A DNA stretch of 64,000 nt from Crossaster papposus (lineage: Eukaryota; Echinodermata; Asteroidea; Velatida; Solasteridae). Shown piece after piece: positions 1 through 64,000 of the stretch. The stretch lies in the NCBI GenBank assembly GCA_037893245.1, contig JBAIAA010000398.1:620001-684000 (forward strand). Reading direction: 5' to 3'. The position numbers and the translations under genes are program-made. Every line of letters begins with the position of its first letter. Position 1 is the stretch's first letter. The notes under the pieces are model-generated. The model was not told where the DNA came from, searched no databases, and saw nothing but the letters and a program-made list of their open reading frames with translations.

Positions 1-1034
1 TTTTTCAATAAATTTTTATTTAGGTTAATGTGTTCCTCCTAGATGTTAAAGTAAAAAAAAAGAAAAAAAGGGACTTCCTTTTTTTTTAATCAGCAAATCA
101 AAAAGTGGACACCGTAACTAACGTTAACTAGAATACTATTTCTTATACAACCATTTCAAATGCTTGGCAGTATGAAGATTTAAGGAAAACTACTGGTTAT
201 GAAGTTAGTAAGTACCTCGGGGTAAATGTTGTAATTGACCACTAGTGATTAAATTCCAACGTATTCGATCAAAACTTCGTTAGTTACGATAAGACGCGAA
301 ACAGAATGCAGTGGACACGACGCTTAAAATAATCAAAAATTAGCAAATAAGTGTACAAGTCTAAAACAAGTGACCTTCAGGTAAACCTTTCTCTAGCAAA
401 TGTTACAGGCCATTGAATTAGAAAGCAACATTTGCAAATAGAGTTTTAGAGTGAAGCAAACCAAAGGTTAACCTAAAATACACAACAAATTAATTCCTAA
501 GTTGAAATACTAACCACTACATATTAACTCCAACCTCACCTAAAGCTACAAAATGCTGAGTACCGGTCCGGTACGACGTGTACCCCCAAATGGGTACATG
601 CCTTGGACATGTTGGATGTTAGAGTTTACTGAAAAACCCGCTCAAGATGTACATTTAGAACAAAATGTAACACGACATACCGGTACTTGAAGCTCTGAAG
701 ACAGAGAAAGCCTGGAGCACTGTACATACATTTCATTTTTAATGTATGTACAAATGTACGTGTACCCCATATCTTATAAAGGGTGTCTTACATGAAGAAC
801 GTAATGCTTTTGTACATGGACATACTTATACCGTTTGCACCGGTAGTAGAGTATAATGATATTTTCTGCATGTTCAATTAGAAATCTGCATAACAGGCAC
901 AAAGTACCGTACATCTCCCTGTCATTAAAAACGATTGTTGCAGAAATAGTCATTGCTTGACCTAAACTTCCAAAGATTTTGTTCCCAAATGATTGTGCAG
1001 AATTTCTGTTTGGTTTGCAAAACTTTACATACTG
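1..1034. other. AT-rich non-coding stretch
   Basis: No supportable gene. Between about 560 and 930 there is a dense cluster of GTAC-centred palindromes (ACCGGTAC, GTACATG, TGTACATT), a composition that recurs across the whole window. The GTGGACAC words near 105 and 310 resemble AGTGGAC words at the far right edge (63640-63950), but no element boundary could be drawn. Confidence 0.5.
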
Positions 1035-1391
1035 TTAAAGGTAGGATACACCATTGGAGTAGATTTTGGGGGTTGTATTTTATAATAAATATCGTTTAAC
1101 TGACCTGTCCGAAGTTTTACAATCATGGATGCGGAAAAAAGCACGAAAAACAGCGTTTGTTTTCAACCGGCGTTGGGCAGTTATTCTTATGTTATTCTTA
1201 TGCCGGACGGCGATCGCGAATTTGTCTTCATAAAATTATATTTTTCGGAATAATTACAGGATATCTACATGTAGCGCAATCATTTTGCTAGATGCCTAGA
1301 ATCATTATATACTTTCAAGTGAGTAAGATATTTCTTCATAATTCGGTAGTAAATATTTTTGATATCTGCAAATGGTGTATCCTACCTTTAA
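1035..1391 (+). mobile_element. MITE family A, copy 1 (AGGTAGGATACACC termini)
   Basis: Non-autonomous element bounded by TTAA on each side, with terminal inverted repeats AGGTAGGATACACCATT and AATGGTGTATCCTACCT. The interior is shared with eight other copies in this window. It contains the words ATCGTTTAACTGACCTGTCC and GGATGCCTAGAATCATTAT. The flanking TTAA fits a piggyBac-type target, although a TA target (Tc1/mariner) is equally compatible with the ends. Confidence 0.8.
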
Positions 1392-1732
1392 AACTATACC
1401 GTTATCGTACTCTTTAAAGACTTGTATTTTTTGTAATCAATTTTCTATCAATTCAATAATTTAATACATGTAACTGAATGTTGGTGGATTTTTGTTTTCG
1501 ATATGATGTATAACTCGGATAGATTTAATTTTCACATTGCTAGGTAAAAAGCAAAAAAAAAAAAAATTTTTTTCAAGATAAAACTTAAAATACATGTACA
1601 TGTAGCTTGTAAATTCCTCTCTCTGTCAGTGCCAACATGGAGCCAGTTACAAGTTCTATCCAAACTTATCCTAACCTTAACTGGTTGCTTATTTTATCAA
1701 AGTCCATGTTTGGGTGCAAGTTAGTAGCCTTA
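1392..1732. other. non-coding, nothing recognised
   Basis: AT-rich sequence with an A-run near 1552-1565. No ORF or repeat that I can support. Confidence 0.4.
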
Positions 1733-1953
1733 TTAACCAGTTTGCACCGGAGGACGTATACATATTATGCAAAGTTTTCCCCAGATTCAAAACAGATGAC
1801 GCATAAACACGCTACGAGCAAAGCCGGAAATGTCTGTCAGCAGCGAGCAAGGCCGGAAATGCGTGGGTGTGCTTTCCGGTACCATCGGCCTGAACCCGTC
1901 CGGATCGAGTTTCGTTAAAATAATCTTGCGCCTCGGCTTGGTGAACTAGTTAA
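1733..1953 (+). mobile_element. MITE family B, copy 1 (TTAA-CCAGTT termini)
   Basis: Starts TTAACCAGTTTGCACCGGAG and ends GAACTAGTTAA. The interior words GCAAAGTTTTCCCCAGATTC, GACGCATAAACACG and AGCAAGGCCGGAAATGCGTG are shared with the copies at 24332, 24963, 44098 and 63172. The right terminal repeat is degenerate. TTAA on both sides and CC-starting ends suggest a piggyBac-type non-autonomous element. Confidence 0.8.
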
Positions 1954-2921
1954 ACTTGTGTACCATGTATGCCATAAATGTAGCCAGGGATTGGATCATG
2001 CCCAAAAGCTACGATGCTAGCAAAAATAGTTAATTTGTTAAAGATCCCATGAGCACAATTTACCTACACTGTACATGTACCTGTACCGGTACATGTATTT
2101 GCAGAATGCATTCTTGTTGGGGTAAACATTGAGATGACAGTTTACATGCAATATTTCTTTTTCTTGAACAAGTTTTTTGGATACAAATTCTAAGGTAATA
2201 TTTTTGTTTTACATGTACACAAGTGTAATACAAGGATGTACACACATTATACAACGACCCAAAGTAAACATTATCAGAAATCAATCCCCCCCCCCCACTC
2301 TCCCCCTCCAAACAAAAAAAAGAAATCAGTAACATTCCCAATGAAATGAATCCCCCAAACAAACTTTGTATTTTAGCAGCTCTGTGAGCAGCTGCCTTTA
2401 AGAAAGAATGACGCCATCTCAGTGAAAGTAGCCGACCTTTTAGTTTTTACTTGTTCACCACAGCAGGATATCCACGTACCATACAGAATGACAGGAAGGA
2501 TATAGAACTTGGCCATCACTGTAAAACAATTACTCATAGTAGGCAGTTTGGCTTATTATAAACCAACCACTGAGTTGTGTAGGATTATTATACAATGTGC
2601 CATTTTTGGAATGTAAACATGTGCAATGTTTTACAGTAGAATGAAATTCTGAATGGAGATTTACCCAAAAAAGAAATTCCTAAAAATTAAAATTTGCTTG
2701 ACAGCTGTGAATGAATTAAATAAATATGCAAATTTGTAAACATAAACAAATAAAACTACCAAATTATTATAAAAAACTTTACTTGAGTGAAGGTTAATAA
2801 TAGTCTCAAGCATCTTGTAAAATCACACTGTACATGGTGTGCGTTCCACTAACGCGAACAATGCAAAAACGTTCACCAACATTCGTTATTTGTGTGCACA
2901 TACCAGTACATTCAGTCGTGA
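1954..2921. other. non-coding, nothing recognised
   Basis: AT-rich, with a short C run at about 2287-2296 and several GTACATGTAC palindromes near 2070-2095. Short ORFs here lack any recognisable domain. Confidence 0.4.
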
Positions 2922-3037
2922 ACCACATAACGATCGAGGCTCGATATTGTGTTTTCCTTTATTCCTATGTTATACCCAATCCCCATTGCTTTGCGCTTTG
3001 TTCTCTTTTGTGTCTCCCCCCTCGGTCGTTATGTGGT
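2922..3037. repeat. short fold-back element
   Basis: Arms ACCACATAACGATCGAGG (2922-2939) and CCTCGGTCGTTATGTGGT (3020-3037) are inverted copies with 17 of 18 matches, separated by an 80-bp C/T-rich loop. Probably a small MITE. No target duplication was identified. Confidence 0.55.
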
Positions 3038-3654
3038 ACCAGAGCATGTACATGAAGTACACTGTATGCAATAAATAATTGTTTTTGTAGTTGGCAAACG
3101 TTGGCAAAGTTCCCATGAGTGGAACACACCCCTGTTGTGCTGTCACTCACTTTCAAGAAAAGTAGTTTTCGTATCAAAACGATGGTCGGCTGACCATCAT
3201 TTAAAAAAAATATTAAATTAAGCCCACATTTTGTTTGCAATCGATGTCACATACCGGTAGATCTGTGAATGGGTGCAAACCAGCAAGTTTGGTTCCAAAA
3301 CCTTTTGCTCTGTTCTGTCTGAGGTACAAATGTACATGTAGGGTCATCAAACCAGACTACAAGAAAAGCATTTGTTTTCTTGGTTTTTCAACATGTACGG
3401 TATGAACTCGAGACTTAAAACAGGTCAATGTACAATGTAACTAGGAATCTGTTTAAAAGTACTGTACGTGCTACGGCTCATTTGTATCTATCAGCAAAAA
3501 CAGTCAACAAAATTATAAATACAAAATTAAAAATATGCCATAAAAGTTTTAAAAAACCTCCCTCTTCTCAAAAACCACAGACGAATAACTATAGTTTTGT
3601 TTTAACGATGCCTAAAACAGCCATGGTTTATTCCTGAGACTGTTGCTTTAATGT
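3038..3654. other. non-coding, nothing recognised
   Basis: AT-rich sequence without supportable coding potential. Confidence 0.4.
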
Positions 3655-3857
3655 GAGCCCTAAAAAACACAAATAACAGAAGAATAACTGCTCGACGCCG
3701 GTTAATTATAAACGCTGTTTTTCGTGCTTTTCCCGCCATCCATGATTGTAAAACTTCGGACAGGTCAGTCAAACGATATTTACTATAAAATACAACCCCC
3801 CACATCTACCCATTCATGATAATTCAAGCAATTACCAATGGTGTATCCTACCTTTAA
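3655..3857 (-). mobile_element. MITE family A, copy 2, truncated
   Basis: Reverse-oriented partial copy. It retains the interior (CATCCATGATTGTAAAACTT, CGATATTTACTATAAAATAC) and the terminus GGTGTATCCTACCT followed by TTAA. The other end, upstream of about 3655, is missing. Confidence 0.7.
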
Positions 3858-5270
3858 GGCTTATGTGAGCATACAGTGTGAAACAAGCAAACGCCCCTTT
3901 CGGCAGGTTGTCTTTTTTTTTACACCCCCCCCCCCCCCTCCAACAAAAAGAAGTTTTTATATTATAAAAATTAATTTTCAAGATAAAATTAGGCAAAAAT
4001 GTATACCCCTAGAGTGTGCCTTTTTTGGGAGGAGCTGGACCCCTCCCTACACAGTAACTTTCAAGGGATTACCATCAACTAGCACTAGTATGAGTCATAC
4101 TGTATTAATCTTTCCTAGAGGAACCTTGTATCCAATGAAGAGAGAAGTTCAGACATGGATGCAGTAGCTAGCTACGTGTACCAGTACCCTGTGCATCATA
4201 AGGGACGAAAATAACTCCCCAATGGCTGGCATCCTAGTCAACTTACTATATTTGGCATTCAATGATTATTCATCATTTGATGTCAGAAACAACACTGCCA
4301 GTGTAAACTATGTCGGGAAAACCCACAGTAAGGCCTACGAAAGCACTGGTTTTATGGAATCTGTGTAGATGGCGTTTGCTGTCAACTTAGGGCACATACT
4401 CAGTTGCCAAAGGGCAGCTACATTTTAGATTCGTTTGGCCGTAAGAGAACACGATTGCAAATTGTATGACGTAATGGCAAGTTTTGGCATTGTGCAGTAA
4501 AAAAGTTTGCCTTTAAACCATATTTATCATATTTCCAGGTTATAACTGGTTGATTGGTGACAATATCTCATTACGTTTTCAGTAATTAGTGCCGTGCACA
4601 ATGTCCAGTGGAGATAACGTTTCTAATCACAAAGCATGTTGCACTCTTCAGGAAGTTCCTGCGACCTTGATAAGATTAATAGGAAGTGATGTGCCATATG
4701 ATGATGGCCAATGGGCTAAGTTGTATTCTAGTCAGATCCTATAAGTTATGGTCAGGGCCCAAGTTTATCATTCTTGAAGAACAGGAAGAACACCCAATAG
4801 TATGCAAATGAAGCGTTACAAAGGCGCAATTAAGCCGCAAAATGCCAGCAAACACCATTATTTTTGTTTGTCTTTACCCAGGATAGCACATCAAGGTTTA
4901 TTGTAAAAATAACTTGATTCGACTAAAAATAACAATTTGGTGCATGATTGCATATTGGGGACGCCATTTGGTGTCCCATTTACACGTGAAACATAGTAAA
5001 TGGCTAACAATTAAACATTTCCAAGCATGTACTGGTACTCTTTGTTATGTTTTCCCACTTATCAAGTGGGACATGTAATTAATGATGATACCGGTACATT
5101 TGAATTTGCCAGTGAAGTCGATCCTACCTTTAAATTAAACAAATTCCTCCTACATTGTATCTGTACAGTCACACACAATATTTCAATTCACTTTCCCTTC
5201 CATGAAGTTATACGTTACATGACAAGTCACCAATACTTCAATAGTCACATCCAGGTCACATCCTATAGAC
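3858..5270. other. non-coding, nothing recognised
   Basis: Contains a C-run at about 3926-3940. The ORFs in this stretch are short, low-complexity and without domains. Confidence 0.4.
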
Positions 5271-5492
5271 GATGTGCCCTCTGTTTACATCTGTATTCAA
5301 ATGTGCCCGGCAGTATGCGCACACATCATGTTTTACATAAATTTGGTTAAGAAATGACATCAGAGGTCACATAATTCAAAGGCGATCTGACCTGCGACGT
5401 CACTCTTTAAGCAAATTTTATGTAAAACACAATGTGTGCGCATACTGCCGGACACATTTGAATACAGATGTAAATACGTGACGTCAGAGGGC
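5271..5492. mobile_element. fold-back MITE with roughly 80-bp arms
   Basis: The left arm (about 5271-5347) reads GTGCCCTCTG..ACATCTGTATTCAAATGTG..CAGTATGCGCACACAT..ATGTTTTACATAAA. The right arm (about 5408-5492) is its reverse complement with few mismatches. The spacer is about 60 bp. A diverged relative appears near 59215-59450. Confidence 0.75.
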
Positions 5493-5506
5493 ACCAGAGT
5501 TGTATG

Positions 5507-5672
5507 ACTCGAGTCCAGGACTCGGACTCGAGTCCGTCTCGAGTCACAATTTTGGTGACTCGGACTTGACTCGAGTCACGTCGGCAAAAGACTCGGACTC
5601 GGACTCGGACTCGACTACCATGACTCGGACTTGACCTCGAGGACTCGTGACTCGAGTCACGTATTTTCACCA
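5507..5672. repeat. GACTCG-type simple repeat, block 1
   Basis: Degenerate hexamer array built from GACTCG, GACTCGAGTC and CTCGGA. It contains many overlapping GACTC/GAGTC palindromes. Antisense translation gives serine-rich peptides that look non-genic. Confidence 0.85.
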
Positions 5673-6257
5673 ACAATACCTTTTTTATTTTTTTGTAAAT
5701 ATTAAAAACAATTCCAATGAACCGATCGTCATGCACATTGGGGAATATTAACGTTTAGCACACGAAATAAGCAGTTACACTGATGTTGCAAGTAATAGTG
5801 TTCGTTATTACTGTGTTGCTATGGCCATGTAGTATACAGCGCACGTACATACGTGTATGTTCAATACGCATAATAACACTGTGATATATTTCTGTAAAAG
5901 CATTATTGTGCACGACACCAATATTAACGCTGGTATTCTGTCAACCTTAACACCATAGCCACTGCTTGATGCATATTACCAGGGAAATAGGAATTCGTCT
6001 CCGGAATCCGAATGACGGCTTTAGCTGGCTGCGGCTATATCGCTACCTCTTTTTAATGTTAAAACATAGGCGGCTTACGCGCTGATCTAGCCATAGACGC
6101 AACCGAAGCTGACCATAGTCTGGCATGTCTGGTACCTGTAAAAACACCACCTGTATATTGCACTGAGATGGCTGTGTGTTGTTTGCGATCAATAGTGATC
6201 CAGTCATCTAAGTGAACTGGTTGAAGTATTTTAACTATTTAATTATTTAAACTTAAG
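5673..6257. other. unique spacer between two GACTCG arrays
   Basis: About 580 bp without recognisable gene or repeat, between two blocks of the same simple repeat. Confidence 0.4.
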
Positions 6258-6392
6258 TGACTCGTGACTCGGACACGGACTCGAACCAAGTGACTCGTGA
6301 CTCGGACTCAGACTCGGATTAAGTGACTCTGGACTCGGACTCGGACCAAGTGACTCGGGACTCGGACTCGGACTCGACATAGGTGACTCAAC
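6258..6392. repeat. GACTCG-type simple repeat, block 2
   Basis: Second block of GACTCG/GGACTC hexamers with a longer super-period (AAGTGACTCGTGACTCGGAC and variants). Confidence 0.85.
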
Positions 6393-7682
6393 TAAAACAC
6401 TGGAGGGCACATCTTCTATTTCTTGTAAACACTGTGACCAGTTGAATTCCACCAACAGACAAAAACAGGTACATTGTACATACATACGTGTACATGTACG
6501 GTAGTATGTAATTAGTGTGCTGGCTTATCCGACAGTCACAGCCATACATGTAGCTGTACATTCCTGCCTTTCGTTTTTGTGTATGTGGGCATGGATTGGA
6601 TCACTAAACTGTTGTTCAAAAACAGTCATTTGATTGATTTTGACTGCTGGGATTGCTTTGTTGTATAGACCAGCCAGAGAGGGAGGATTTTATTTAAAAA
6701 TAATTCAAATACCGGTACCTGTTTATAAACCAAAATATATAAAACAAAAACCACTGTCGTACTTATTTTTTCCTCCCCGCATCATATTGAAATTCAATTA
6801 CTGAACATGCAGCTACAATTAGCCAGTTCTCGTCGGTTGCCTTGATCGGATCACAGCGAGCTAGGTCGGAACTATTAGGGTGTGCTACCCACAGATGCTG
6901 GCCTGAACTTGTCTCGGATCAAGGTTTGTAAAAAACAAAACTGCGCCTGTGCCAGGTCAAAATAAAAATAATTCATGCAAACTGGTTGAAGACAAAAAAA
7001 ACAAGTCTTTTTAGTGACTGAACAGCTTGTACATTCCCATACATTCATGACAGCGAGATGACAAATGAAATGACTATATTATAGTGCCTGATTATCTATA
7101 GATGTTAAGTGGTGTCTGGCTGCTGTGGTCCATATACGTGTATATTATGCAAAGCTGTGATTCATTGCTGATACTTAGTGGGTTTAAAGTCTCTTAGGCT
7201 TCTACAGTGTCTGAAAATTAAATTTTATTTTGGGTGGAGTTGCCCTCCAGTTGACTTCTTTAGTCATTGACTCTCGTAAAGAATTACCAAATGTTGTTTT
7301 TCTTAGGCAAAATGTTTTTGGAGACTCACAAGTTACAATGATATTTTTATTAATTTCGTCTAGTTCCTTGCCTTTATTGTTGTTGTGACTTTGTATTCAC
7401 GAGGTGGGAATTAGACCAAATGCAATTTTAGACTTTATTTTCATTTTCAAAAAGAGTGATAACTAAACAGAGCGATAAATAAAAAAATTGAAAAAGGTTT
7501 CATTTTCAGTTAAATTAGGATTTGATTTAAAACAGAGAAGAAGAAGCAGTCTTTCTAAATAAAAACAACCAACAACACGATTGTACAGTAGTACGTGACC
7601 TGTTCACGTTTTACTTTATTCCTGATGGATATTTTCACATAATACCGGTATTTCTCAATGTGCAAAGAACAGACTGAGTTGT
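6393..7682. other. non-coding, nothing recognised
   Basis: AT-rich sequence without supportable ORF or repeat. Confidence 0.4.
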
Positions 7683-7948
7683 TGGTTTGATAATAAAGTG
7701 AGTAGTTCAGGAGAAATCAGTGGGGATTTCCTTCCTTTTTGGATTACAAAATATCACCATTAGGTTGTGCGGCATGGCACGTAATGTAATGTACGTGATT
7801 TTTTCACATTTTTTCACATTTTTTCTCAAATACCTGATAAAGTTCAGCGTTTATATTTTCACAGATGTTTCTTCTAGGTACAATGAGAATAACCTCTTTT
7901 TGGTTTGGTAATAAAGTGAGTAATTAAGGAGAAATCAGTGGGGATTCC
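7683..7948 (+). repeat. direct repeat pair about 215 bp apart
   Basis: TAATAAAGTGAGTAGTTCAG followed by GAGAAATCAGTGGGGATT (from about 7690) recurs as TAATAAAGTGAGTAATTAAG followed by GAGAAATCAGTGGGGATT (from about 7908). This looks like a local segmental duplication or an LTR-like remnant too short to classify. Confidence 0.6.
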
Positions 7949-8129
7949 AAAGCTAATTTGTATAAATTGTTAATACCTGCCGTGTAATATGTATTATTCT
8001 ATTATTTGGGTGTATTTTTTTGTTAAAATTTGTAAATTAATTTGGGAAAAGTTTATTTTGGTGATTCTAAAATATTCTTGCTTAATTAAGCATAAGTGAC
8101 TTAATAATTAAGATGAATTATAAAATGAC

Positions 8130-8172
8130 TATTAATACCCTATATACCCTTTAATACCCTATAATACCCTAT
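8130..8172 (+). repeat. AATACCCTAT short tandem repeat
   Basis: About four degenerate 10-bp copies of AATACCCTAT. Confidence 0.7.
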
Positions 8173-8359
8173 AATTTGCGCACATCGACCTATTGATTCT
8201 CCAGATATCATTAAGTACCGGTACCGGTAGTCAGTATTGATGAGCTTCAAATTTACCAAGTTGCTTACTCGCACAGTTACCCTATTAAAACCTTTTGGAA
8301 AATTATGTTAACACCTTGACTGCTAAACCTGATATTCTTGGGATTTACGGTAAGTTTAA

Positions 8360-8540
8360 TGCCCTACAATAGGTGCTATGCACGAGATTTGTTAGGCTTG
8401 TACACATGGTTGTATAGTAGTACAACAGTTTGCTGCCCTCTGTTGGACAAGAATTAAAAAGCTTCCTTGTCCAACAGAGGGCAGCAAACAATTTGATCTA
8501 CAAGCCCCGAAAAATCTCGGGCAAAGCACCTGCTGTGGGG
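8360..8540. mobile_element. fold-back MITE with perfect 24-bp inner stem
   Basis: Inner arms TTTGCTGCCCTCTGTTGGAC and GTCCAACAGAGGGCAGCAAA are perfectly inverted. Outer, imperfect arms (AGGTGCTATGCACGAGATT and AATCTCGGGCAAAGCACCT) extend the hairpin to about 180 bp. Confidence 0.75.
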
Positions 8541-8699
8541 TACGGGTGTTAACATTGTGAAATTTAGCCTAGCAAAAAAATAGAAAACTAGAGATATGTC
8601 TGTTCAAGGAACAGAGCATATGGCTTTTTCGCAATTTGTTGTTGTATTGTTCATTACATTTATGATTTCATTTAATAAATTTCTTTACTTTAATTTTTT

Positions 8700-9300
8700 C
8701 AAAACTGCAAATTTTTAATTATTAATTGGATTATATCTCTCGCGGTTAATTTTCAGAAATGTTTAAAGGTTTTTTAATTGTAATTTCCGGTCTAGTGACG
8801 TCATATTATTTTGTTTTTATCCGCCAACTTGTTCCTAACAAGATGCTGATTATAAATACCAATTATAAAGCGATTTGAGCAAACTTCGCCACGAAAATGA
8901 ACTGATTATTCATTTTAAACATTTTTCAACCTGTCACTAGAGGGCGTTATAACAATTTATGACGTCACCGGTAACTTTGTTTGTAGAGTGCAGGCTACCT
9001 AGAGACTATCATCGTTGAAAGTAAATTCATATCATTTTCAACTTTCAAATTATAAGGCACTTCCGGTTTGGACCGAAAGGAAGTGTCAGGTCTTTTTGCA
9101 TGTAATACAAATTATGAAGACCATGATTAATCTATCAATTTCCTTAAAAATCTAAATCAGATCTCTTATAGTTGATTTTATATTGATTTTCAAAGAATAA
9201 ATTTAGAAATATTTGGTTGCTTGTAATCTGACACTTGATGACGTCATTGTGACGTAATTAACAGAAACTCGAGATCAGTCTTAACTTTGCTATCTGAAGC
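8700..9300 (+). repeat. long repeat unit, copy 1 (diverged)
   Basis: First of three related units. It shares with units 2 and 3 the ordered words TTCCGGTCTAGTGACGTCAT, ATTATAAAGCGATTTGAGC, the CACTAGAGGGCG box (about 8936-8947), and CACTTCCGGTTTGGACCG followed by AAAGGAAGTG (about 9058-9085). Confidence 0.75.
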
Positions 9301-9309
9301 AAAAATCTG

Positions 9310-10245
9310 GATTATATCTATAGCGGTTGATTTTTAAGCGACTTTTTAAAGTTTAAAGGATTTTGTATTGTAACTTCCGGTTTGGTGACGTCATAAATAT
9401 TTCTCCTTCCCAATGTGGTCTAAGCATGAAGCTGATTATATACACCGGTTATAAAGTTATTTCAGCAAACTTCGCAACCACTGACCTCTACACCTGGACG
9501 GATCATTGTCCATATTCTGCTGTGCTAACACTTGAAGTCGGCGCGAACTGGAAGTGCAACATGGCGGACCCGAGACGTCACTGCTGTGAGCCAATGAAAT
9601 GTCCAGGTGTAGAGGTTAGTGGATTTACTCTGTACGTTTTGTATTTATAAACATTACGTAATACGTATCGTACCAACACCTAGACATTTCATTGGCTCAC
9701 AGAGTGACGTCGTGGGTCCGCCATGTTGCACTTCTCCGCATGCCAACTTCAAAATAGAACAATGATGATCTGTCCATGTATAGAGGTCAGTGTTCGCAAC
9801 ACACATCAACAGATTAATCATTTTAACCATTTTCAACCTGCCGCTAGAGGGCGCTATAACATGTTATGACGTCGCCGGAATTTTTTTGAAAAGTTTATTC
9901 TAGCCAGACAATAACATCCTTAAAAGTAAGTTCATATCATTTTTCACATTCAAATTATAAGGCACTTCCGGTTTTGACCGGAAGGAAAGGTCACGTGATT
10001 TCACGCACAGGAGATAAAATGAAGATCCTGGATTATTCGATTAATTGCCACAAAATTCAAGTTTCGGTCTTTTGCGGTTGATGTTTTATTGATTTTCCAA
10101 GATTAAATCAATTGCACCTTTAAGATAAGGTCACGTGGGCCTGATGACGTCTTCCTCGTGGTGTCTGTCGGCGAGACTGGAGTTCACTATTGGGTCTTCA
10201 CCTGGGTCGAGTTTATGGAAATACGACTTTGTTTTTCCGTTAAAA
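9310..10245 (+). repeat. long repeat unit, copy 2, interrupted by a hAT-type MITE
   Basis: Carries TTCCGGTTTGGTGACGTCAT (about 9376), a CTAGAGGGCGCTATAACATG box (about 9844) and inverted ETS half-sites CTTCCGGTTTTGACCGGAAG (about 9964). It is longer than unit 3 because of the 314-bp insertion at 9479-9792. Confidence 0.8.
9479..9792. mobile_element. hAT-type fold-back MITE with 8-bp target duplication
   Basis: The element starts CACTGACCTCTACACCTGGA and ends CCATGTATAGAGGTCAGTG, forming roughly 28-bp terminal inverted repeats with a few mismatches. Perfect 8-bp direct repeats TTCGCAAC flank it (9471-9478 and 9793-9800). The sister unit at about 10829 reads AACTTCGCCACACACATCAA, which is the pre-insertion site with a single copy. 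Both arms also contain CATGGCGGAC-like and AGCCAATGAAAT boxes in mirror orientation. An 8-bp duplication is characteristic of the hAT superfamily. Confidence 0.9.
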
Positions 10246-10699
10246 GTGCTTTGAATTGTGCAAGCAACGTTTACAAAGTCTACGGGGTTGGATTCTGCGT
10301 AGCCGAAAGCGTGTTTACCTACCTGTCGTACGCGGCGCCCTTCCTCATGGGCAACTTGATGACGTCATCCTGTTTCACAGGTTGGCGGCTAGTGTCATCT
10401 TGGGTGAGCGTAAATGTGCTTGCACGAACGATGTCAGTGGTGATACATTCGCTCAATACATAATGCACTATCGGTGTATACGTACATGTACTAGCATGTA
10501 TATTATACGTGTGGCACGCACACGTAAGGGGTCAATGCTTTTTGCACCTAGGCCAAAACGATTACATTTCAAGGGTGCCGCAGGGTATGTTCAAGTTCGT
10601 TTTTTGCCCCAAAACACAGGGAAGTTCGAGAACTACTTTTACATTAACCTTTACAGCAAAAATCAAGATTGTATCTGTCAAGTTTAATTTTTTAGGAAT

Positions 10700-11310
10700 T
10701 TTCAAAGGAAAAAGAGTCTTTTCATTCTAACTTCCGGTCTGGTGACGTCATAATTTTTTCTTCCCGTCAAATTGTTCCTAGCATGAAGCTGATTAAATAC
10801 ACCGGTTATAAAGTGATTTCAGCAAACTTCGCCACACACATCAACAGATTATTCATTTTAACCATTATTCAAACTGCCGCTAGAGGGCGCTATAACATGT
10901 TATGACGTCACCAATTTTTTTTGGAAAAATATATTGTAGCCAGACACTAACATCGTTGAAAGTAAGTTCATATCATTTTTCACTTTCAAATTATGAGGCA
11001 CTTCCGGTTTAGACCGGAAGGAAGGGTCACGTGATTTCACGCACGCGAGATAAAATCAAGATCCTGGATTATTCTATCTATTGCCACAAAAATTAAGTTT
11101 CGGTCTTTTGCGGTTGATTTGTTATTGAATTTCAAAGATTAAATTAATAACACCTTTAAGATGACGTCACGTGACCCCTGATGACGTCACCATGACGTAT
11201 TTCTGCGAGACACGAGTTCACTATGGGGTCTTCACCTGGGTTAAGTTTTATGTAAATACGACTTTGTTTTCGATTAAAAGTGACGGGCAGAAAAAACGTG
11301 TACAAAGTCT
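10700..11310 (+). repeat. long repeat unit, copy 3 (uninterrupted)
   Basis: Aligns by eye with units 1 and 2: CTTCCGGTCTGGTGACGTCA (about 10732), CCGCTAGAGGGCGCTATAAC (10877), CTTCCGGTTTAGACCGGAAG (about 11001), then TGACGTCACGTGACC (11162) and a second TGACGTCAC nearby. It runs into the shorter-period satellite that follows. Confidence 0.75.
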
Positions 11311-13734
11311 ATGGGGTTTAGGTTACTAAAAGAAAAGAAAAAAGAACAAACTAGACATGTGTTTGTGGACAAACACAGAGCTGTTTCGAGTGTCTTACAT
11401 TATTTTCAATATGTGTGTGTGGTGGTCTATGTGTGTGCCAAGTCTCAAGTCGATCAAATTTACGAAAGTGTCAAAGTCAATAGTCTAAAGAAAAACGTGT
11501 ACAAAACCTATGGGGGACAAATTGAACCTTTAACGTGACGTCACGTGACCTTGAATGACGCAATCGTGCCGAATTTCTTCCAGAACCATATATGAGTGAT
11601 GTTCTAAAGGTATGCCAAGTCTCAAGTCGATCAGATGTACGAAAGTGCCAAAGTCAATAGTCTGAAGAAAAACGTGTACAAAACCTATGGGAAACAATTG
11701 AAACTTTAACGTGACGCCCCGTGACCTTGAATGACGTAATCGTGCCGAATTTTTTCTAGGGCCGTCTGTGGATGGTGGTCTAAGTGTGTGCCAAGTCTCA
11801 AGTCGATCGGATGGACTAAAGTGTTAAAGTCAATAGTCTAAAGAAAAACGTATACAAAACCAATGGGAGAAAAATGTGAACCTTTAATGTGACGTCACGT
11901 GACCTTGAATGACACAATCGTGCCGAAGTTCTTTCAGAAACATCTGGGGGTGGTGTTCTAAGTGTATGCTAAGTTTTAAGTCGGTCGGATTTACCGAAGT
12001 GCCAAAGTCAATAGTCTGAAGAAAAACGTGTACAAAACCTATGGGGAAAATTAAACCTTTAAAGTGACGTCACGTGACCTTGAATGACGCAATCGAGCCA
12101 AATTTCTTCTAGGACCATCTGTGGGTGGAGGTCTAAGTGTACACCAAGTCTCAAGTCGATTGGAATCACCAAAGTGCCAAAGTGTATTGGCAGAACAAAC
12201 GTGTGTAAATCCTATGGGTAAAAACACTGAAAGTGGAAAAAAAAAAAAGGAAAAAAAAAAAAAAACTAGACATGTGTTTGTGGACAAACACAGAGCTGTT
12301 TCGGGTTTTCAAAATTGACTTTCAATATTTGTGTGATGGTCTAAGTGTGTGCCAAGTCTGAAGTCGATCGCATTTACCAAGTGCCAAAAATATTGTTGGT
12401 TGAAAAAAACATGTACAAATCCTATAGTAAAAAATGCACCTTTAATGTGATGTCACATGATACCCGATGATGTCATCATGATCTCATCTTAATTTTCGTC
12501 TGTAACACATCCTGGAATGCTTGCATACCAAGTTTAACCCCAATCGGGCCTGTACTTCCAGAGATAGAGGGTCCTAAAAATTGCACCTTTAATGTGACGT
12601 CACATGACACCCGATGACGTCATCATAATGTCATCTTAATTTGTGTCTATAACTCATCCTGGAATACATGAATACCAAGTTTGACCCCAATCGGACCTGT
12701 ACTTCCAGAGATAGAGGGTCCTACAAACTGCACCTTTAATGTGACGTCACATGACACCCGATGACGTCATCATAATGTCATCTAATTTTTGTCTATAACT
12801 CATCCTGGAATACATGAATACTAAGTTTGACCCCAATCGGACCTGTACTTCCAGAGATAGAGGGTCCTAAAATCTGCCCCTTTAATGTGACGTCACATGA
12901 CCCACGATGACGTTATCCTGACGATTTTCCCCTTGGCCCTCCTGGGTATGGTGGTCGAGGTGTGTGCTAAGTCTGAAGTCGATCGGATTTACCAAATTGT
13001 CAAATTCAATAGTCTGAAGAAAAACGTGTACAAAACCTATGGAGAAAATTGAACCTTTAATGTGACGTCACATGACACCCGATGATGTCATAATTACGTC
13101 ATCTTAATTTTCGTCTATAACACATCCTCGAATACTTGCAAACCAAGTTTGACCCCAACCGGACTTGTACTTTTAGAGTTAGAGGGTCTTAAAAACTACA
13201 CCTTTAATGTGACGTCACATGACCCGCGATGATGTCATATTGATTATTTTTCTCTTGGCCCTCCTAAGGATGGCGGTCGAGGTCTGTGCTAAGTCTCAAG
13301 TCGATCAAGTCTACGAAAGTGTCAAAGTCAATAGTCTGAAGAAAAACGTGTACAAACCCTATGGGAAAAAAAATTGCACCTTTAACGTCACGTCACGTGA
13401 CCTTGAATGACGCAATCGTACCGAATTTCTTCAAGAGCCATCTGTGGGTAGTGTTCTAAGTGTATACCAAGTTTCAAGTCGATCGGATACACCAAAGTGT
13501 CAAAGTCAAGAGTCTAAAGAAAAACGTGTACAAAACCTATGGGAAAAATTTTACCTTTAACATGACGTCACGTGACCTTGAATGACGTAATCGCGACGAA
13601 TTTCTTCTAGGACCGTCCTTGGGTGGTTGTCTAAATGTATGCCAAGTCTCAAGTCGATTGGATTTAGCAAAGTGCCAAAGTGTATTGGCAGAACAAACGT
13701 GTGTAAATCCTATGGGTAAAAACACTGAAAGTGG

Positions 13735-13773
<39 letters not shown>

Positions 13774-16700
13774 TTAACGAAAACAAAAGCTGTTTCGGTG
13801 AAAAACCGAAACAGCTAAAAAAAAAAGAAAAACTAGACATGTGTTTGTGGACAAACACAGAGCTGTTTCGAGTGTCTTTCATTATGTGTGTGATGATCTT
13901 TTGTGTGTGCCAAGTCTTAAGTCGATCAGATTTACTAAAGTGTCAAAGTCAATAGTCTAAAGAAAAACGTGTACAAAACCTATGGTGGAAAATTGAACCT
14001 TTAACATGACGCCCCGTGACCTTGAATGACGTAATCGTGCCGAATTTCCTCTAGGACCGTCTGTGGATGGTGATCTAAGTGTGTGCCAAGTCTCAAGTCG
14101 ATCGGATTTACTAAAGTGTCAAAGTCAATAGTCTAAAGAAAAACGTGTACAAAACCTATGGGGGAAAAATTGAACCTTTAACGTGCTGTCACGTGACCTA
14201 GAATGACGCAATCGTGCCGAATTTCTTCCAGAACCATATATGAGTGATGTTCTAAGGGTATGCCAAGTTTCAAGTCGGTCGGATTTACTAAAGTGTCAAA
14301 GTCAATAGTCTGAAGAAAAACGTGTACAAAACCTATTGGGAAAAAATAGAAACTTTAACGTGACGCCCCGTGACCTTGAATGACGTAATCGTGCCGAATT
14401 TCTTCTAGGGCCGTCCGCGGATGGTGGTCTAAGTGTGTGCCAAGTCTTAAGTCGATCGGATTTACTAAAGTGTCAAAGTCAATAGTCTAAAGAAAAACGT
14501 GTACAAAACCAATGGGAGAAAAATGTGAACCTTTAATGTGACGTCACGTGACCTTGAATGATGCAATCGTGCCGACTTTCTTTCAGAAACATCTGGGGGT
14601 GGTGTTCTAAGTGTATGCTAAGTTTCAAGTCGGTCGGATTTACCAAAGTGCCAAAGTCAATAGTCTGAAGAAAAACGTGTACAAAACCTATGGGGAAAAT
14701 TTCACCTTTAACGTGACGTCACGTGACCTTGAATGACGCAATCGAGCCAAATTTCTTCTAGGACCATCTGTGGGTGGAGGTCTAAGTGTACACCAAGTCT
14801 CAAGTAGATTGGAATCACCAAAGTGCCAAAGTGTATTGGCAGAACAAACGTGTGTAAATCCTATGGGTAAAAACACTGAAAGTGGAAAAAAAAAAAAAAA
14901 GGAAAAAGAAACTAGACATGTGTTTGTGGACAAACACAGAGCTGTTTCGGATGTCTAAGATAACTTTCATTATGTGTGTGCCAAGTCTGAAATCGATTTG
15001 ATTTGTCAATTTTCCCAAGATATATAAGTTGAAAAATACGTGTACAAATCCTATGGGAAAAACTACACCTTTAAAGTGACGTCACATGACACCCGATGAT
15101 GTCATCATGATGTCATCTTAATTTTCGTCTATTACACATTCTGGAATACTTGCATACCAAGTTTGGCCCCAATCAGACATGTACTTCCAGAGATAGAGGG
15201 TCCTAAAATCTGCCCCTTTAATGTGACGTCATATGACCCACGATGACGTCATCCTGACGATTTCCCCCTTGGCCCTCCTGGGTATGTTGGTCGAGGTGTG
15301 TGCCAAGTCCGAAGTCGATCGGATTTACCAAATTGTCAAATTCAATAGTCTGAAGAAAAACGTGTACAAAACCTATGGAGAAAATTGAACCTTTAATGTG
15401 ACGTCACATGACACCCGATGATGTCATAATTACGTCATCGTAATTTTCGTCTATAACACATCCTCGAATACTTGCAAACCAAATTTGACCCCAATCGGAC
15501 GTGTACTTCCAGAGATAGAGGGTCTTAAAAACTGCACCTTTTGTGTAACGTCACATGACCCACGATGACGTCATCATGACGATTTGTCTCCTGGACCTCC
15601 TGGGGATGGTGGTCCAGGTGTGTGCTAAGTTTCAAGTCAATCAGATTCACCAAACTGTCAAATTAAATAGTCTGAAGAAAAACGTGTACAAAACCTATGG
15701 GGGAAAATTGCACCTTTAACGTGACGTCACGTGACCAAGAATTATGTAATCGCGACGAATTTGTTCTAGGACCGTCCTTGGGTGGTTGTCTAAATGTATG
15801 CCAAGTCTCAAGTAGATTGGAATCACCAAAGTGCCAAAGTGTATTGGCAGAACAAACGTGTGTAAATCCTATGGGTAAAAACACTGAAAGTGGAAAAAAA
15901 AAAAAGGAAAAAAAAAAAAAAGAAAAACTAGACATGTGTTTGTGGACAAACACAGAGCTGTTTCGACTGTCTAACGTTACTTTCAATATGTGTGCTATAG
16001 GTCTATGTGTGTGCCAAGTCTGAAGTCGATTGGATTTACACAAGTGCAAAAGATAAATTAGTTGAAAAAAACATGTACAAATCCTATGGAGAAAAATTGA
16101 ACCTTTAATGTGACGTCACATGATACCCGATGATGTCATCATGATGTCATCTTAATTTTCGTCTGTAACACATCCTGGAATACTTGCATACCAAGTTTGA
16201 CCCCAATCGGACATGTACTTCTAGAGATAGAGGGTCCTTAAAACTAAACCTTTAATGTGACGTCACATGACCCACGATGACGTCATTATTACGATTTTTC
16301 CCTTGGCCATCCTGGTGATGGTGGTCGAGTTATGTGCTAAGTCTGAAGTCGATAAAATTCACGAAAGTGTCAAAGTCAATAGTCTAAAGAAAAACGTGTA
16401 CAAACCCTATGGGGAAAAAAATTGCACCTTTAACTTCACGTCACGTGACCTTGAATGACGCAATCGTGCCATATTTATTTCAGAAACATCTGGGGGTGGT
16501 ATTCTAAGTGTATGCCAAGTTTCAAGTCGGTCGGATTTACCAAAGTGCCAAAGTCAATAGTCTGAAGAAAAACGTGTACAAAACCTATGGGGAAAATTAA
16601 ACCTTTAACGTGACGTCACGTGACCTTGAATGACGCAATCGAGCCAAATTTCTTCTAGGACCATCTGTGGGTGGAGGTCTAAGTGTATACCAAGTCTCAA

Positions 16701-16840
16701 GTCGATTGGATTTAGCAAAGTGCCAAAGTGTATTGGCAGAACAAACGTGTGTAAATCCTATGGGTAAAAACACTGAAAGTGGAAAAAAAAAAAAAGAAAA
16801 AAAAAAAAAAAAAGAAAAAAAAAAACTTTAACGAAAACAA
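11310..16840 (+). repeat. CRE/E-box satellite, 145-180 bp repeat units
   Basis: Tandem, diverged units of two interleaved types. Type 1 (about 175 bp) has GCCAAGTCTCAAGTCGATCG, GTCAAAGTCAATAGTCTGAA, GAAAAACGTGTACAAAACCT and CCTTTAACGTGACGTCACGT. Type 2 (about 145 bp) has ACCAAGTTTGACCCCAATCG, TACTTCCAGAGATAGAGGGT and CATGACACCCGATGACGTCA. Larger blocks recur: 11870-12300, 14510-14950 and 16440-16790 are nearly the same. Short ORFs inside are incidental translations of the units. Confidence 0.9.
13788..13816. repeat. 12-bp-stem hairpin after a long A-run
   Basis: AGCTGTTTCGGT, loop GAAAA, ACCGAAACAGCT: a perfect 12-bp stem. It follows a long A-rich run ending CTTTAACGAAAACAAA. The same hairpin is tandemly repeated at 16842-17031. 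Confidence 0.9.
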
Positions 16841-16841
16841 A

Positions 16842-17031
16842 AGCTGTTTCGGTGAAAAACCGAAACAGCTAAAAAAAACTTTAACGAAAACAAAAGCTGT
16901 TTCGGTGAAAAACCGAAACAGCTAAAAAAAAAACTTTAACGAAAACAAAAGCTGTTTCGGTGAAAAACCGAAACAGCTAAAAAAAACTTTAACGAAAACA
17001 AAAGCTGTTTCGGTGGAAAACCGAAACAGCT
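16842..17031. repeat. four tandem perfect hairpins (53-55 bp period)
   Basis: Stems at 16842-16870, 16895-16923, 16950-16978 and 17003-17031 are each AGCTGTTTCGGT/ACCGAAACAGCT with a 5-nt GAAAA loop (GGAAA in the last). They are joined by A-runs and CTTTAACGAAAACAAA. This block marks the right end of the satellite region. Confidence 0.9.
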
Positions 17032-17054
17032 AAAAAAATCAGAACAAAAACAAA

Positions 17055-17082
17055 GGCTTTTTCGCAAAATTGCGAAAAAGCC
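17055..17082. repeat. variant hairpin with 13-bp stem
   Basis: GGCTTTTTCGCAA, AA loop, TTGCGAAAAAGCC: a perfect 13-bp stem. Its sequence differs from the preceding four hairpins but its context is the same (AACAAAAACAAAG before, CAAAAAG after). Both strands of the stem differ, so the pairing rather than the sequence is preserved. Confidence 0.85.
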
Positions 17083-17705
17083 AAAAAGAAGAGGGAAAAA
17101 CAAGGTGTTCGTAAATTGGGCTAAATAAATTAGGGCAAGAGTTGCCCAATGCGGGAGATTTGAACAAGAACATGTTTTTGTGTAACTTGTATAAATGTAC
17201 ATGAAGGGAAGTAACCTTTTATAAAGTGCTATTGTGCAAAAAGTTTGACCTGGCCTACATTGTACCTTCTGATATTATATTTAAAAAAATAATAATAATA
17301 ATTTGACTGTAAAAACATAATTCACATAAGTGATTTCATTTAAACCAAATTTCCTAAATTCATATTGGTCTTAAGTTACACACATTAATGTATGAGAAAA
17401 ACATGGATTGAATGATCATTTGCAATAATTTTGTCAATACCGGGGTATTTTACAAAATTACATTTCTTCTTTAAAATAGGCCTTTCTGCTCTACATACAT
17501 GTACATACATCATATGTATACTTAGCACCCTAAAACATTTTCATAGATTTAGACACTATACATGTATGTCTTGCATGCACCGGTATGTTTTCTTTTGCAG
17601 AAATACATGTACCGGTACACATGTACAACAACATGAAGTTTGCAATTTTGTGTACAAAAGCTACACCACTGATTGTGAATATGATTTGTTACTGGTGACC
17701 ACTGC
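17083..17705. other. non-coding, nothing recognised
   Basis: AT-rich, with TACATGTAC and ACCGGTA palindromes near 17500-17625. No supportable gene. Confidence 0.4.
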
Positions 17706-18085
17706 CTGAATCCTGCAAAATCCTCCACTGGGTTTATGCCCAGTGTTACACCAATTGGAAACAGAAAAATAACTAAGTTTTACCTTCTAAAAATGGACAT
17801 GCCTGAACAAAATCTGACCTTCACAAGAGTTGTTTCCATGGTTACACCATTATGCTGAGTGCTCTGAAATCAGAGACACAATAAACAAAGCAGCCACAAC
17901 AGCTGTGTATGTGTACTGTTACAACAAGGAACCTATACACTGGACCAACACATGTTTCCTATCCTTGACACATCACAAAACATGTCTTTACTTGCATCTT
18001 CACTGTACATGTACATGAATCTATGGAAAATGTAAGGTCTCTAACCTTGCAAAATCATCCAGCATTAGTTTAGGCCTTATGACCT
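17706..18085. repeat. degenerate TCCTGCAAAATCCTCCA motifs, left part
   Basis: AATCCTGCAAAATCCTCCAC at about 17709 and GCAAAATCATCCAG at about 18047 begin a set of loosely spaced, degenerate copies of one motif. The set continues at 18360-18990 and again at 23510-24130. Confidence 0.5.
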
Positions 18086-18359
18086 GGGCCCAATTTCATA
18101 GCACTGCTTATCAGTTAGCGGAAAAGTTGTGCTAACTTTAGCAGAAAAATTTGCTAACCTTAAGCGCTATTTCACAGCGTTTTTGTGCTAACGTTTGCGC
18201 GCGCATGGAGATTCTACTGTTACGTCACTGATTTAAGCAAATTTTCCCGCTAGGTTAAGCATTCCTTTTGCTGCGCTTACTGCTTACGGCCCCCATGAAA
18301 TAGACGGAGGCTCGGTTAGCAGAAAATCGTGTGCTTAGCAGCGCTATGAAATTGGGCCC
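18086..18359. mobile_element. GGGCCCAATTTCATAGC MITE
   Basis: 274-bp element with inverted ends GGGCCCAATTTCATAGCACT and AGCGCTATGAAATTGGGCCC. The interior is GC-richer and has repeated GCTTAGC/GTTAGC words. Such ends are common in marine invertebrate genomes (general knowledge). The target duplication could not be fixed because the ends are palindromic. Confidence 0.85.
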
Positions 18360-18990
18360 TGGATCCTGCATTATTCTCCAGTGGCAAAAACCCCTAACTT
18401 CCTCAATCCTGCAAAATTCTGCCATTGATCATTAACTTCCTAGTGACCTGACAATCCTGCCAAATCCTCTGATGCATCAACTTCCAAGTGCCCTCAATCT
18501 TGCAAAATTCTCCAGTTGGCAAAGAGGATTTTTGAGGATTTGTGATATCTTTTGAACAAGTACGCTTTTCAACAGTATTTTTGTTGGTTACTTTTTAGTA
18601 GCTGAAAAAAAGGTATATTCCACCGTTCACTAACCTTAATTTTAAAATCCTCAAAAGTCCTCTTGTAAAATGCAGGAATTTTGGGGATCTGGCAAGGTTT
18701 TTTGGAAGTTGAAGAATCAGAGGATTTTGCAGAAGGTACATTGTAATTACTACCGATATATAGTTTTTTAATCCCTGCAGGAATATGGAGGATCCAGGTT
18801 ATCAGGCTCAATGTGACAAAAGAGGATTTTGAAGGATTGAGGTTACTGGGGATGTTATGTAGAAACGAGGATTTCGGCTGATTCAGGTTATCAGAATCAA
18901 TGTGACAAACAAGGATTTTGGAGGATTGAGGTTACTTGGGACAAGTAATTTTGGAGGATTCAGGTTGTTTGAATATATTGTACACAGACG
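18360..18990. repeat. AGGATTTTG(C/G)AGGATT motif array
   Basis: Up to about 18,500 the motif reads in the TCCTGCAAAATTCT direction. From about 18,520 mainly the complementary direction appears, for example GGATTTTGGAGGATTGAGGT at about 18912 and AATTTTGGAGGATTCAGGTT at about 18948. The two orientations meet near 18,530, giving a loose fold-back layout. Confidence 0.55.
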
Positions 18991-19157
18991 GGTCCAATAC
19001 ACTGCTTTAATAATAACATGTGCAATGCAGGTACAGCATAGAGAAAGGACCTTTCTTTATGGTACATATACATGGGCTTCTGTAGTTTGCAATGTTGTTG
19101 TGTCAAGCATTTACAGTGCATACATGTACAGTGTCTTGTTACACTGTACCCTGTACT

Positions 19158-19180
19158 GCTGACCTTTGTGAAAGGTCAGC
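19158..19180. repeat. perfect inverted repeat GCTGACCTTT-GTG-AAAGGTCAGC
   Basis: 10-bp perfect arms around GTG. They contain TGACCT and AGGTCA half-sites in everted orientation, upstream of the transposase gene. It may be a chance palindrome or a transcription-factor site. Confidence 0.5.
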
Positions 19181-19217
19181 TGTTTATATTCTTGCCGCCA
19201 CTTCCATTATTTAAGAG

Positions 19218-19360
19218 GTAAGTTTGCAAGTTATGTTGGTATAAAAAGCACAAATTCTTAGATTTTTGTTGACAATTATACATGCCAGTGAACCTACATT
19301 TGCAAGATATTAAAAGCTAAGTTTTACTTCTGTAATTTATGTAAAATTATTATCTTTTAG
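19218..19360 (+). other. candidate 5'-UTR intron of the transposase gene
   Basis: AAGAG|GTAAGTTTG at 19218 matches the splice donor consensus and TTATTATCTTTTAG|GGG at 19360 is a reasonable acceptor. Removing these 143 bases would place a short 5' UTR before the ATG at 19495. A GTTTATATT box lies about 35 bases before the donor-side exon. Inference from motifs only. Confidence 0.35.
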
Positions 19361-19494
19361 GGGGCTAAATATGACTGAAAATTGCTGCTAGTCCCCATTC
19401 ACATGAGTCATCATGACTTGACCACAAGCTACAAACCTTCAGCACTCAATCCCTATCTACTGAGGAGTAATAAGGAGTTTTTCTACTGAAAACC

Positions 19495-21837
19495 ATGGGT
19501 AAATCTGGAACAAGAAAGAAGTCAAAGAAAAGCAATAGAGAGCGGAGAGATGTATATTTTACTGGGGGAGATAATGTTGCAGGGAGTAGCAGAGGGCAGG
19601 AGCATGGAAGTTGGAATTTGAACGGTAAAAGTCGGGGGAGAAAAGGAGGTGCAGCTAAGAAAGCTGAGCTACCAGAATGCCAGGCTGTGCAGCTTAGTGA
19701 TGGGTTGCTGATGGGAAGAACTTACATGCACAGGGCAATGGCAGAAACCTCTGACAGCTCAGAGGAGGAGTTCGTGGACAACGCCTGTGTGTCCTCGTCA
19801 TCGGAAGAAGGCCAGTGGGAAGAGAGCAGCTATGAGGAGGAGGATGGGGCGGATAATGATAGGGAGAGGAAGGAGGAAGAGTACGACGATGACCAGGATG
19901 ATGATAAACAGGATGAAAATGAAGATGAGACGGGGAGTGACATTCCCGAACCTACACCAAAAAGAATGAAGCCATCTCCAAAGAAGGCTGGCACAAGGAA
20001 GAAATATCTGGACGCTGATTCTGATAATGACCCAGACCCGCCATTCGTTCTCCAGCAAGGTGCACCCCCTGACACACACGGATGGACACGGACTCTGACT
20101 GATGTTTGGGTGCAACCATTCAAGGCAGAAAATACACCTGGGCCCACCTTCAGAAGAAGCACGTCACCCCTTAAGTACTTCTTCCAGTTCTTCCCCCTGG
20201 CTCTGATGATGTACGTTGTCAAATGGACCAACTTGAAATTAAGGGAGGCAGGAAAGAAAGGAACCACCATCCAAGAGATTCGAGCCTGGTTCGGCCTTCA
20301 TTTCCTCATGGGCATTAACAAGCTGGCTAACTACCGTGGATATTGGTCCACCCACATTGCCCTACGAAATTCCATGATAGCCTCAACGATGCCCCGCAAT
20401 CGTTTTGATGATATCAACATGTATCTGGCATGCAATGATCCAGACAAGGACCCAGCCCACATTGCCGACAAAGCAAGACAGCAGCGATTCAAGAAAAAGC
20501 ATCCTCTTTACCCCCTCAAGCCTCTCTGGGACAAGGTGCGAAGACGCTGCATTCACCGCTACAATGCCCTCCGAGAATTAACTATAGATGAAGCCATGAT
20601 CAAATACAGAGGCTACAAAGCCAGCATTAGAAAAGTATTCATTCCCCTAGAACCTATCCCAGTAGGCTTCAAAATCTATGTCTTAGTGGAATCAGCTACC
20701 GGGGCCATCTTGAATTTCCTGGAACATCCTTTGCATTTAAACACCAAGATAACATCTATAGCAACTAAAGTAGCAAAGCACCACCTGGGCAGATTTCACC
20801 ATGTATACACCAACCGCCTGTTCACATCCATCCCGTTGGCCACAAGGCTACTCTTCTACAGTACTTATCTCACTGGTGCTGTGGAGTCCAATAGTCAAGG
20901 TCTGCCCAAAGATCTAAAGGGCAAGCTGAAGAGCATGAGGAAGGTTCGCAAAGGAACATTCTACTCTCGCCAGAATGGACAAATGGTTGTCACAATGTGG
21001 AAAGATAACAAGTCTATGGCGACGCTCTCCACAGCTCATCAGGGATGGAGAGATCCAAAGCAGCATACAGTCAGGCGCAAGGTATGGGATGACAGCGGTC
21101 ACAGTAAGACCAAGGTGGTACCAGCTCCGCCTCAAGCCATCGACTACATGGCAAACATAGGAGGAGTGGACCGTGGTGATCAACTCCGGGCCGTCTACTC
21201 CTGCTCCAGGAAGTCCCAATTCTGGTGGAAGAAAGTACTTTACTTCTTGATGGACTTAAGCAGAATGAACGCCTATATCTGCTTCATGAAGCACCACCAT
21301 CAAGAAGTAAATGCATCAGAGGACGGCTCAAGTGACGAGGATGCCACTTGTGGTCAAAATGACACCAAGCCACTGAGCCACAGCGAGTTCATCTTAGAGC
21401 TAGGAACACAGCTGATTGACGGCTATGCTGGAGGATCCACCAACCCCCAATGCAAAACTGTCTCAGGCCACAACATCAAAGGCCACTACAACGCGAAGAT
21501 GCCCGGCCTGTACCCAAAGCGATGCAGATGGTGCCTAAAAAATAATGGGGTGACAAAATCAGGTAGAGTGAAAACGACGAAGAGTGGCTGTGGAGTATGC
21601 ATGGTAAACCTGTGTCCTGGGCCTTGCTTCGTCAAGTTTCATAATGCTGCATTTCTACAGGGCTCTGAAACTACCACAACAGACACCACAAGGGAAGAGT
21701 CGGCACCTGAGCATACTGAAGAAGAAGACAAAGAACAAGAAGAAGAAGAAGAAGAAGACAAAGAAGAAGACAAAGAACAAGACAAAGAACAAGAAGAAGA
21801 AGAAGAAAGAAAACCCATAGCATTCAAGGTAGAATGA
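19495..21837 (+). CDS. piggyBac-like transposase (PGBD-like), probably catalytically altered
   Basis: An unbroken 780-codon ORF with a good Kozak start (AAAACCATGG). Residues 1-165 are basic then strongly acidic (Ser/Asp/Glu). About 215-605 matches the piggyBac DDE transposase fold: DNA-binding-like helices (PRNRFDDINMYLACNDPDKD), the first catalytic Asp in LTIDEAMIKYRG (D365) and a late Asp in IGGVDRGDQL (D559). The second catalytic Asp normally lies in a DNxF(F/Y)TS motif. Here that motif reads VYTNRLFTS, so Thr439 replaces it. The C-terminus has a cysteine cluster (CRWC at 677-680, then CGVC and LCPGPC) resembling the usual piggyBac zinc-binding tail, followed by an EEDKE-rich tail. PiggyBac enzymes excise and insert DNA at TTAA. 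Losing an active-site Asp should abolish this, so the gene is either a decaying copy or a domesticated, host-retained one. No terminal inverted repeats were found near it. Confidence 0.9.
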   Translation: MGKSGTRKKSKKSNRERRDVYFTGGDNVAGSSRGQEHGSWNLNGKSRGRKGGAAKKAELPECQAVQLSDGLLMGRTYMHRAMAETSDSSEEEFVDNACVSSSSEEGQWEESSYEEEDGADNDRERKEEEYDDDQDDDKQDENEDETGSDIPEPTPKRMKPSPKKAGTRKKYLDADSDNDPDPPFVLQQGAPPDTHGWTRTLTDVWVQPFKAENTPGPTFRRSTSPLKYFFQFFPLALMMYVVKWTNLKLREAGKKGTTIQEIRAWFGLHFLMGINKLANYRGYWSTHIALRNSMIASTMPRNRFDDINMYLACNDPDKDPAHIADKARQQRFKKKHPLYPLKPLWDKVRRRCIHRYNALRELTIDEAMIKYRGYKASIRKVFIPLEPIPVGFKIYVLVESATGAILNFLEHPLHLNTKITSIATKVAKHHLGRFHHVYTNRLFTSIPLATRLLFYSTYLTGAVESNSQGLPKDLKGKLKSMRKVRKGTFYSRQNGQMVVTMWKDNKSMATLSTAHQGWRDPKQHTVRRKVWDDSGHSKTKVVPAPPQAIDYMANIGGVDRGDQLRAVYSCSRKSQFWWKKVLYFLMDLSRMNAYICFMKHHHQEVNASEDGSSDEDATCGQNDTKPLSHSEFILELGTQLIDGYAGGSTNPQCKTVSGHNIKGHYNAKMPGLYPKRCRWCLKNNGVTKSGRVKTTKSGCGVCMVNLCPGPCFVKFHNAAFLQGSETTTTDTTREESAPEHTEEEDKEQEEEEEEDKEEDKEQDKEQEEEEERKPIAFKVE

Positions 21838-21870
21838 AAAGAAATTCACAGAGCTAGAAAAAAGTCAAAA

Positions 21871-21897
21871 AATAAAGAAAAAAAAGAAAGAAATAAA
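21871..21897 (+). promoter_or_regulatory. poly(A) signals after the transposase ORF
   Basis: AATAAA at 21871-21876 and again at 21892-21897, 34 and 55 bases past the stop codon in A-rich sequence. They are plausible 3'-end signals for the transposase mRNA. Confidence 0.5.
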
Positions 21898-22724
21898 AGC
21901 GTACAAGAAACCTTTTAGTTCAATTATAAGTTAAAACAAAGAAGAAAAAAGAAGTAGTCAAACCAGAGAAAAGAATTTTAAAAAATACAAATAAAAAAAC
22001 CCAAAACAAAACGCAATGATAACATGATATCTGACAAGCAGAAGTTGACATACTTCCCACAAAAATCATTCATGATGTCATTTCATTGTTTGCATTGTAA
22101 TTGCGTGCACACTGATAGGTTAATCAGCTTGAATACAGGACATCGTGCATTGCAAACATTTTCACAAAAGTTGAACACATTTCAACTCGTGTAAATGTTC
22201 GCAGCAAATGCTTTGTCACGTCAAATTCGTATCGCATTCACTTTTGCGTGAAGTATTAACTAACCTTAACACGTGTAGTCTCAACAATGTGGTCCTCTGC
22301 AACTGTGAATTTGTTTTCATTTTCTCCCATACCGGTAGTTACTTCTTCATGTCTGCTACTACATGAAGAGTTCAAACGATTAAAGTGAATGCTCTCGGGG
22401 CCTAGTATACGGTAATCAAATACTTTTTGCTATGGGAATAAATATATGGTTGGCTGTTTCAATGCCAGAGCCACAGGCGAGGGCATTAACAATGTCCAAC
22501 CCGTGAGCCAGTTTTAATTATGCATGTTTAATTACCAATTATAATTACCTTTCGGGTAAAATTTGTCAAAACAAGTTAATAATATAAGTTTTTAATGAGC
22601 CCTGGCTAGGCTAAGCACTAATCAATGCTTGTTTACTGGTACATTATTCAGAGATAGGAAAGATGTACCAGGAACGTTGTGTAATGATGGGATTTTCCGC
22701 ATTGGAAAGGATTTGTGAAGATAT
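21898..22724. other. non-coding, nothing recognised
   Basis: A-rich then mixed sequence with no ORF or terminal-repeat candidate for the piggyBac-like gene. GTGAATGCTTTGTGACGTCA-like wording (GCAAATGCTTTGTCACGTCA at 22205, and a relative at about 62031) shows one more dispersed repeat. Confidence 0.4.
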
Positions 22725-23038
22725 TACAGGGTGTCTTAAAAAAAAGTATACCCATTTTTGTATTCATATTATTGCAAAACTACTGAATATTTTTGAAATA
22801 GACAAATGTCTGTGGAAACGGTAGAATGTTCTTTGTCTAATGATATAAGGTTAATTATTTCATTGTCATGGATGACTAAACAGCACTATGATCTTATTAT
22901 TATTTGACTGACAAAGCCGAGGCAGATATTTTTCATGTCAAATTCGTTTGCTGTTTGAACACTTTTAATTGATGACAGGGTTGATGAATCATTTTTGTCT
23001 GTTCCTTTCTTTTTGTGGTACACTTGCCTCATAAGAAT

Positions 23039-23424
23039 TTAAAGGTAAGATACACCATTGGTAATTGCTTGAATTATCATAAATGGGTGGATTTGGGGGG
23101 CTGTATTTTATAGTAAATATCGTTTAACTGACCTGTTTGGAAGATTTACAATTATGATTGGCGAGGAAAGCAAGAAAAACGGCGTTCGTTTTCAACTGGC
23201 TTTGGGCAGTTTTATGCTGTTCTTGTTTTTTTTCGCGATCACCGTCCAGCGATCATGAATTTGTTTTTATAAAATTAAATTTTTCGAAACAATTATAAGA
23301 TATCTAGCACAACCATTTTGCTGGATGCCTACAATTATTATTTACTTTCAAATAAATAAGATATTTCTTAATAATTCGTAAGTAACATTTTCCGATTTTT
23401 GCAAATGGTGTATCGTACCTTTAA
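23039..23424 (+). mobile_element. MITE family A, copy 3
   Basis: TTAA-AGGTAAGATACACCATTGG at the left and GGTGTATCGTACCT-TTAA at the right, with the shared interior ATCGTTTAACTGACCTG. It lies inside the mariner-like element at 22727-24563. Confidence 0.85.
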
Positions 23425-23509
23425 GGGTCATGTGTGCAGACCCTTGTTGTAATAGTAGCTGTTTGTTCCATGTTTGGCTGCTTTATGGCTCAATTGTAAT
23501 CTACTGCAG

Positions 23510-24130
23510 GATTTTGCAGGATTCATGCAGTGGTCACTAGTAATAAATATTGCAAGATTTTGCAGGATTCACGTTACATAGAGTTTTAACACCGGGAATT
23601 GCAGGATTTTGAAGGATTCAGGTTATGTGTTTACAAGAAAAATGGGGCAGGGAGTTGGGCTTAACATGCTGTGCCCTTCACATGACCACTATTCCTGTTA
23701 ACCCTAACTCCCTCACGGCTTTTACTAGTAAGTACATGTATCTTGAATCCGCCACAGTCCACCAATTTTGGTTTGCAAAAACTGCTGGTGTCCCGAGTCC
23801 ATCAGACTCCACCAGTATGCATTCTGGAGACATCCTGAGTCCATCATAATCCACCAGCAAAAGTTTGATGGACTGTGACGGATTCAGGATACCTACAGTG
23901 TAGGTGGCATGGATACACAAAATTGCAGTGCGTTTCTCCATAGAGTCCATCACAGTCCATCACCTGAATTTCTGTATCCTGAATCCATCAAACTCCTGCA
24001 GTAACGGTCGCTAGGCTTAAAATCCTCAATCCATCACACTCCTCCAGTTGTTCAATATGGAGGTATCCTGAATCCGCTAAAATCCTCCAAAACAGGAAAT
24101 GGATTTTGATGGACTCAGGGTGGTTAGGGT
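23510..24130. repeat. second GGATTTTGCAGGATTCAGG / CCTGAATCCATCA motif array
   Basis: Copies such as AGGATTTTGCAGGATTCATG (about 23509), AGGATTTTGAAGGATTCAGG (about 23603) and CCTGAATCCGCTAAAATCCT (about 24068), in both orientations. Together with the array at 17706-18990 it brackets the transposase gene. Confidence 0.55.
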
Positions 24131-24331
24131 TAATGCATATAGCTGGCATCTTCGTCTCATGTCTCGTATTGCTGATTTCTGTACCTTTCATAAATGTCGT
24201 TTGTTCATGGCAATGACATAATGAACCATACCATAAAACAGAGGACATTCTACCGTTACCACAGACATTTGTCTTTTTCTGAAATATTCAGTAGTTTTGC
24301 AATAATATTAATTTGTAAAAATGATACATTT

Positions 24332-24552
24332 TTAACCAGTTCGCGCCGGGGTGCGGGATTAGTTTTAACGAAATTTTATATGAGGCGGGTTCAGGCCGAT
24401 GGTACTGGGAAGCACACCCACGCATTTTTGGCCTTGCTCGCTGCTGACGGACATTGCCGGCTTTGCTCGTGACGTGTTTATGCGTCATCCGTTTTGAATC
24501 TAGGGAAAACTTTGCGTGTAAAAATATACTTCCTCCGGCGGAAACTGGTTAA
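24332..24552 (-). mobile_element. MITE family B, copy 2, nested in a mariner-like arm
   Basis: TTAA-CCAGTTCGCGCCGGGGTG at the left and CGGCGGAAACTGG-TTAA at the right. It interrupts the right arm of the element at 22727-24563. The matching left arm reads CAGGGTGTCTTAAAAAAAAG, that is, a single TTAA with no insert. Confidence 0.9.
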
Positions 24553-24565
24553 GAGACACCCTGTA

Positions 24566-24962
24566 CATGACTGTACATGTAGTAGTAGTCACATACAGTA
24601 TAAAAAGGAAGGACAAAACTCAATTTATTATTTATTTGTTCCGGAACCTAATAATCAAATGCTTTTTGTCCACTTTTTTCTCATTTGAAGCGACAATTTC
24701 TTCAAAATCTTAACAATTTATTGACGTTTAAGCTATAGTGGCTGCTATACAATAGGGACCATTATGTTTTATACATGTACCGAATATCTATCCTTGTACA
24801 TGTATGCGGCTGGGAAATAGTTGCCTATTAATCACCATATTGTGTGTTAATTTTATCAGTCTCTAATATGTTAAATATATTTCAGCATTTTAATATAGAT
24901 GTCAATTGCCGATACTATGCCAGATGAAACAATCCAAAACGGTGATTTAATATGCGACGCTT
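24566..24962. other. non-coding, nothing recognised
   Basis: AT-rich. The stretch GGCTGGGAAATAGTTGCCTATTAATC at about 24809-24834 recurs at about 62523, so part of this region is another dispersed repeat. Confidence 0.45.
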
Positions 24963-25204
24963 TCAACCAGTTCGCGCCGGGATTATTTTAACATCGCCGA
25001 GCCGACGGGCGGGATTATTTTTAACGAAACTCGATCCGAAGCGGGTTCAGGCTGATAGTGCCGGGAAGCACACCCACGCATTTCCGGCCTTGCGCGCTGC
25101 TGACATACATTTCCGAACTTGAACTTGACGTGTTTATGCGTCATCCGTTTTGAATTTTTGGAAATTTTGGCGTTTATATACGTCATCCGGCGCGAACTGG
25201 TTAA
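24963..25204 (-). mobile_element. MITE family B, copy 3
   Basis: 242 bp. Left end TCAA-CCAGTTCGCGCCGGGATT, with one substitution in the TTAA. Right end CCGGCGCGAACTGG-TTAA, with the standard interior. Confidence 0.85.
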
Positions 25205-25464
25205 GCAGCATGACATATCCCACGCGTATCAAATCTAATGGTCCCTAATATATTGGCTAACGTGCAGTAGCCCACATGCACATTTTTCTTAATAATTCGG
25301 CAATAAAATTGTTTGATGTCTGCAAATGGTCTGTACTGCACTGGTACATGTACATGTAGGACATTGAAGGGTAGGAATTTGGTGGTAGAACAATGTCCTC
25401 CTTTCAGGAGTTGTTTGGTGCTCGGATGAATATCTATATATTTTGACCAGTGTGCTGATGTCTC
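25205..25464. other. short spacer between MITEs
   Basis: No supportable feature apart from a family A-like fragment (TTCTTAATAATTCGGCAATA followed by TCTGCAAATGGT) near 25286-25330. Confidence 0.4.
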
Positions 25465-25847
25465 TTAAAGGTACATATAGGATACACCATTGGTAATTGC
25501 TTGAATTATCATGAATGGATAGATTTGGGGGGTTGTATTTTATAGTAAATATCATTTAACTGACCTGTCTGAAGTTTTACAATCATGAATGCCGAGAAAA
25601 GCACTAAAAACAGCGTTTGTTTTAAACTGGCGCCGAGCAGTTATTCTTATGTTATCTTTGGACGGCGATCGCGAATTTTTCTTTATAAAATTCCATGTTA
25701 CGGAATAATTACAGAATATCTAGCGCAATCATTTTGCTGGATGCCTAGAATCATGATTTACTTTCAAATGAGTAAGATATTTCTTAATAATTCAGTACCG
25801 GTAGTAAATATTTTCGATATCTGCAAAATGGTGTATCCTACCTTTAA
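25465..25847 (+). mobile_element. MITE family A, copy 4
   Basis: TTAA-AGGTACATATAGGATACACC at the left (with a small internal insertion in the terminal repeat) and GGTGTATCCTACCT-TTAA at the right. A 166-codon ORF across it and its flank (25585-26085) is incidental. Confidence 0.85.
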
Positions 25848-26662
25848 GAAGTGGACTTTTTTTTCCATGGCCTCATGGAAACTCACCATGACATGCCTTT
25901 GCCTAATTCTACCATGGGTTCCCACTGGGACTTTGTTTTACTGCAATGGAATGTTTAATGGCCTTGCAAAGCTGGCAGAATGTGGCACATTGCTGGCGCT
26001 GGTAAATTTGTGGTTGAGTGGAAACTTTTCGAGACCACTTTTTGCCGGGTTGTTTTACATTACTGCCTTGGTACGTTTATGTTGACTGGGAGGTTACTAC
26101 AATGGTAGTCCAATTGCAACATGTCTAACTTATTGGCTATTTTATTATTTTCTTCAAAATGATACATGAACTGGTAGCATGGCAGAAAGAATAATTTCAC
26201 AGGGAGTCAATTATCAATGATATCTTTACAACAAGCAAGCTTATTTTACAGTATTTTAGTTGGTTTACTTTTGTGGATAGCTGTGAAAGTAAATACTTCA
26301 GCTTTTAAATGATCACCCATACTCAGTCAGCAGGTCAACTATTCATGCAGCTTTTTGTCTAGCCCCATGATCATCTCATCCCACATCCTGAACAATATTC
26401 TCCTTGCCACTCAATTGTCATTCAGTTCAACCAAGAGCCTCCATGGTTCAACAGCCTTGAGAAGAGCCCATTAATAGGGTATCAACCTGTTCACTCCTAG
26501 GTAGGGCTTGGCCTAGAGATTCCTTATGAATGGGGATCAGTGGGTGAATAATTTAATGGGCTGAGACAAGTGTAGTACATATGTTGGACTCTTGCATGCA
26601 TAAAGTAGAGTGTACATCATTTTTTTTTTCAAATCCAATGTTGTGGATTTTTGTTGGTGCCA
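25848..26662. other. non-coding, nothing recognised
   Basis: No gene or repeat that I can support. Confidence 0.4.
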
Positions 26663-26745
26663 TTAACCAGTTAGTGTCGGAGGACGTGTATACGTATTTT
26701 TTTTAAAATTCAAAACAAATGACTGATAAACAAGGCCTGGAATAT
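26663..26745 (+). mobile_element. MITE family B, copy 6, truncated
   Basis: TTAACCAGTTAGTGTCGGAG followed by GACGTGTATACGTATT and degraded interior words (AAATTCAAAACAAATGACTG). The right part is lost. Confidence 0.65.
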
Positions 26746-27392
26746 TTTTTTTACTACCCACAAATGACACATATAACCTGTCAGGCATGGCGGTTTGATC
26801 CAGTGGAGGATGTGTGTGCACCCTGGGAAAGTTTCATTGATTGTTGCGATTGACATGTTTACACCTCAGATGTTGTAGTGGATGTCTCTATACATGCATG
26901 ACTTTACTAACATACCCACAGTTGATGTGTACACATGCTAATGTTGCCAAGCATGCTTCCTTGACTTGGTGGACAGAGATTAGGCCTACACCCTATAGTT
27001 CCATTGTCTCCATTGAATTCATTTAGCCAAGGATTTATCAATTCCCTGGGCATATTAAACAGGGACCTTGGAAGTCTAAGTTATAGATCAATAAAGATGA
27101 CCATCTACATGTACTCTCTTTCTGGGGGGCCTACATTGGTTGTGATCATACATGTATGTACAAGATGTTTTGAATTATAAGAGAAGCCCAATTGTCCATG
27201 ATTGATGGGTTTAGTTAAATGAGCTGAGCTCATGTGGTGGAGAGATTCTACATATTCCTACCATTTATAGAGTGTTCTATCTGAATGTTGTTTTGTAAAT
27301 TGCTTGCTAAATTTACAGCCAGGCAAAGTACAAGTACATTTGTACATATAAACACCAATGTAAATTGTTATTCTGTTGTTCTACAACAGAGC
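26746..27392. other. non-coding, nothing recognised
   Basis: No supportable feature. The last 25 bases are pyrimidine-rich and end in ACAACAG just before the ATG of the small ORF below. Confidence 0.4.
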
Positions 27393-27590
27393 ATGGAGGA
27401 AAGAAAACAGAAGGAGAGAAAACGAAATCCCCTTATCAGTCCAATCGATAATAGCGGAATAACCCCATACACTGCGGCTGACTGCTGCGGTCAAGAGGTT
27501 TACAACCTAATCCGGCCTTCTGTGCGCATGATGGTCGCCGTGATTTCGTTGGTAATCGGCGTACTCGAGTTGTGGAAGATGCGTCGATGA
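27393..27590 (+). CDS. possible small single-pass membrane protein (65 aa)
   Basis: ATG at 27393 follows TTGTTCTACAACAG|AGC, which would serve as a splice acceptor. The 65-codon ORF has a very basic N-terminus (MEERKQKERKRN), a middle part (GITPYTAADCCGQEVYN) and a hydrophobic segment (MMVAVISLVIGVLELW, about residues 46-61), then WKMRR and a stop. The stretch is richer in GC and CpG than its AT-rich surroundings. I do not recognise the family. It may be a last exon of a gene whose earlier exons I cannot place, or a chance ORF. A poly(A) signal AATAAA lies at 28457-28462. Confidence 0.4.
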   Translation: MEERKQKERKRNPLISPIDNSGITPYTAADCCGQEVYNLIRPSVRMMVAVISLVIGVLELWKMRR

Positions 27591-28456
27591 TACTTAGATA
27601 CGTGTAAACAACAGCACTGTTTGCATGCGCAGTTGGTTCGTGTAGGCCCTGCAAAAACTCACGGAAACCCGTTGTCTTCAGTGCAAAAATATACGCGTTT
27701 TGGTGTTTCGCTGAAAAAAATCAGCCCAAAACTAGGCAAATGACATTTATTTCCTGTGAAATAGAGAACCTATAAAAATGCATTTATATTAATTTCATTT
27801 TATCGCCATAACTTATTTTCCAACGGTTTCCTACAGCCAAAAAATAGTTTAAAATGGGGAAGAAGTATTAAAAACACAATCGAATAGTTTAGTTTTATGA
27901 CAAGACACGTCTGGACAATTGCACAAAAAAACTATCGAAAATGTGTTCTTGTTTTTGTTTTTTCAATACTGAATACGCGGGCAAAACCATTCCCATCATG
28001 CCAAGCGGCAACTGCTGGCTCGCTGGTTTCCCATTGTTGAGTTTATGAGCGCGGCGACCATCATATGGGCTTTGAAGTCAGTGTGTGCTCTCTCCTTCTG
28101 TTTTCATTTTGTTTTCCGCCATGAACAGAGCCAGCTACCTGTACTTCAAATTCTGTTTTCTCAGTTGTGTAATTTGAACTCCAATGAAGTAATATTTTCA
28201 GAACGGGAGGGGCTATACCAAATGAAAGCTTATGTTTTTGGCTTTCCAACCATGTATATAACTAAATTTCAGGTTTTTTGTGACATACCGGTAATACCTT
28301 TTTTTGTGGAGTTGGTCACATGTACATGTATGTTTACATTGTATTTATTGGTCTATATTCTTAGACCCTTTTAATGTTTATACATACATTTTTTTTAAAT
28401 AATGTGTAAATTTTGATGTAATTCAGCCCCTGGGCTGCCATGTCAATTTTTGTATC
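27591..28456. other. possible 3' UTR or intergenic sequence
   Basis: Contains a GC-richer island near 27990-28070 (TGAGCGCGGCGACCATCATA). The minus strand there has ATGGCGGAAAACAAAATGA, a good start context but an ORF of only a few codons. The plus-strand ORF from 28045 has no recognisable domain. Confidence 0.3.
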
Positions 28457-28462
28457 AATAAA
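28457..28462 (+). promoter_or_regulatory. candidate poly(A) signal
   Basis: TATCAATAAACCATTT within AT-rich sequence, about 870 bases past the small ORF at 27393-27590. It could end that transcript. Confidence 0.3.
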
Positions 28463-29415
28463 CCATTTATAATAATAATATATAATATTGCCATTTACCT
28501 ACATGTAGTACATGTCCTGGTACCATGCTTGCTCTATGCCTGGATGATTAAGAATTCCTCCATGCTCTATGCTACAGTGAAGTGTACCATGGAGGAATAT
28601 ATGAGTGTATGTATAACAGATGTACAGTAGGTTTGAAATCATGCAGAGTCTGCATGCTCTTTGTCCATTTACTGGTATTATATAACATGCTTAGCAGTAG
28701 TGAGCTGGTCAACAGGTCTCAAGGCCTCCACGCTGGGCATTGGGTTCTGTGCTAATGTACATAAAGTACATGTAGGTGTATGCAAATGTTATGTAGTTAG
28801 ATATGATATGAACACAAATTTGTTTGCTTGTAGACTTTTTAGCTTGATCAATATCTACTGTACTTAATCTCCATGTGGTACAATGTATTATATTTAGTTG
28901 GACCTTCCTAAGATCTGTGATATCCTTGATTGCGAATATGTAAAACTTAAACAGCGTCACTTTTTTACTTTCAAGAAGTGTCAAGCTACTGGTATATTAA
29001 ATTTAAATGTATTTGTGACTGGGCTGTAATTATGCTTACAATTCTAAAGAAAAACCATTAAAACTTCCAGACTTGTGGATTGATTTTATTTCATAGTGTG
29101 TGAAAATCAATTCTTGTGGCGTGTATTTTTTTAATTTTGTTTAGAGAGATTACAGTTTCAACCATTATTCTCAGTTTTTTTTCACATTTTAAAATCCAAA
29201 TCCTTGAACAATAGATAGACGATAAATAGTTGTCAGATATATTAAAACAACTGCTGCAAACTGCTTCCTAAATTATTCCTGAATGAATTTAATCTAACAA
29301 ATAAATGTCAAGTTATTCAAATACAAATAGAACAACTTTGGATGCCACATTGGTTATGGATACTGGTGGGTTTTGGGCATTTTAAATAATAATATTATTA
29401 GATTCCTTGTGCCTT
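28463..29415. other. non-coding, nothing recognised
   Basis: AT-rich with no supportable gene. A short imperfect palindrome flanks 28545-28600 (TTCCTCCATG and CATGGAGGAA). Confidence 0.4.
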
Positions 29416-29733
29416 TCTAAGGTAGGATAAAAAATATCTTATTTGCTTATTTACTTATTTAAAAGTAAATAAAGATTCTAGGCATCCAGCCAAATGATTG
29501 CGCAAGATATTCTGTTATTGTTTTGACAAATTTAATTTTCGAAGAAAGAAAAATCCGGATGGCGATCGCAAAAAAACCAAAACTGCCCGATGCCGGTTAA
29601 AAACGAATGCCGTTTTTTTCTAGGCATTTAAGATTGTAAAACTTCAGGTTGTATAACAATTTCCCCAAATCCACCCATTCCTGATACATGTAATTCAAGC
29701 AATTATCACAAATGTACCGGTATCCTACCTTAA
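29416..29733 (-). mobile_element. MITE family A, copy 5 (diverged)
   Basis: CTAAGGTAGGATAAAAAATAT at the left and GGTATCCTACCTTAA at the right. The interior words AGGCATCCAGCCAAATGATT and GATTGTAAAACTTCAGG match the family in reverse orientation. Confidence 0.7.
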
Positions 29734-29870
29734 AGTCAAATGTTTTGACCCTTAAAATTTCATTTTTAAATTGTCTGGCTGCGAAGTTGGCAAGAAAATG
29801 GCAGTCATTTTGGACGCCATCTTGGATTTTGAAAGAACTCCATTTGTAGGATAAAGGTTTGTTTGTTTGT

Positions 29871-29872
<2 letters not shown>

Positions 29873-29910
<38 letters not shown>
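29873..29910 (+). repeat. uninterrupted run of 38 G
   Basis: (TTTG)n leads into 38 consecutive G, then TGGGGGTGAGGGGG. It has strong G-quadruplex potential and the run length is likely polymorphic or imprecisely sequenced. Confidence 0.95.
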
Positions 29911-29911
<1 letters not shown>

Positions 29912-30727
29912 GGGGGTGAGGGGGATTCAATAGTTGGGTTTTTCCAATGATGATTGGCTGACCATCGTTGGAAATTGCTACAGAATGTCCACTTTTCTTG
30001 AAAATGACCAGGTGCCATGATTTCACAAAATGTTTGAGACTGCCACTTGGGATAAAAAACATTCTTTTTTGCCGTGCTCTGTCAATATTTTAAAGTTATT
30101 TATTGTTTGCAACTTCATTTTGCAATTCTGTAGTAGCACAACATACTTCTAAGAAGTAAACCTTCCTCAGATTACATGTAGTGATTTCCTTTCCTTCCAT
30201 TTCACAGTTATGTCATTAGAGGTTGAAGACACAAATGTAGAAAGTCTTCTCATTTCTAAAGCTTGGTATTTGATCTCTCTTTCTTTTTATTTATTATTTT
30301 TTTTTTTTGGGGGGGGGGGGGTTACTTCCCTGATTTCATGGTGTTCTCCTATAATTACAAGTTACATACACATGTAGCTTGTGGCAACTTCCTGTGACTA
30401 CAATTCTCTCACTGAATGTTCATAAGTTGTTAATCACAGATCAACAAACTGCCAACCAATCCCCTCCCGCCACCTGTTATCACTTCTGACTTATAAAGGG
30501 AGTTGTTTTAAGAGATAAAATAAATTATAATCTGCACTAGAGCATAAATTGCCTCCCTGGAGTGTGTGCATTTCCCACAATTATTCTACTTGCAGGATTA
30601 TAATAGTTTATGTACTCCTTTGACTGTGATATTCTCCTCATGGAATGTGTAAACATACCAGTAGTGTGTACAGTAGAAACATGCTGGGGTTGTAGACTAG
30701 TAAATAAACCGCCATAGATCCCAGAGA
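29911..30727. other. non-coding, nothing recognised
   Basis: Contains a T-run followed by a G-run at about 30297-30320. No gene. Confidence 0.4.
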
Positions 30728-30842
30728 CAAAACGCCCAGTTCCGAATACGCCCAGTTCCGAAGACGCCCAGTTCCGAAGACGCCCAGTTCCGAATACGCC
30801 CAGTTCCCGAATATGCCCAGTTCCCGAATATGCCCAGTTTCT
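30728..30842 (+). repeat. 16-bp minisatellite ACGCCCAGTTCCGAAT
   Basis: About seven tandem copies of a 16-17 bp unit (CGCCCAGTTCCGAAGA, CGCCCAGTTCCGAATA, TGCCCAGTTCCCGAATA). It is open on the minus strand as an incidental GTGHIRELGVFGTGRLRNWA-type repeat peptide. Confidence 0.9.
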
Positions 30843-32336
30843 CAAATACCCACAACTCCCGAAGGTGTTTGAGACATATACATAAAATTATTTTTTTTCA
30901 TCTTTCATTTTCTGTTTAATTATTTTGGGTAACTTGGCCAAATTAAAATGTACCATCCAAAGTAGCCCTATTGCTCCATTGCAACATGGGAGAGCCCAAT
31001 TCTACCCAGGTTTCAGAGTAACACAAGCAAGCAGTCTAGTTCACAGCTTCCAATTTTTTTTTACAAACCATCAAGTTTATGGGCTATAAATTGCTCTAAA
31101 AATATAGCAGAGAATTTGAGGGCATTCAAATTCTGACTTGGCTGGAGTGGGAAACTGCACAGGCCTTTTGATCTCCACCTTCATTGTAATTTGTTGTATA
31201 CCAGCAATTTTGATTTTAGATTAAAAGCAGTCAGTTGGATAAATTATTCTGCATAACTTTTTAGGAATTCAGTTTAAAAATCCTTAAAAAAATACATGAG
31301 ATGCACATGTATAATTTGTGTTTGGCCTTTTTTTTACCCTCACTAGAGAAACCAAATTTGCAAATTTAGAAATCTAAATTTATTTACCTGAGGCATTGTA
31401 AGGGAAAATAGCCACTACCCCCTGATAATTGTCATGATTTGTGGTCCGCTTTTGATGGTAAAACAGAAGCTTATATTATAATTGTTCCAAAATATATGCT
31501 GATTAGCAATTAATTGCTTTCATGCCATCAGTCATTTTTTATCTACCAGCTATATTGCAACTCTTTGCAACATTTTGATTGTGTCTCTCTAATAGTAATA
31601 TTCTGTCTCATCCTTTTTTTGTTAGTCTGCATTTTTTGAGGGTAAATAATATATTTTACACACTTTTTCAGTTCTTTCTGTAAATTCTTGTAATCAGAAT
31701 TTAATGGACATTAAGTATTTTAGTTATTAAACATTATTTTCTCCATTTTATTTTAATTTTCGCTTGTTTTAAAAAAGAGACCCAAATTTTGTGCTATGCA
31801 ACAAACTTGTAGTATAACTAGGGGAAAAAAAGAAAAAAAATCAACTTTTATAATGAAACAATCAAATGTGTAATACTGAATTCAGGATGACAGAAGACCC
31901 CGATTATTGTTTTCAGTAACATGGCATTATTGGGTGAAAGTCACTGAGGCATGACAACATGATCAACTGGTTTGTGTGAGGTTTAAGACAGTATTGTGCA
32001 CCACAACCAAGATTGTCTTAAAGACTACTCTTAACGATTTAATTAATTTGCATTCTCTCATTAACTAGTATAAAATATGTTATTTTTAGTCAGAAACACA
32101 TTATGCACTCTGTAGAAAGGTTTTCAGTTACATTATCTTAAAAACAAACAAGCACACAAACATATGGGGTGAATTTCAATTCATTTGTGAATATCTCAAA
32201 TTTTCTTCATTTATTGTATGCAGATAGCGTGGCATATTGTGTTTAAAAAAAAGAAAAAAAGACTCCTGGCTGCAATAGTGTGGTCTTTTGTGGAGGATTC
32301 AGGCAAAATGAGACGAAACTGGGCAGAGAGGTTGAA
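30843..32336. other. non-coding, nothing recognised
   Basis: AT-rich, about 1.5 kb, with no repeat or ORF that I can support. Confidence 0.4.
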
Positions 32337-32364
32337 ATTATTATTATTATTATTATTATTATTT
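32337..32364 (+). repeat. (ATT)n microsatellite
   Basis: About nine perfect copies of the trinucleotide. Confidence 0.95.
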
Positions 32365-32379
32365 TCTGGTAATGAAACC

Positions 32380-32520
32380 AAGGATCCTTCAAAAGCGCTC
32401 AAGGCACTGTAGCTCGTAAGCCAGAAGAAACCCGTAGACAGAGGCTGTGTCAGCCAGGAACACCGGGGCAAACCCCTTCTCTTAGCGATAAGTGTTTTGG
32501 GTTCTTTTACGTGCATTATA
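32380..32520 (+). repeat. dispersed SINE-like repeat, copy 1
   Basis: AGCGCTCAAGGCACTG, then CAGGAACACCGGGGCAAACC, CCTTCTCTTAGCGATAAGTG and GGGTTCTTTTACGTGCATTA. The same ordered words occur at 62630-62760. Family not assigned; it looks like a conserved interspersed repeat. Confidence 0.65.
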
Positions 32521-32694
32521 CAATTTTAAGTTATGCCTGTTCGCCAAAGTAAAATGTTAAGGAAAAGGCCTTACATTTTTTGAGTTTTGGACATGTGATA
32601 AGAAAAAAGGTCAATTTATTTTCTTAAAAAACATTTTTATTCCACTACTTTCTTACGATTTCTTTACAAATATGGTTAGTAGACGAAACAAATA

Positions 32695-33123
32695 TGCGAC
32701 TCCTACGAAACCCGACATAAGTCGCACAGGCTATTTTGAGATACAGCTCATCATCAAAGTTAAAATGGGGTGAAAAATCTGGCGGACATCGATTTTTGTT
32801 TTTTTGTTATTTTGTTATTCTTTAATATGTATACTTTAACCCTCAGAGTTACCGGTAGGTTTAAACGAAATTAACTTTATTGATGAGAAAGTAAAAAAAT
32901 CATGCATTTATTGAGGCAAACTGTGTCCTAGAGGAAAACTAGTAAAAGTGGTAATTTATCTCCCAAACACATCAAAATAAAATCCTCTTAAAATTGGAAG
33001 TATGTATGATATAAAGGTGGTTTTGGTACTAAATGAAAGCTGAAGATGTGTACTAAATGGAAATAACAATATCTCACTTTAAAAAAAACCCACTTATGTC
33101 TGGTTTTGTGGGAGCGGGTCACA
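32695..33123. mobile_element. MITE with TGCGACTCC termini (TA target)
   Basis: Left end TGCGACTCCTACGAAACCCG then ACATAAGT. The right end is ACTTATGTCTGGTTTTGTGG then GAGCGGGTCACA, its inverted counterpart with mismatches and a small gap. TA lies on each side. The interior carries no ORF. Confidence 0.75.
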
Positions 33124-34614
33124 TATTACACATGGCAATAAATCAGAAAACTGAAAAGAAAAAACACATCCATTGACTATTTTTCATTTGGCTCCACTGT
33201 GGCCTGCCCTTTTTGTTTGCTTCCACCAAATGGCTCCATGATGGAGGTAGCCTCCATGATAAGACCATGGAGGATTTATTCTTCAAGATAACACCATGTC
33301 CCTGGCACCAGTTAAGGACATTAATTACATTTCCTCATGGCCATTATAGTGGGATTTCATTCTGAAATAACTGCTCCCTTTTTTGGCAACTATGAAAGAA
33401 GCCTTCCTTCTTTTAAGTGCTATCCACAGCTGGCCATCTTTAGGTCTGAACAATAAAGCTAAAGAATAAACCTGAAGAGATTTACTAGGGCTGTGTGCAT
33501 GTGGTTTAAATACCTTCATTTTATATTCACAGTGCTTTTCAATAGTCACAGTGTGGGGCCATAATGGCCTTGTATTGTGCAGTGCTAGCTGCCCAGGCTT
33601 AACAGCTGACCTGTTATGTAACAGTGTTTGCCTGCTTGGCATCCTGCAGTGGGCCATTGACCAATCACAGCCTGAGGAATTCCTTGTTCCTGGGCGGAAC
33701 CCTACAGACCCAGCTCAGCTAGGAGAGAGACCAGTGTGTGGTCAGTTGGTTTCCTGGAGTCGCTGAGTGTGGGTTTGTGGTCTTCTGGTCTTCCTCTTCC
33801 TGTTGAAAGGGGGAAAAGTTCAGTACATATGAAAAGGTGTGCAATGTACTGTACTACTAGTTTGTGGGAAAGTCTGTATTGTAAACTGCACCTTAAAGCT
33901 CCAATCCATTTCCACTGCACTGCTGTTTGAGTCTGTGAGTACAGTACTACTTAATTTCTTTCCATTTCTTTCCCAAACTAAGTTTGCTGTTTTCAATAAA
34001 CCACAAGGCTCCATAATATGCCAGTCATTATCAACCTTGATGGGTAATGCTGTTTAGTTTTCATGTCCTTTGAGTCTACGGTCTAATTGGAATGTGAATT
34101 GTCTTGAATGTTCTTGTGTGCTGGTAAGGTTTCAATATGATTTGCATAATGACTAGACATGCTCTAATATGGCGACTGACCTCAAATGCAAACTTGAACG
34201 ACTGCATGGAGAATATAACTTGAGCCAGTCGCATTCAAGATTTAGTACTTTGGTAAAGCTACATTTTTAGTTCATCTGTGAAAACTTTAAAAGCTGTAAA
34301 TTCGTGATATTGTAAAACCCGTAATAATGTGACAAATGTACATGTAGCTATACATCGAAACATCTTTTCAAATAGTACAGTCAGTAGTTGCTTTGTTTAT
34401 TGGTAAATTTGTGCTCCTGTACCGATGTGTACTGTATATTTTTTGGGAATATGTTGAACATTTTGATTGTTTTCAGTTTTAAAGTTTGCTGGAAGGTAGT
34501 AGATATTTAGCCGGTCCCGGCTTTCTTTTGGTAAACATTAAGCCAACACCCTCTTGCGCAATATTACCAAAGTGACGCGTTGTTTGTTATCTAAAAAGCA
34601 AGAATTACTTTTGT
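33124..34614. other. non-coding or upstream region of the FGD-like gene
   Basis: A GC-richer patch at 33550-33820 contains CCAATCACAG (about 33660) and could hold a promoter or 5'-UTR exon of the downstream FGD-like gene, but I found no start exon that fits the required phase. Several overlapping short ORFs have no domain. Confidence 0.3.
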
Positions 34615-34790
34615 TCAAGGTAGGATACACCATTGGTTGAATTATCAGGACTGGCTGGATTTTTGGGGGTTGGAGGAGTGTCTTTTATATCGTTTAACTG
34701 ACCTGAGCTGTCCGAAGAGTTACAATCTAAAATGCCGAGAAAAAAAAAAGCAAGAAAAAACATTCGTTTTCAACCGGCGGGGATTTAGTT
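34615..34790 (+). mobile_element. MITE family A, copy 6, truncated
   Basis: AAGGTAGGATACACCATTGG, then CGTTTAACTGACCTGAGCTG and ATTCGTTTTCAACCGGCGGG. The right half is absent. Confidence 0.75.
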
Positions 34791-35524
34791 GGACAGTTGA
34801 TAACGGAAGTGCAACAGCTATGAAAAGGCCAAAAGGCCTAGGTCCAATTGAAGACCAACTTTGTTCTAAAGAAAAAGGTTCCTGGAATGAAAACTACTGA
34901 ACCGAATTAGGTGTTCTTGGTATAATATTTCATCAAGAAAGATTCCCGTCAATTATTTTTGACCACCCTGTAGTACATCATCTCAATGAAGGTCAATTGG
35001 TGATTTTTTTTGTTAACCAGACATGAATCTGGGACGGACAAACATTTACAGTTTTGTGAAAAAAACACTGCCAATTCTCTATGCTTCATTCCACAGCCTT
35101 TGTACACAAGTGGGACCTGGGTACTAGTACATTCTTTGCAAAAGCTTTAAATTATAGTACCAGTACTACTGGTACATGTACTGAAATTTAACGACTGACA
35201 TGAATGACAACTCATTTAAATGTGCAGTTACCAGCCTCTATCTCAATTTCGTATGCAAATTGCCAGTCACTGGAGGTGTGGGCTACATTATTAAGAGGAA
35301 GCATTAGTTGTCTCTGCTCCTGCTTGAATGTCTGGAATTCCAGCCTCAACAGGTGTCTCTTATTATAGTCCTTGGAAGATTCCAGGCTTTGAATTATGTA
35401 ATAGTTTTAGCAGGAATGGAATGTAAGTCATTACTTGTAATTATTATGACCTTGTGAAAGGCAGCCCTTAAATTGCAGCAACCATTGCAGCAATGATGTT
35501 CCTCAACCTGAACCATGCTGGGCT
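34791..35524. other. non-coding, nothing recognised
   Basis: No supportable gene or repeat. Confidence 0.4.
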
Positions 35525-35924
35525 GGCCTGGCTGCGATTTTTTTTCCCCAAAACTTAACTGGCAGATTTCATGAATTATTCAGTAGTTTGGATGAGAAGT
35601 TATGTTTATTCATTTAAGAATAAAACATGATGCCACAGCATTGTTGTTATTTAGTTAACTAGTTAACTTTAAAGAACAGCTGTTGTCAAGCTGCTATACG
35701 TAGTGTAGTGGGTAGTGGGATGGGCTATGGATCAAGGATCCCTGGTTCAAATCCTGCTGTAGGTCACCTCGTTTTACCTAGTCAAATTGATATCTTTGAA
35801 GTATTTTTAATTCAAGGGAAAAAAGAGACCTAGAACCTATGTGTTGTACAGTGATCAATGCAACTACTGAATAATTCATGAAATCTGCCAGTTAGGTTTG
35901 GGAAAAAAAAATTGCGGCCAGGCC
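35525..35924. mobile_element. MITE with about 65-bp terminal inverted repeats
   Basis: Left arm GGCCTGGCTGCGATTTTTTT then ACTGGCAGATTTCATGAATT and ATTCAGTAGT. The right arm is ACTACTGAATAATTCATGAA then ATCTGCCAGTTAGG and GCGGCCAGGCC. The two arms are near-perfect inverted copies. The core holds a tRNA-like SINE fragment (35705-35770). Confidence 0.85.
35705..35770 (+). repeat. tRNA-like SINE fragment
   Basis: TAGTGTAGTGGGTAGTGGGA followed by CCTGGTTCAAATCCTGC resembles RNA polymerase III A and B boxes, with a near-consensus B box GGTTCAAATCC. The T-arm pairing is imperfect and no full cloverleaf forms, so it is not a functional tRNA. Confidence 0.4.
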
Positions 35925-36521
35925 TATGCAAAACAATACAGAATGTTTAAAAATTAAGAAGTTAAAGGTACATGAAACATACAAATCTACTGAATTATGA
36001 AATTACCAGTACCATCATGTTTAACAGTGACAAATAGACTTACATGTATTAGCATGGAGGGAGGTTTTAGCATCTTGTGAAATCCTGGCACCTGTTGTGC
36101 TGGCCTTTTAATAGAAAAGAGGAATTGTTGTATCAATAAGACAAACTATTTTGAAATACTGCCCTATTTTACCAAGCCAGCTAGTCTAGTTCCCTGAACT
36201 GATAATTCCCCGAAATCTACATGTATAAACTGCTGTTTAATTTAAATTAGGGTCAGGGAACCAGATTACATGAACAGTTTCATGATTTTTCCAGAATCCA
36301 TTTTATAAACACGACTCTAAAACAAGTTAGCGTAATAATATTAACATTCCGGTTAACCAAAAAGTGCTATAAGCCAATTTCATCTTTTCACTTGAATAAC
36401 AGACAGTCTAAAAATGGGAACATCTTTTTTGTAACTTACCCTGTAGTTTCATGTATGTTTTAAGAATGTAAATTTCTTATAATTTTCTAATTAAACTAAC
36501 CAACCTTTTTGACTTTCACAG

Positions 36522-38358
36522 GTGGTACATCAGCACCCTCTTTGCCAGCTAAGAAGCCTGCTATCGCCCCAAAACCTTCCTCTCTCAAAAGCCCACCACT
36601 ACCACGTAAGCAGAGCCATGGCAAGAAAAGCCCGGTCCCCGTCCCAACCCCGAAGCCGCGGAAGCTGCAGGCCACACAGAGCTCACCAGTACCGGTCACT
36701 ACAGGAGGAACTGGAGGACCCCCACTCATCAAAACCAAAACGTTCCAGGCCGCCGGAACGGGGCACCGGGCAAACAGCGAAGACTCTGGCATCTTTGACC
36801 TGAGAGACAGCGCTGAGCTGAACATCGCATGTGAAGTCCAGGATTCCATTTTGGAAGAGCCTGCCCTCGCTGACAAGAAATCACAGGTGTTCCACGAGGT
36901 CCTAATATCAGAAGCCGATTCACTAGACGTCAGTCCTCAGCTAGGTGCACCTAAGCCACATCCAAGAAGAGCCCCAGCGAGTCCAGTCCCACCCCCACGC
37001 AGAGCCAAGAGTGTCGTAGATCCGCCTATCCTCAACAGAGCTTTGAAACCCAAACTGACCAGATCCACAGATGATTTGACCACGTTCCCATTAGAAGAGG
37101 AACCCGAAGAAGCAAATGAAACGCACGACTCGGGTGCTAGTTATTCACCTTACAAATTACCAGAACCCAAACAAGATGCAACATGCCCAATTTCAGAAAC
37201 GGATAGATTCAAACTAAATGTCGCTCCTCCCCCAATACCACCTCATAAAGAAGGCAGCCCTGTCAGAACACACCAGAACAAATCCAAACCAGCACGGCCC
37301 CCTCCACCCTCTAAATGCATCCCAGCAGGTCCTCCAGTAAGACCCAAACCCTTATCTAAGACAACTTCTTGTCAAGAGTCCAGACATCCAAGCGTAGACA
37401 GTCCCCGAGCTGGAGAGGCGTCGCCAGTGATTCCACCTAGGACTCGACGGAGTATTGTAACTGATGACAAGCTGCTCGTCAATCAGACAGAGAAGACGTT
37501 CTTTCCTGAGAATGGTTTCTCAGAGGAGCCAAAGCCTCCACCAAGACTCTCGTCCAACTTGCCTCCTGATAGCGATGGCATTGAGGAGCCCCAACTCGTG
37601 ATCCCTCCAAGGAAAAGATGGTCCCAACATTCCAACAGCCTGACTGCTATGCCCTACCATAAAGTGCAATCTTCCCCAGATCCAGCCTCCCCCAGGTCTC
37701 CTGAAGTCATTCTCCATTCTTCCGGGATCGTCGGTTACCACTCTGTGGCCCCGCCTCGCCCTGTTCAGGGTCCTCCTAAGCGCTTTGCACCAGTTCCTCC
37801 AACACCTTACAGCACCACTTGCCAACAATCACAGCCTTTTCCTGAAGGAACCAAGAGGCGAATCCCACCACCTAGACCCCCACCAATGAGAAGCGCATTG
37901 CCTCCCAAGCCAGCATCACTCATCAAAAGCATCTCACATGAACAATATGCGTATGACGACTCGGCTGATCATCAAGACTCTCCTCGGCATCAAGAGAGTT
38001 ACAACACTGTGCAATCTGAGGACAAGAACCCAACGGACAGAACCAGCATCGTCAGCGATGATGAATACGTCCTACCAGACAGCGAGTACGTCATCTCAGA
38101 TGGCACCCACTATGAGAACAACGAATTTGGCCCTGTCTTTGATCTACCCCTGACGCCACCCCTATCTCCATCTGCTGAGTCTAGCGCCACCAAGAGACAG
38201 ATTCCTGGCAGGCAGAAGCGTGTCCCTCCACCCAAGCCTAATAGGACACCTAGCATCCAGTCTGATATCTCCAACGATGGCTATGAAGACATGTCCAGAG
38301 GGTCCTTGGCATCAGTAGCTCTGAGTTCTATGGGTGCTGAAGTTTACTCTGTACCCAG
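36522..38358 (+). CDS. FGD6: FGD-like exon 1 of those seen: proline-rich region
   Basis: Acceptor GACTTTCACAG|GTGG, donor TACCCAG|GTGAGT. It begins with two bases of a split codon and ends with two (AG, completed to Arg by the next exon). The 611 full codons encode a low-complexity Pro/Ser/Lys region with SH3-type motifs ([25 protein letters not shown]) and tyrosine motifs ([23 protein letters not shown]). This large exon corresponds to the long disordered N-terminal region of FGD5/FGD6. Confidence 0.9.
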
Positions 38359-41300
38359 GTGAGTTGAATTGTTTAATTCGTTCTTATAGTTCTTAATTAC
38401 TTACAAATGGATTGTTGATGTTTTGAATGGTTTGTGAATCAATCAATACTGCAGTATTTAGTTTTTCTATTAAGACAATGCTCCCAATGATATAAAGATT
38501 ATACTCTAAAAACGTTTAGAAGATAGTTGTCTTTCCAGAATACAAAATAGAGTAAATCCTAAACATCAAGAAATTCTCAAACATCGCGTAAGTTTGTTTT
38601 TCCACTGAATAGATTTTCAGGTTTTTTTTTAATAAAAAAATCCCATTTGACTGTTAAATTTAACTGCATTGCTGGCAAGTCAATAAAAACCACCAATTGC
38701 CACACAAGCACAAAGAAGTCCACATCAGCATCTGCACATTGTGTCTTCATAATAACTAGTCCTTGAAATCTGCCTATGATTGGCCTGCGTGGTTATGTAA
38801 CATTATGTAACCTTCTCTGAAAAGGACTGGTTGAATTTCTTTCAATCTTGCTGCTGGGCAGATATTGGAGAAAGGTCATCTTATAAAACATGCAAAGTGC
38901 TTGCTTGTGTAACTGGACTGCTATGTTAGGGCGTGGCTGTGGGAAAATAGGTTTCTGATCAGGGCTATTCAAGAACAAGATCATTCTATAGTTGGTTGTT
39001 CAGGGAATAGAGAATGGAAATGTATGCATGCTTTTAGCATTAGTAGTTATCAATTTTTTACTGACAATATGTTCAGATTCTCAACATATTGTTACCAGTA
39101 AAATAAGATTTACTGAAAAGCCAGTCTGTTGTCTGCTATTTCCATGCTAACACGTGATTGAAAATTGAATGAGGTCTTGTTAGAAATAATAGATTTCCCA
39201 AGTCTTTGCATTTAAAGAGATGGCCTTATTAATCATTGATCCGACTTGAGCCATTGAAACAAATGTGATGCCATAAGTGATGCCATAAGTCGCATTAAGA
39301 ACAAAACCTTTGGCCGGTCAGTGTGAAACGATACACTTTGAACTTCTTCATAATTAAGTAAACAAAGGTTATGACTTTGTTATACATCATAAGTACTTGG
39401 GGGTGTGTATATGAAACTTGGTCTCTGCCATTTTGTCACGAGTTTCACACTTTCTGCCCTTGTAACATAAATTGTTGATATATTAATTAAAGATGTTAAT
39501 GTCGAGTGGCTTGAGAAACAACCACTACTAAGTTAGTTGTTCCTACCTCCATGGTTGTTCTGATGTGCTGTTTTAAAGGTAGGATACACCATTTGCAGAT
39601 ATCGAACAAATTGACTACCGAAATATTAAGAAATATCTTACTCATCTGAAAGTAAATAATGATTTTAGGCATCCAGCAAAATTATTGCGCTACATGTAGA
39701 TATCCTGTAATTATTCTGAAAAATAGAATTTTATAAAGAGCAATTTGCGGCGATCGCAAAAAAACACAAATAACATAAGAATAACTGCTCGATGCCGGTT
39801 GAAAACAAATGCTGTTTTTCGTGCTTTTCTCGCCATCCATGATTGTAAAACTTCGGATAGGTCAGTTAAACGATATTTACTATAAAATACAACCCCCAAA
39901 TCCACCCATTCATGACAATTCAAGCAGTTACCAATGGTGTATGTTACCTTTAAAATAAATGACGCTAGATGTCAAATCAGTGGTCAATGTTTGTTGTTGC
40001 CCTGGCAGATTACATGTAAGTCAATGTTGATAAATATCTGTGGGTTTTGTAAACAAAAACCTGTTTGCAACAGGCGAGGTGTAAAGTTAGATTTGAGGAC
40101 AAAGTATTTATACTAAACGCTGGTTGGGTTACAGGATGTCATTTACAGGTTGAGGGAAAATTAAGAAAATCTAAAGTTTAAGGAATGTTTTGTGCACTGT
40201 ATTGATAAGCGAGCATGTGACACGGAAAGGGTTTGGGTTTCAAATTCATTGCTGCATAGCTTTTTAGGAAAGGTACGGTACATTCATAGTTGGTAGGGTT
40301 TAACATCGCACGTTTGCTCGTGATCCACTGAAAGGCGATTTCTTGAACCTACAGTACATAGTTGTGTGTAAAGAATGAACAATGCCTAGGAGTAATCAAA
40401 TGATAAGCATCCAAACTGATTTCATGAGGACCTACAAATATACTGTAGGCTGTACTGCTGGAACACCGGTTAAAAGTGTACCAATGCAGGAAACCTACTG
40501 GTAGTCTTGGTGCTTTAAAAAAGCACTGCTTTTTGAAGCATTTTAACTTGGATCAAATTCAGTTGGAAGAAAAAAGCTGTAGTTGTGTAGTGGCGTCAAC
40601 TTTGCATCTAAAAAGCAATTCTGCGGTTGAAATGTTTTCGATACTAGCTTGGGTGTCCAAGTCTAGTACCTGATGTGATTACTGACTCGTTTAATTTTGT
40701 TTGTTTTTTATTTGTAGGTCTTGTGAACACAGCATGCATGAGAGTGGGCGATGTCAGTGTGCAGACTATGCTGAGCAGAGCAGCGGCGGGGAAGAAGATG
40801 GTTCATCAGATGAAGATGACAGCTATGAGAAGTTTGACCAAGGCGTCTTGGTGGAGAAAGAAGAGGATGTGGGTGTGGATCCTGAGGTACGCAAGCGACG
40901 CAAGGCTTTCCTAGTAGCTCAAGAGCTAAGAGACTCTGAGAAGGTGTTTGTAGACGTCCTTAAACTCATCAATGAGGTAATTAATGTCTCCTTGTCATCT
41001 GGACTTATTAACCAGTCGAGTTTTACTGATTCCTTTGGTCCATAGTTACCATCTTTATTGATGAGGTAATCTTCTTGGTGTATGGACAGGATTTGAGATC
41101 TATGCTCAATACTTTTGTGTTCTGTCATTGTGGAGACAGCGCTTGGTTCTTGTGTACAACATTTCCGGAGATTTAACGGTTATTTTCAAAATGCTCCTAA
41201 TTAAACTAGAAATATTGTCTCCAAGTCACAGATTTTAATTCCACTGGTGACTTTGCTCAACCTTAAATTAAAACTTGGGGGAATAGGTTTAAAATAGGAA

Positions 41301-44300
41301 AAAAATTAGCTTGTAAATGAGCTTGTAAATAAGCAAGAGAGATGGTAAGAGTTTTAGAGACCACTAAAAGACATTTGAACACATTGTTGTTGATTCCTCG
41401 TGCTATGGATTTGTGCAAATCAGATTAAATATTAGCCATGTGTACCTAGCACCTACTTGCACAACTAATTGTTCCCTAGAACTGTCAAACTGTCAAGAGC
41501 TTCCTCTTGAAATGCAGATTTAGATCCAACAACCTCTGGAATACTCTGTGCTCCAAGTTTTAAGTTTTCATCTCCTAAATTGCTTCATCAGGAGCTGTTA
41601 CATCATAACATAGGACAACATTTTGCCCCTGTGCCACAAATTTAAGGGTAGTATACACCATTTGCAGATATCAAATTTTTACTACCGAATTATTAAAAAA
41701 TATCTTACTCATCTGAAAGTAAATGATTCTAGGCATCCAGCAAAATTATTGCGCTAGACATCCTTTAATTATTCTGAAAATTATTATTCGCGAAAAAACA
41801 CAAATAACATAAGAATGACTGCTCGACGCCGGTTGAAAACAAACGCTGTTTTTCAGGCTTTTCTCAGCATTCACGATTGTAAAACTTTTGACAGGTTAGT
41901 TAAACAATATTTACTAAAAAATACAACCCTCCAAATCTACCCATTCATGATAATTCAAGCAATTTCCAATGGTGTATCCTACCTTTAAGTATAGCGACAC
42001 AAATGTTTTCCTAGAACACGTGATCATCAAACATAATACTTGAGCCACTGTTTCTCTTTAATGTGACTTTACAGGATTTCAAGGCAGCCATTGAGGATGC
42101 TGAGAAGTTGGCTGGCCGGCCAATCATAGAGAAGGGAATGCTGGACCAGATCAGGGGTCATCTACCACAGCTTCAAATGTTTAACGAGGATCTGTTAGCA
42201 GATCTCAACTCCCGCGTCAATAACTGGTGAGATGTTAGGACAAGTTTCATACGTAGTCTAGTGGCCACAGGTATTAGTCCGGCCAATCATAGAGAAGGGA
42301 ATGCTGGACCAGATCAGGGGTCATCTACCACAGCTTCAAATGTTTAACGAGGATCTGTTGGCAGATCTCAACTCTCGTGTCAATAACTGGTGAGATTGCA
42401 GAACAAGTTTCATACGTAGTTTAGTGGTCACAGGTATTATATTGCCAACAAGGAGCTTGGTGTTTGTGTTCTTGGGCAAGACACTTTGCAACAATTATCT
42501 CTTAATCTAGGAGCTGTGGTATAAGAGTTGGTCTTGCATTTAAAGAATTGAGGTATTCAGAGACATTGAACGAGTATCGCATCATGAAGGTTGACAAATT
42601 TTGTAAAATGTTGTTCTTTGTCTGGAATTACAATAATTCACAATATTGATTTGAAAGTCATGGTGGATTTTCATTGTGCATATTAAAAGGCAACCATGTA
42701 CGTGAGAAATGGGTATTAAAAGACTCTTTTAAACAAACTCATTGTATGCGTTTTGTTTTGGCACTTAGGTCTGAGAACCCACGGATTGCAGACATCTTCC
42801 TAAAGAAAGGCCCCTATCTCAAGCTGTATAACACCTACATCAGAGACTTCCAGAAACTAACGGCTACCGTTGAAGAGGCGTGTCTGAAGTCACCATTGTT
42901 CAGTGCAACCCTCAAGGAATTTGAGGTGAGCCTTTCTCCAAGTGTACTAACTTAAACTAAAAGTCACTTGCCTCGGCGCACATTAGTACATTCATGTAAA
43001 TAGAAATTGTGCTACATGTGCTTTATACTGAGTAAGGCCTCAGTAGATGATTGTGTAGTACCGTACTGATTGATAGAGAGTTCCCTCTTATGAGATTCCC
43101 AGCCATTCTGTAAATCAGTCTGAAAATGAGTTTTCAAAACCCTGGGAATTAGGAAAATCACCCAATCGTGGAAAGATCGGGCAATGTGACTGTGATCCAG
43201 AAAAGTTTCTAATATAATTTTGTAAAATTTAAAGAATACTTGTTTGATTTGGGCATATGAAAATCAGACCACGTATTTATTTTATGGCTACATACAATCT
43301 TCCAAAAATAATCGTTACTCGGGTTTCTTGTCGACTATGCGACTGAATTGCTTATATTCTATTTTTCCATTACATTTTTCTAAAATTAATTGATTTAATG
43401 CCCAAAAGGCATTTTGTAATTTTAAGTTCTTATCAAACATGAATAACAGTTATGAGTGTTTCTTGGTTTTCTTTCTATCCAGGCCAGCCCACGATGCCAA
43501 AATCTGTCTGTTAGGCAACACATGCTGAAACCCATCCAGAGAATTCCTCAGTACAAACTTCTGTTGACAGGTAAGATTGCATTGTTGATCACTAGCGTTA
43601 GCTCAATAACCCTACATGTACTCTCTAGGCATTCATACTGGTCTGTACCGTCAACCCTCTAAAATGCTCCAACTGCCTTCATGCAAGCATTGAAAACAGT
43701 ACAGCAACGAGATAAAATGTTGGATTTTTTGCATATTTTTATCTTTACTCTAATTACCTGCTAGGGGCCTGGTCTCCAGTTGTGACAATTATTGACAACC
43801 AGGACCCCAAGTTAAAACGATCTTTTGAGTAGACCGTTTTAAAGTGGTTTTAAACCTTGTACCAAACAGCCAAACATGTACCAGTATGTATTTCTTCAAT
43901 TCCCAGACTAAGCCAAGCAAAAGCCCTTGTTGTAATGCCATGATTGATAAACACTAAACTTACCTTGTTGTATGATTCTTATTTCTTGACAGAATACCTG
44001 AAGCAGTTGGACGAGGAAACCCAAGAGGAAGATTTCAAAGACACTATGGGTGGGTAGAAAAGGGCTTGGCATCTTGTTTTTAAAATTGAATCGTATGTTA
44101 ACCAGTTAGCGCCAGGATTATTTTAACATCACCGAGCTGAAGTTCGGGATTATTTTTAACGAAACTCCATTCGAAGCGGGTTCAAGCCGATAGTGCCGTG
44201 AAGCACACCCACGCATTTCCGGCCTTGCTCGCTGCTGACACTCATTTCCGGCCTTGCTCATGGCGTGTTTATGCGTCATCCGTTTTGAATTTTGGGAAAA

Positions 44301-47300
44301 CTTTGCGTTTATATACGTCATCCGGCACGAACTGGTTAAATGACTGGTATCTTGGAAGTCGCTCATAAATCGTTATTTCATCGTAATATTTGGTAAAATT
44401 TCTCCCTTGCAGCTGCTCTGAACATTGTTAGCGAGGTTGCCAATCACGTCAATGAAAGCATGAAACAAGGGGTAAGCTGTTTTAACTTTGTTACAAATTC
44501 AGAATTAATTTAATTTGCTACCTCGGAGGAGCTTAATGCTATTTTGGCTAAACCTGATGGGATAATCTGTATTATGATCTAGTTATGACTCGGTCGACTC
44601 ACAATCTCTCAGACTGACGCTGTACTTATTCGTGGACTAATTACAAAAATGTAAAAATAGGACTTTATTTAAAACCGGGCTATAACAAACCCAGTCTTGT
44701 TAAAATGTACAGTCTGCATGCTGGTTTTTCATTCTAAATTTCATATTTGACTTTGTTTACTTCCAGGATAACCTTGACAAACTCCTGCAGCTTCAACAGT
44801 GTCTGGTTGGCAACCATGAAATAGTCCGGCCAGGAAGGGTGAGTAAAACGATATGTTGAGGTTTGGTGGTGAATGCTTGATGCAACGGTCTATTTGTAGT
44901 TGTAATTTTGGATGAATTTGTCGTGATAAATAAGTGATGGTCTTAATCAAATATTCCCAACTTTTTTATTGCAGGTTTTTATCAAAGAAGGTGATTTGTT
45001 GAAGTTGTCTCGGAAAGTGCCACAGACACGGAGGTTTTACCTGGTAAGATTGAGTACCTCCAAATATTAACTTGAATAGCTAATTTCTGAAATGTTTACA
45101 TTTTGAGATGTTATTTCACCATTTCAATTTTATTTGATAACTTTTGTTTCTCGCAATGAATCTGTTTTAGATTTTGATGACATGCATGTGTTCTCTGTCA
45201 AATTGCACATCTATTTTTCATTTCTTTATTTCTAGTTGAGTGATATCCTTCTGTATACCACACCATTCCTGTTAACTCCTGGCCAGTATAATTACAAGCT
45301 TCATAATGTTCTGTCGTTAGCTGGCATGAGGGTAAGAATGTGTTAAGACTAGTTTATTAGTTGGATTTACTCAGGAATCTCGTAAGCATAATGTTCGGCT
45401 TTCAAAGGAAACCTTGCTTATTGTCCAGAAAAAAAAATTGTTTCATTTTCAGCTCCCAACTGAGCTAATATTTAGACAACCTATTTTTTGTTTAATTTGC
45501 GCAGATTGTATCATTAGATGGCAGAAATATCTTGTTCAAAAGCTGTCTATCTATTCATGCATTAACCCTATCCTTCCCAAATCCATCAAAATGTAGCCCC
45601 ATTTTGGAGGACTTGGGCCAGGAGGCCTGAAACACTATAAAAAAATCAGATTGTGTCCATTATCCTGTAAAGCCATTGCGTACTAAATCTATTATCAACT
45701 AGCTCTTCAGTAGTAGTTCCATGATCCCATATATAAGAAGCCAAATGAGTGGTGGGTCTTTGGCTGATTTGGTTCATTACTAAGTAAAAGTTTGAGAGTT
45801 AGTGGTAAACAATAAAATTAAATTCCCTATTCTGCAGTTAAAACAAAGGATGAATTTGGTATTGATACAAGATGCTGAAGTACATGGTGGCATGCTGGAA
45901 ATGAATATATTAATGTTACTCTGTGAAGTGCAACAAAATTTACCTCTTTGTATTTTTCTGTCTATTTTTAGGTGAGCAAGCCAGCGCAAGAAGATTACAA
46001 GAATGAGTTCAGTATTATCAGTGTTCAGAGGTCCTTCACGCTAGCAGCCAAGTAAGTAGAAAATAGTCAATTAACCAGTTACTTTCCAAAAACCACGAGA
46101 TGATTTCCTCAGATTTTGCTGGATTGATTAATAGTTTCTGCCAATCAGTGGACTTTGGTTGAGGTCTGGAAGGATCTGTTTAGGTTCAATGGTAAATTGT
46201 AAATTGCTCCTAAACTTCTAGGGTGTGGACATTTGTGTTGCGATGTCAGGGTTAAATCTAATTGGCTGTCTAGAGAACTTCCTGTGCAGGTTTTTTAAGT
46301 TCCCAAAATCTCTTAAGAAAATCACCTGGGCAAACAAGAATATAATGTTTATAGTTCGTTTATTGCTTATAAACGACAAAACTAAATAATGAATTTACAT
46401 CGCCCAGACACAAAATTTCATCCTATGGATAGTTTGGTTACAGTACCTACTGACTAGGTGAGCTCAATAGTCGGGTGATAAGACCTTTGCATAAAGAAGG
46501 TTGCAGGTTCAAGTCTCACCCGAACATTCACTCAAGATAACACCGAGTATACAGTATTTATGAAACTTCGTCGGGTGAAGGTCAAAACATGACAAATTTG
46601 TTGTCCCCCCCCAAAAAAAAAAAATATTGTTAGTGAGTACTTGCATTTCCATTCATCAGTTTCAATGGCTTTCCATTTTTAATTTGTTTGGAACAGTACC
46701 CCAGAGGAACGTGATTCTTGGGTCTCTACTCTGAATAAATCCATCACGGAGTATGCCAGCAAGAGAAGCTCCTTTGCTGTGTTACATCCACAGTATGCGC
46801 AGGTAAGGAAGTGACATTGGGTCGTATTAATAAATACTAGCACAGTACCCCAGAGGAACGTGATTCTTGGGTCTCTACTCTGAATAAATCCATCACGGAG
46901 TATGCCAGTAAGAGAAGCTCCTTTGCTGTGTTACATCCACAGTATGCGCAGGTAAGGAAGTGACATTGGGTTGTATTAATAAATACTAGCACAGTACCCC
47001 AGAGGAACGTGATTCTTGGGTCTCTACTCTCAATAAATCCATCACGGAGTATGCCAGCAAGAGAAGCTCCTTTGCTGTGTTACATCCACAGTATGCGCAG
47101 GTAAGGAAGTGACATTGGGTCGTATTAATAAATACTAGCACAGTACCCCAGAGGAACGTGATTCTTGGGTCTCTACTCTGAATAAATCCATCACGGAGTA
47201 TGCCAGTAAGAGAAGCTCCTTTGCTGTGTTACATCCACAGTATGCGCAGGTAAGGAAGTGACATTGGGTTGTATTAATAAATACTAGCACAGTACCCCAG

Positions 47301-50300
47301 AGGAACGTGATTCTTGGGTCTCTACTCTCAATAAATCCATCACGGAGTATGCCAGCAAGAGAAGCTCCTTTGCTGTGTTACATCCACAGTATGCGCAGGT
47401 AAGGAAGTGACATTGGGTCGTATTAATAAATACTAGCACAGTACCCCAGAGGAACGTGATTCTTGGGTCTCTACTCTGAATAAATCCATCACGGAGTATG
47501 CCAGTAAGAGAAGCTCCTTTGCTGTGTTACATCCACAGTATGCGCAGGTAAGGAAGTGACATTGGGTCGTATTAATAAATACTAGCACAGTACCCCAGAG
47601 GAACGTGATTCTTGGGTCTCTACTCTGAATAAATCCATCACGGAGTATGCCAGCAAGAGAAGCTCCTTTGCTGTGTTACATCCACAGTATGCGCAGGTAA
47701 GGAAGTGACATTGGGTCGTATTAATAATTACTAGCACAGTACCCTAGAGGAACGTGATTCTTGGGTCTCTACTCTGAATAAATCCATCACGGAGTATGCC
47801 AGCAAGAGAAGCTCATTTGCTGTGTTGCATCCACAGTATGCGCAGGTGAGAAAGTGACATTGGGTCGTATTAATAAATACTAGCACAGTACCCTCGAGGA
47901 ACGTGATTCTTGGGTCTCTACTCTCAATAAATCCATCACGGAGTATGCCAGCAAGAGAAGCTCCTTTGCTGTGTTACATCCACAGTATGCGCAGGTGAGG
48001 AAGTGACATTGGGTCGTATTAATAAATACTAGCACAGTACCCCAGAGGAACGTGATTCTTGGGTCTCTACTCTCAATAAATCCATCACGGAGTATGCCAG
48101 CAAGAGAAGCTCCTTTGCTGTGTTACATCCACAGTATGCGCAGGTGAGGAAGTGACATTGGGTCGTATTAATAAATACTAGCACAGTACCCCAGAGGAAC
48201 GTGATTCTTGGGTCTCTACTCTGAATAAATCCATCACGGAGTATGCCAGTAAGAGAAGCTCCTTTGCTGTGTTACATCCACAGTATGCGCAGGTAAGGAA
48301 GTGACATTGGGTCGTATTAATAATTACTAGCACAGTACCCTAGAGGAACGTGATTCTTGGGTCTCTACTCTGAATAAATCCATCACGGAGTATGCCAGTA
48401 AGAGAAGCTCCTTTGCTGTGTTACATCCACAGTATGCGCAGGTAAGGAAGTGACATTGGGTCGTATTAATAAATACTAGCACAGTACCCTAGAGGAACGT
48501 GATTCTTGGGTCTCTACTCTGAATAAATCCATCACGGAGTATGCCAGTAAGAGAAGCTCCTTTGCTGTGTTACATCCACAGTATGCGCAGGTAAGGAAGT
48601 GACATTGGGTCGTATTAATAAATACTAGCACAGTACCCTAGAGGAACGTGATTCTTGGGTCTCTACTCTGAATAAATCCATCACGGAGTATGCCAGTAAG
48701 AGAAGCTCCTTTGCTGTGTTACATCCACAGTATGCGCAGGTAAGGAAGTGACATTGGGTCGTATTAATAAATACTAGCACAGTACCCTAGAGGAACGTGA
48801 TTCTTGGGTCTCTACTCTGAATAAATCCATCACGGAGTATGCCAGTAAGAGAAGCTCCTTTGCTGTGTTACATCCACAGTATGCGCAGGTAAGGAAGTGA
48901 CATTGGGTCGTATTAATAAATACTAGCACAGTACCCTAGAGGAACGTGATTCTTGGGTCTCTACTCTGAATAAATCCATCACGGAGTATGCCAGCAAGAG
49001 AAGCTCCTTTGCTGTGTTACATCCACAGTATGCGCAGGTGAGAAAGTGACATTGGGTCGTATTAATAAATACTAGCACAGTACCCTAGAGGAACGTGATT
49101 CTTGGGTCTCTACTCTGAATAAATCCATCACGGAGTATGCCAGCAAGAGAAGCTCCTTTGCTGTGTTACATCCACAGTATGCGCAGGTGAGAAAGTGACA
49201 TTGAGTCGTATTAATAAATACTAGCACAGTACCCTCGAGGAACGTGATTCTTGGGTCTCTACTCTGAATAAAGCCATCACGGAGTATGCCAGCAAGAGAA
49301 GCTCCTTTGCTGTGTTACATCCACAGTATGCGCAGGTGAGGAAGTGACATTGGGTCGTATTAATAAATACTAGCACAGTACCCTAGAGGAACGTGATTCT
49401 TGGGTCTCTACTCTGAATAAATCCATCACGGAGTATGCCAGCAAGAGAAGCTCCTTTGCTGTGTTACATCCACAGTATGCGCAGGTGAGGAAGTGACATT
49501 GGGTCGTATTAATAAATACTAGCACAGTACCCTCGAGGAACGTGATTCTTGGGTCTCTACTCTGAATAAATCCATCACGGAGTATGCCAGCAAGAGAAGC
49601 TCCTTTGCTGTGTTACATCCACAGTATGCGCAGGTGAGAAAGTGACATTGAGTCGTATTAATAAATACTAGCACAGTACCCTCGAGGAACGTGATTCTTG
49701 GGTCTCTACTCTGAATAAATCCATCACGGAGTATGCCAGCAAGAGAAGCTCCTTTGCTGTGTTACATCCTCAGTATGCGCAGGTGAGGTAGTGACATTGG
49801 GTCGTATTAATAAATACTAGCACAGTACCTCAGAGGAACGTGATTCTTGGGTCTCTACTTTGAATAAATCCATCGCGGAGTATGCCAGCAAGAGAAGCTC
49901 CTTTGCTGTGTTACATCCTCAGTATGCGCAGGTGAGGTAGTGACATTGGGTCGTATTAATAAATACTAGCACAGTACCTCAGAGGAACGTGATTCTTGGG
50001 TCTCTACTCTGAATAAATCCATCACGGAGTATGCTAGCAAGAGAAGCTCCTTTGCTGTGTTGCATCCACAGTATGCGCAGGTGAGAAAGTGACATTGAGT
50101 CGTATTAATAAATACTAGCACAGTACCCTAGAGGAACGTGATTCTTGGGTCTCTACTTTGAATAAATCCATCGCGGAGTATGCCAGCAAGAGAAGCTCCT
50201 TTGCTGTGTTACATCCACAGTATGCGCAGGTGAGAAAGTGACATTGGGTCGTATTAATAAATACTAGCACAGTACCCTAGAGGAACGTGATTCTTGGGTC

Positions 50301-53300
50301 TCTACTCTGAATAAATCCATCACGGAGTATGCCAGCAAGAGAAGCTCCTTTGCTGTGTTACATCCACAGTATGCGCAGGTGAGAAAGTGACATTGAGTCG
50401 TATTAATAAATACTAGCACAGTACCCTCGAGGAACGTGATTCTTGGGTCTCTACTCTGAATAAATCCATCACGGAGTATGCCAGCAAGAGAAGCTCCTTT
50501 GCTGTGTTACATCCACAGTATGCGCAGGTGAGAAAGTGACATTGGGTCATATTAATAAATACTAGCACAGTACCTCAGAGGAACGTGATTCTTGGGTCTC
50601 TACTCTGAATAAATCCATCGCGGAGTATGCTAGCAAGAGAAGCTCCTTTGCTGTGTTACATCCACAGTATGCGCAGGTGAGAAAGTGACATTGAGTCGTA
50701 TTAATAAATACTAGCACAGTACCCTCGAGGAACGTGATTCTTGGGTCTCTACTCTGAATAAATCCATCACGGAGTATGCCAGCAAGAGAAGCTCCTTTGC
50801 TGTGTTACATCCACAGTATGCGCAGGTGAGAAAGTGACATTGGGTCATATTAATAAATACTAGCACAGTACCTCAGAGGAACGTGATTCTTGGGTCTCTA
50901 CTCTGAATAAATCCATCACGGAGTATGCCAGCAAGAGAAGCTCCTTTGCTGTGTTACATCCACAGTATGCGCAGGTGAGAAAGTGACATTGGGTCGTATT
51001 AATAAATACTAGCACAGTACCCTAGAGGAACGCGATTCTTGGGTCTCTACTCTGAATAAATCCATCGCGGAGTATGCTAGCAAGAGAAGCTCCTTTGCTG
51101 TGTTACATCCACAGTATGCGCAGGTGAGAAAGTGACATTGAGTCGTATTAATAAATACTAGCACAGTACCCTCGAGGAACGTGATTCTTGGGTCTCTACT
51201 CTGAATAAAGCCATCACGGAGTATGCCAGCAAGAGAAGCTCCTTTGCTGTGTTACATCCACAGTATGCGCAGGTGAGAAAGTGACATTGGGTCGTATTAA
51301 TAAATACTAGCACAGTACCCCAGAGGAACGTGATTCTTGGGTCTCTGAATAAAGCCATCGTAGAGTAGAGTATGCCAGCAAGAGAAGCTCCTTTGCTGTG
51401 TTACATCCACAGTATGTGCAGGTGAAGAAGCGACATTGCCACTTGCCTTAATAATTTTGCCACATTTTTCGAAATCCCTGGCAGAAAATAATAAGATAAT
51501 ATATATTGTGGTAACACCACGGTAATACTCTCTAGTGAGATATATGATGCTCTGCCGGTCGTCAGGAGACGGAGAGATTCCAACAGTGAAGCAGGGTTAT
51601 ATAGAGCCATGAAGCGTGCAAAGAATGCAACTCTCCCAAAGTTCCAATGCTGGTTTACATTTGCACATCTTTAAACTGACCTTCTAGACGGGCAGTTTCA
51701 AAGCAGCAAGTTTTGAATTATAAGGCAAGTAGTTGCAGACAAAGTGGAAAGGAATCTTCTTGAAGACATCAACTTGAAGCCACAGATGGTACGGAGTAGA
51801 GGACATCTGTTTTCCTGACACAGCAGCAGCCATCTTGTATCGCCATGACAGCGCTGCTATATTTCAGGCGGTATACTGGTAACGGTTAATATGCAGTTTA
51901 CCAGTTATTTCCTGGAATATAGGAACGCTGATCTAATGCAGCGATGAAACTCGTTGGTGGACTTCACAAAGATGATTTAAGTAAAGCAACTTGATTGTAA
52001 CTGGGCTATAACATGGCATAAATCCCAATGAACAAAATCCACATGCCACAAATGAAACATGTACATTATTGAAGTAGTTTCTAACAATGTTTAACAGTAA
52101 TTCAGCTTTTAAATGAAAATTATTACACAAAAGCATCCATTCATCTGATTAAATAGTGTTACGAGGCGATTTCTAGTATAGCCAAAAAGGACATTCTTTT
52201 ATGATTGTAGAAACTGAAGTTTTATAATTAAAATCCACTAAATGTGTAAAATCAAACCACACCATCAAACTGCCCAACTTTGAACTCCCAAACCGTTTCC
52301 AAAGTTTGTAGTGTTTAATGCATTCATTGGTAATCATGTTAAAAAAATAATTACCGGTGCATGTAACCAAAACGCAATATCTCCTGCCTAGATTCCAGAT
52401 GCCTGTATCACCAAGTGCATGATCTGTTATCTTCTGCCCTTGTTGATGGGTGATTTTGTTTGGATTCTCTCAGCTCCTCTGATAAGTCAATACCACCAGC
52501 CTTGGCAGGAAGGCGCCAGCCTAGATTCCAGATGCCTGTGTAACCATGTGCATGGTCTGTGTAGTCTCCTGCCCTTGTTGATTGGTGATTTTGTTTTGTT
52601 TCTTTCAGCTCCTTTCAGAAGGTGATACCACCAGCCTTGGTAGGAAGGCACCAGCCTGGATTCCAGACGCCCGCGTCACCATGTGCATGATCTGTACCTG
52701 TGAGTTTACCATCACGTGGAGAAGGCACCACTGCAGGGCTTGCGGAAAGGTAACAATTGCACAAGTCTCATTCGCTTTCTTCACTTGTACCTTGGCATCT
52801 AGCTTGCTTCTGAACATATCTCCGAAAAGAAACGTGGTGCACAACATCCATTGGTACTTGGCTTTGAATCCATTGTTGAAAAGATCATTTAAACAAAAAA
52901 AGCCCTTAGTCTCGACCAGAAAGACGTATCTGGCTTTAAAGGTGGTATACACCATTTGCAGATATCGAAAATATTTACTACCGAATTATTAAGAAATATC
53001 CTACTCATCTGAAAGTAAATGTTGATTCTGGGCATCCAGCAAAATGATTGCGCTAGATATCCTGTAATTATTCCGAAAAATAAAATTTTATAATGAGAAA
53101 TTCGCGGTTTTTCGTGCTTTTCTCGGCATCCATGATTCTAAAACTTAAACGATATTTACTATAAAATACAACCCCCCAAATGTACTCATTCATGATAATT
53201 CAAGCAATGACCAATGGTGTATACTACCTTTAAAAAACACGATTTTTCAAGACAAACGGGTCTACACGTAAACTTAATATTTTTCTCTGAATGTTAAAAA

Positions 53301-56300
53301 AACCAATGCCAATAATTATGGGGGTCTTCATAAAATAGTCTTTGAAATACTTCAGGTCAAGGCGAACCTCGTGAGTATTTATCATTCAAGAAAGCAATGC
53401 ATCCTCTTTTATTGCAGGTCATCTGTGGCAACTGTTCATCCAATAAGGTGCCACTACTCTACCTGGCCAATAAGGTTGCAAGGGTCTGCGACCAGTGCTA
53501 CAGAAATCTTGTCAAAGGTAAAATATAATAATTGCAACAAAAAGAAAATATGAAAGTTAAGATTGAATTTCAGATTGTGAATGATTGTACTGGTACTAAC
53601 AATCCTGTATAATTCCATCTGGCTTGCTGTCTCATTTAGAGAAAATCAAGAAATGTGAATTTCCAAGAACGAGTCGGTTAACTGATTTGGGAAAAGTGCT
53701 TTTGATTAAATTGTGTTTTGTGATAAATGTTGTACATGGTTTGCTACCAATTTAAGTGTAATATCCACTGAACTAAAACTTCAATAGGTTAGGTTTTAAA
53801 GATTTAAACTGTTAACTTGATTCGAAATAAACAAAATGCATAAAAAGCAAATATCCTTCATGCCTTTACACTTCTTTGAAAATATAATTTTAATTGTCGT
53901 GTTTGCTTCAATTTTTTGGAATCAAATTGATGTAGGATTAAATTTGTTCATAGGTGATAAACAAAGTGAGGAGACGGAAGATAGCAAGGATCGTGGGAAG
54001 GTTAAGAACAAACGGAAGAGATCTACGAAGCTGGTCATACGACCCTCAGCACTCAAACAGGTAACAGAAATCTACCACCGATAACTTGTAATCACACTTG
54101 TAATGGGAAGGGTAAAGGCAAATGGAAGGGATCCACCAAGCTGGACATACGACCCTCAGCACTCAAACAGGTAACAGAAATCTACCACCGATAACTTGTG
54201 ATCACACTTGTAGTGGGAAAGGTAAAGGCAAATTGAAGAGATCCACCAAGCTGGTCATACGACCCTCAGCACTCAAACAGGTAACAGAAATCTACCACCG
54301 ATAACTTGTGATCTCACTTGTAATAGGAAGGGTAAAGGCAAATGGAAGAGATCTACCAAGCTGGTCATACGACCCTCGGCACTCGAACAGGTAACAGAAA
54401 TCTACCACCGATAACTTGTGATCACACTTGTAATGGGAAGGGTAAAGGCAAATGGAAGGGATCCACCAAGCTGGTCATACGACCCTCGGCACTCAAACAG
54501 GTAACAGAAATCTACCACCGATAACTTGTGATCTCACTTGTAATGGGAAGGGTAAAGGCAAAATGGAAGAGATCCACCAAGCTGGTCATACAACCCTCGG
54601 CGCTCAAACAGGTAACAAAAATCGACCACCGATAACTTGTGATCACACTTGTAATGGGAAGGGTAAAGGCAAATAGAAGGGATCCACCAAGCTGGTCATA
54701 CGACCCTCGGCGCTCAAACAGGTAACAAAAATCTACCACCAATAACTTGTGATCTCACTTGTAATGGGAAGGGTAAAGGCAAATGGAAGGGATCCACCAA
54801 GCTGGTCATACGACCCTCGGCGCTCAAACAGGTAACAGACATCTACCACTAATAACTTGTGATCACACTTGTAATGGGAAGGGTAAAGGCAAATGGAAGA
54901 GATCTACCAAGCTGGTCATACGACCCTCGGCGCTCAAACAGGTAACAAAAATCTACCACCGATAACTTGTGATCACACTTGTAATGGGAAAGGTAAAGGC
55001 AAATGGAAGGGATCCACCAAGCTGGTCATACGACCCTCGGCACTCAAACAGGTAACAGAAATCTACCACCAATAACTTGTGATCACACTTGTAATGGGAA
55101 GGGTAAAGGCAAATAGGAGAGATCCACCAAGCTGGTCATACAACCCTCGGCACTCAAACAGGTAACAGAAATCTACCACCAATAACTTGTGATCTCACTT
55201 GTCATGGGAAGGGTAAAGGCAAATGGAAGAGATCTACCAAGCTGGTCATACGACCCTCGGCGCTCAAACAGGTAACAGAAATCTACCACCGATAACTTGT
55301 GATCACACTTGTAGTGGGAAGGGTAAAGGCAAATGGAAGAGATCCACCAAGCTGGTCATACGACCCTCAGCACTCAAACAGGTAATGGATATCTACTACC
55401 GATAACTTGTGATCACACTTGTAAAGAACCACACAACTCACTATTAAAAGAGAATTACCACATGGTGTTACCGCAAACTACTTAACAGAAATCTAGAATG
55501 CAGCATAGAAAATCTGCAAAGAAAGATGCATTATATTTTGACAATGTGTTAATCAAGGTTATCACAAGACAATTTGTCTGTCGGAATTTGAGCTTTAAAA
55601 TAAAATTGAGCTGTGCTTTTTTTTGTTTTTTGTTTTTGTTATTAGTCCAGAAAAAATATTTTTTTTTACAATTTTAGAATCATACTGAGCCAACTTCCAG
55701 GCAAATCTCTGATTTTGGGGTATATTTTGAAAAAGGACGGATGTGATAAACTTAGTAATGACGTATTACTGAGTAGCTACAATGCTTATAACCACAAATG
55801 TAAACAGTCGCAGAGAATTGAGATGTACAAGTTACAGACTCAACTACATCACCGATACTAATGCAAGAGTAATAATAAAACACTGTTGACATTTTTCAGG
55901 TTTCCGCTAATGAGCAGGACACCACCATGAGTGGCTACCTGATGCTGCGACGTAAGAAAGACTGGAAGAGACAATGGTATGTCTTGAAGGAGAAGGTGCT
56001 GTATCGCTACAAGGCAAGCGAGGATGTAGCAGCGTTGGAGAGTATGCCTCTATTGGGCTATGATATACAGCTATTGCTTGAGGTCAGTAGGATTATATCT
56101 AAACCTAGTTTGCTAGTTCAGTTTCTTTACCATTAAATCCTGCATTGTCCATGTCTGGAAAAGTCAAATGGCTATAGATTTATGTTAACTATAACAGTTC
56201 AAAATCTTCCAATCAAATTGCTGTATTATGTGCTTACCAAGTCGTATAACACCTAAAAGTAGCAATGTTCACGACTTTCATTCACTTTTTGTTTTGGTTT

Positions 56301-56441
56301 TTGTAGTCTTTCGAGGGAGTGGAACCAGGCCTCATCTTGCAGCTATGTCATCAATCGAAGGTGCTATTCCAGCTGAGAGCAGAAAACAAAGCCATGGCTG
56401 AGAAGTGGGCTACACTCATGACAGAAGCTACTCATCTCTGA
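36522..56441 (+). CDS. FGD6: FGD5/FGD6-like RhoGEF gene (DH-PH-FYVE-PH), 5' end missing; joined over 17 exons
   Basis: Seventeen exons with consistent phases encode 1231 residues to a TGA. FGD proteins are guanine-nucleotide exchange factors for Cdc42-type GTPases that link phosphoinositide-marked membranes, notably endosomes, to actin. Order: a proline-rich region (1 to about 650) with PAIAPKP and many PxxP motifs; a DH domain (about 672-870); PH1 (about 891-997); a FYVE finger (about 1027-1090) with [13 protein letters not shown] and four CxxC pairs; and PH2 (about 1135-1231) with [11 protein letters not shown]. The PH2 and FYVE wording is closest to vertebrate FGD6 as I remember it, so the symbol is a best guess; FGD5 is the alternative. 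The first exon shown begins inside a codon, so at least one upstream coding exon is not identified. Human FGD6 is about 1430 aa. Five exons have tandemly duplicated surroundings, listed separately. Confidence 0.9.
38359..39572. other. intron sequence after FGD-like exon 1
   Basis: Ordinary AT-rich intron, no further exon candidate with a matching phase. Confidence 0.5.
39573..39952 (-). mobile_element. MITE family A, copy 7, in an FGD-like intron
   Basis: TTAA-AGGTAGGATACACCATTTG at the left and GGTGTATGTTACCT-TTAA at the right, with a full interior in reverse orientation. It sits in the intron between exons 1 and 2. Confidence 0.88.
39953..40717. other. intron sequence before FGD-like exon 2
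   Basis: No feature beyond the acceptor tract TTTTGTTTGTTTTTTATTTGTAG at its end. Confidence 0.5.
40718..40976 (+). CDS. FGD6: FGD-like exon 2: acidic linker and start of DH
   Basis: Acceptor TTTTATTTGTAG|GTC, donor AATGAG|GTAATT, ending in phase 0. It encodes a short Cys-containing stretch ([12 protein letters not shown]), an acidic segment ([15 protein letters not shown]) and the first DH helix ([20 protein letters not shown]). Confidence 0.9.
41642..41988 (-). mobile_element. MITE family A, copy 8, in an FGD-like intron
   Basis: TTAA-GGGTAGTATACACCATTTG at the left and GGTGTATCCTACCT-TTAA at the right. It sits in the intron between exons 2 and 3. Confidence 0.88.
42075..42226 (+). CDS. 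FGD6: FGD-like exon 3: DH domain
   Basis: Acceptor GTGACTTTACAG|GAT, donor AACTG|GTGAGA, phase 0 to 2. It encodes [20 protein letters not shown] and [20 protein letters not shown]. Its 3' part and donor are duplicated directly downstream (42279-42441). Confidence 0.9.
42116..42441 (+). repeat. 163-bp tandem duplication of exon 3's 3' part and donor
   Basis: CCGGCCAATCATAGAGAAGG at 42116 recurs at 42279. The unit covers about 110 nt of exon 3, its donor AACTG|GTGAGA, and the start of the intron (TAGTGGCCACAGGTATTA). The second copy has no acceptor; using its donor instead would read through TGA. Confidence 0.95.
42769..42925 (+). CDS. FGD6: FGD-like exon 4: DH domain
   Basis: Acceptor TTTTGGCACTTAG|GTC, donor TTTGAG|GTGAGC. 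It encodes [20 protein letters not shown] and [18 protein letters not shown], the IADIF..KGPYLK..Y core typical of FGD-family DH domains. Confidence 0.9.
43483..43570 (+). CDS. FGD6: FGD-like exon 5: DH domain, QRIPQY helix
   Basis: Acceptor TTCTATCCAG|GCC, donor TTGACAG|GTAAGA, ends in phase 1. It encodes [19 protein letters not shown], the highly conserved L-KP-QR--(R)Y-LLL helix of Dbl-homology domains that contacts the GTPase. Confidence 0.92.
43993..44049 (+). CDS. FGD6: FGD-like exon 6: DH domain
   Basis: Acceptor ATTTCTTGACAG|AAT, donor CTATGG|GTGGGT, phase 1 to 1. It encodes [19 protein letters not shown]. At 57 nt it is the smallest exon seen; both neighbouring introns fit the phase. 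Confidence 0.85.
44098..44339 (-). mobile_element. MITE family B, copy 4, in an FGD-like intron
   Basis: 242 bp, TTAA-CCAGTTAGCGCCAGGATT at the left and CCGGCACGAACTGG-TTAA at the right. It lies in the 363-bp intron between exons 6 and 7 and makes up two thirds of it. Confidence 0.9.
44413..44471 (+). CDS. FGD6: FGD-like exon 7: end of DH
   Basis: Acceptor TCTCCCTTGCAG|CTG, donor CAAGG|GTAAGC after the last G of a GGG codon, ending in phase 0. It encodes [20 protein letters not shown], the last DH helix. Confidence 0.88.
44767..44838 (+). CDS. FGD6: FGD-like exon 8: DH-PH linker
   Basis: Acceptor TTACTTCCAG|GAT, donor GGAAGG|GTGAGT, 24 codons in phase 0. It encodes [20 protein letters not shown] and RPGR, leading into PH1. 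Confidence 0.88.
44975..45043 (+). CDS. FGD6: FGD-like exon 9: PH1 strands 1-2
   Basis: Acceptor TTTTTTATTGCAG|GTT, donor TACCTG|GTAAGA, 23 codons. It encodes [15 protein letters not shown] and RRFYL, the first two strands of the PH domain. Confidence 0.88.
45236..45331 (+). CDS. FGD6: FGD-like exon 10: PH1 strands 3-5
   Basis: Acceptor CTTTATTTCTAG|TTG, donor ATGAGG|GTAAGA, 32 codons in phase 0. It encodes [20 protein letters not shown] and [12 protein letters not shown]. Confidence 0.88.
45972..46051 (+). CDS. FGD6: FGD-like exon 11: PH1
   Basis: Acceptor CTGTCTATTTTTAG|GTG, donor GCCAA|GTAAGT, ending in phase 2. It encodes [20 protein letters not shown] and SFTLAA. Confidence 0.88.
46459..46530 (+). 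repeat. tRNA-like SINE fragment in intron
   Basis: GGTGAGCTCAATAGTCGGGT followed by GCAGGTTCAAGTCTCACCCG resembles an A box and a B box (GGTTCAAGTCT). The stems do not pair well, so a tRNA-derived SINE is likelier than a tRNA gene. Confidence 0.35.
46697..46802 (+). CDS. FGD6: FGD-like exon 12: PH1 C-terminal helix; first copy of a 32-copy array
   Basis: Acceptor TTTGTTTGGAACAG|TAC has the only good upstream pyrimidine-rich tract in the array; donor GCGCAG|GTAAGG. The exon is 106 nt, phase 2 to 0, and encodes [20 protein letters not shown] and [15 protein letters not shown]. This is the PH-closing helix with its conserved Trp. The identical exon recurs every 149 bp to 51421. Confidence 0.88.
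46697..51421 (+). repeat. 32-copy, 149-bp tandem array, each unit a complete PH-domain exon
   Basis: Unit starts fall at 46697 + 149 x n for n = 0 to 31, without indels in the period. Each unit is a 106-nt exon copy plus a 43-nt spacer (GTAAGGAAGTGACATTGGGT ... TACTAGCACAG). Copies differ at a few sites: Pro/Leu/Ser at residue 3, Thr/Ala in ITEY, ASK codon AGC/AGT, and donor GTAAGG, GTGAGG or GTGAGA. Thirty-one copies keep the frame open. The last (51316-51421) has compensating small indels and an in-frame TAA. Dimers of 298 bp also repeat (units 1-2 equal units 3-4). Confidence 0.97.
51422..52387. other. intron sequence, nothing recognised
   Basis: Ordinary AT-rich intron between the exon array and the FYVE exon region. 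Confidence 0.5.
52388..52700 (+). repeat. about 134-bp tandem duplication around the FYVE exon
   Basis: CTAGATTCCAGATGCCTGT at 52388 and 52521 and CTGGATTCCAGACGCCCG at 52656 are successive copies, each followed or preceded by CTGCCCTTGTTGAT..GATTTTGTTT and a TTTCAG|CTCC or TCTCAG|CTCC acceptor. Only the last copy has an intact exon. The copy at 52478 reads CTCCTCTGA, a stop at the third codon. Confidence 0.9.
52478..52560 (+). pseudogene. decayed duplicate of the FYVE first-half exon
   Basis: Acceptor-like GATTCTCTCAG|CTCCTC with a TGA at codon 3, then homology to [12 protein letters not shown] and to [10 protein letters not shown] at nucleotide level (CAGATGCCTGTGTAACCATG). It is not usable as a coding exon. 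Confidence 0.8.
52609..52749 (+). CDS. FGD6: FGD-like exon 13: first half of FYVE
   Basis: Acceptor TTTGTTTCTTTCAG|CTC, donor GGAAAG|GTAACA, 47 codons in phase 0. It encodes the WIPD motif, the first zinc pair CMIC, and [10 protein letters not shown] containing the R(R/K)HHCR phosphatidylinositol-3-phosphate-binding signature. Confidence 0.92.
52936..53232 (-). mobile_element. MITE family A, copy 9, in an FGD-like intron
   Basis: TTAA-AGGTGGTATACACCATTTG at the left and GGTGTATACTACCT-TTAA at the right, with a shortened interior (297 bp in total). Confidence 0.85.
53418..53517 (+). CDS. FGD6: FGD-like exon 14: second half of FYVE
   Basis: Acceptor CTTTTATTGCAG|GTC, donor GTCAAAG|GTAAAA, ending in phase 1. 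It encodes [20 protein letters not shown] and [13 protein letters not shown], supplying zinc pairs CGNC and CDQC. Confidence 0.92.
53954..54060 (+). CDS. FGD6: FGD-like exon 15: basic FYVE-PH2 linker; its 3' part starts a 13-copy array
   Basis: Acceptor AATTTGTTCATAG|GTG, donor AAACAG|GTAACA, phase 1 to 0. It encodes [20 protein letters not shown] and [15 protein letters not shown]. The 3' two thirds plus the donor repeat downstream every 110 bp. Confidence 0.85.
53994..55423 (+). repeat. 13-copy, 110-bp tandem array of exon 15's 3' part and donor
   Basis: The unit contains TGGGAAGGGTAAAGGCAAATG, ACCAAGCTGGTCATACGACC, CTCAAACAG|GTAACAGAAA and CGATAACTTGTGATCACACTTG. Donors end at 54060, 54170, 54280, 54390, 54500, 54611, 54721 and so on to 55381. 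The span equals 13 x 110. Each copy keeps the peptide [13 protein letters not shown] and then a TAA in the intron part (VTEIYHR-stop). No copy but the first has a convincing acceptor. Confidence 0.95.
55900..56082 (+). CDS. FGD6: FGD-like exon 16: PH2
   Basis: Acceptor TGACATTTTTCAG|GTT, donor CTTGAG|GTCAGT, 61 codons in phase 0. It encodes [20 protein letters not shown] and [19 protein letters not shown]. The wording is very close to vertebrate FGD5/FGD6 PH2. Confidence 0.92.
56307..56441 (+). CDS. FGD6: FGD-like last coding exon (17): PH2 end and stop
   Basis: Acceptor GGTTTTTGTAG|TCT; it runs to TGA at 56439-56441. It encodes [20 protein letters not shown], the PH-closing KWATLM helix with its Trp, and TEATHL. 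The 3' portion including the stop is repeated in the following 3' UTR. Confidence 0.92.
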   Translation, partial: SFEGVEPGLILQLCHQSKVLFQLRAENKAMAEKWATLMTEATHL

Positions 56442-57021
56442 TCATTAGGGCCTCTCAGCTGAGAGCAGAAAACAAAGCCATGGCTGAGAAGTGGGCTACA
56501 CTCATGACAGAAGCTACTCATCTCTGATCATTGGGGCCTCTCAGCTGAGAGCAGAAAACAAAGCCATGGCTGAGAAGTGGGCTACACTCATGACAGAAGC
56601 TACTCATCTCTGATCATTGGGGCCTCTCAGCTGAGAGCAGAAAACCGCCATGGCTGAGAAGTGGGCTACACTCATGACAGAAGCTACTCATCTCTGATTA
56701 TTGGGTTCTCTCAGCTGAGAGCAGAAAACAGCCATGGCTGAGAAGTGGGCTACACTCATGACAGAAGCTACTCATCTCTGATTATTGGGTTCTCTCAGCT
56801 GAGAGCAGAAAACAGCCATGGCTGAGAAGTGGGCTACACTCATGACAGAAGCTACTCATCTCTGATCATTAGGGCCTCTCAGCCGAGAGCAGAAAACAGC
56901 CATGGCTGAGAAGTGGGCTACACTCGTGACAGAAGCTACTAGTCTCTGATTATTGGGGCCTCTCGGCCATGGCTGAGAAGTGGGCTACACTCATGACAAC
57001 CCCTGATCATTAGGGCCCTCT
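56373..57021 (+). repeat. 84-86-bp tandem repeat of the last coding segment, 7-8 copies
   Basis: Unit starts (CTGAGAGCAG) at 56373, 56459, 56545, 56631, 56715, 56799 and 56883 (CCGAGAGCAG), with a truncated copy near 56966. Copy 1 is coding; the others lie past the stop. Each repeats [16 protein letters not shown] or a slight variant followed by TGA. An AAA-codon deletion explains the change from 86 to 84. Confidence 0.95.
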
Positions 57022-58224
57022 CATCTGTCTAAAGCCTTGTCTGTTGCCTCGATGCAAGAACTTGGTGTGCTAAATTGTGTCGGAGATATTATATTAACAC
57101 TCCAGTAAACGATAGCTATTTTAAGTTGTATGACCTACACGTAGAAGGTATTCAATGATACCAGTATGTTGCAATAATGTGTGCTAAATAACATTCCCTT
57201 ATGATCCAGACATTTGTCTACGAAATGTTTATTAATCAGATTTTTTTCCAAATGCAATTAAAGCTAGTTGACAATTTGTCAGTTGTAATTGTTATCATTG
57301 AAAGCGACAAAAGTGCTCAAAGTCTAAAGACTGTTGCTTGAAAATTAACCTGATGTGAAGTTTTATATCTGAATGGTGTATATTCAGAGATAACAAAGTT
57401 ATAATTTTGATTTCTATTAAATGAACAAACAGTCAACTATTAGGACGAATGGCTTGCAAACAATTGTTTTTCCGTTTTTCTTTATTCTGGGCTAAATCCC
57501 GGATGTACTGCTATACCGAGCCAACCCGCAGCTTGGACTAAGCAAGCCTCTATTCCACGACCAAAATCCATTTAATATACTAGCTGTTCGATGACCAGCG
57601 TTTCAGATATTAGGCTGAAACTAAATTGGGAAAGGAGAAATGACTAGATTGAAGTTTTACTAGAACACAAAGAATCGACCGCTTTAGGATTCCACTGTCT
57701 TGCAAAAGAGCAATTTCTGACTTGATGATCACAATAGTGCTTTTGCATTCCACTTCGAAATGAATAATTTAGAAGAGACCAACACATTCAAGCTTGTGTG
57801 CTTAATACCAATCATTCCTGTACATTATGATGTATAAAGTGACCAAATGTTTCTATAATGCATCTCTATGTCTTCCATATTTTACTTGAACAAAAACAGT
57901 ATTAGTTTTTATCGCCTTTTTGAGGTTCATACTGATAATGGCTCTTATTTCATATTAATAGAACCAATAATGTGCATAATTCGTATACAATTGCACGGCC
58001 GCAGTGTTTAACTTAGTGTCATAAATGAACAAATGACTACATGTACTTAATTGTCAATTCCATATCAAGACTAATTTGTGCACAAATGTTTAACCAAATA
58101 TTTGTATTGTTTTGTATTTACTTACAATGTGCCTTTGTTACAATAACATTTTTAGGTTGTAATTTAAGACATGATCAGTGCCTTCTGTTGGGATACAAGA
58201 TAATTAGTTATTACTTTTAGTATT
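57022..58224 (+). other. likely 3' UTR or downstream sequence of the FGD-like gene
   Basis: AT-rich, no ORF and no clear poly(A) signal close to the stop. The first good AATAAA after the MITE below is at 59111. Confidence 0.35.
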
Positions 58225-58752
58225 CAGGGTGGCCCACAAAAAATAGACCAACGTACCTCCACTACCCTGAGGCAAACTAAAACTAAGAATGGAGAATCTT
58301 TCTAGAAGAAAAATGATACTGAGATATCTCAATTTGGACTAGTAGTTTTAGCTCCAGACCCTCTTTTGTGAAGCAGTCGGAGGTCCTTTGCTCCCAAAAT
58401 CTACTGCCAATTTCTCTGTTCAAAAGAAACGGACTTTGCTAACCAAAATATGGTCTCGAGCTAAAACTACTACTGACCCAAATCAAGATGTGACCCAGCA
58501 CGAGTAAATGAGACACTTCGAGGCAAAAAATGAAAATTTTGATTTCATCATTCAAAGCTTGTTTAGCTTTAAATGATAAAATCAAAATCTCAATTTTCAT
58601 TTTTGCCTCATAGTGTCTCATTTACTCGTGCTGGGTCACAGATATCTTGTACAATTTTTTTTCCTGAAAGATTCTCTATCTATCATTGTATGTAGTTTTG
58701 GCCTCGTGGTGGTGAAGTAAGCTTATCAATTATTTGTTGGGAGGCCACCCTG
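58225..58752. mobile_element. CAGGGTGGCC inverted-repeat MITE with inner hairpin
   Basis: Outer ends CAGGGTGGCCCAC and AGGCCACCCTG followed by TA. The inner arms GTGACCCAGCACGAGTAAAT (from about 58490) and ATTTACTCGTGCTGGGTCAC (ending about 58639) are near-perfect inverted copies over about 65 bp. It may be two nested fold-backs. Confidence 0.8.
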
Positions 58753-59214
58753 TATCAAGACTTCTACATATCCTAATAAATGCATTTCTATATTCGGGTA
58801 AAAACACTTTAATAATCATGCAACAAACTAAATTTTAATTGCATACTCTTACTTTTAAGACTCTTATCTGCATAGAGGATATTGAATCTACATTGCTTCC
58901 AAGTCCTTTTTCCAACCATATTTTTATCATTGTGTATATTTTTAAGATGAGATATATTACTACAGTGCACATATTCAGAATTATGCAAATCAGAATGTTT
59001 ATTCATTGTATTAAATAATTTGAATGCATGTAAATGAAGCTGTATGAGAAAGAAAAGATGGATCTAATTTGTACAATTTTGTCATTGCTGATGTTGCATG
59101 ATTATGCAACAATAAAATATGAACAGAATATTGTGCAGAAAATACTGTATCTTGACCTTGGTTAATTAATAAGATATCGGTGATGAGCCCCGATTACATA
59201 TATGCGCCTGCATT
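58753..59214 (+). other. non-coding, with a candidate poly(A) signal
   Basis: AT-rich sequence. AATAAA at 59111-59116 follows the small palindrome GTTGCATGATTATGCAAC and could be the 3' end of the FGD-like mRNA, implying a UTR of about 2.7 kb. Inference only. Confidence 0.3.
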
Positions 59215-59460
59215 GTGTTTCACATAAAATTTGGCCAAGGAGTAACGAGTCTGTTCTCCTTAGAATTGCGATTTAAGATGTCGTCTTTGAACAAAATGTA
59301 TGTAAAACGGGTTGCGTGTGCATATGGCCAGACACGTTTGATCATAGAATATTTACATTAAACGGCCTTATTTTCAAATGAGGTGTCAATATTCCCCCAG
59401 GCCACTGCACAGATCAATACAAAGGTAAACGCGACTTCAGAGGGCATAGTTTATACATGT
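59215..59460. repeat. diverged relative of the fold-back at 5271-5492
   Basis: TTTCACATAAAATTTGGCCA, then ATGTAAAACGGGTTGCGTGT, GCATATGGCCAGACACGTTT and CGACTTCAGAGGGCAT parallel the words of the 5271-5492 element. Confidence 0.5.
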
Positions 59461-60770
59461 GTAAGCTCCCTGCCTACCATTTAAAAACCAAGGAATTAGA
59501 TATGTACATGTAGTTGGGTAGTGTTGAATAACGACTCGTGGGCCTGTATACCCTAATACAGGAGCACATGTTACTTGTTTAATACTACCCAACCACATTT
59601 ATTTCTGTTCATAAATACATTGAGTAAAAAATGAATAATTTTTCACCGATTTTGTAGTAGGGAAGATGGTGGAAATATTTTTGTGAATTTTGCCTTTGAT
59701 GATCCAAGCATGTTTGGCACACTCAGTACCAGAAACCGGGGCAACATTGGCGACGTGAATTTAAAAAGTCCACAAATTCTTATACCCAGAACTATTTGGT
59801 TATTTTGGGTGGCAAAATAGTTTTTGTGTCCGAAGCAATTTTAGTACTATTTGGAGGATGCGGTGAGAACTCGTCAGAAAATATGAGGTGAAAGGACAAG
59901 TAAGGTCCAATGTCCCTTGACCTCATCAAAGGTCAAGGGAGGGGGTACCTACCAAATACGACTCCAGCAAGAATAAAGCCAATTAAGGTCTGGAGGCCGC
60001 CATGTACATCGATACTACCGATCTTCTAAGGGTTTCATTTTTTTGCAATTAAATCAACCCCACCACCCCTTATCTGCCACTGTCAACTGTACAGTTGACC
60101 GATCTCCATTCAATATATTGCTTCTTATGTTAACAGTTGTTAAGGGTTTATCCTTGAATTTTAGGAAAAAGTTGCCAAAATTTAAAAACTTGTAAGGGAA
60201 TAATAGCCTTGCTTTTGTTTTTTAACGCATTACAAAACTATTAAAGTAACCCACACAGTTGTCTTATTTCCAAGTAATCTTGTCAAACTGCATGTTATGA
60301 GTTGCATACAAGCAATTGAAGAACAGAACTAAGAACTACAAGTACGTGTATCACTAAACTAGGACTTTCCGATCAACGCTCAAAATATTTGCAAAGTAGC
60401 AATCTTAAATTAAACTGTTAAAATGATGTTGGCCCAATTTCTTGGCTTTGCCAATAGTCCAGGAGCAAAGTCTGAAAAATTTTTTTTCGTTCAACACCAA
60501 CTACATCTAAGGTTTGACTACACAGGGTGGTAGAATAGCCCCTCTGGAACACCTGTAGGTAGTATGTGGTGTCAAATTGTGGTATCAGTTTGCCATTAAC
60601 GTGCAAAACGTAACATTATATTTTAAAGGTCAACAAATCAATAAAATTTTCAACTTTGGCAACTGCAGTATGCACTCTGTTGAATTTTGATTATTTTATC
60701 AAAAAAAAATGGGTTTTCTCAAAAGATTTAATCTTTCAACGAGCAAAAGTATATTTTCAAGTAACTGGGT
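59461..60770. other. non-coding; one perfect hairpin
   Basis: TCCCTTGACCT-CATCAA-AGGTCAAGGGA at 59913-59940 is a perfect 11-bp inverted repeat. Otherwise nothing recognised. Confidence 0.5.
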
Positions 60771-60777
60771 GGATGCA

Positions 60778-60832
60778 GAAGGGGTAAAAAGGGGAAGGGG
60801 TAAAACGGGGAAGGGGTAAAAAGGGGCGTGGC
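60778..60832 (+). repeat. AAGGGGTAAAAAGGGG G-rich minisatellite
   Basis: Three to four degenerate copies of a 16-19 bp unit made of GGGGTAAAA and GGGGAA. The G4 tracts give quadruplex potential. Confidence 0.8.
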
Positions 60833-61084
60833 TACTGGCTACCACTTTTCACAATTTGCATAGGGGTGATAGGAATGGGTACCCATAGTTGATGAAGAAC
60901 TGTTTTATCTGTAGGCTACGATGCTGGAAATCTTTATCGCTACAAATTCGCCGAAGACGGATAAACTGGCTGTAATGTATGGAGTCCTTACATTACATGG
61001 GGGCTTTAATGGACTAATTTCACGGTGGCAAGAAAGAAGGAGATCTTGACCTTCCGGGACATTGCCGAAATGATACGTGTATGC

Positions 61085-61594
61085 TTATGCCTCGTCATCA
61101 TCGTCATCTATGTCATCGTCTTCCACCAGGGTGTTACTGTTTGGGTTTCTGCAGTCTTCACTAGCCATGCACGTACAGGCTTCTGTGCATGCAAGGCCTT
61201 TGGCACGACAGCTACAGTCTGCTCGTTTACAGTTTGACTTCTTGCAGTGACATACTGTAAGCTCTATCAGCCCATGAGGTGCTGGGTCCTTCAACATCAA
61301 GACTGGCTGCAGGATGCCGTTTATCAGTTCCCAACCATTCCCAGTAGGTGGTGGGAGGTTCTGTATGCTGTCTAGTGCCCTCCTCCACACCAAGGCTTGA
61401 TAATTTGCTCGCTTTTCGTGAAGAATGAGACTATCTTGAGTTGGAGGAAGGCTTTCATTCTTCTGCCCCTTTTGGCAAAAAAGCCAATGCCTGACGTCAT
61501 CTACTTTACTTCCAGCTTTCTTGATGGTGGTGTAGAGACTACAGACAAATGCCTCACAAGCTGCTTCAGCCTTTTCATTTGTGTTCTTGCCCAA
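61085..61594 (-). CDS. Cys-rich CXC-like protein, probable terminal exon
   Basis: An open frame of about 170 codons, ending TAA/TGA-side at 61085 after an acidic tail (EDDDIDDDDDEA). The N-terminal part is helical without a recognised fold (EKAEAACEAFVCSLYTTIKK). The middle PPTGNGWELINGILQPVLML is followed by LTVCHCKKSNCKRADCSCRA and GLACTEACTC..DCRNP. The CxCKKSxC...CxC...C..C.C...C.NP spacing resembles CXC (tesmin/TSO1-type) zinc-binding repeats. Similar tails occur in many invertebrate uncharacterised proteins, often linked to mobile elements (recollection). There is no ATG at the start; a TTG at 61594 and an acceptor-like TAG just upstream on the minus strand suggest an internal or last exon. 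Function unknown. Confidence 0.6.
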   Translation of the reverse strand: MGKNTNEKAEAACEAFVCSLYTTIKKAGSKVDDVRHWLFCQKGQKNESLPPTQDSLILHEKRANYQALVWRRALDSIQNLPPPTGNGWELINGILQPVLMLKDPAPHGLIELTVCHCKKSNCKRADCSCRAKGLACTEACTCMASEDCRNPNSNTLVEDDDIDDDDDEA

Positions 61595-61599
61595 CTCTA

Positions 61600-61793
61600 A
61601 CCGCGCTAGCAGAAAACATTTTTTAACCCTGTAAGCACAGAATCCTTAGTTACGGGATGTACGCATACGCAGAAGCCAAAATTCCTCGCTAATGCGTGAA
61701 ATACGCTTACTGTAATCACATAATTTTCTGCTACAGTGAGCAGGGATTTATTTACTAACGATAATTAGCAGAGCCAAAAAATTGGGCCCAGAT
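61600..61793. mobile_element. probable relative of the GGGCCCAATTT MITE
   Basis: On the minus strand it starts TGGGCCCAATTTTTTGGCTC then TGCTAATTATC, and ends near TTTTCTGCTAGCGCGGTTAG. These are the same kind of ends and GCTTAC/GTTAGC words as the element at 18086-18359, but diverged. It abuts the 5' side of the Cys-rich ORF. Confidence 0.55.
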
Positions 61794-62604
61794 AATATAT
61801 CAATATAAAACTTTTAACAGGGAAAACAAGATGCAGAACACCAGCTATAATAGCAATGTTACAGTAATATATTCACATAATTTATTCCATTTTCTTTTCA
61901 TGATTCGTCATTAATGCATAATTAATATTTAAATTAAGTGTAAAAAGCTCTTTCTAAATCTTGTGTTTATACTCGGCACGAATTTGTGCTGCAATTTCAC
62001 GAAAGTTCCAAGCCCGATAAATGTTCACAGTGAATGCTTTGTGACGTCAAATTCATATCGTATTCGCGTCAAGTATGAACCCGCACAAAAAATACAAATG
62101 AATTAAATGCAAAGATAAGGAAACTCCGTCTCTAAAATATTCATGTACAACAAACTAACTGCCACATGTACATGCATTCAACAATTAGCCTGGCTTGCTT
62201 TCATGTACAATCAGCAGGCTGCTTATTTCAAGATATAATAACCATTTGTCATTTGTGCATTTTGATCATTTGAAGCTGCAGAAGTTCTCAAAATCTAAAT
62301 ATTGGTGCTTGGACAACAAACCTGATGACGTTTTATCTATGTGAATGCTGTGTATTCCAAGAAAACAACGTTCTATTCTATTTAATTTTTAGATGAACTA
62401 CATCTAAAATCCACATTTGGGGCTTGTTCTCAATCAGCCAATTGCAGCTATGTGCGTGTCACGCGCTGAACAGATTCATAATTGGGACCATTAGATTGAA
62501 TGCGCATACGAGATATGTATATGGCTGGGAAAAAGTCGCCTATTAATCTACCATTTTGTGTGATAATTTCATCTGTTTTACATTATACATTTCAACATTT
62601 TGAG
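61794..62604. other. non-coding, nothing recognised
   Basis: AT-rich. The part near 62030-62110 (GTGAATGCTTTGTGACGTCA) resembles 22200-22260, and 62510-62560 resembles 24800-24850, so dispersed repeats are present. Confidence 0.4.
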
Positions 62605-62768
62605 ATGATGATGATGATCATGCATTTGTAAAGCGCCATCTATCTAGTTGCCTATTTCGAGGCGCTGCCAGGAACACCGGGGCAAACCCCTTCTCTTAGC
62701 GAAGAGTGTTACTGGGTTCTTTTACACAACGCACGGGACATTGCCGATAGTGTACCTGATGAAATTAG
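62605..62768 (+). repeat. dispersed SINE-like repeat, copy 2
   Basis: GATGATGATGATCATGCATT, then GTAAAGCGCC, CAGGAACACCGGGGCAAACC, CCTTCTCTTAGCGAAGAGTG and GGGTTCTTTTACACAACGCA. Homologous to 32380-32520. Confidence 0.65.
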
Positions 62769-62938
62769 GGCCGAGTTCGGGCGGTCTGTTCTTGACACGC
62801 GTAACTTGTTCTTGCAAAACCCTGACGGATAGGTGGTGTGTGTTCTTGTTCCGAGTGCAATGTTCACGGGTCGCGTTCCCGCTGTTCGAGCGCGAGAACA
62901 GAGTTCGCGTGTAAAGAACAGACCGCCCGAACTCGGCC
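62769..62938. mobile_element. GC-rich fold-back MITE
   Basis: Arms GGCCGAGTTCGGGCGGTCTG then TTCTTGACACGCG, and CGCGTGTAAAGAACAGACCG then CCCGAACTCGGCC: 33-bp terminal inverted repeats with one mismatch in a 170-bp element, markedly GC-richer than its AT-rich surroundings. Confidence 0.9.
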
Positions 62939-63171
62939 AACAACGCAAAATGGTAATTGTTTCTAGCTGCATATGTATCCCGCACGCGTATCAAATCTAA
63001 CAGTCCCTAGTAGCACCCATGTGTTTCACGCCTACATTCACATCATTGTCAGATAAAAAACAAACTACTAACGAAAATTTCTAAAAATGTGCTCTGAGAC
63101 GCATCTTTGGAAATGACCTTTTATTATTTTCTTCTAAAGTGTCAATAATATCTTTACAACAAGTAAGCTTT

Positions 63172-63413
63172 TTAACCAGTCCGCGCCGGAGGACGTATAT
63201 ACACGCAAAGTTTTCCCCAGATTCAAAACGGATGATGCATAAACACGTCACGAGCAAGGCTGGAAATGTCTTTCAGCAGCGAGCAAAGTCAGAAATGTGT
63301 GGGTGTGCTTCCTGGTACTATCGGCCTGAAACTGCCTCGGATCGAGTTTCGTTAAACATAATCCTGCGCCTCGGCTCCGTGATTTAAAAAAAATTCCGGC
63401 GCGAACTGGTTAA
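63172..63413 (+). mobile_element. MITE family B, copy 5
   Basis: 242 bp, TTAA-CCAGTCCGCGCCGGAGGAC at the left and CCGGCGCGAACTGG-TTAA at the right. This is the best-preserved pair of ends in the family. Confidence 0.9.
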
Positions 63414-64000
63414 CAATAATTGTGTCCTTTTGGATAGCTACCTAAAAGTGAGATTGGGATTTACAGGGTTCAACAGGAACCTCGGCATTCACATGTAACA
63501 TTTTGTATTCTTCATTTACAAACTTTCTTCCAGATGCCTAAAATAAGAATTTAATCTCTGCAAGACTAGATTAAAAAAATTAGTTTAATTTTCTGCTACC
63601 AGAAATTAAGATTTTACTCTTTCGACGCCTGCAAAGTGGACGACTAAAATACTAAATTCCCACTAGCGGAATTGTACGATGCCCCAAAGTGGACAACCCC
63701 ATTTGCTCCAAGCAGATTTTTTTTCAAAATTTAGGATCTGTCACGTTCGGCCCATGATAAAATCTCAACAAGCACAAATTCCTGGTAGAATCCTTTTATT
63801 TCTGCAATACATTTTTCCTGATGAAATGTTGTGATTTTGAGTGCCTATAGAGCCGTAACAAAAAATACAAACTGCTTGCAAAAAAATCAGCTATAATATT
63901 TTTTTTCGAGAAATTCTGCTTGCATAGAGTGGGAAAATATAGTTGTCCACTAAAAAATGCAAATACAGTTTATACCTATTTTTGCTAACTGAGGTACAGA
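63414..64000. other. non-coding, nothing recognised
   Basis: AT-rich. AAAGTGGACGAC (63635), AAGTGGACAACCCC (63686) and GTTGTCCACTA (63942) are inverted words that may belong to an element extending beyond the window. Confidence 0.4.

Follow-up and report, generated by a model that had tools for sequence, protein, structure and literature searches.

The window (the whole 64,000-nucleotide stretch of DNA that was analysed) carries on its forward strand an FGD-type gene with the domain order DH-PH-FYVE-PH. The following parts of the gene can be read.

36523..38359, + strand: proline-rich large 5' exon (open frame 36500-38362, AG and GT boundaries read; taken to belong to the same gene)
40718..40976, + strand: exon that opens the DH (RhoGEF) domain (open frame, boundaries read; likewise assigned to the same gene)
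42075..56441, + strand: 15 exons coding for RhoGEF-PH-FYVE-PH and the stop codon (single 533-aa frame, Pfam, solved relatives)

When the 15 exons are joined at their GT/AG sites they give a single open frame of 533 aa followed by a stop, in which Pfam identifies RhoGEF, FYVE and, in two stretches, PH. The best solved relatives are FGD5 [PDB: 3mpx, E = 3.5e-81] and FGD6 [PDB: 9jb3, E = 5.6e-53], and the last PH has a solved relative of its own in FGD6 (PDB: 1wgq); both the domain order and the similarity to FGD5/FGD6 place the gene in the FGD family. The two upstream exons are probably part of this gene, whose first exon was not located. The assembly (1.02 Gb in 1841 contigs) was searched for arrays and for gene copies, and no second copy of the FGD-type gene was found among the 81 of 113 candidate places that were scored. 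The shortest intron found in the gene is 136 nt. Dispersed copies of a mobile-element-like repeat lie in its introns, two of them located by self-comparison (39572-39953 and 41641-41988) and one by eye (52940-53230). Outside the gene, the window also contains a satellite-like block (11414-17064), long and built of tandem repeats with units of 147, 176 and 322 bp, in which TGACGTCACGTGACC-like words are abundant, and a 787-codon open frame (19474-21837) that by eye resembles a piggyBac-type transposase.

TRF reports five long-unit arrays in the FGD-type gene, each overlapping a different one of the 15 exons.

42116..42439, + strand: array a (TRF, 163 bp x 2.0, 94% matches; exon end from the 533-aa frame)
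46693..51438, + strand: array b (TRF, 149 bp x 31.9, that is 32 copies, 97% matches)
52383..52695, + strand: array c (TRF 52386-52695, 135 bp x 2.3, 85% matches; unit about 134 bp, about 2.3 copies)
53994..55424, + strand: array d (TRF, 110 bp x 13.0, 93% matches)
56370..57021, + strand: array e (TRF 56370-56964, 84 bp x 7.0, 96% matches; 7-8 copies in all)

The unit of array a consists of the 3' part of exon 42075-42226 and, on its donor side, 52 intronic bp; copy 2 falls in the following intron. Array d is built in the same way from the 3' part of exon 53954-54060 and 43 intronic bp on its donor side, and the following intron takes up copies 2-13. In array b the unit takes in an entire PH1 exon of 106 nt together with its AG and GT (first copy 46697-46802). 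Neighbouring exon copies are separated by 43 nt, all 31 intervals among the 32 copies measure 149, and 31 of the 32 copies have an open frame, the frame of copy 32 being broken. Array c is of acceptor type, its unit combining the 3' end of an intron, with the acceptor, and the 5' part of the FYVE exon; reconstruction of the reading frame indicates that the working exon (52609-52749) takes the last acceptor, and the first copy meets stops directly behind its own. The unit of array e has no splice site and is formed by the final stretch of coding sequence in the last exon, its stop codon and the next 14 bp. Copies 1-3 of this array are 86 bp and the later ones 84 bp, a truncated eighth copy ends at about 57021, and copies 2-8 sit behind the first stop. 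In all five arrays one copy remains attached to the rest of its exon, the first in the donor-type arrays and the last in the acceptor-type array c; the protein can thus be read without the extra copies, and would be unaffected by the arrays. The original prediction, that five exons each have their own tandem array, is borne out by TRF and by self-comparison, and so are its unit sizes (163, 149, about 134, 110 and 86/84 bp), its copy numbers (2, 32, about 2.3, 13 and 7-8) and its statement that every unit contains part or all of an exon with a donor, an acceptor, both, or a stop codon.

Self-comparison of 36.5-57.1 kb [blastn, E <= 1e-3, offsets 20-3000, leaving out rows that begin in array b, d or e] gave no further tandem pair besides the five arrays, and otherwise just two dispersed copies of the mobile-element-like repeat, 2 kb apart. 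Over the same stretch TRF (period >= 20) reports only the five arrays, that is, no array with a unit of at least 20 bp that is confined to an intron; two intronic repeats with 12-bp units are present (39265-39290 and 41303-41334). The claim that none of the arrays in the gene is purely intronic holds for units of 20 bp and above, and their location in the 3' half of the gene holds for its readable part, the 5' end not having been located. Microhomology at the breakpoints had also been raised. By eye, arrays a and d share no bases at their edges and array e at most CA. For array b, 28 nt of the last part of the unit could be aligned to the right and left flanks; 1223 and 2792 of 5000 shuffles reached the scores, and since shuffled sequences match them so often no origin can be claimed for this part of the unit and short microhomology at the edges of array b, which had been considered, is not established. 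Microhomology neither favours nor rules out end-joining or slippage.

No standard explanation was thought to exist for such duplications. However, tandem repeats across exon-intron boundaries have been described in lancelets under the name of 'mirages' (PMC3087553, PMC3902484), and a survey of human genes also reports repeats at these boundaries (PMC2812944). We consider it probable that the arrays are 'mirage'-type minisatellites, here in a member of the FGD family from an echinoderm that is probably a sea star; that is, exon-edge duplications that were tolerated and in some cases expanded. Array e stands apart from mirages, because it spans the stop codon in the last exon and has no splice site. 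We infer the following mechanism. A short tandem duplication (80-165 bp) would arise across an exon edge, and its extra copies would land in the adjoining intron (arrays a, b, c and d) or behind the stop codon (array e). It would be tolerated because one intact copy, adjacent to the remainder of its exon, is still available for splicing to the neighbouring exons, the spare copies becoming intron or 3' untranslated sequence. Some arrays would then grow by unequal exchange or slippage and be partly homogenized, as suggested by the even spacing and by the similarity of neighbouring copies in array b. The reading as mirage-type minisatellites draws directly on the anatomy, the frame, the retained splice signals, this neighbour similarity, the decay of outermost copies in several arrays and the presence of similar arrays in other genes.

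Arrays in other genes were sought by reading the rows of profile searches by eye for exon rows that repeat at even, short spacing. The searches covered kinesin (at least 132 matches, 122 of 243 candidates scored), myosin (at least 94 matches, 65 of 228), RhoGEF (50 matches, 82 of 82) and tyrosine phosphatase (at least 154 matches, 150 of 195). Among the matches listed, evenly repeated exon rows occur at three places, all of them kinesin: C1238 (8 rows), C1108 (3 rows) and C17 (5 rows). All three arrays are of donor type, with 145 bp x 8.3 at C1238, 3.2 copies of the same unit at C1108 and 133 bp x 8.0 at C17. C1238 and C1108, with 8.3 versus 3.2 copies, share 90.5% of bases in one flank (105 bp) and 96.2% in the other (319 bp); the two are alleles or paralogues. 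A myosin gene (C907) has an acceptor-type array (129 bp x 2.0, 99%), its exon start being a deduced one. The examination of other genes for exon arrays, which the original prediction had envisaged, has in this way produced two kinesin loci, a second copy of one of them, and one myosin gene.

The same searches returned two myosin matches on C519 that lie about 0.6 kb from each other and overlap in model range, and six consecutive RhoGEF domain matches at about 1.1-kb spacing (C366:57335-63460). A Pkinase search, in which 126 of 1099 candidates were scored, returned numerous single-frame genes along with large arrays of genes, and was left out of the counts. On contigs C701, C282 and C359, kinase-like open frames of about 540 codons, over 30 in number and mostly of equal score, follow one another every 6.7 kb or so and form a large tandem gene array. 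An ABC transporter search was not used, all 19 scored candidates (of 405) being on contig C8. This contig (> 5.2 Mb) has COX1 frames without in-frame TGA beside the 19 transporter matches; it is a bacterial chromosome in an animal assembly, either symbiont or contaminant.

If five such units are placed at random in the collapsed gene, all five touch at least 20 nt of exon with P = 0.003-0.007 according to the stretch used, in a test that is post hoc, exon overlap being the very feature for which the finding was picked. Taken at face value this would agree with a duplication process in the genome that is directed to exons, where composition, nucleosome occupancy or transcription-linked breaks start duplications more often. 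Effects of nucleosomes and of breaks on duplication at exons are familiar ideas; exons have a much higher G+C than introns (0.504 versus 0.353), and units of about 130-165 bp recur. A comparison sample of 14 other gene stretches (124,914 bases, 57 exon rows) speaks against it. The stretches were chosen by their rows and not by arrays, and C1238, C1108 and C17, having been fetched for their arrays, are left out of the 14. Of five sample arrays with a period >= 60, one touches an exon (the myosin array) and four appear intronic, on the evidence of rows and reading without full annotation. A single 78-bp minisatellite, present twice in the interval between one pair of rows, accounts for two of the four. 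An array at 2379-2650 of a sample stretch is intronic by reading, with the nearby exon ending at about 2347. At periods of 20-59, one array in 20 abuts an exon start. From the row exons of the sample, 0.10-0.21 exon-touching arrays are expected per array, and the observed 1/5 is near this value; the kinesin arrays came from exon searches, which are blind to intronic ones. With four of five sample arrays apparently intronic, the sample does not support a process that targets exons throughout the genome, and we regard one as unlikely. Intronic arrays as frequent as exonic ones, which had been named as the outcome that would speak against such a process, were largely found in the genome sample and not in the FGD-type gene. 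Exon-edge arrays recur in the assembly, and intronic ones are no rarer.

What stands out is the presence of five arrays in one gene. The collapsed gene (13.7 kb) has five long-unit arrays versus 0.55 predicted by the sample rate (P = 0.0003). Exon and non-exon arrays number 5 and 0 here versus 1 and 4 in the sample [Fisher one-sided 0.024, or 0.048 when the split minisatellite is counted once]. Five of 17 exons carry arrays versus 4 of about 412 family rows elsewhere; the corresponding P = 6e-6 is rough, since the rows favour whole-exon repeats, one of the four came from TRF, C1238 and C1108 are counted apart and the candidates were scored in part. The reading as mirage-type minisatellites leaves the reason for five unexplained.

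The copies of array b vary, and 24 of 31 are distinct. Neighbours are more alike than in random order (3.57 differences, permutation P = 0.0008); for array d, C17 and C1238 the permutation P is 0.05, 0.07 and 0.24 respectively. All 31 clean copies of array b keep ACAG before the exon, GTAAGG, GTGAGA or GTGAGG after it, and an open frame, and they encode six peptides that differ at three sites only. Their variants comprise four that change an amino acid versus nine silent ones, fewer changes than expected (expected non-silent 0.72, P = 0.0025), which is suggestive of coding constraint. Array d shows no skew (8 changing versus 4 silent) and has a stop in 2 of the 11 copies examined (copy 1 and a copy with a 1-nt insertion left out). 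C1238 has a mild shortage of changes (18 changing versus 13 silent, P = 0.027).

These observations might indicate that array b is a functional bank of exons, any of the roughly 31 copies being spliced in singly to give redundancy or small variants of the PH domain. Such a role would fit the intact splice signals and frames and the shortage of changes in array b, as well as the lack of skew in array d, whose inner copies have no acceptor. In the four copies inspected, the inner acceptors of array b have 10 of 22 pyrimidines, fewer than the acceptor of copy 1 (14 of 22) and as many as the working acceptor at 53954 (10 of 22). Since this acceptor works, the inner ones cannot be called unusable, and weak pyrimidine tracts were dropped as a proof that the inner copies are unused. 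Neighbouring copies would be unlikely to enter an mRNA jointly, because the 43-nt gap is far below the shortest intron of the gene and the exon, at 106 nt, is not a multiple of three. Against a bank of exons, six peptides differing at three sites offer little diversity to select, and the donor-only array of C1238 is also mildly skewed, so that exchange with the used copy would explain the skew equally. Unused copies would not be expected to show the shortage of changes seen in array b unless they exchange sequence with the used copy and, since in C1238 it is the exon's donor side that is repeated, such exchange is the simpler account. We therefore hold separate use of the copies to be improbable. 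A wider proposal, that the exons of some genes are preferred starts of duplication and that the copies of array b are kept readable by exchange through the used position or by their own use, making the array a store of spare exons, seems to us doubtful.

Returning to the mirage-type reading, decay of the outermost copy is seen in array b (copy 32, the one broken frame in 32), array c, C17 and C1238. In C17, copies 7 and 8 of 8 have 13 and 21 differences from the consensus (the others 1-4), with TTAAGT and GTATGC as donors in place of GTAAGT; in C1238, copy 8 of 8 has 13 differences (the others 2-11). Such decay is not a general rule, as two cases deviate. The most divergent copy of array d is copy 1, the working one (9 differences; the others 2-6, copy 6 left out), and divergence does not rise outwards along copies 1-31 of array b (copy 31 has 3 differences; copies 22, 23 and 27 have 6).

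That the arrays are an artefact of assembly or sequencing is highly improbable. The assembly does have contigs with identical rows (C394, C437) as well as the bacterial contig, but most copies of array b differ from one another, the unit sizes vary between arrays and similar arrays are present at four other places.

The mitochondrial contig (16,330 bp) bears on the host. Its COX1 can be read with the echinoderm code, TGA being Trp and AGA Ser; tables 9 and 14 both fit, table 14 being a flatworm mitochondrial code. AAA falls at what we take to be conserved Asn sites, as in the echinoderm code, and the tRNA block that precedes COX1 has, in order and strand, the inverted arrangement of sea stars. 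The host is accordingly an echinoderm, probably a sea star; a lancelet origin, suggested at first by the literature on mirages, is rejected on the mitochondrial code.

Among known systems, the exon array of Dscam is spliced in a mutually exclusive manner. Array b resembles arrays of this type in repeating a single exon many times, with splice sites on each copy; it differs in that the copies are nearly identical and only 43 nt apart, and the clearly different peptides of a mutually exclusive array are replaced by six that are almost the same.

The closest parallel is with the mirages of lancelets. The cases described are Adh3, troponin C, the globins BflGb6 and BflGb9, and PGBD5 (PMC3087553, PMC3902484). 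The globin repeats have units of 150-160 bp in BflGb6, with 6 and 3 units in two haplotypes; copies at the cluster boundary escape homogenization and RT-PCR suggests regular splicing (PMC3087553). PGBD5 has repeats of 60 and 108 bp, and the paper cites Adh and troponin C (PMC3902484). The head-to-tail, minisatellite-type repeat of mirages is found in all five of our arrays, and the exon-intron boundary is spanned by arrays a, b, c and d, at the 5' or the 3' boundary of the exon as in lancelets, and not by array e. Identity of 81-100%, boundary copies that are not homogenized and splice signals in many copies are shared features. The differences are an echinoderm host, five arrays in one gene, a whole exon repeated 32 times and a stop-codon array without a splice site, all known here from DNA alone. 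Every mirage case read has a cephalochordate host, which is not part of a definition; the host here is not one, its COX1 reading with the echinoderm code.

The human survey places boundary repeats in recently duplicated genes and segmental duplications (PMC2812944). These are likewise minisatellite expansions at exon edges, in that study with alternative splicing and possible new introns; they differ in their average unit (30 bp versus 84-163 bp here) and in belonging to recent paralogue groups, whereas the FGD-type gene was found once. In potato, a duplication crossing an intron-exon boundary and carrying splice signals, as ours do, is reported to have produced a new intron (PMC4974935); here the arrays are read from the genome and not from transcripts.

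The arrays extend boundary-spanning minisatellites, known from lancelets, to another phylum, and put donor-type, acceptor-type, whole-exon and stop-codon-type arrays side by side in a single gene. The FGD-type gene is thereby a natural test of splicing with repeated sites and of the model of intron gain by duplication, and also of whether exchange with the used copy keeps unused exon copies clean. Were duplication at exon edges truly preferred genome-wide, this would be a new mutational bias. Among the open-licence papers searched, no echinoderm case of such repeats was recognized. Relative to the literature found, three things are new: the presence of five arrays in one gene, the repetition of a whole exon 32 times, and the phylum. 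Arrays a-d are a striking case of a known kind of repeat, the mirages, and not a new class of element.
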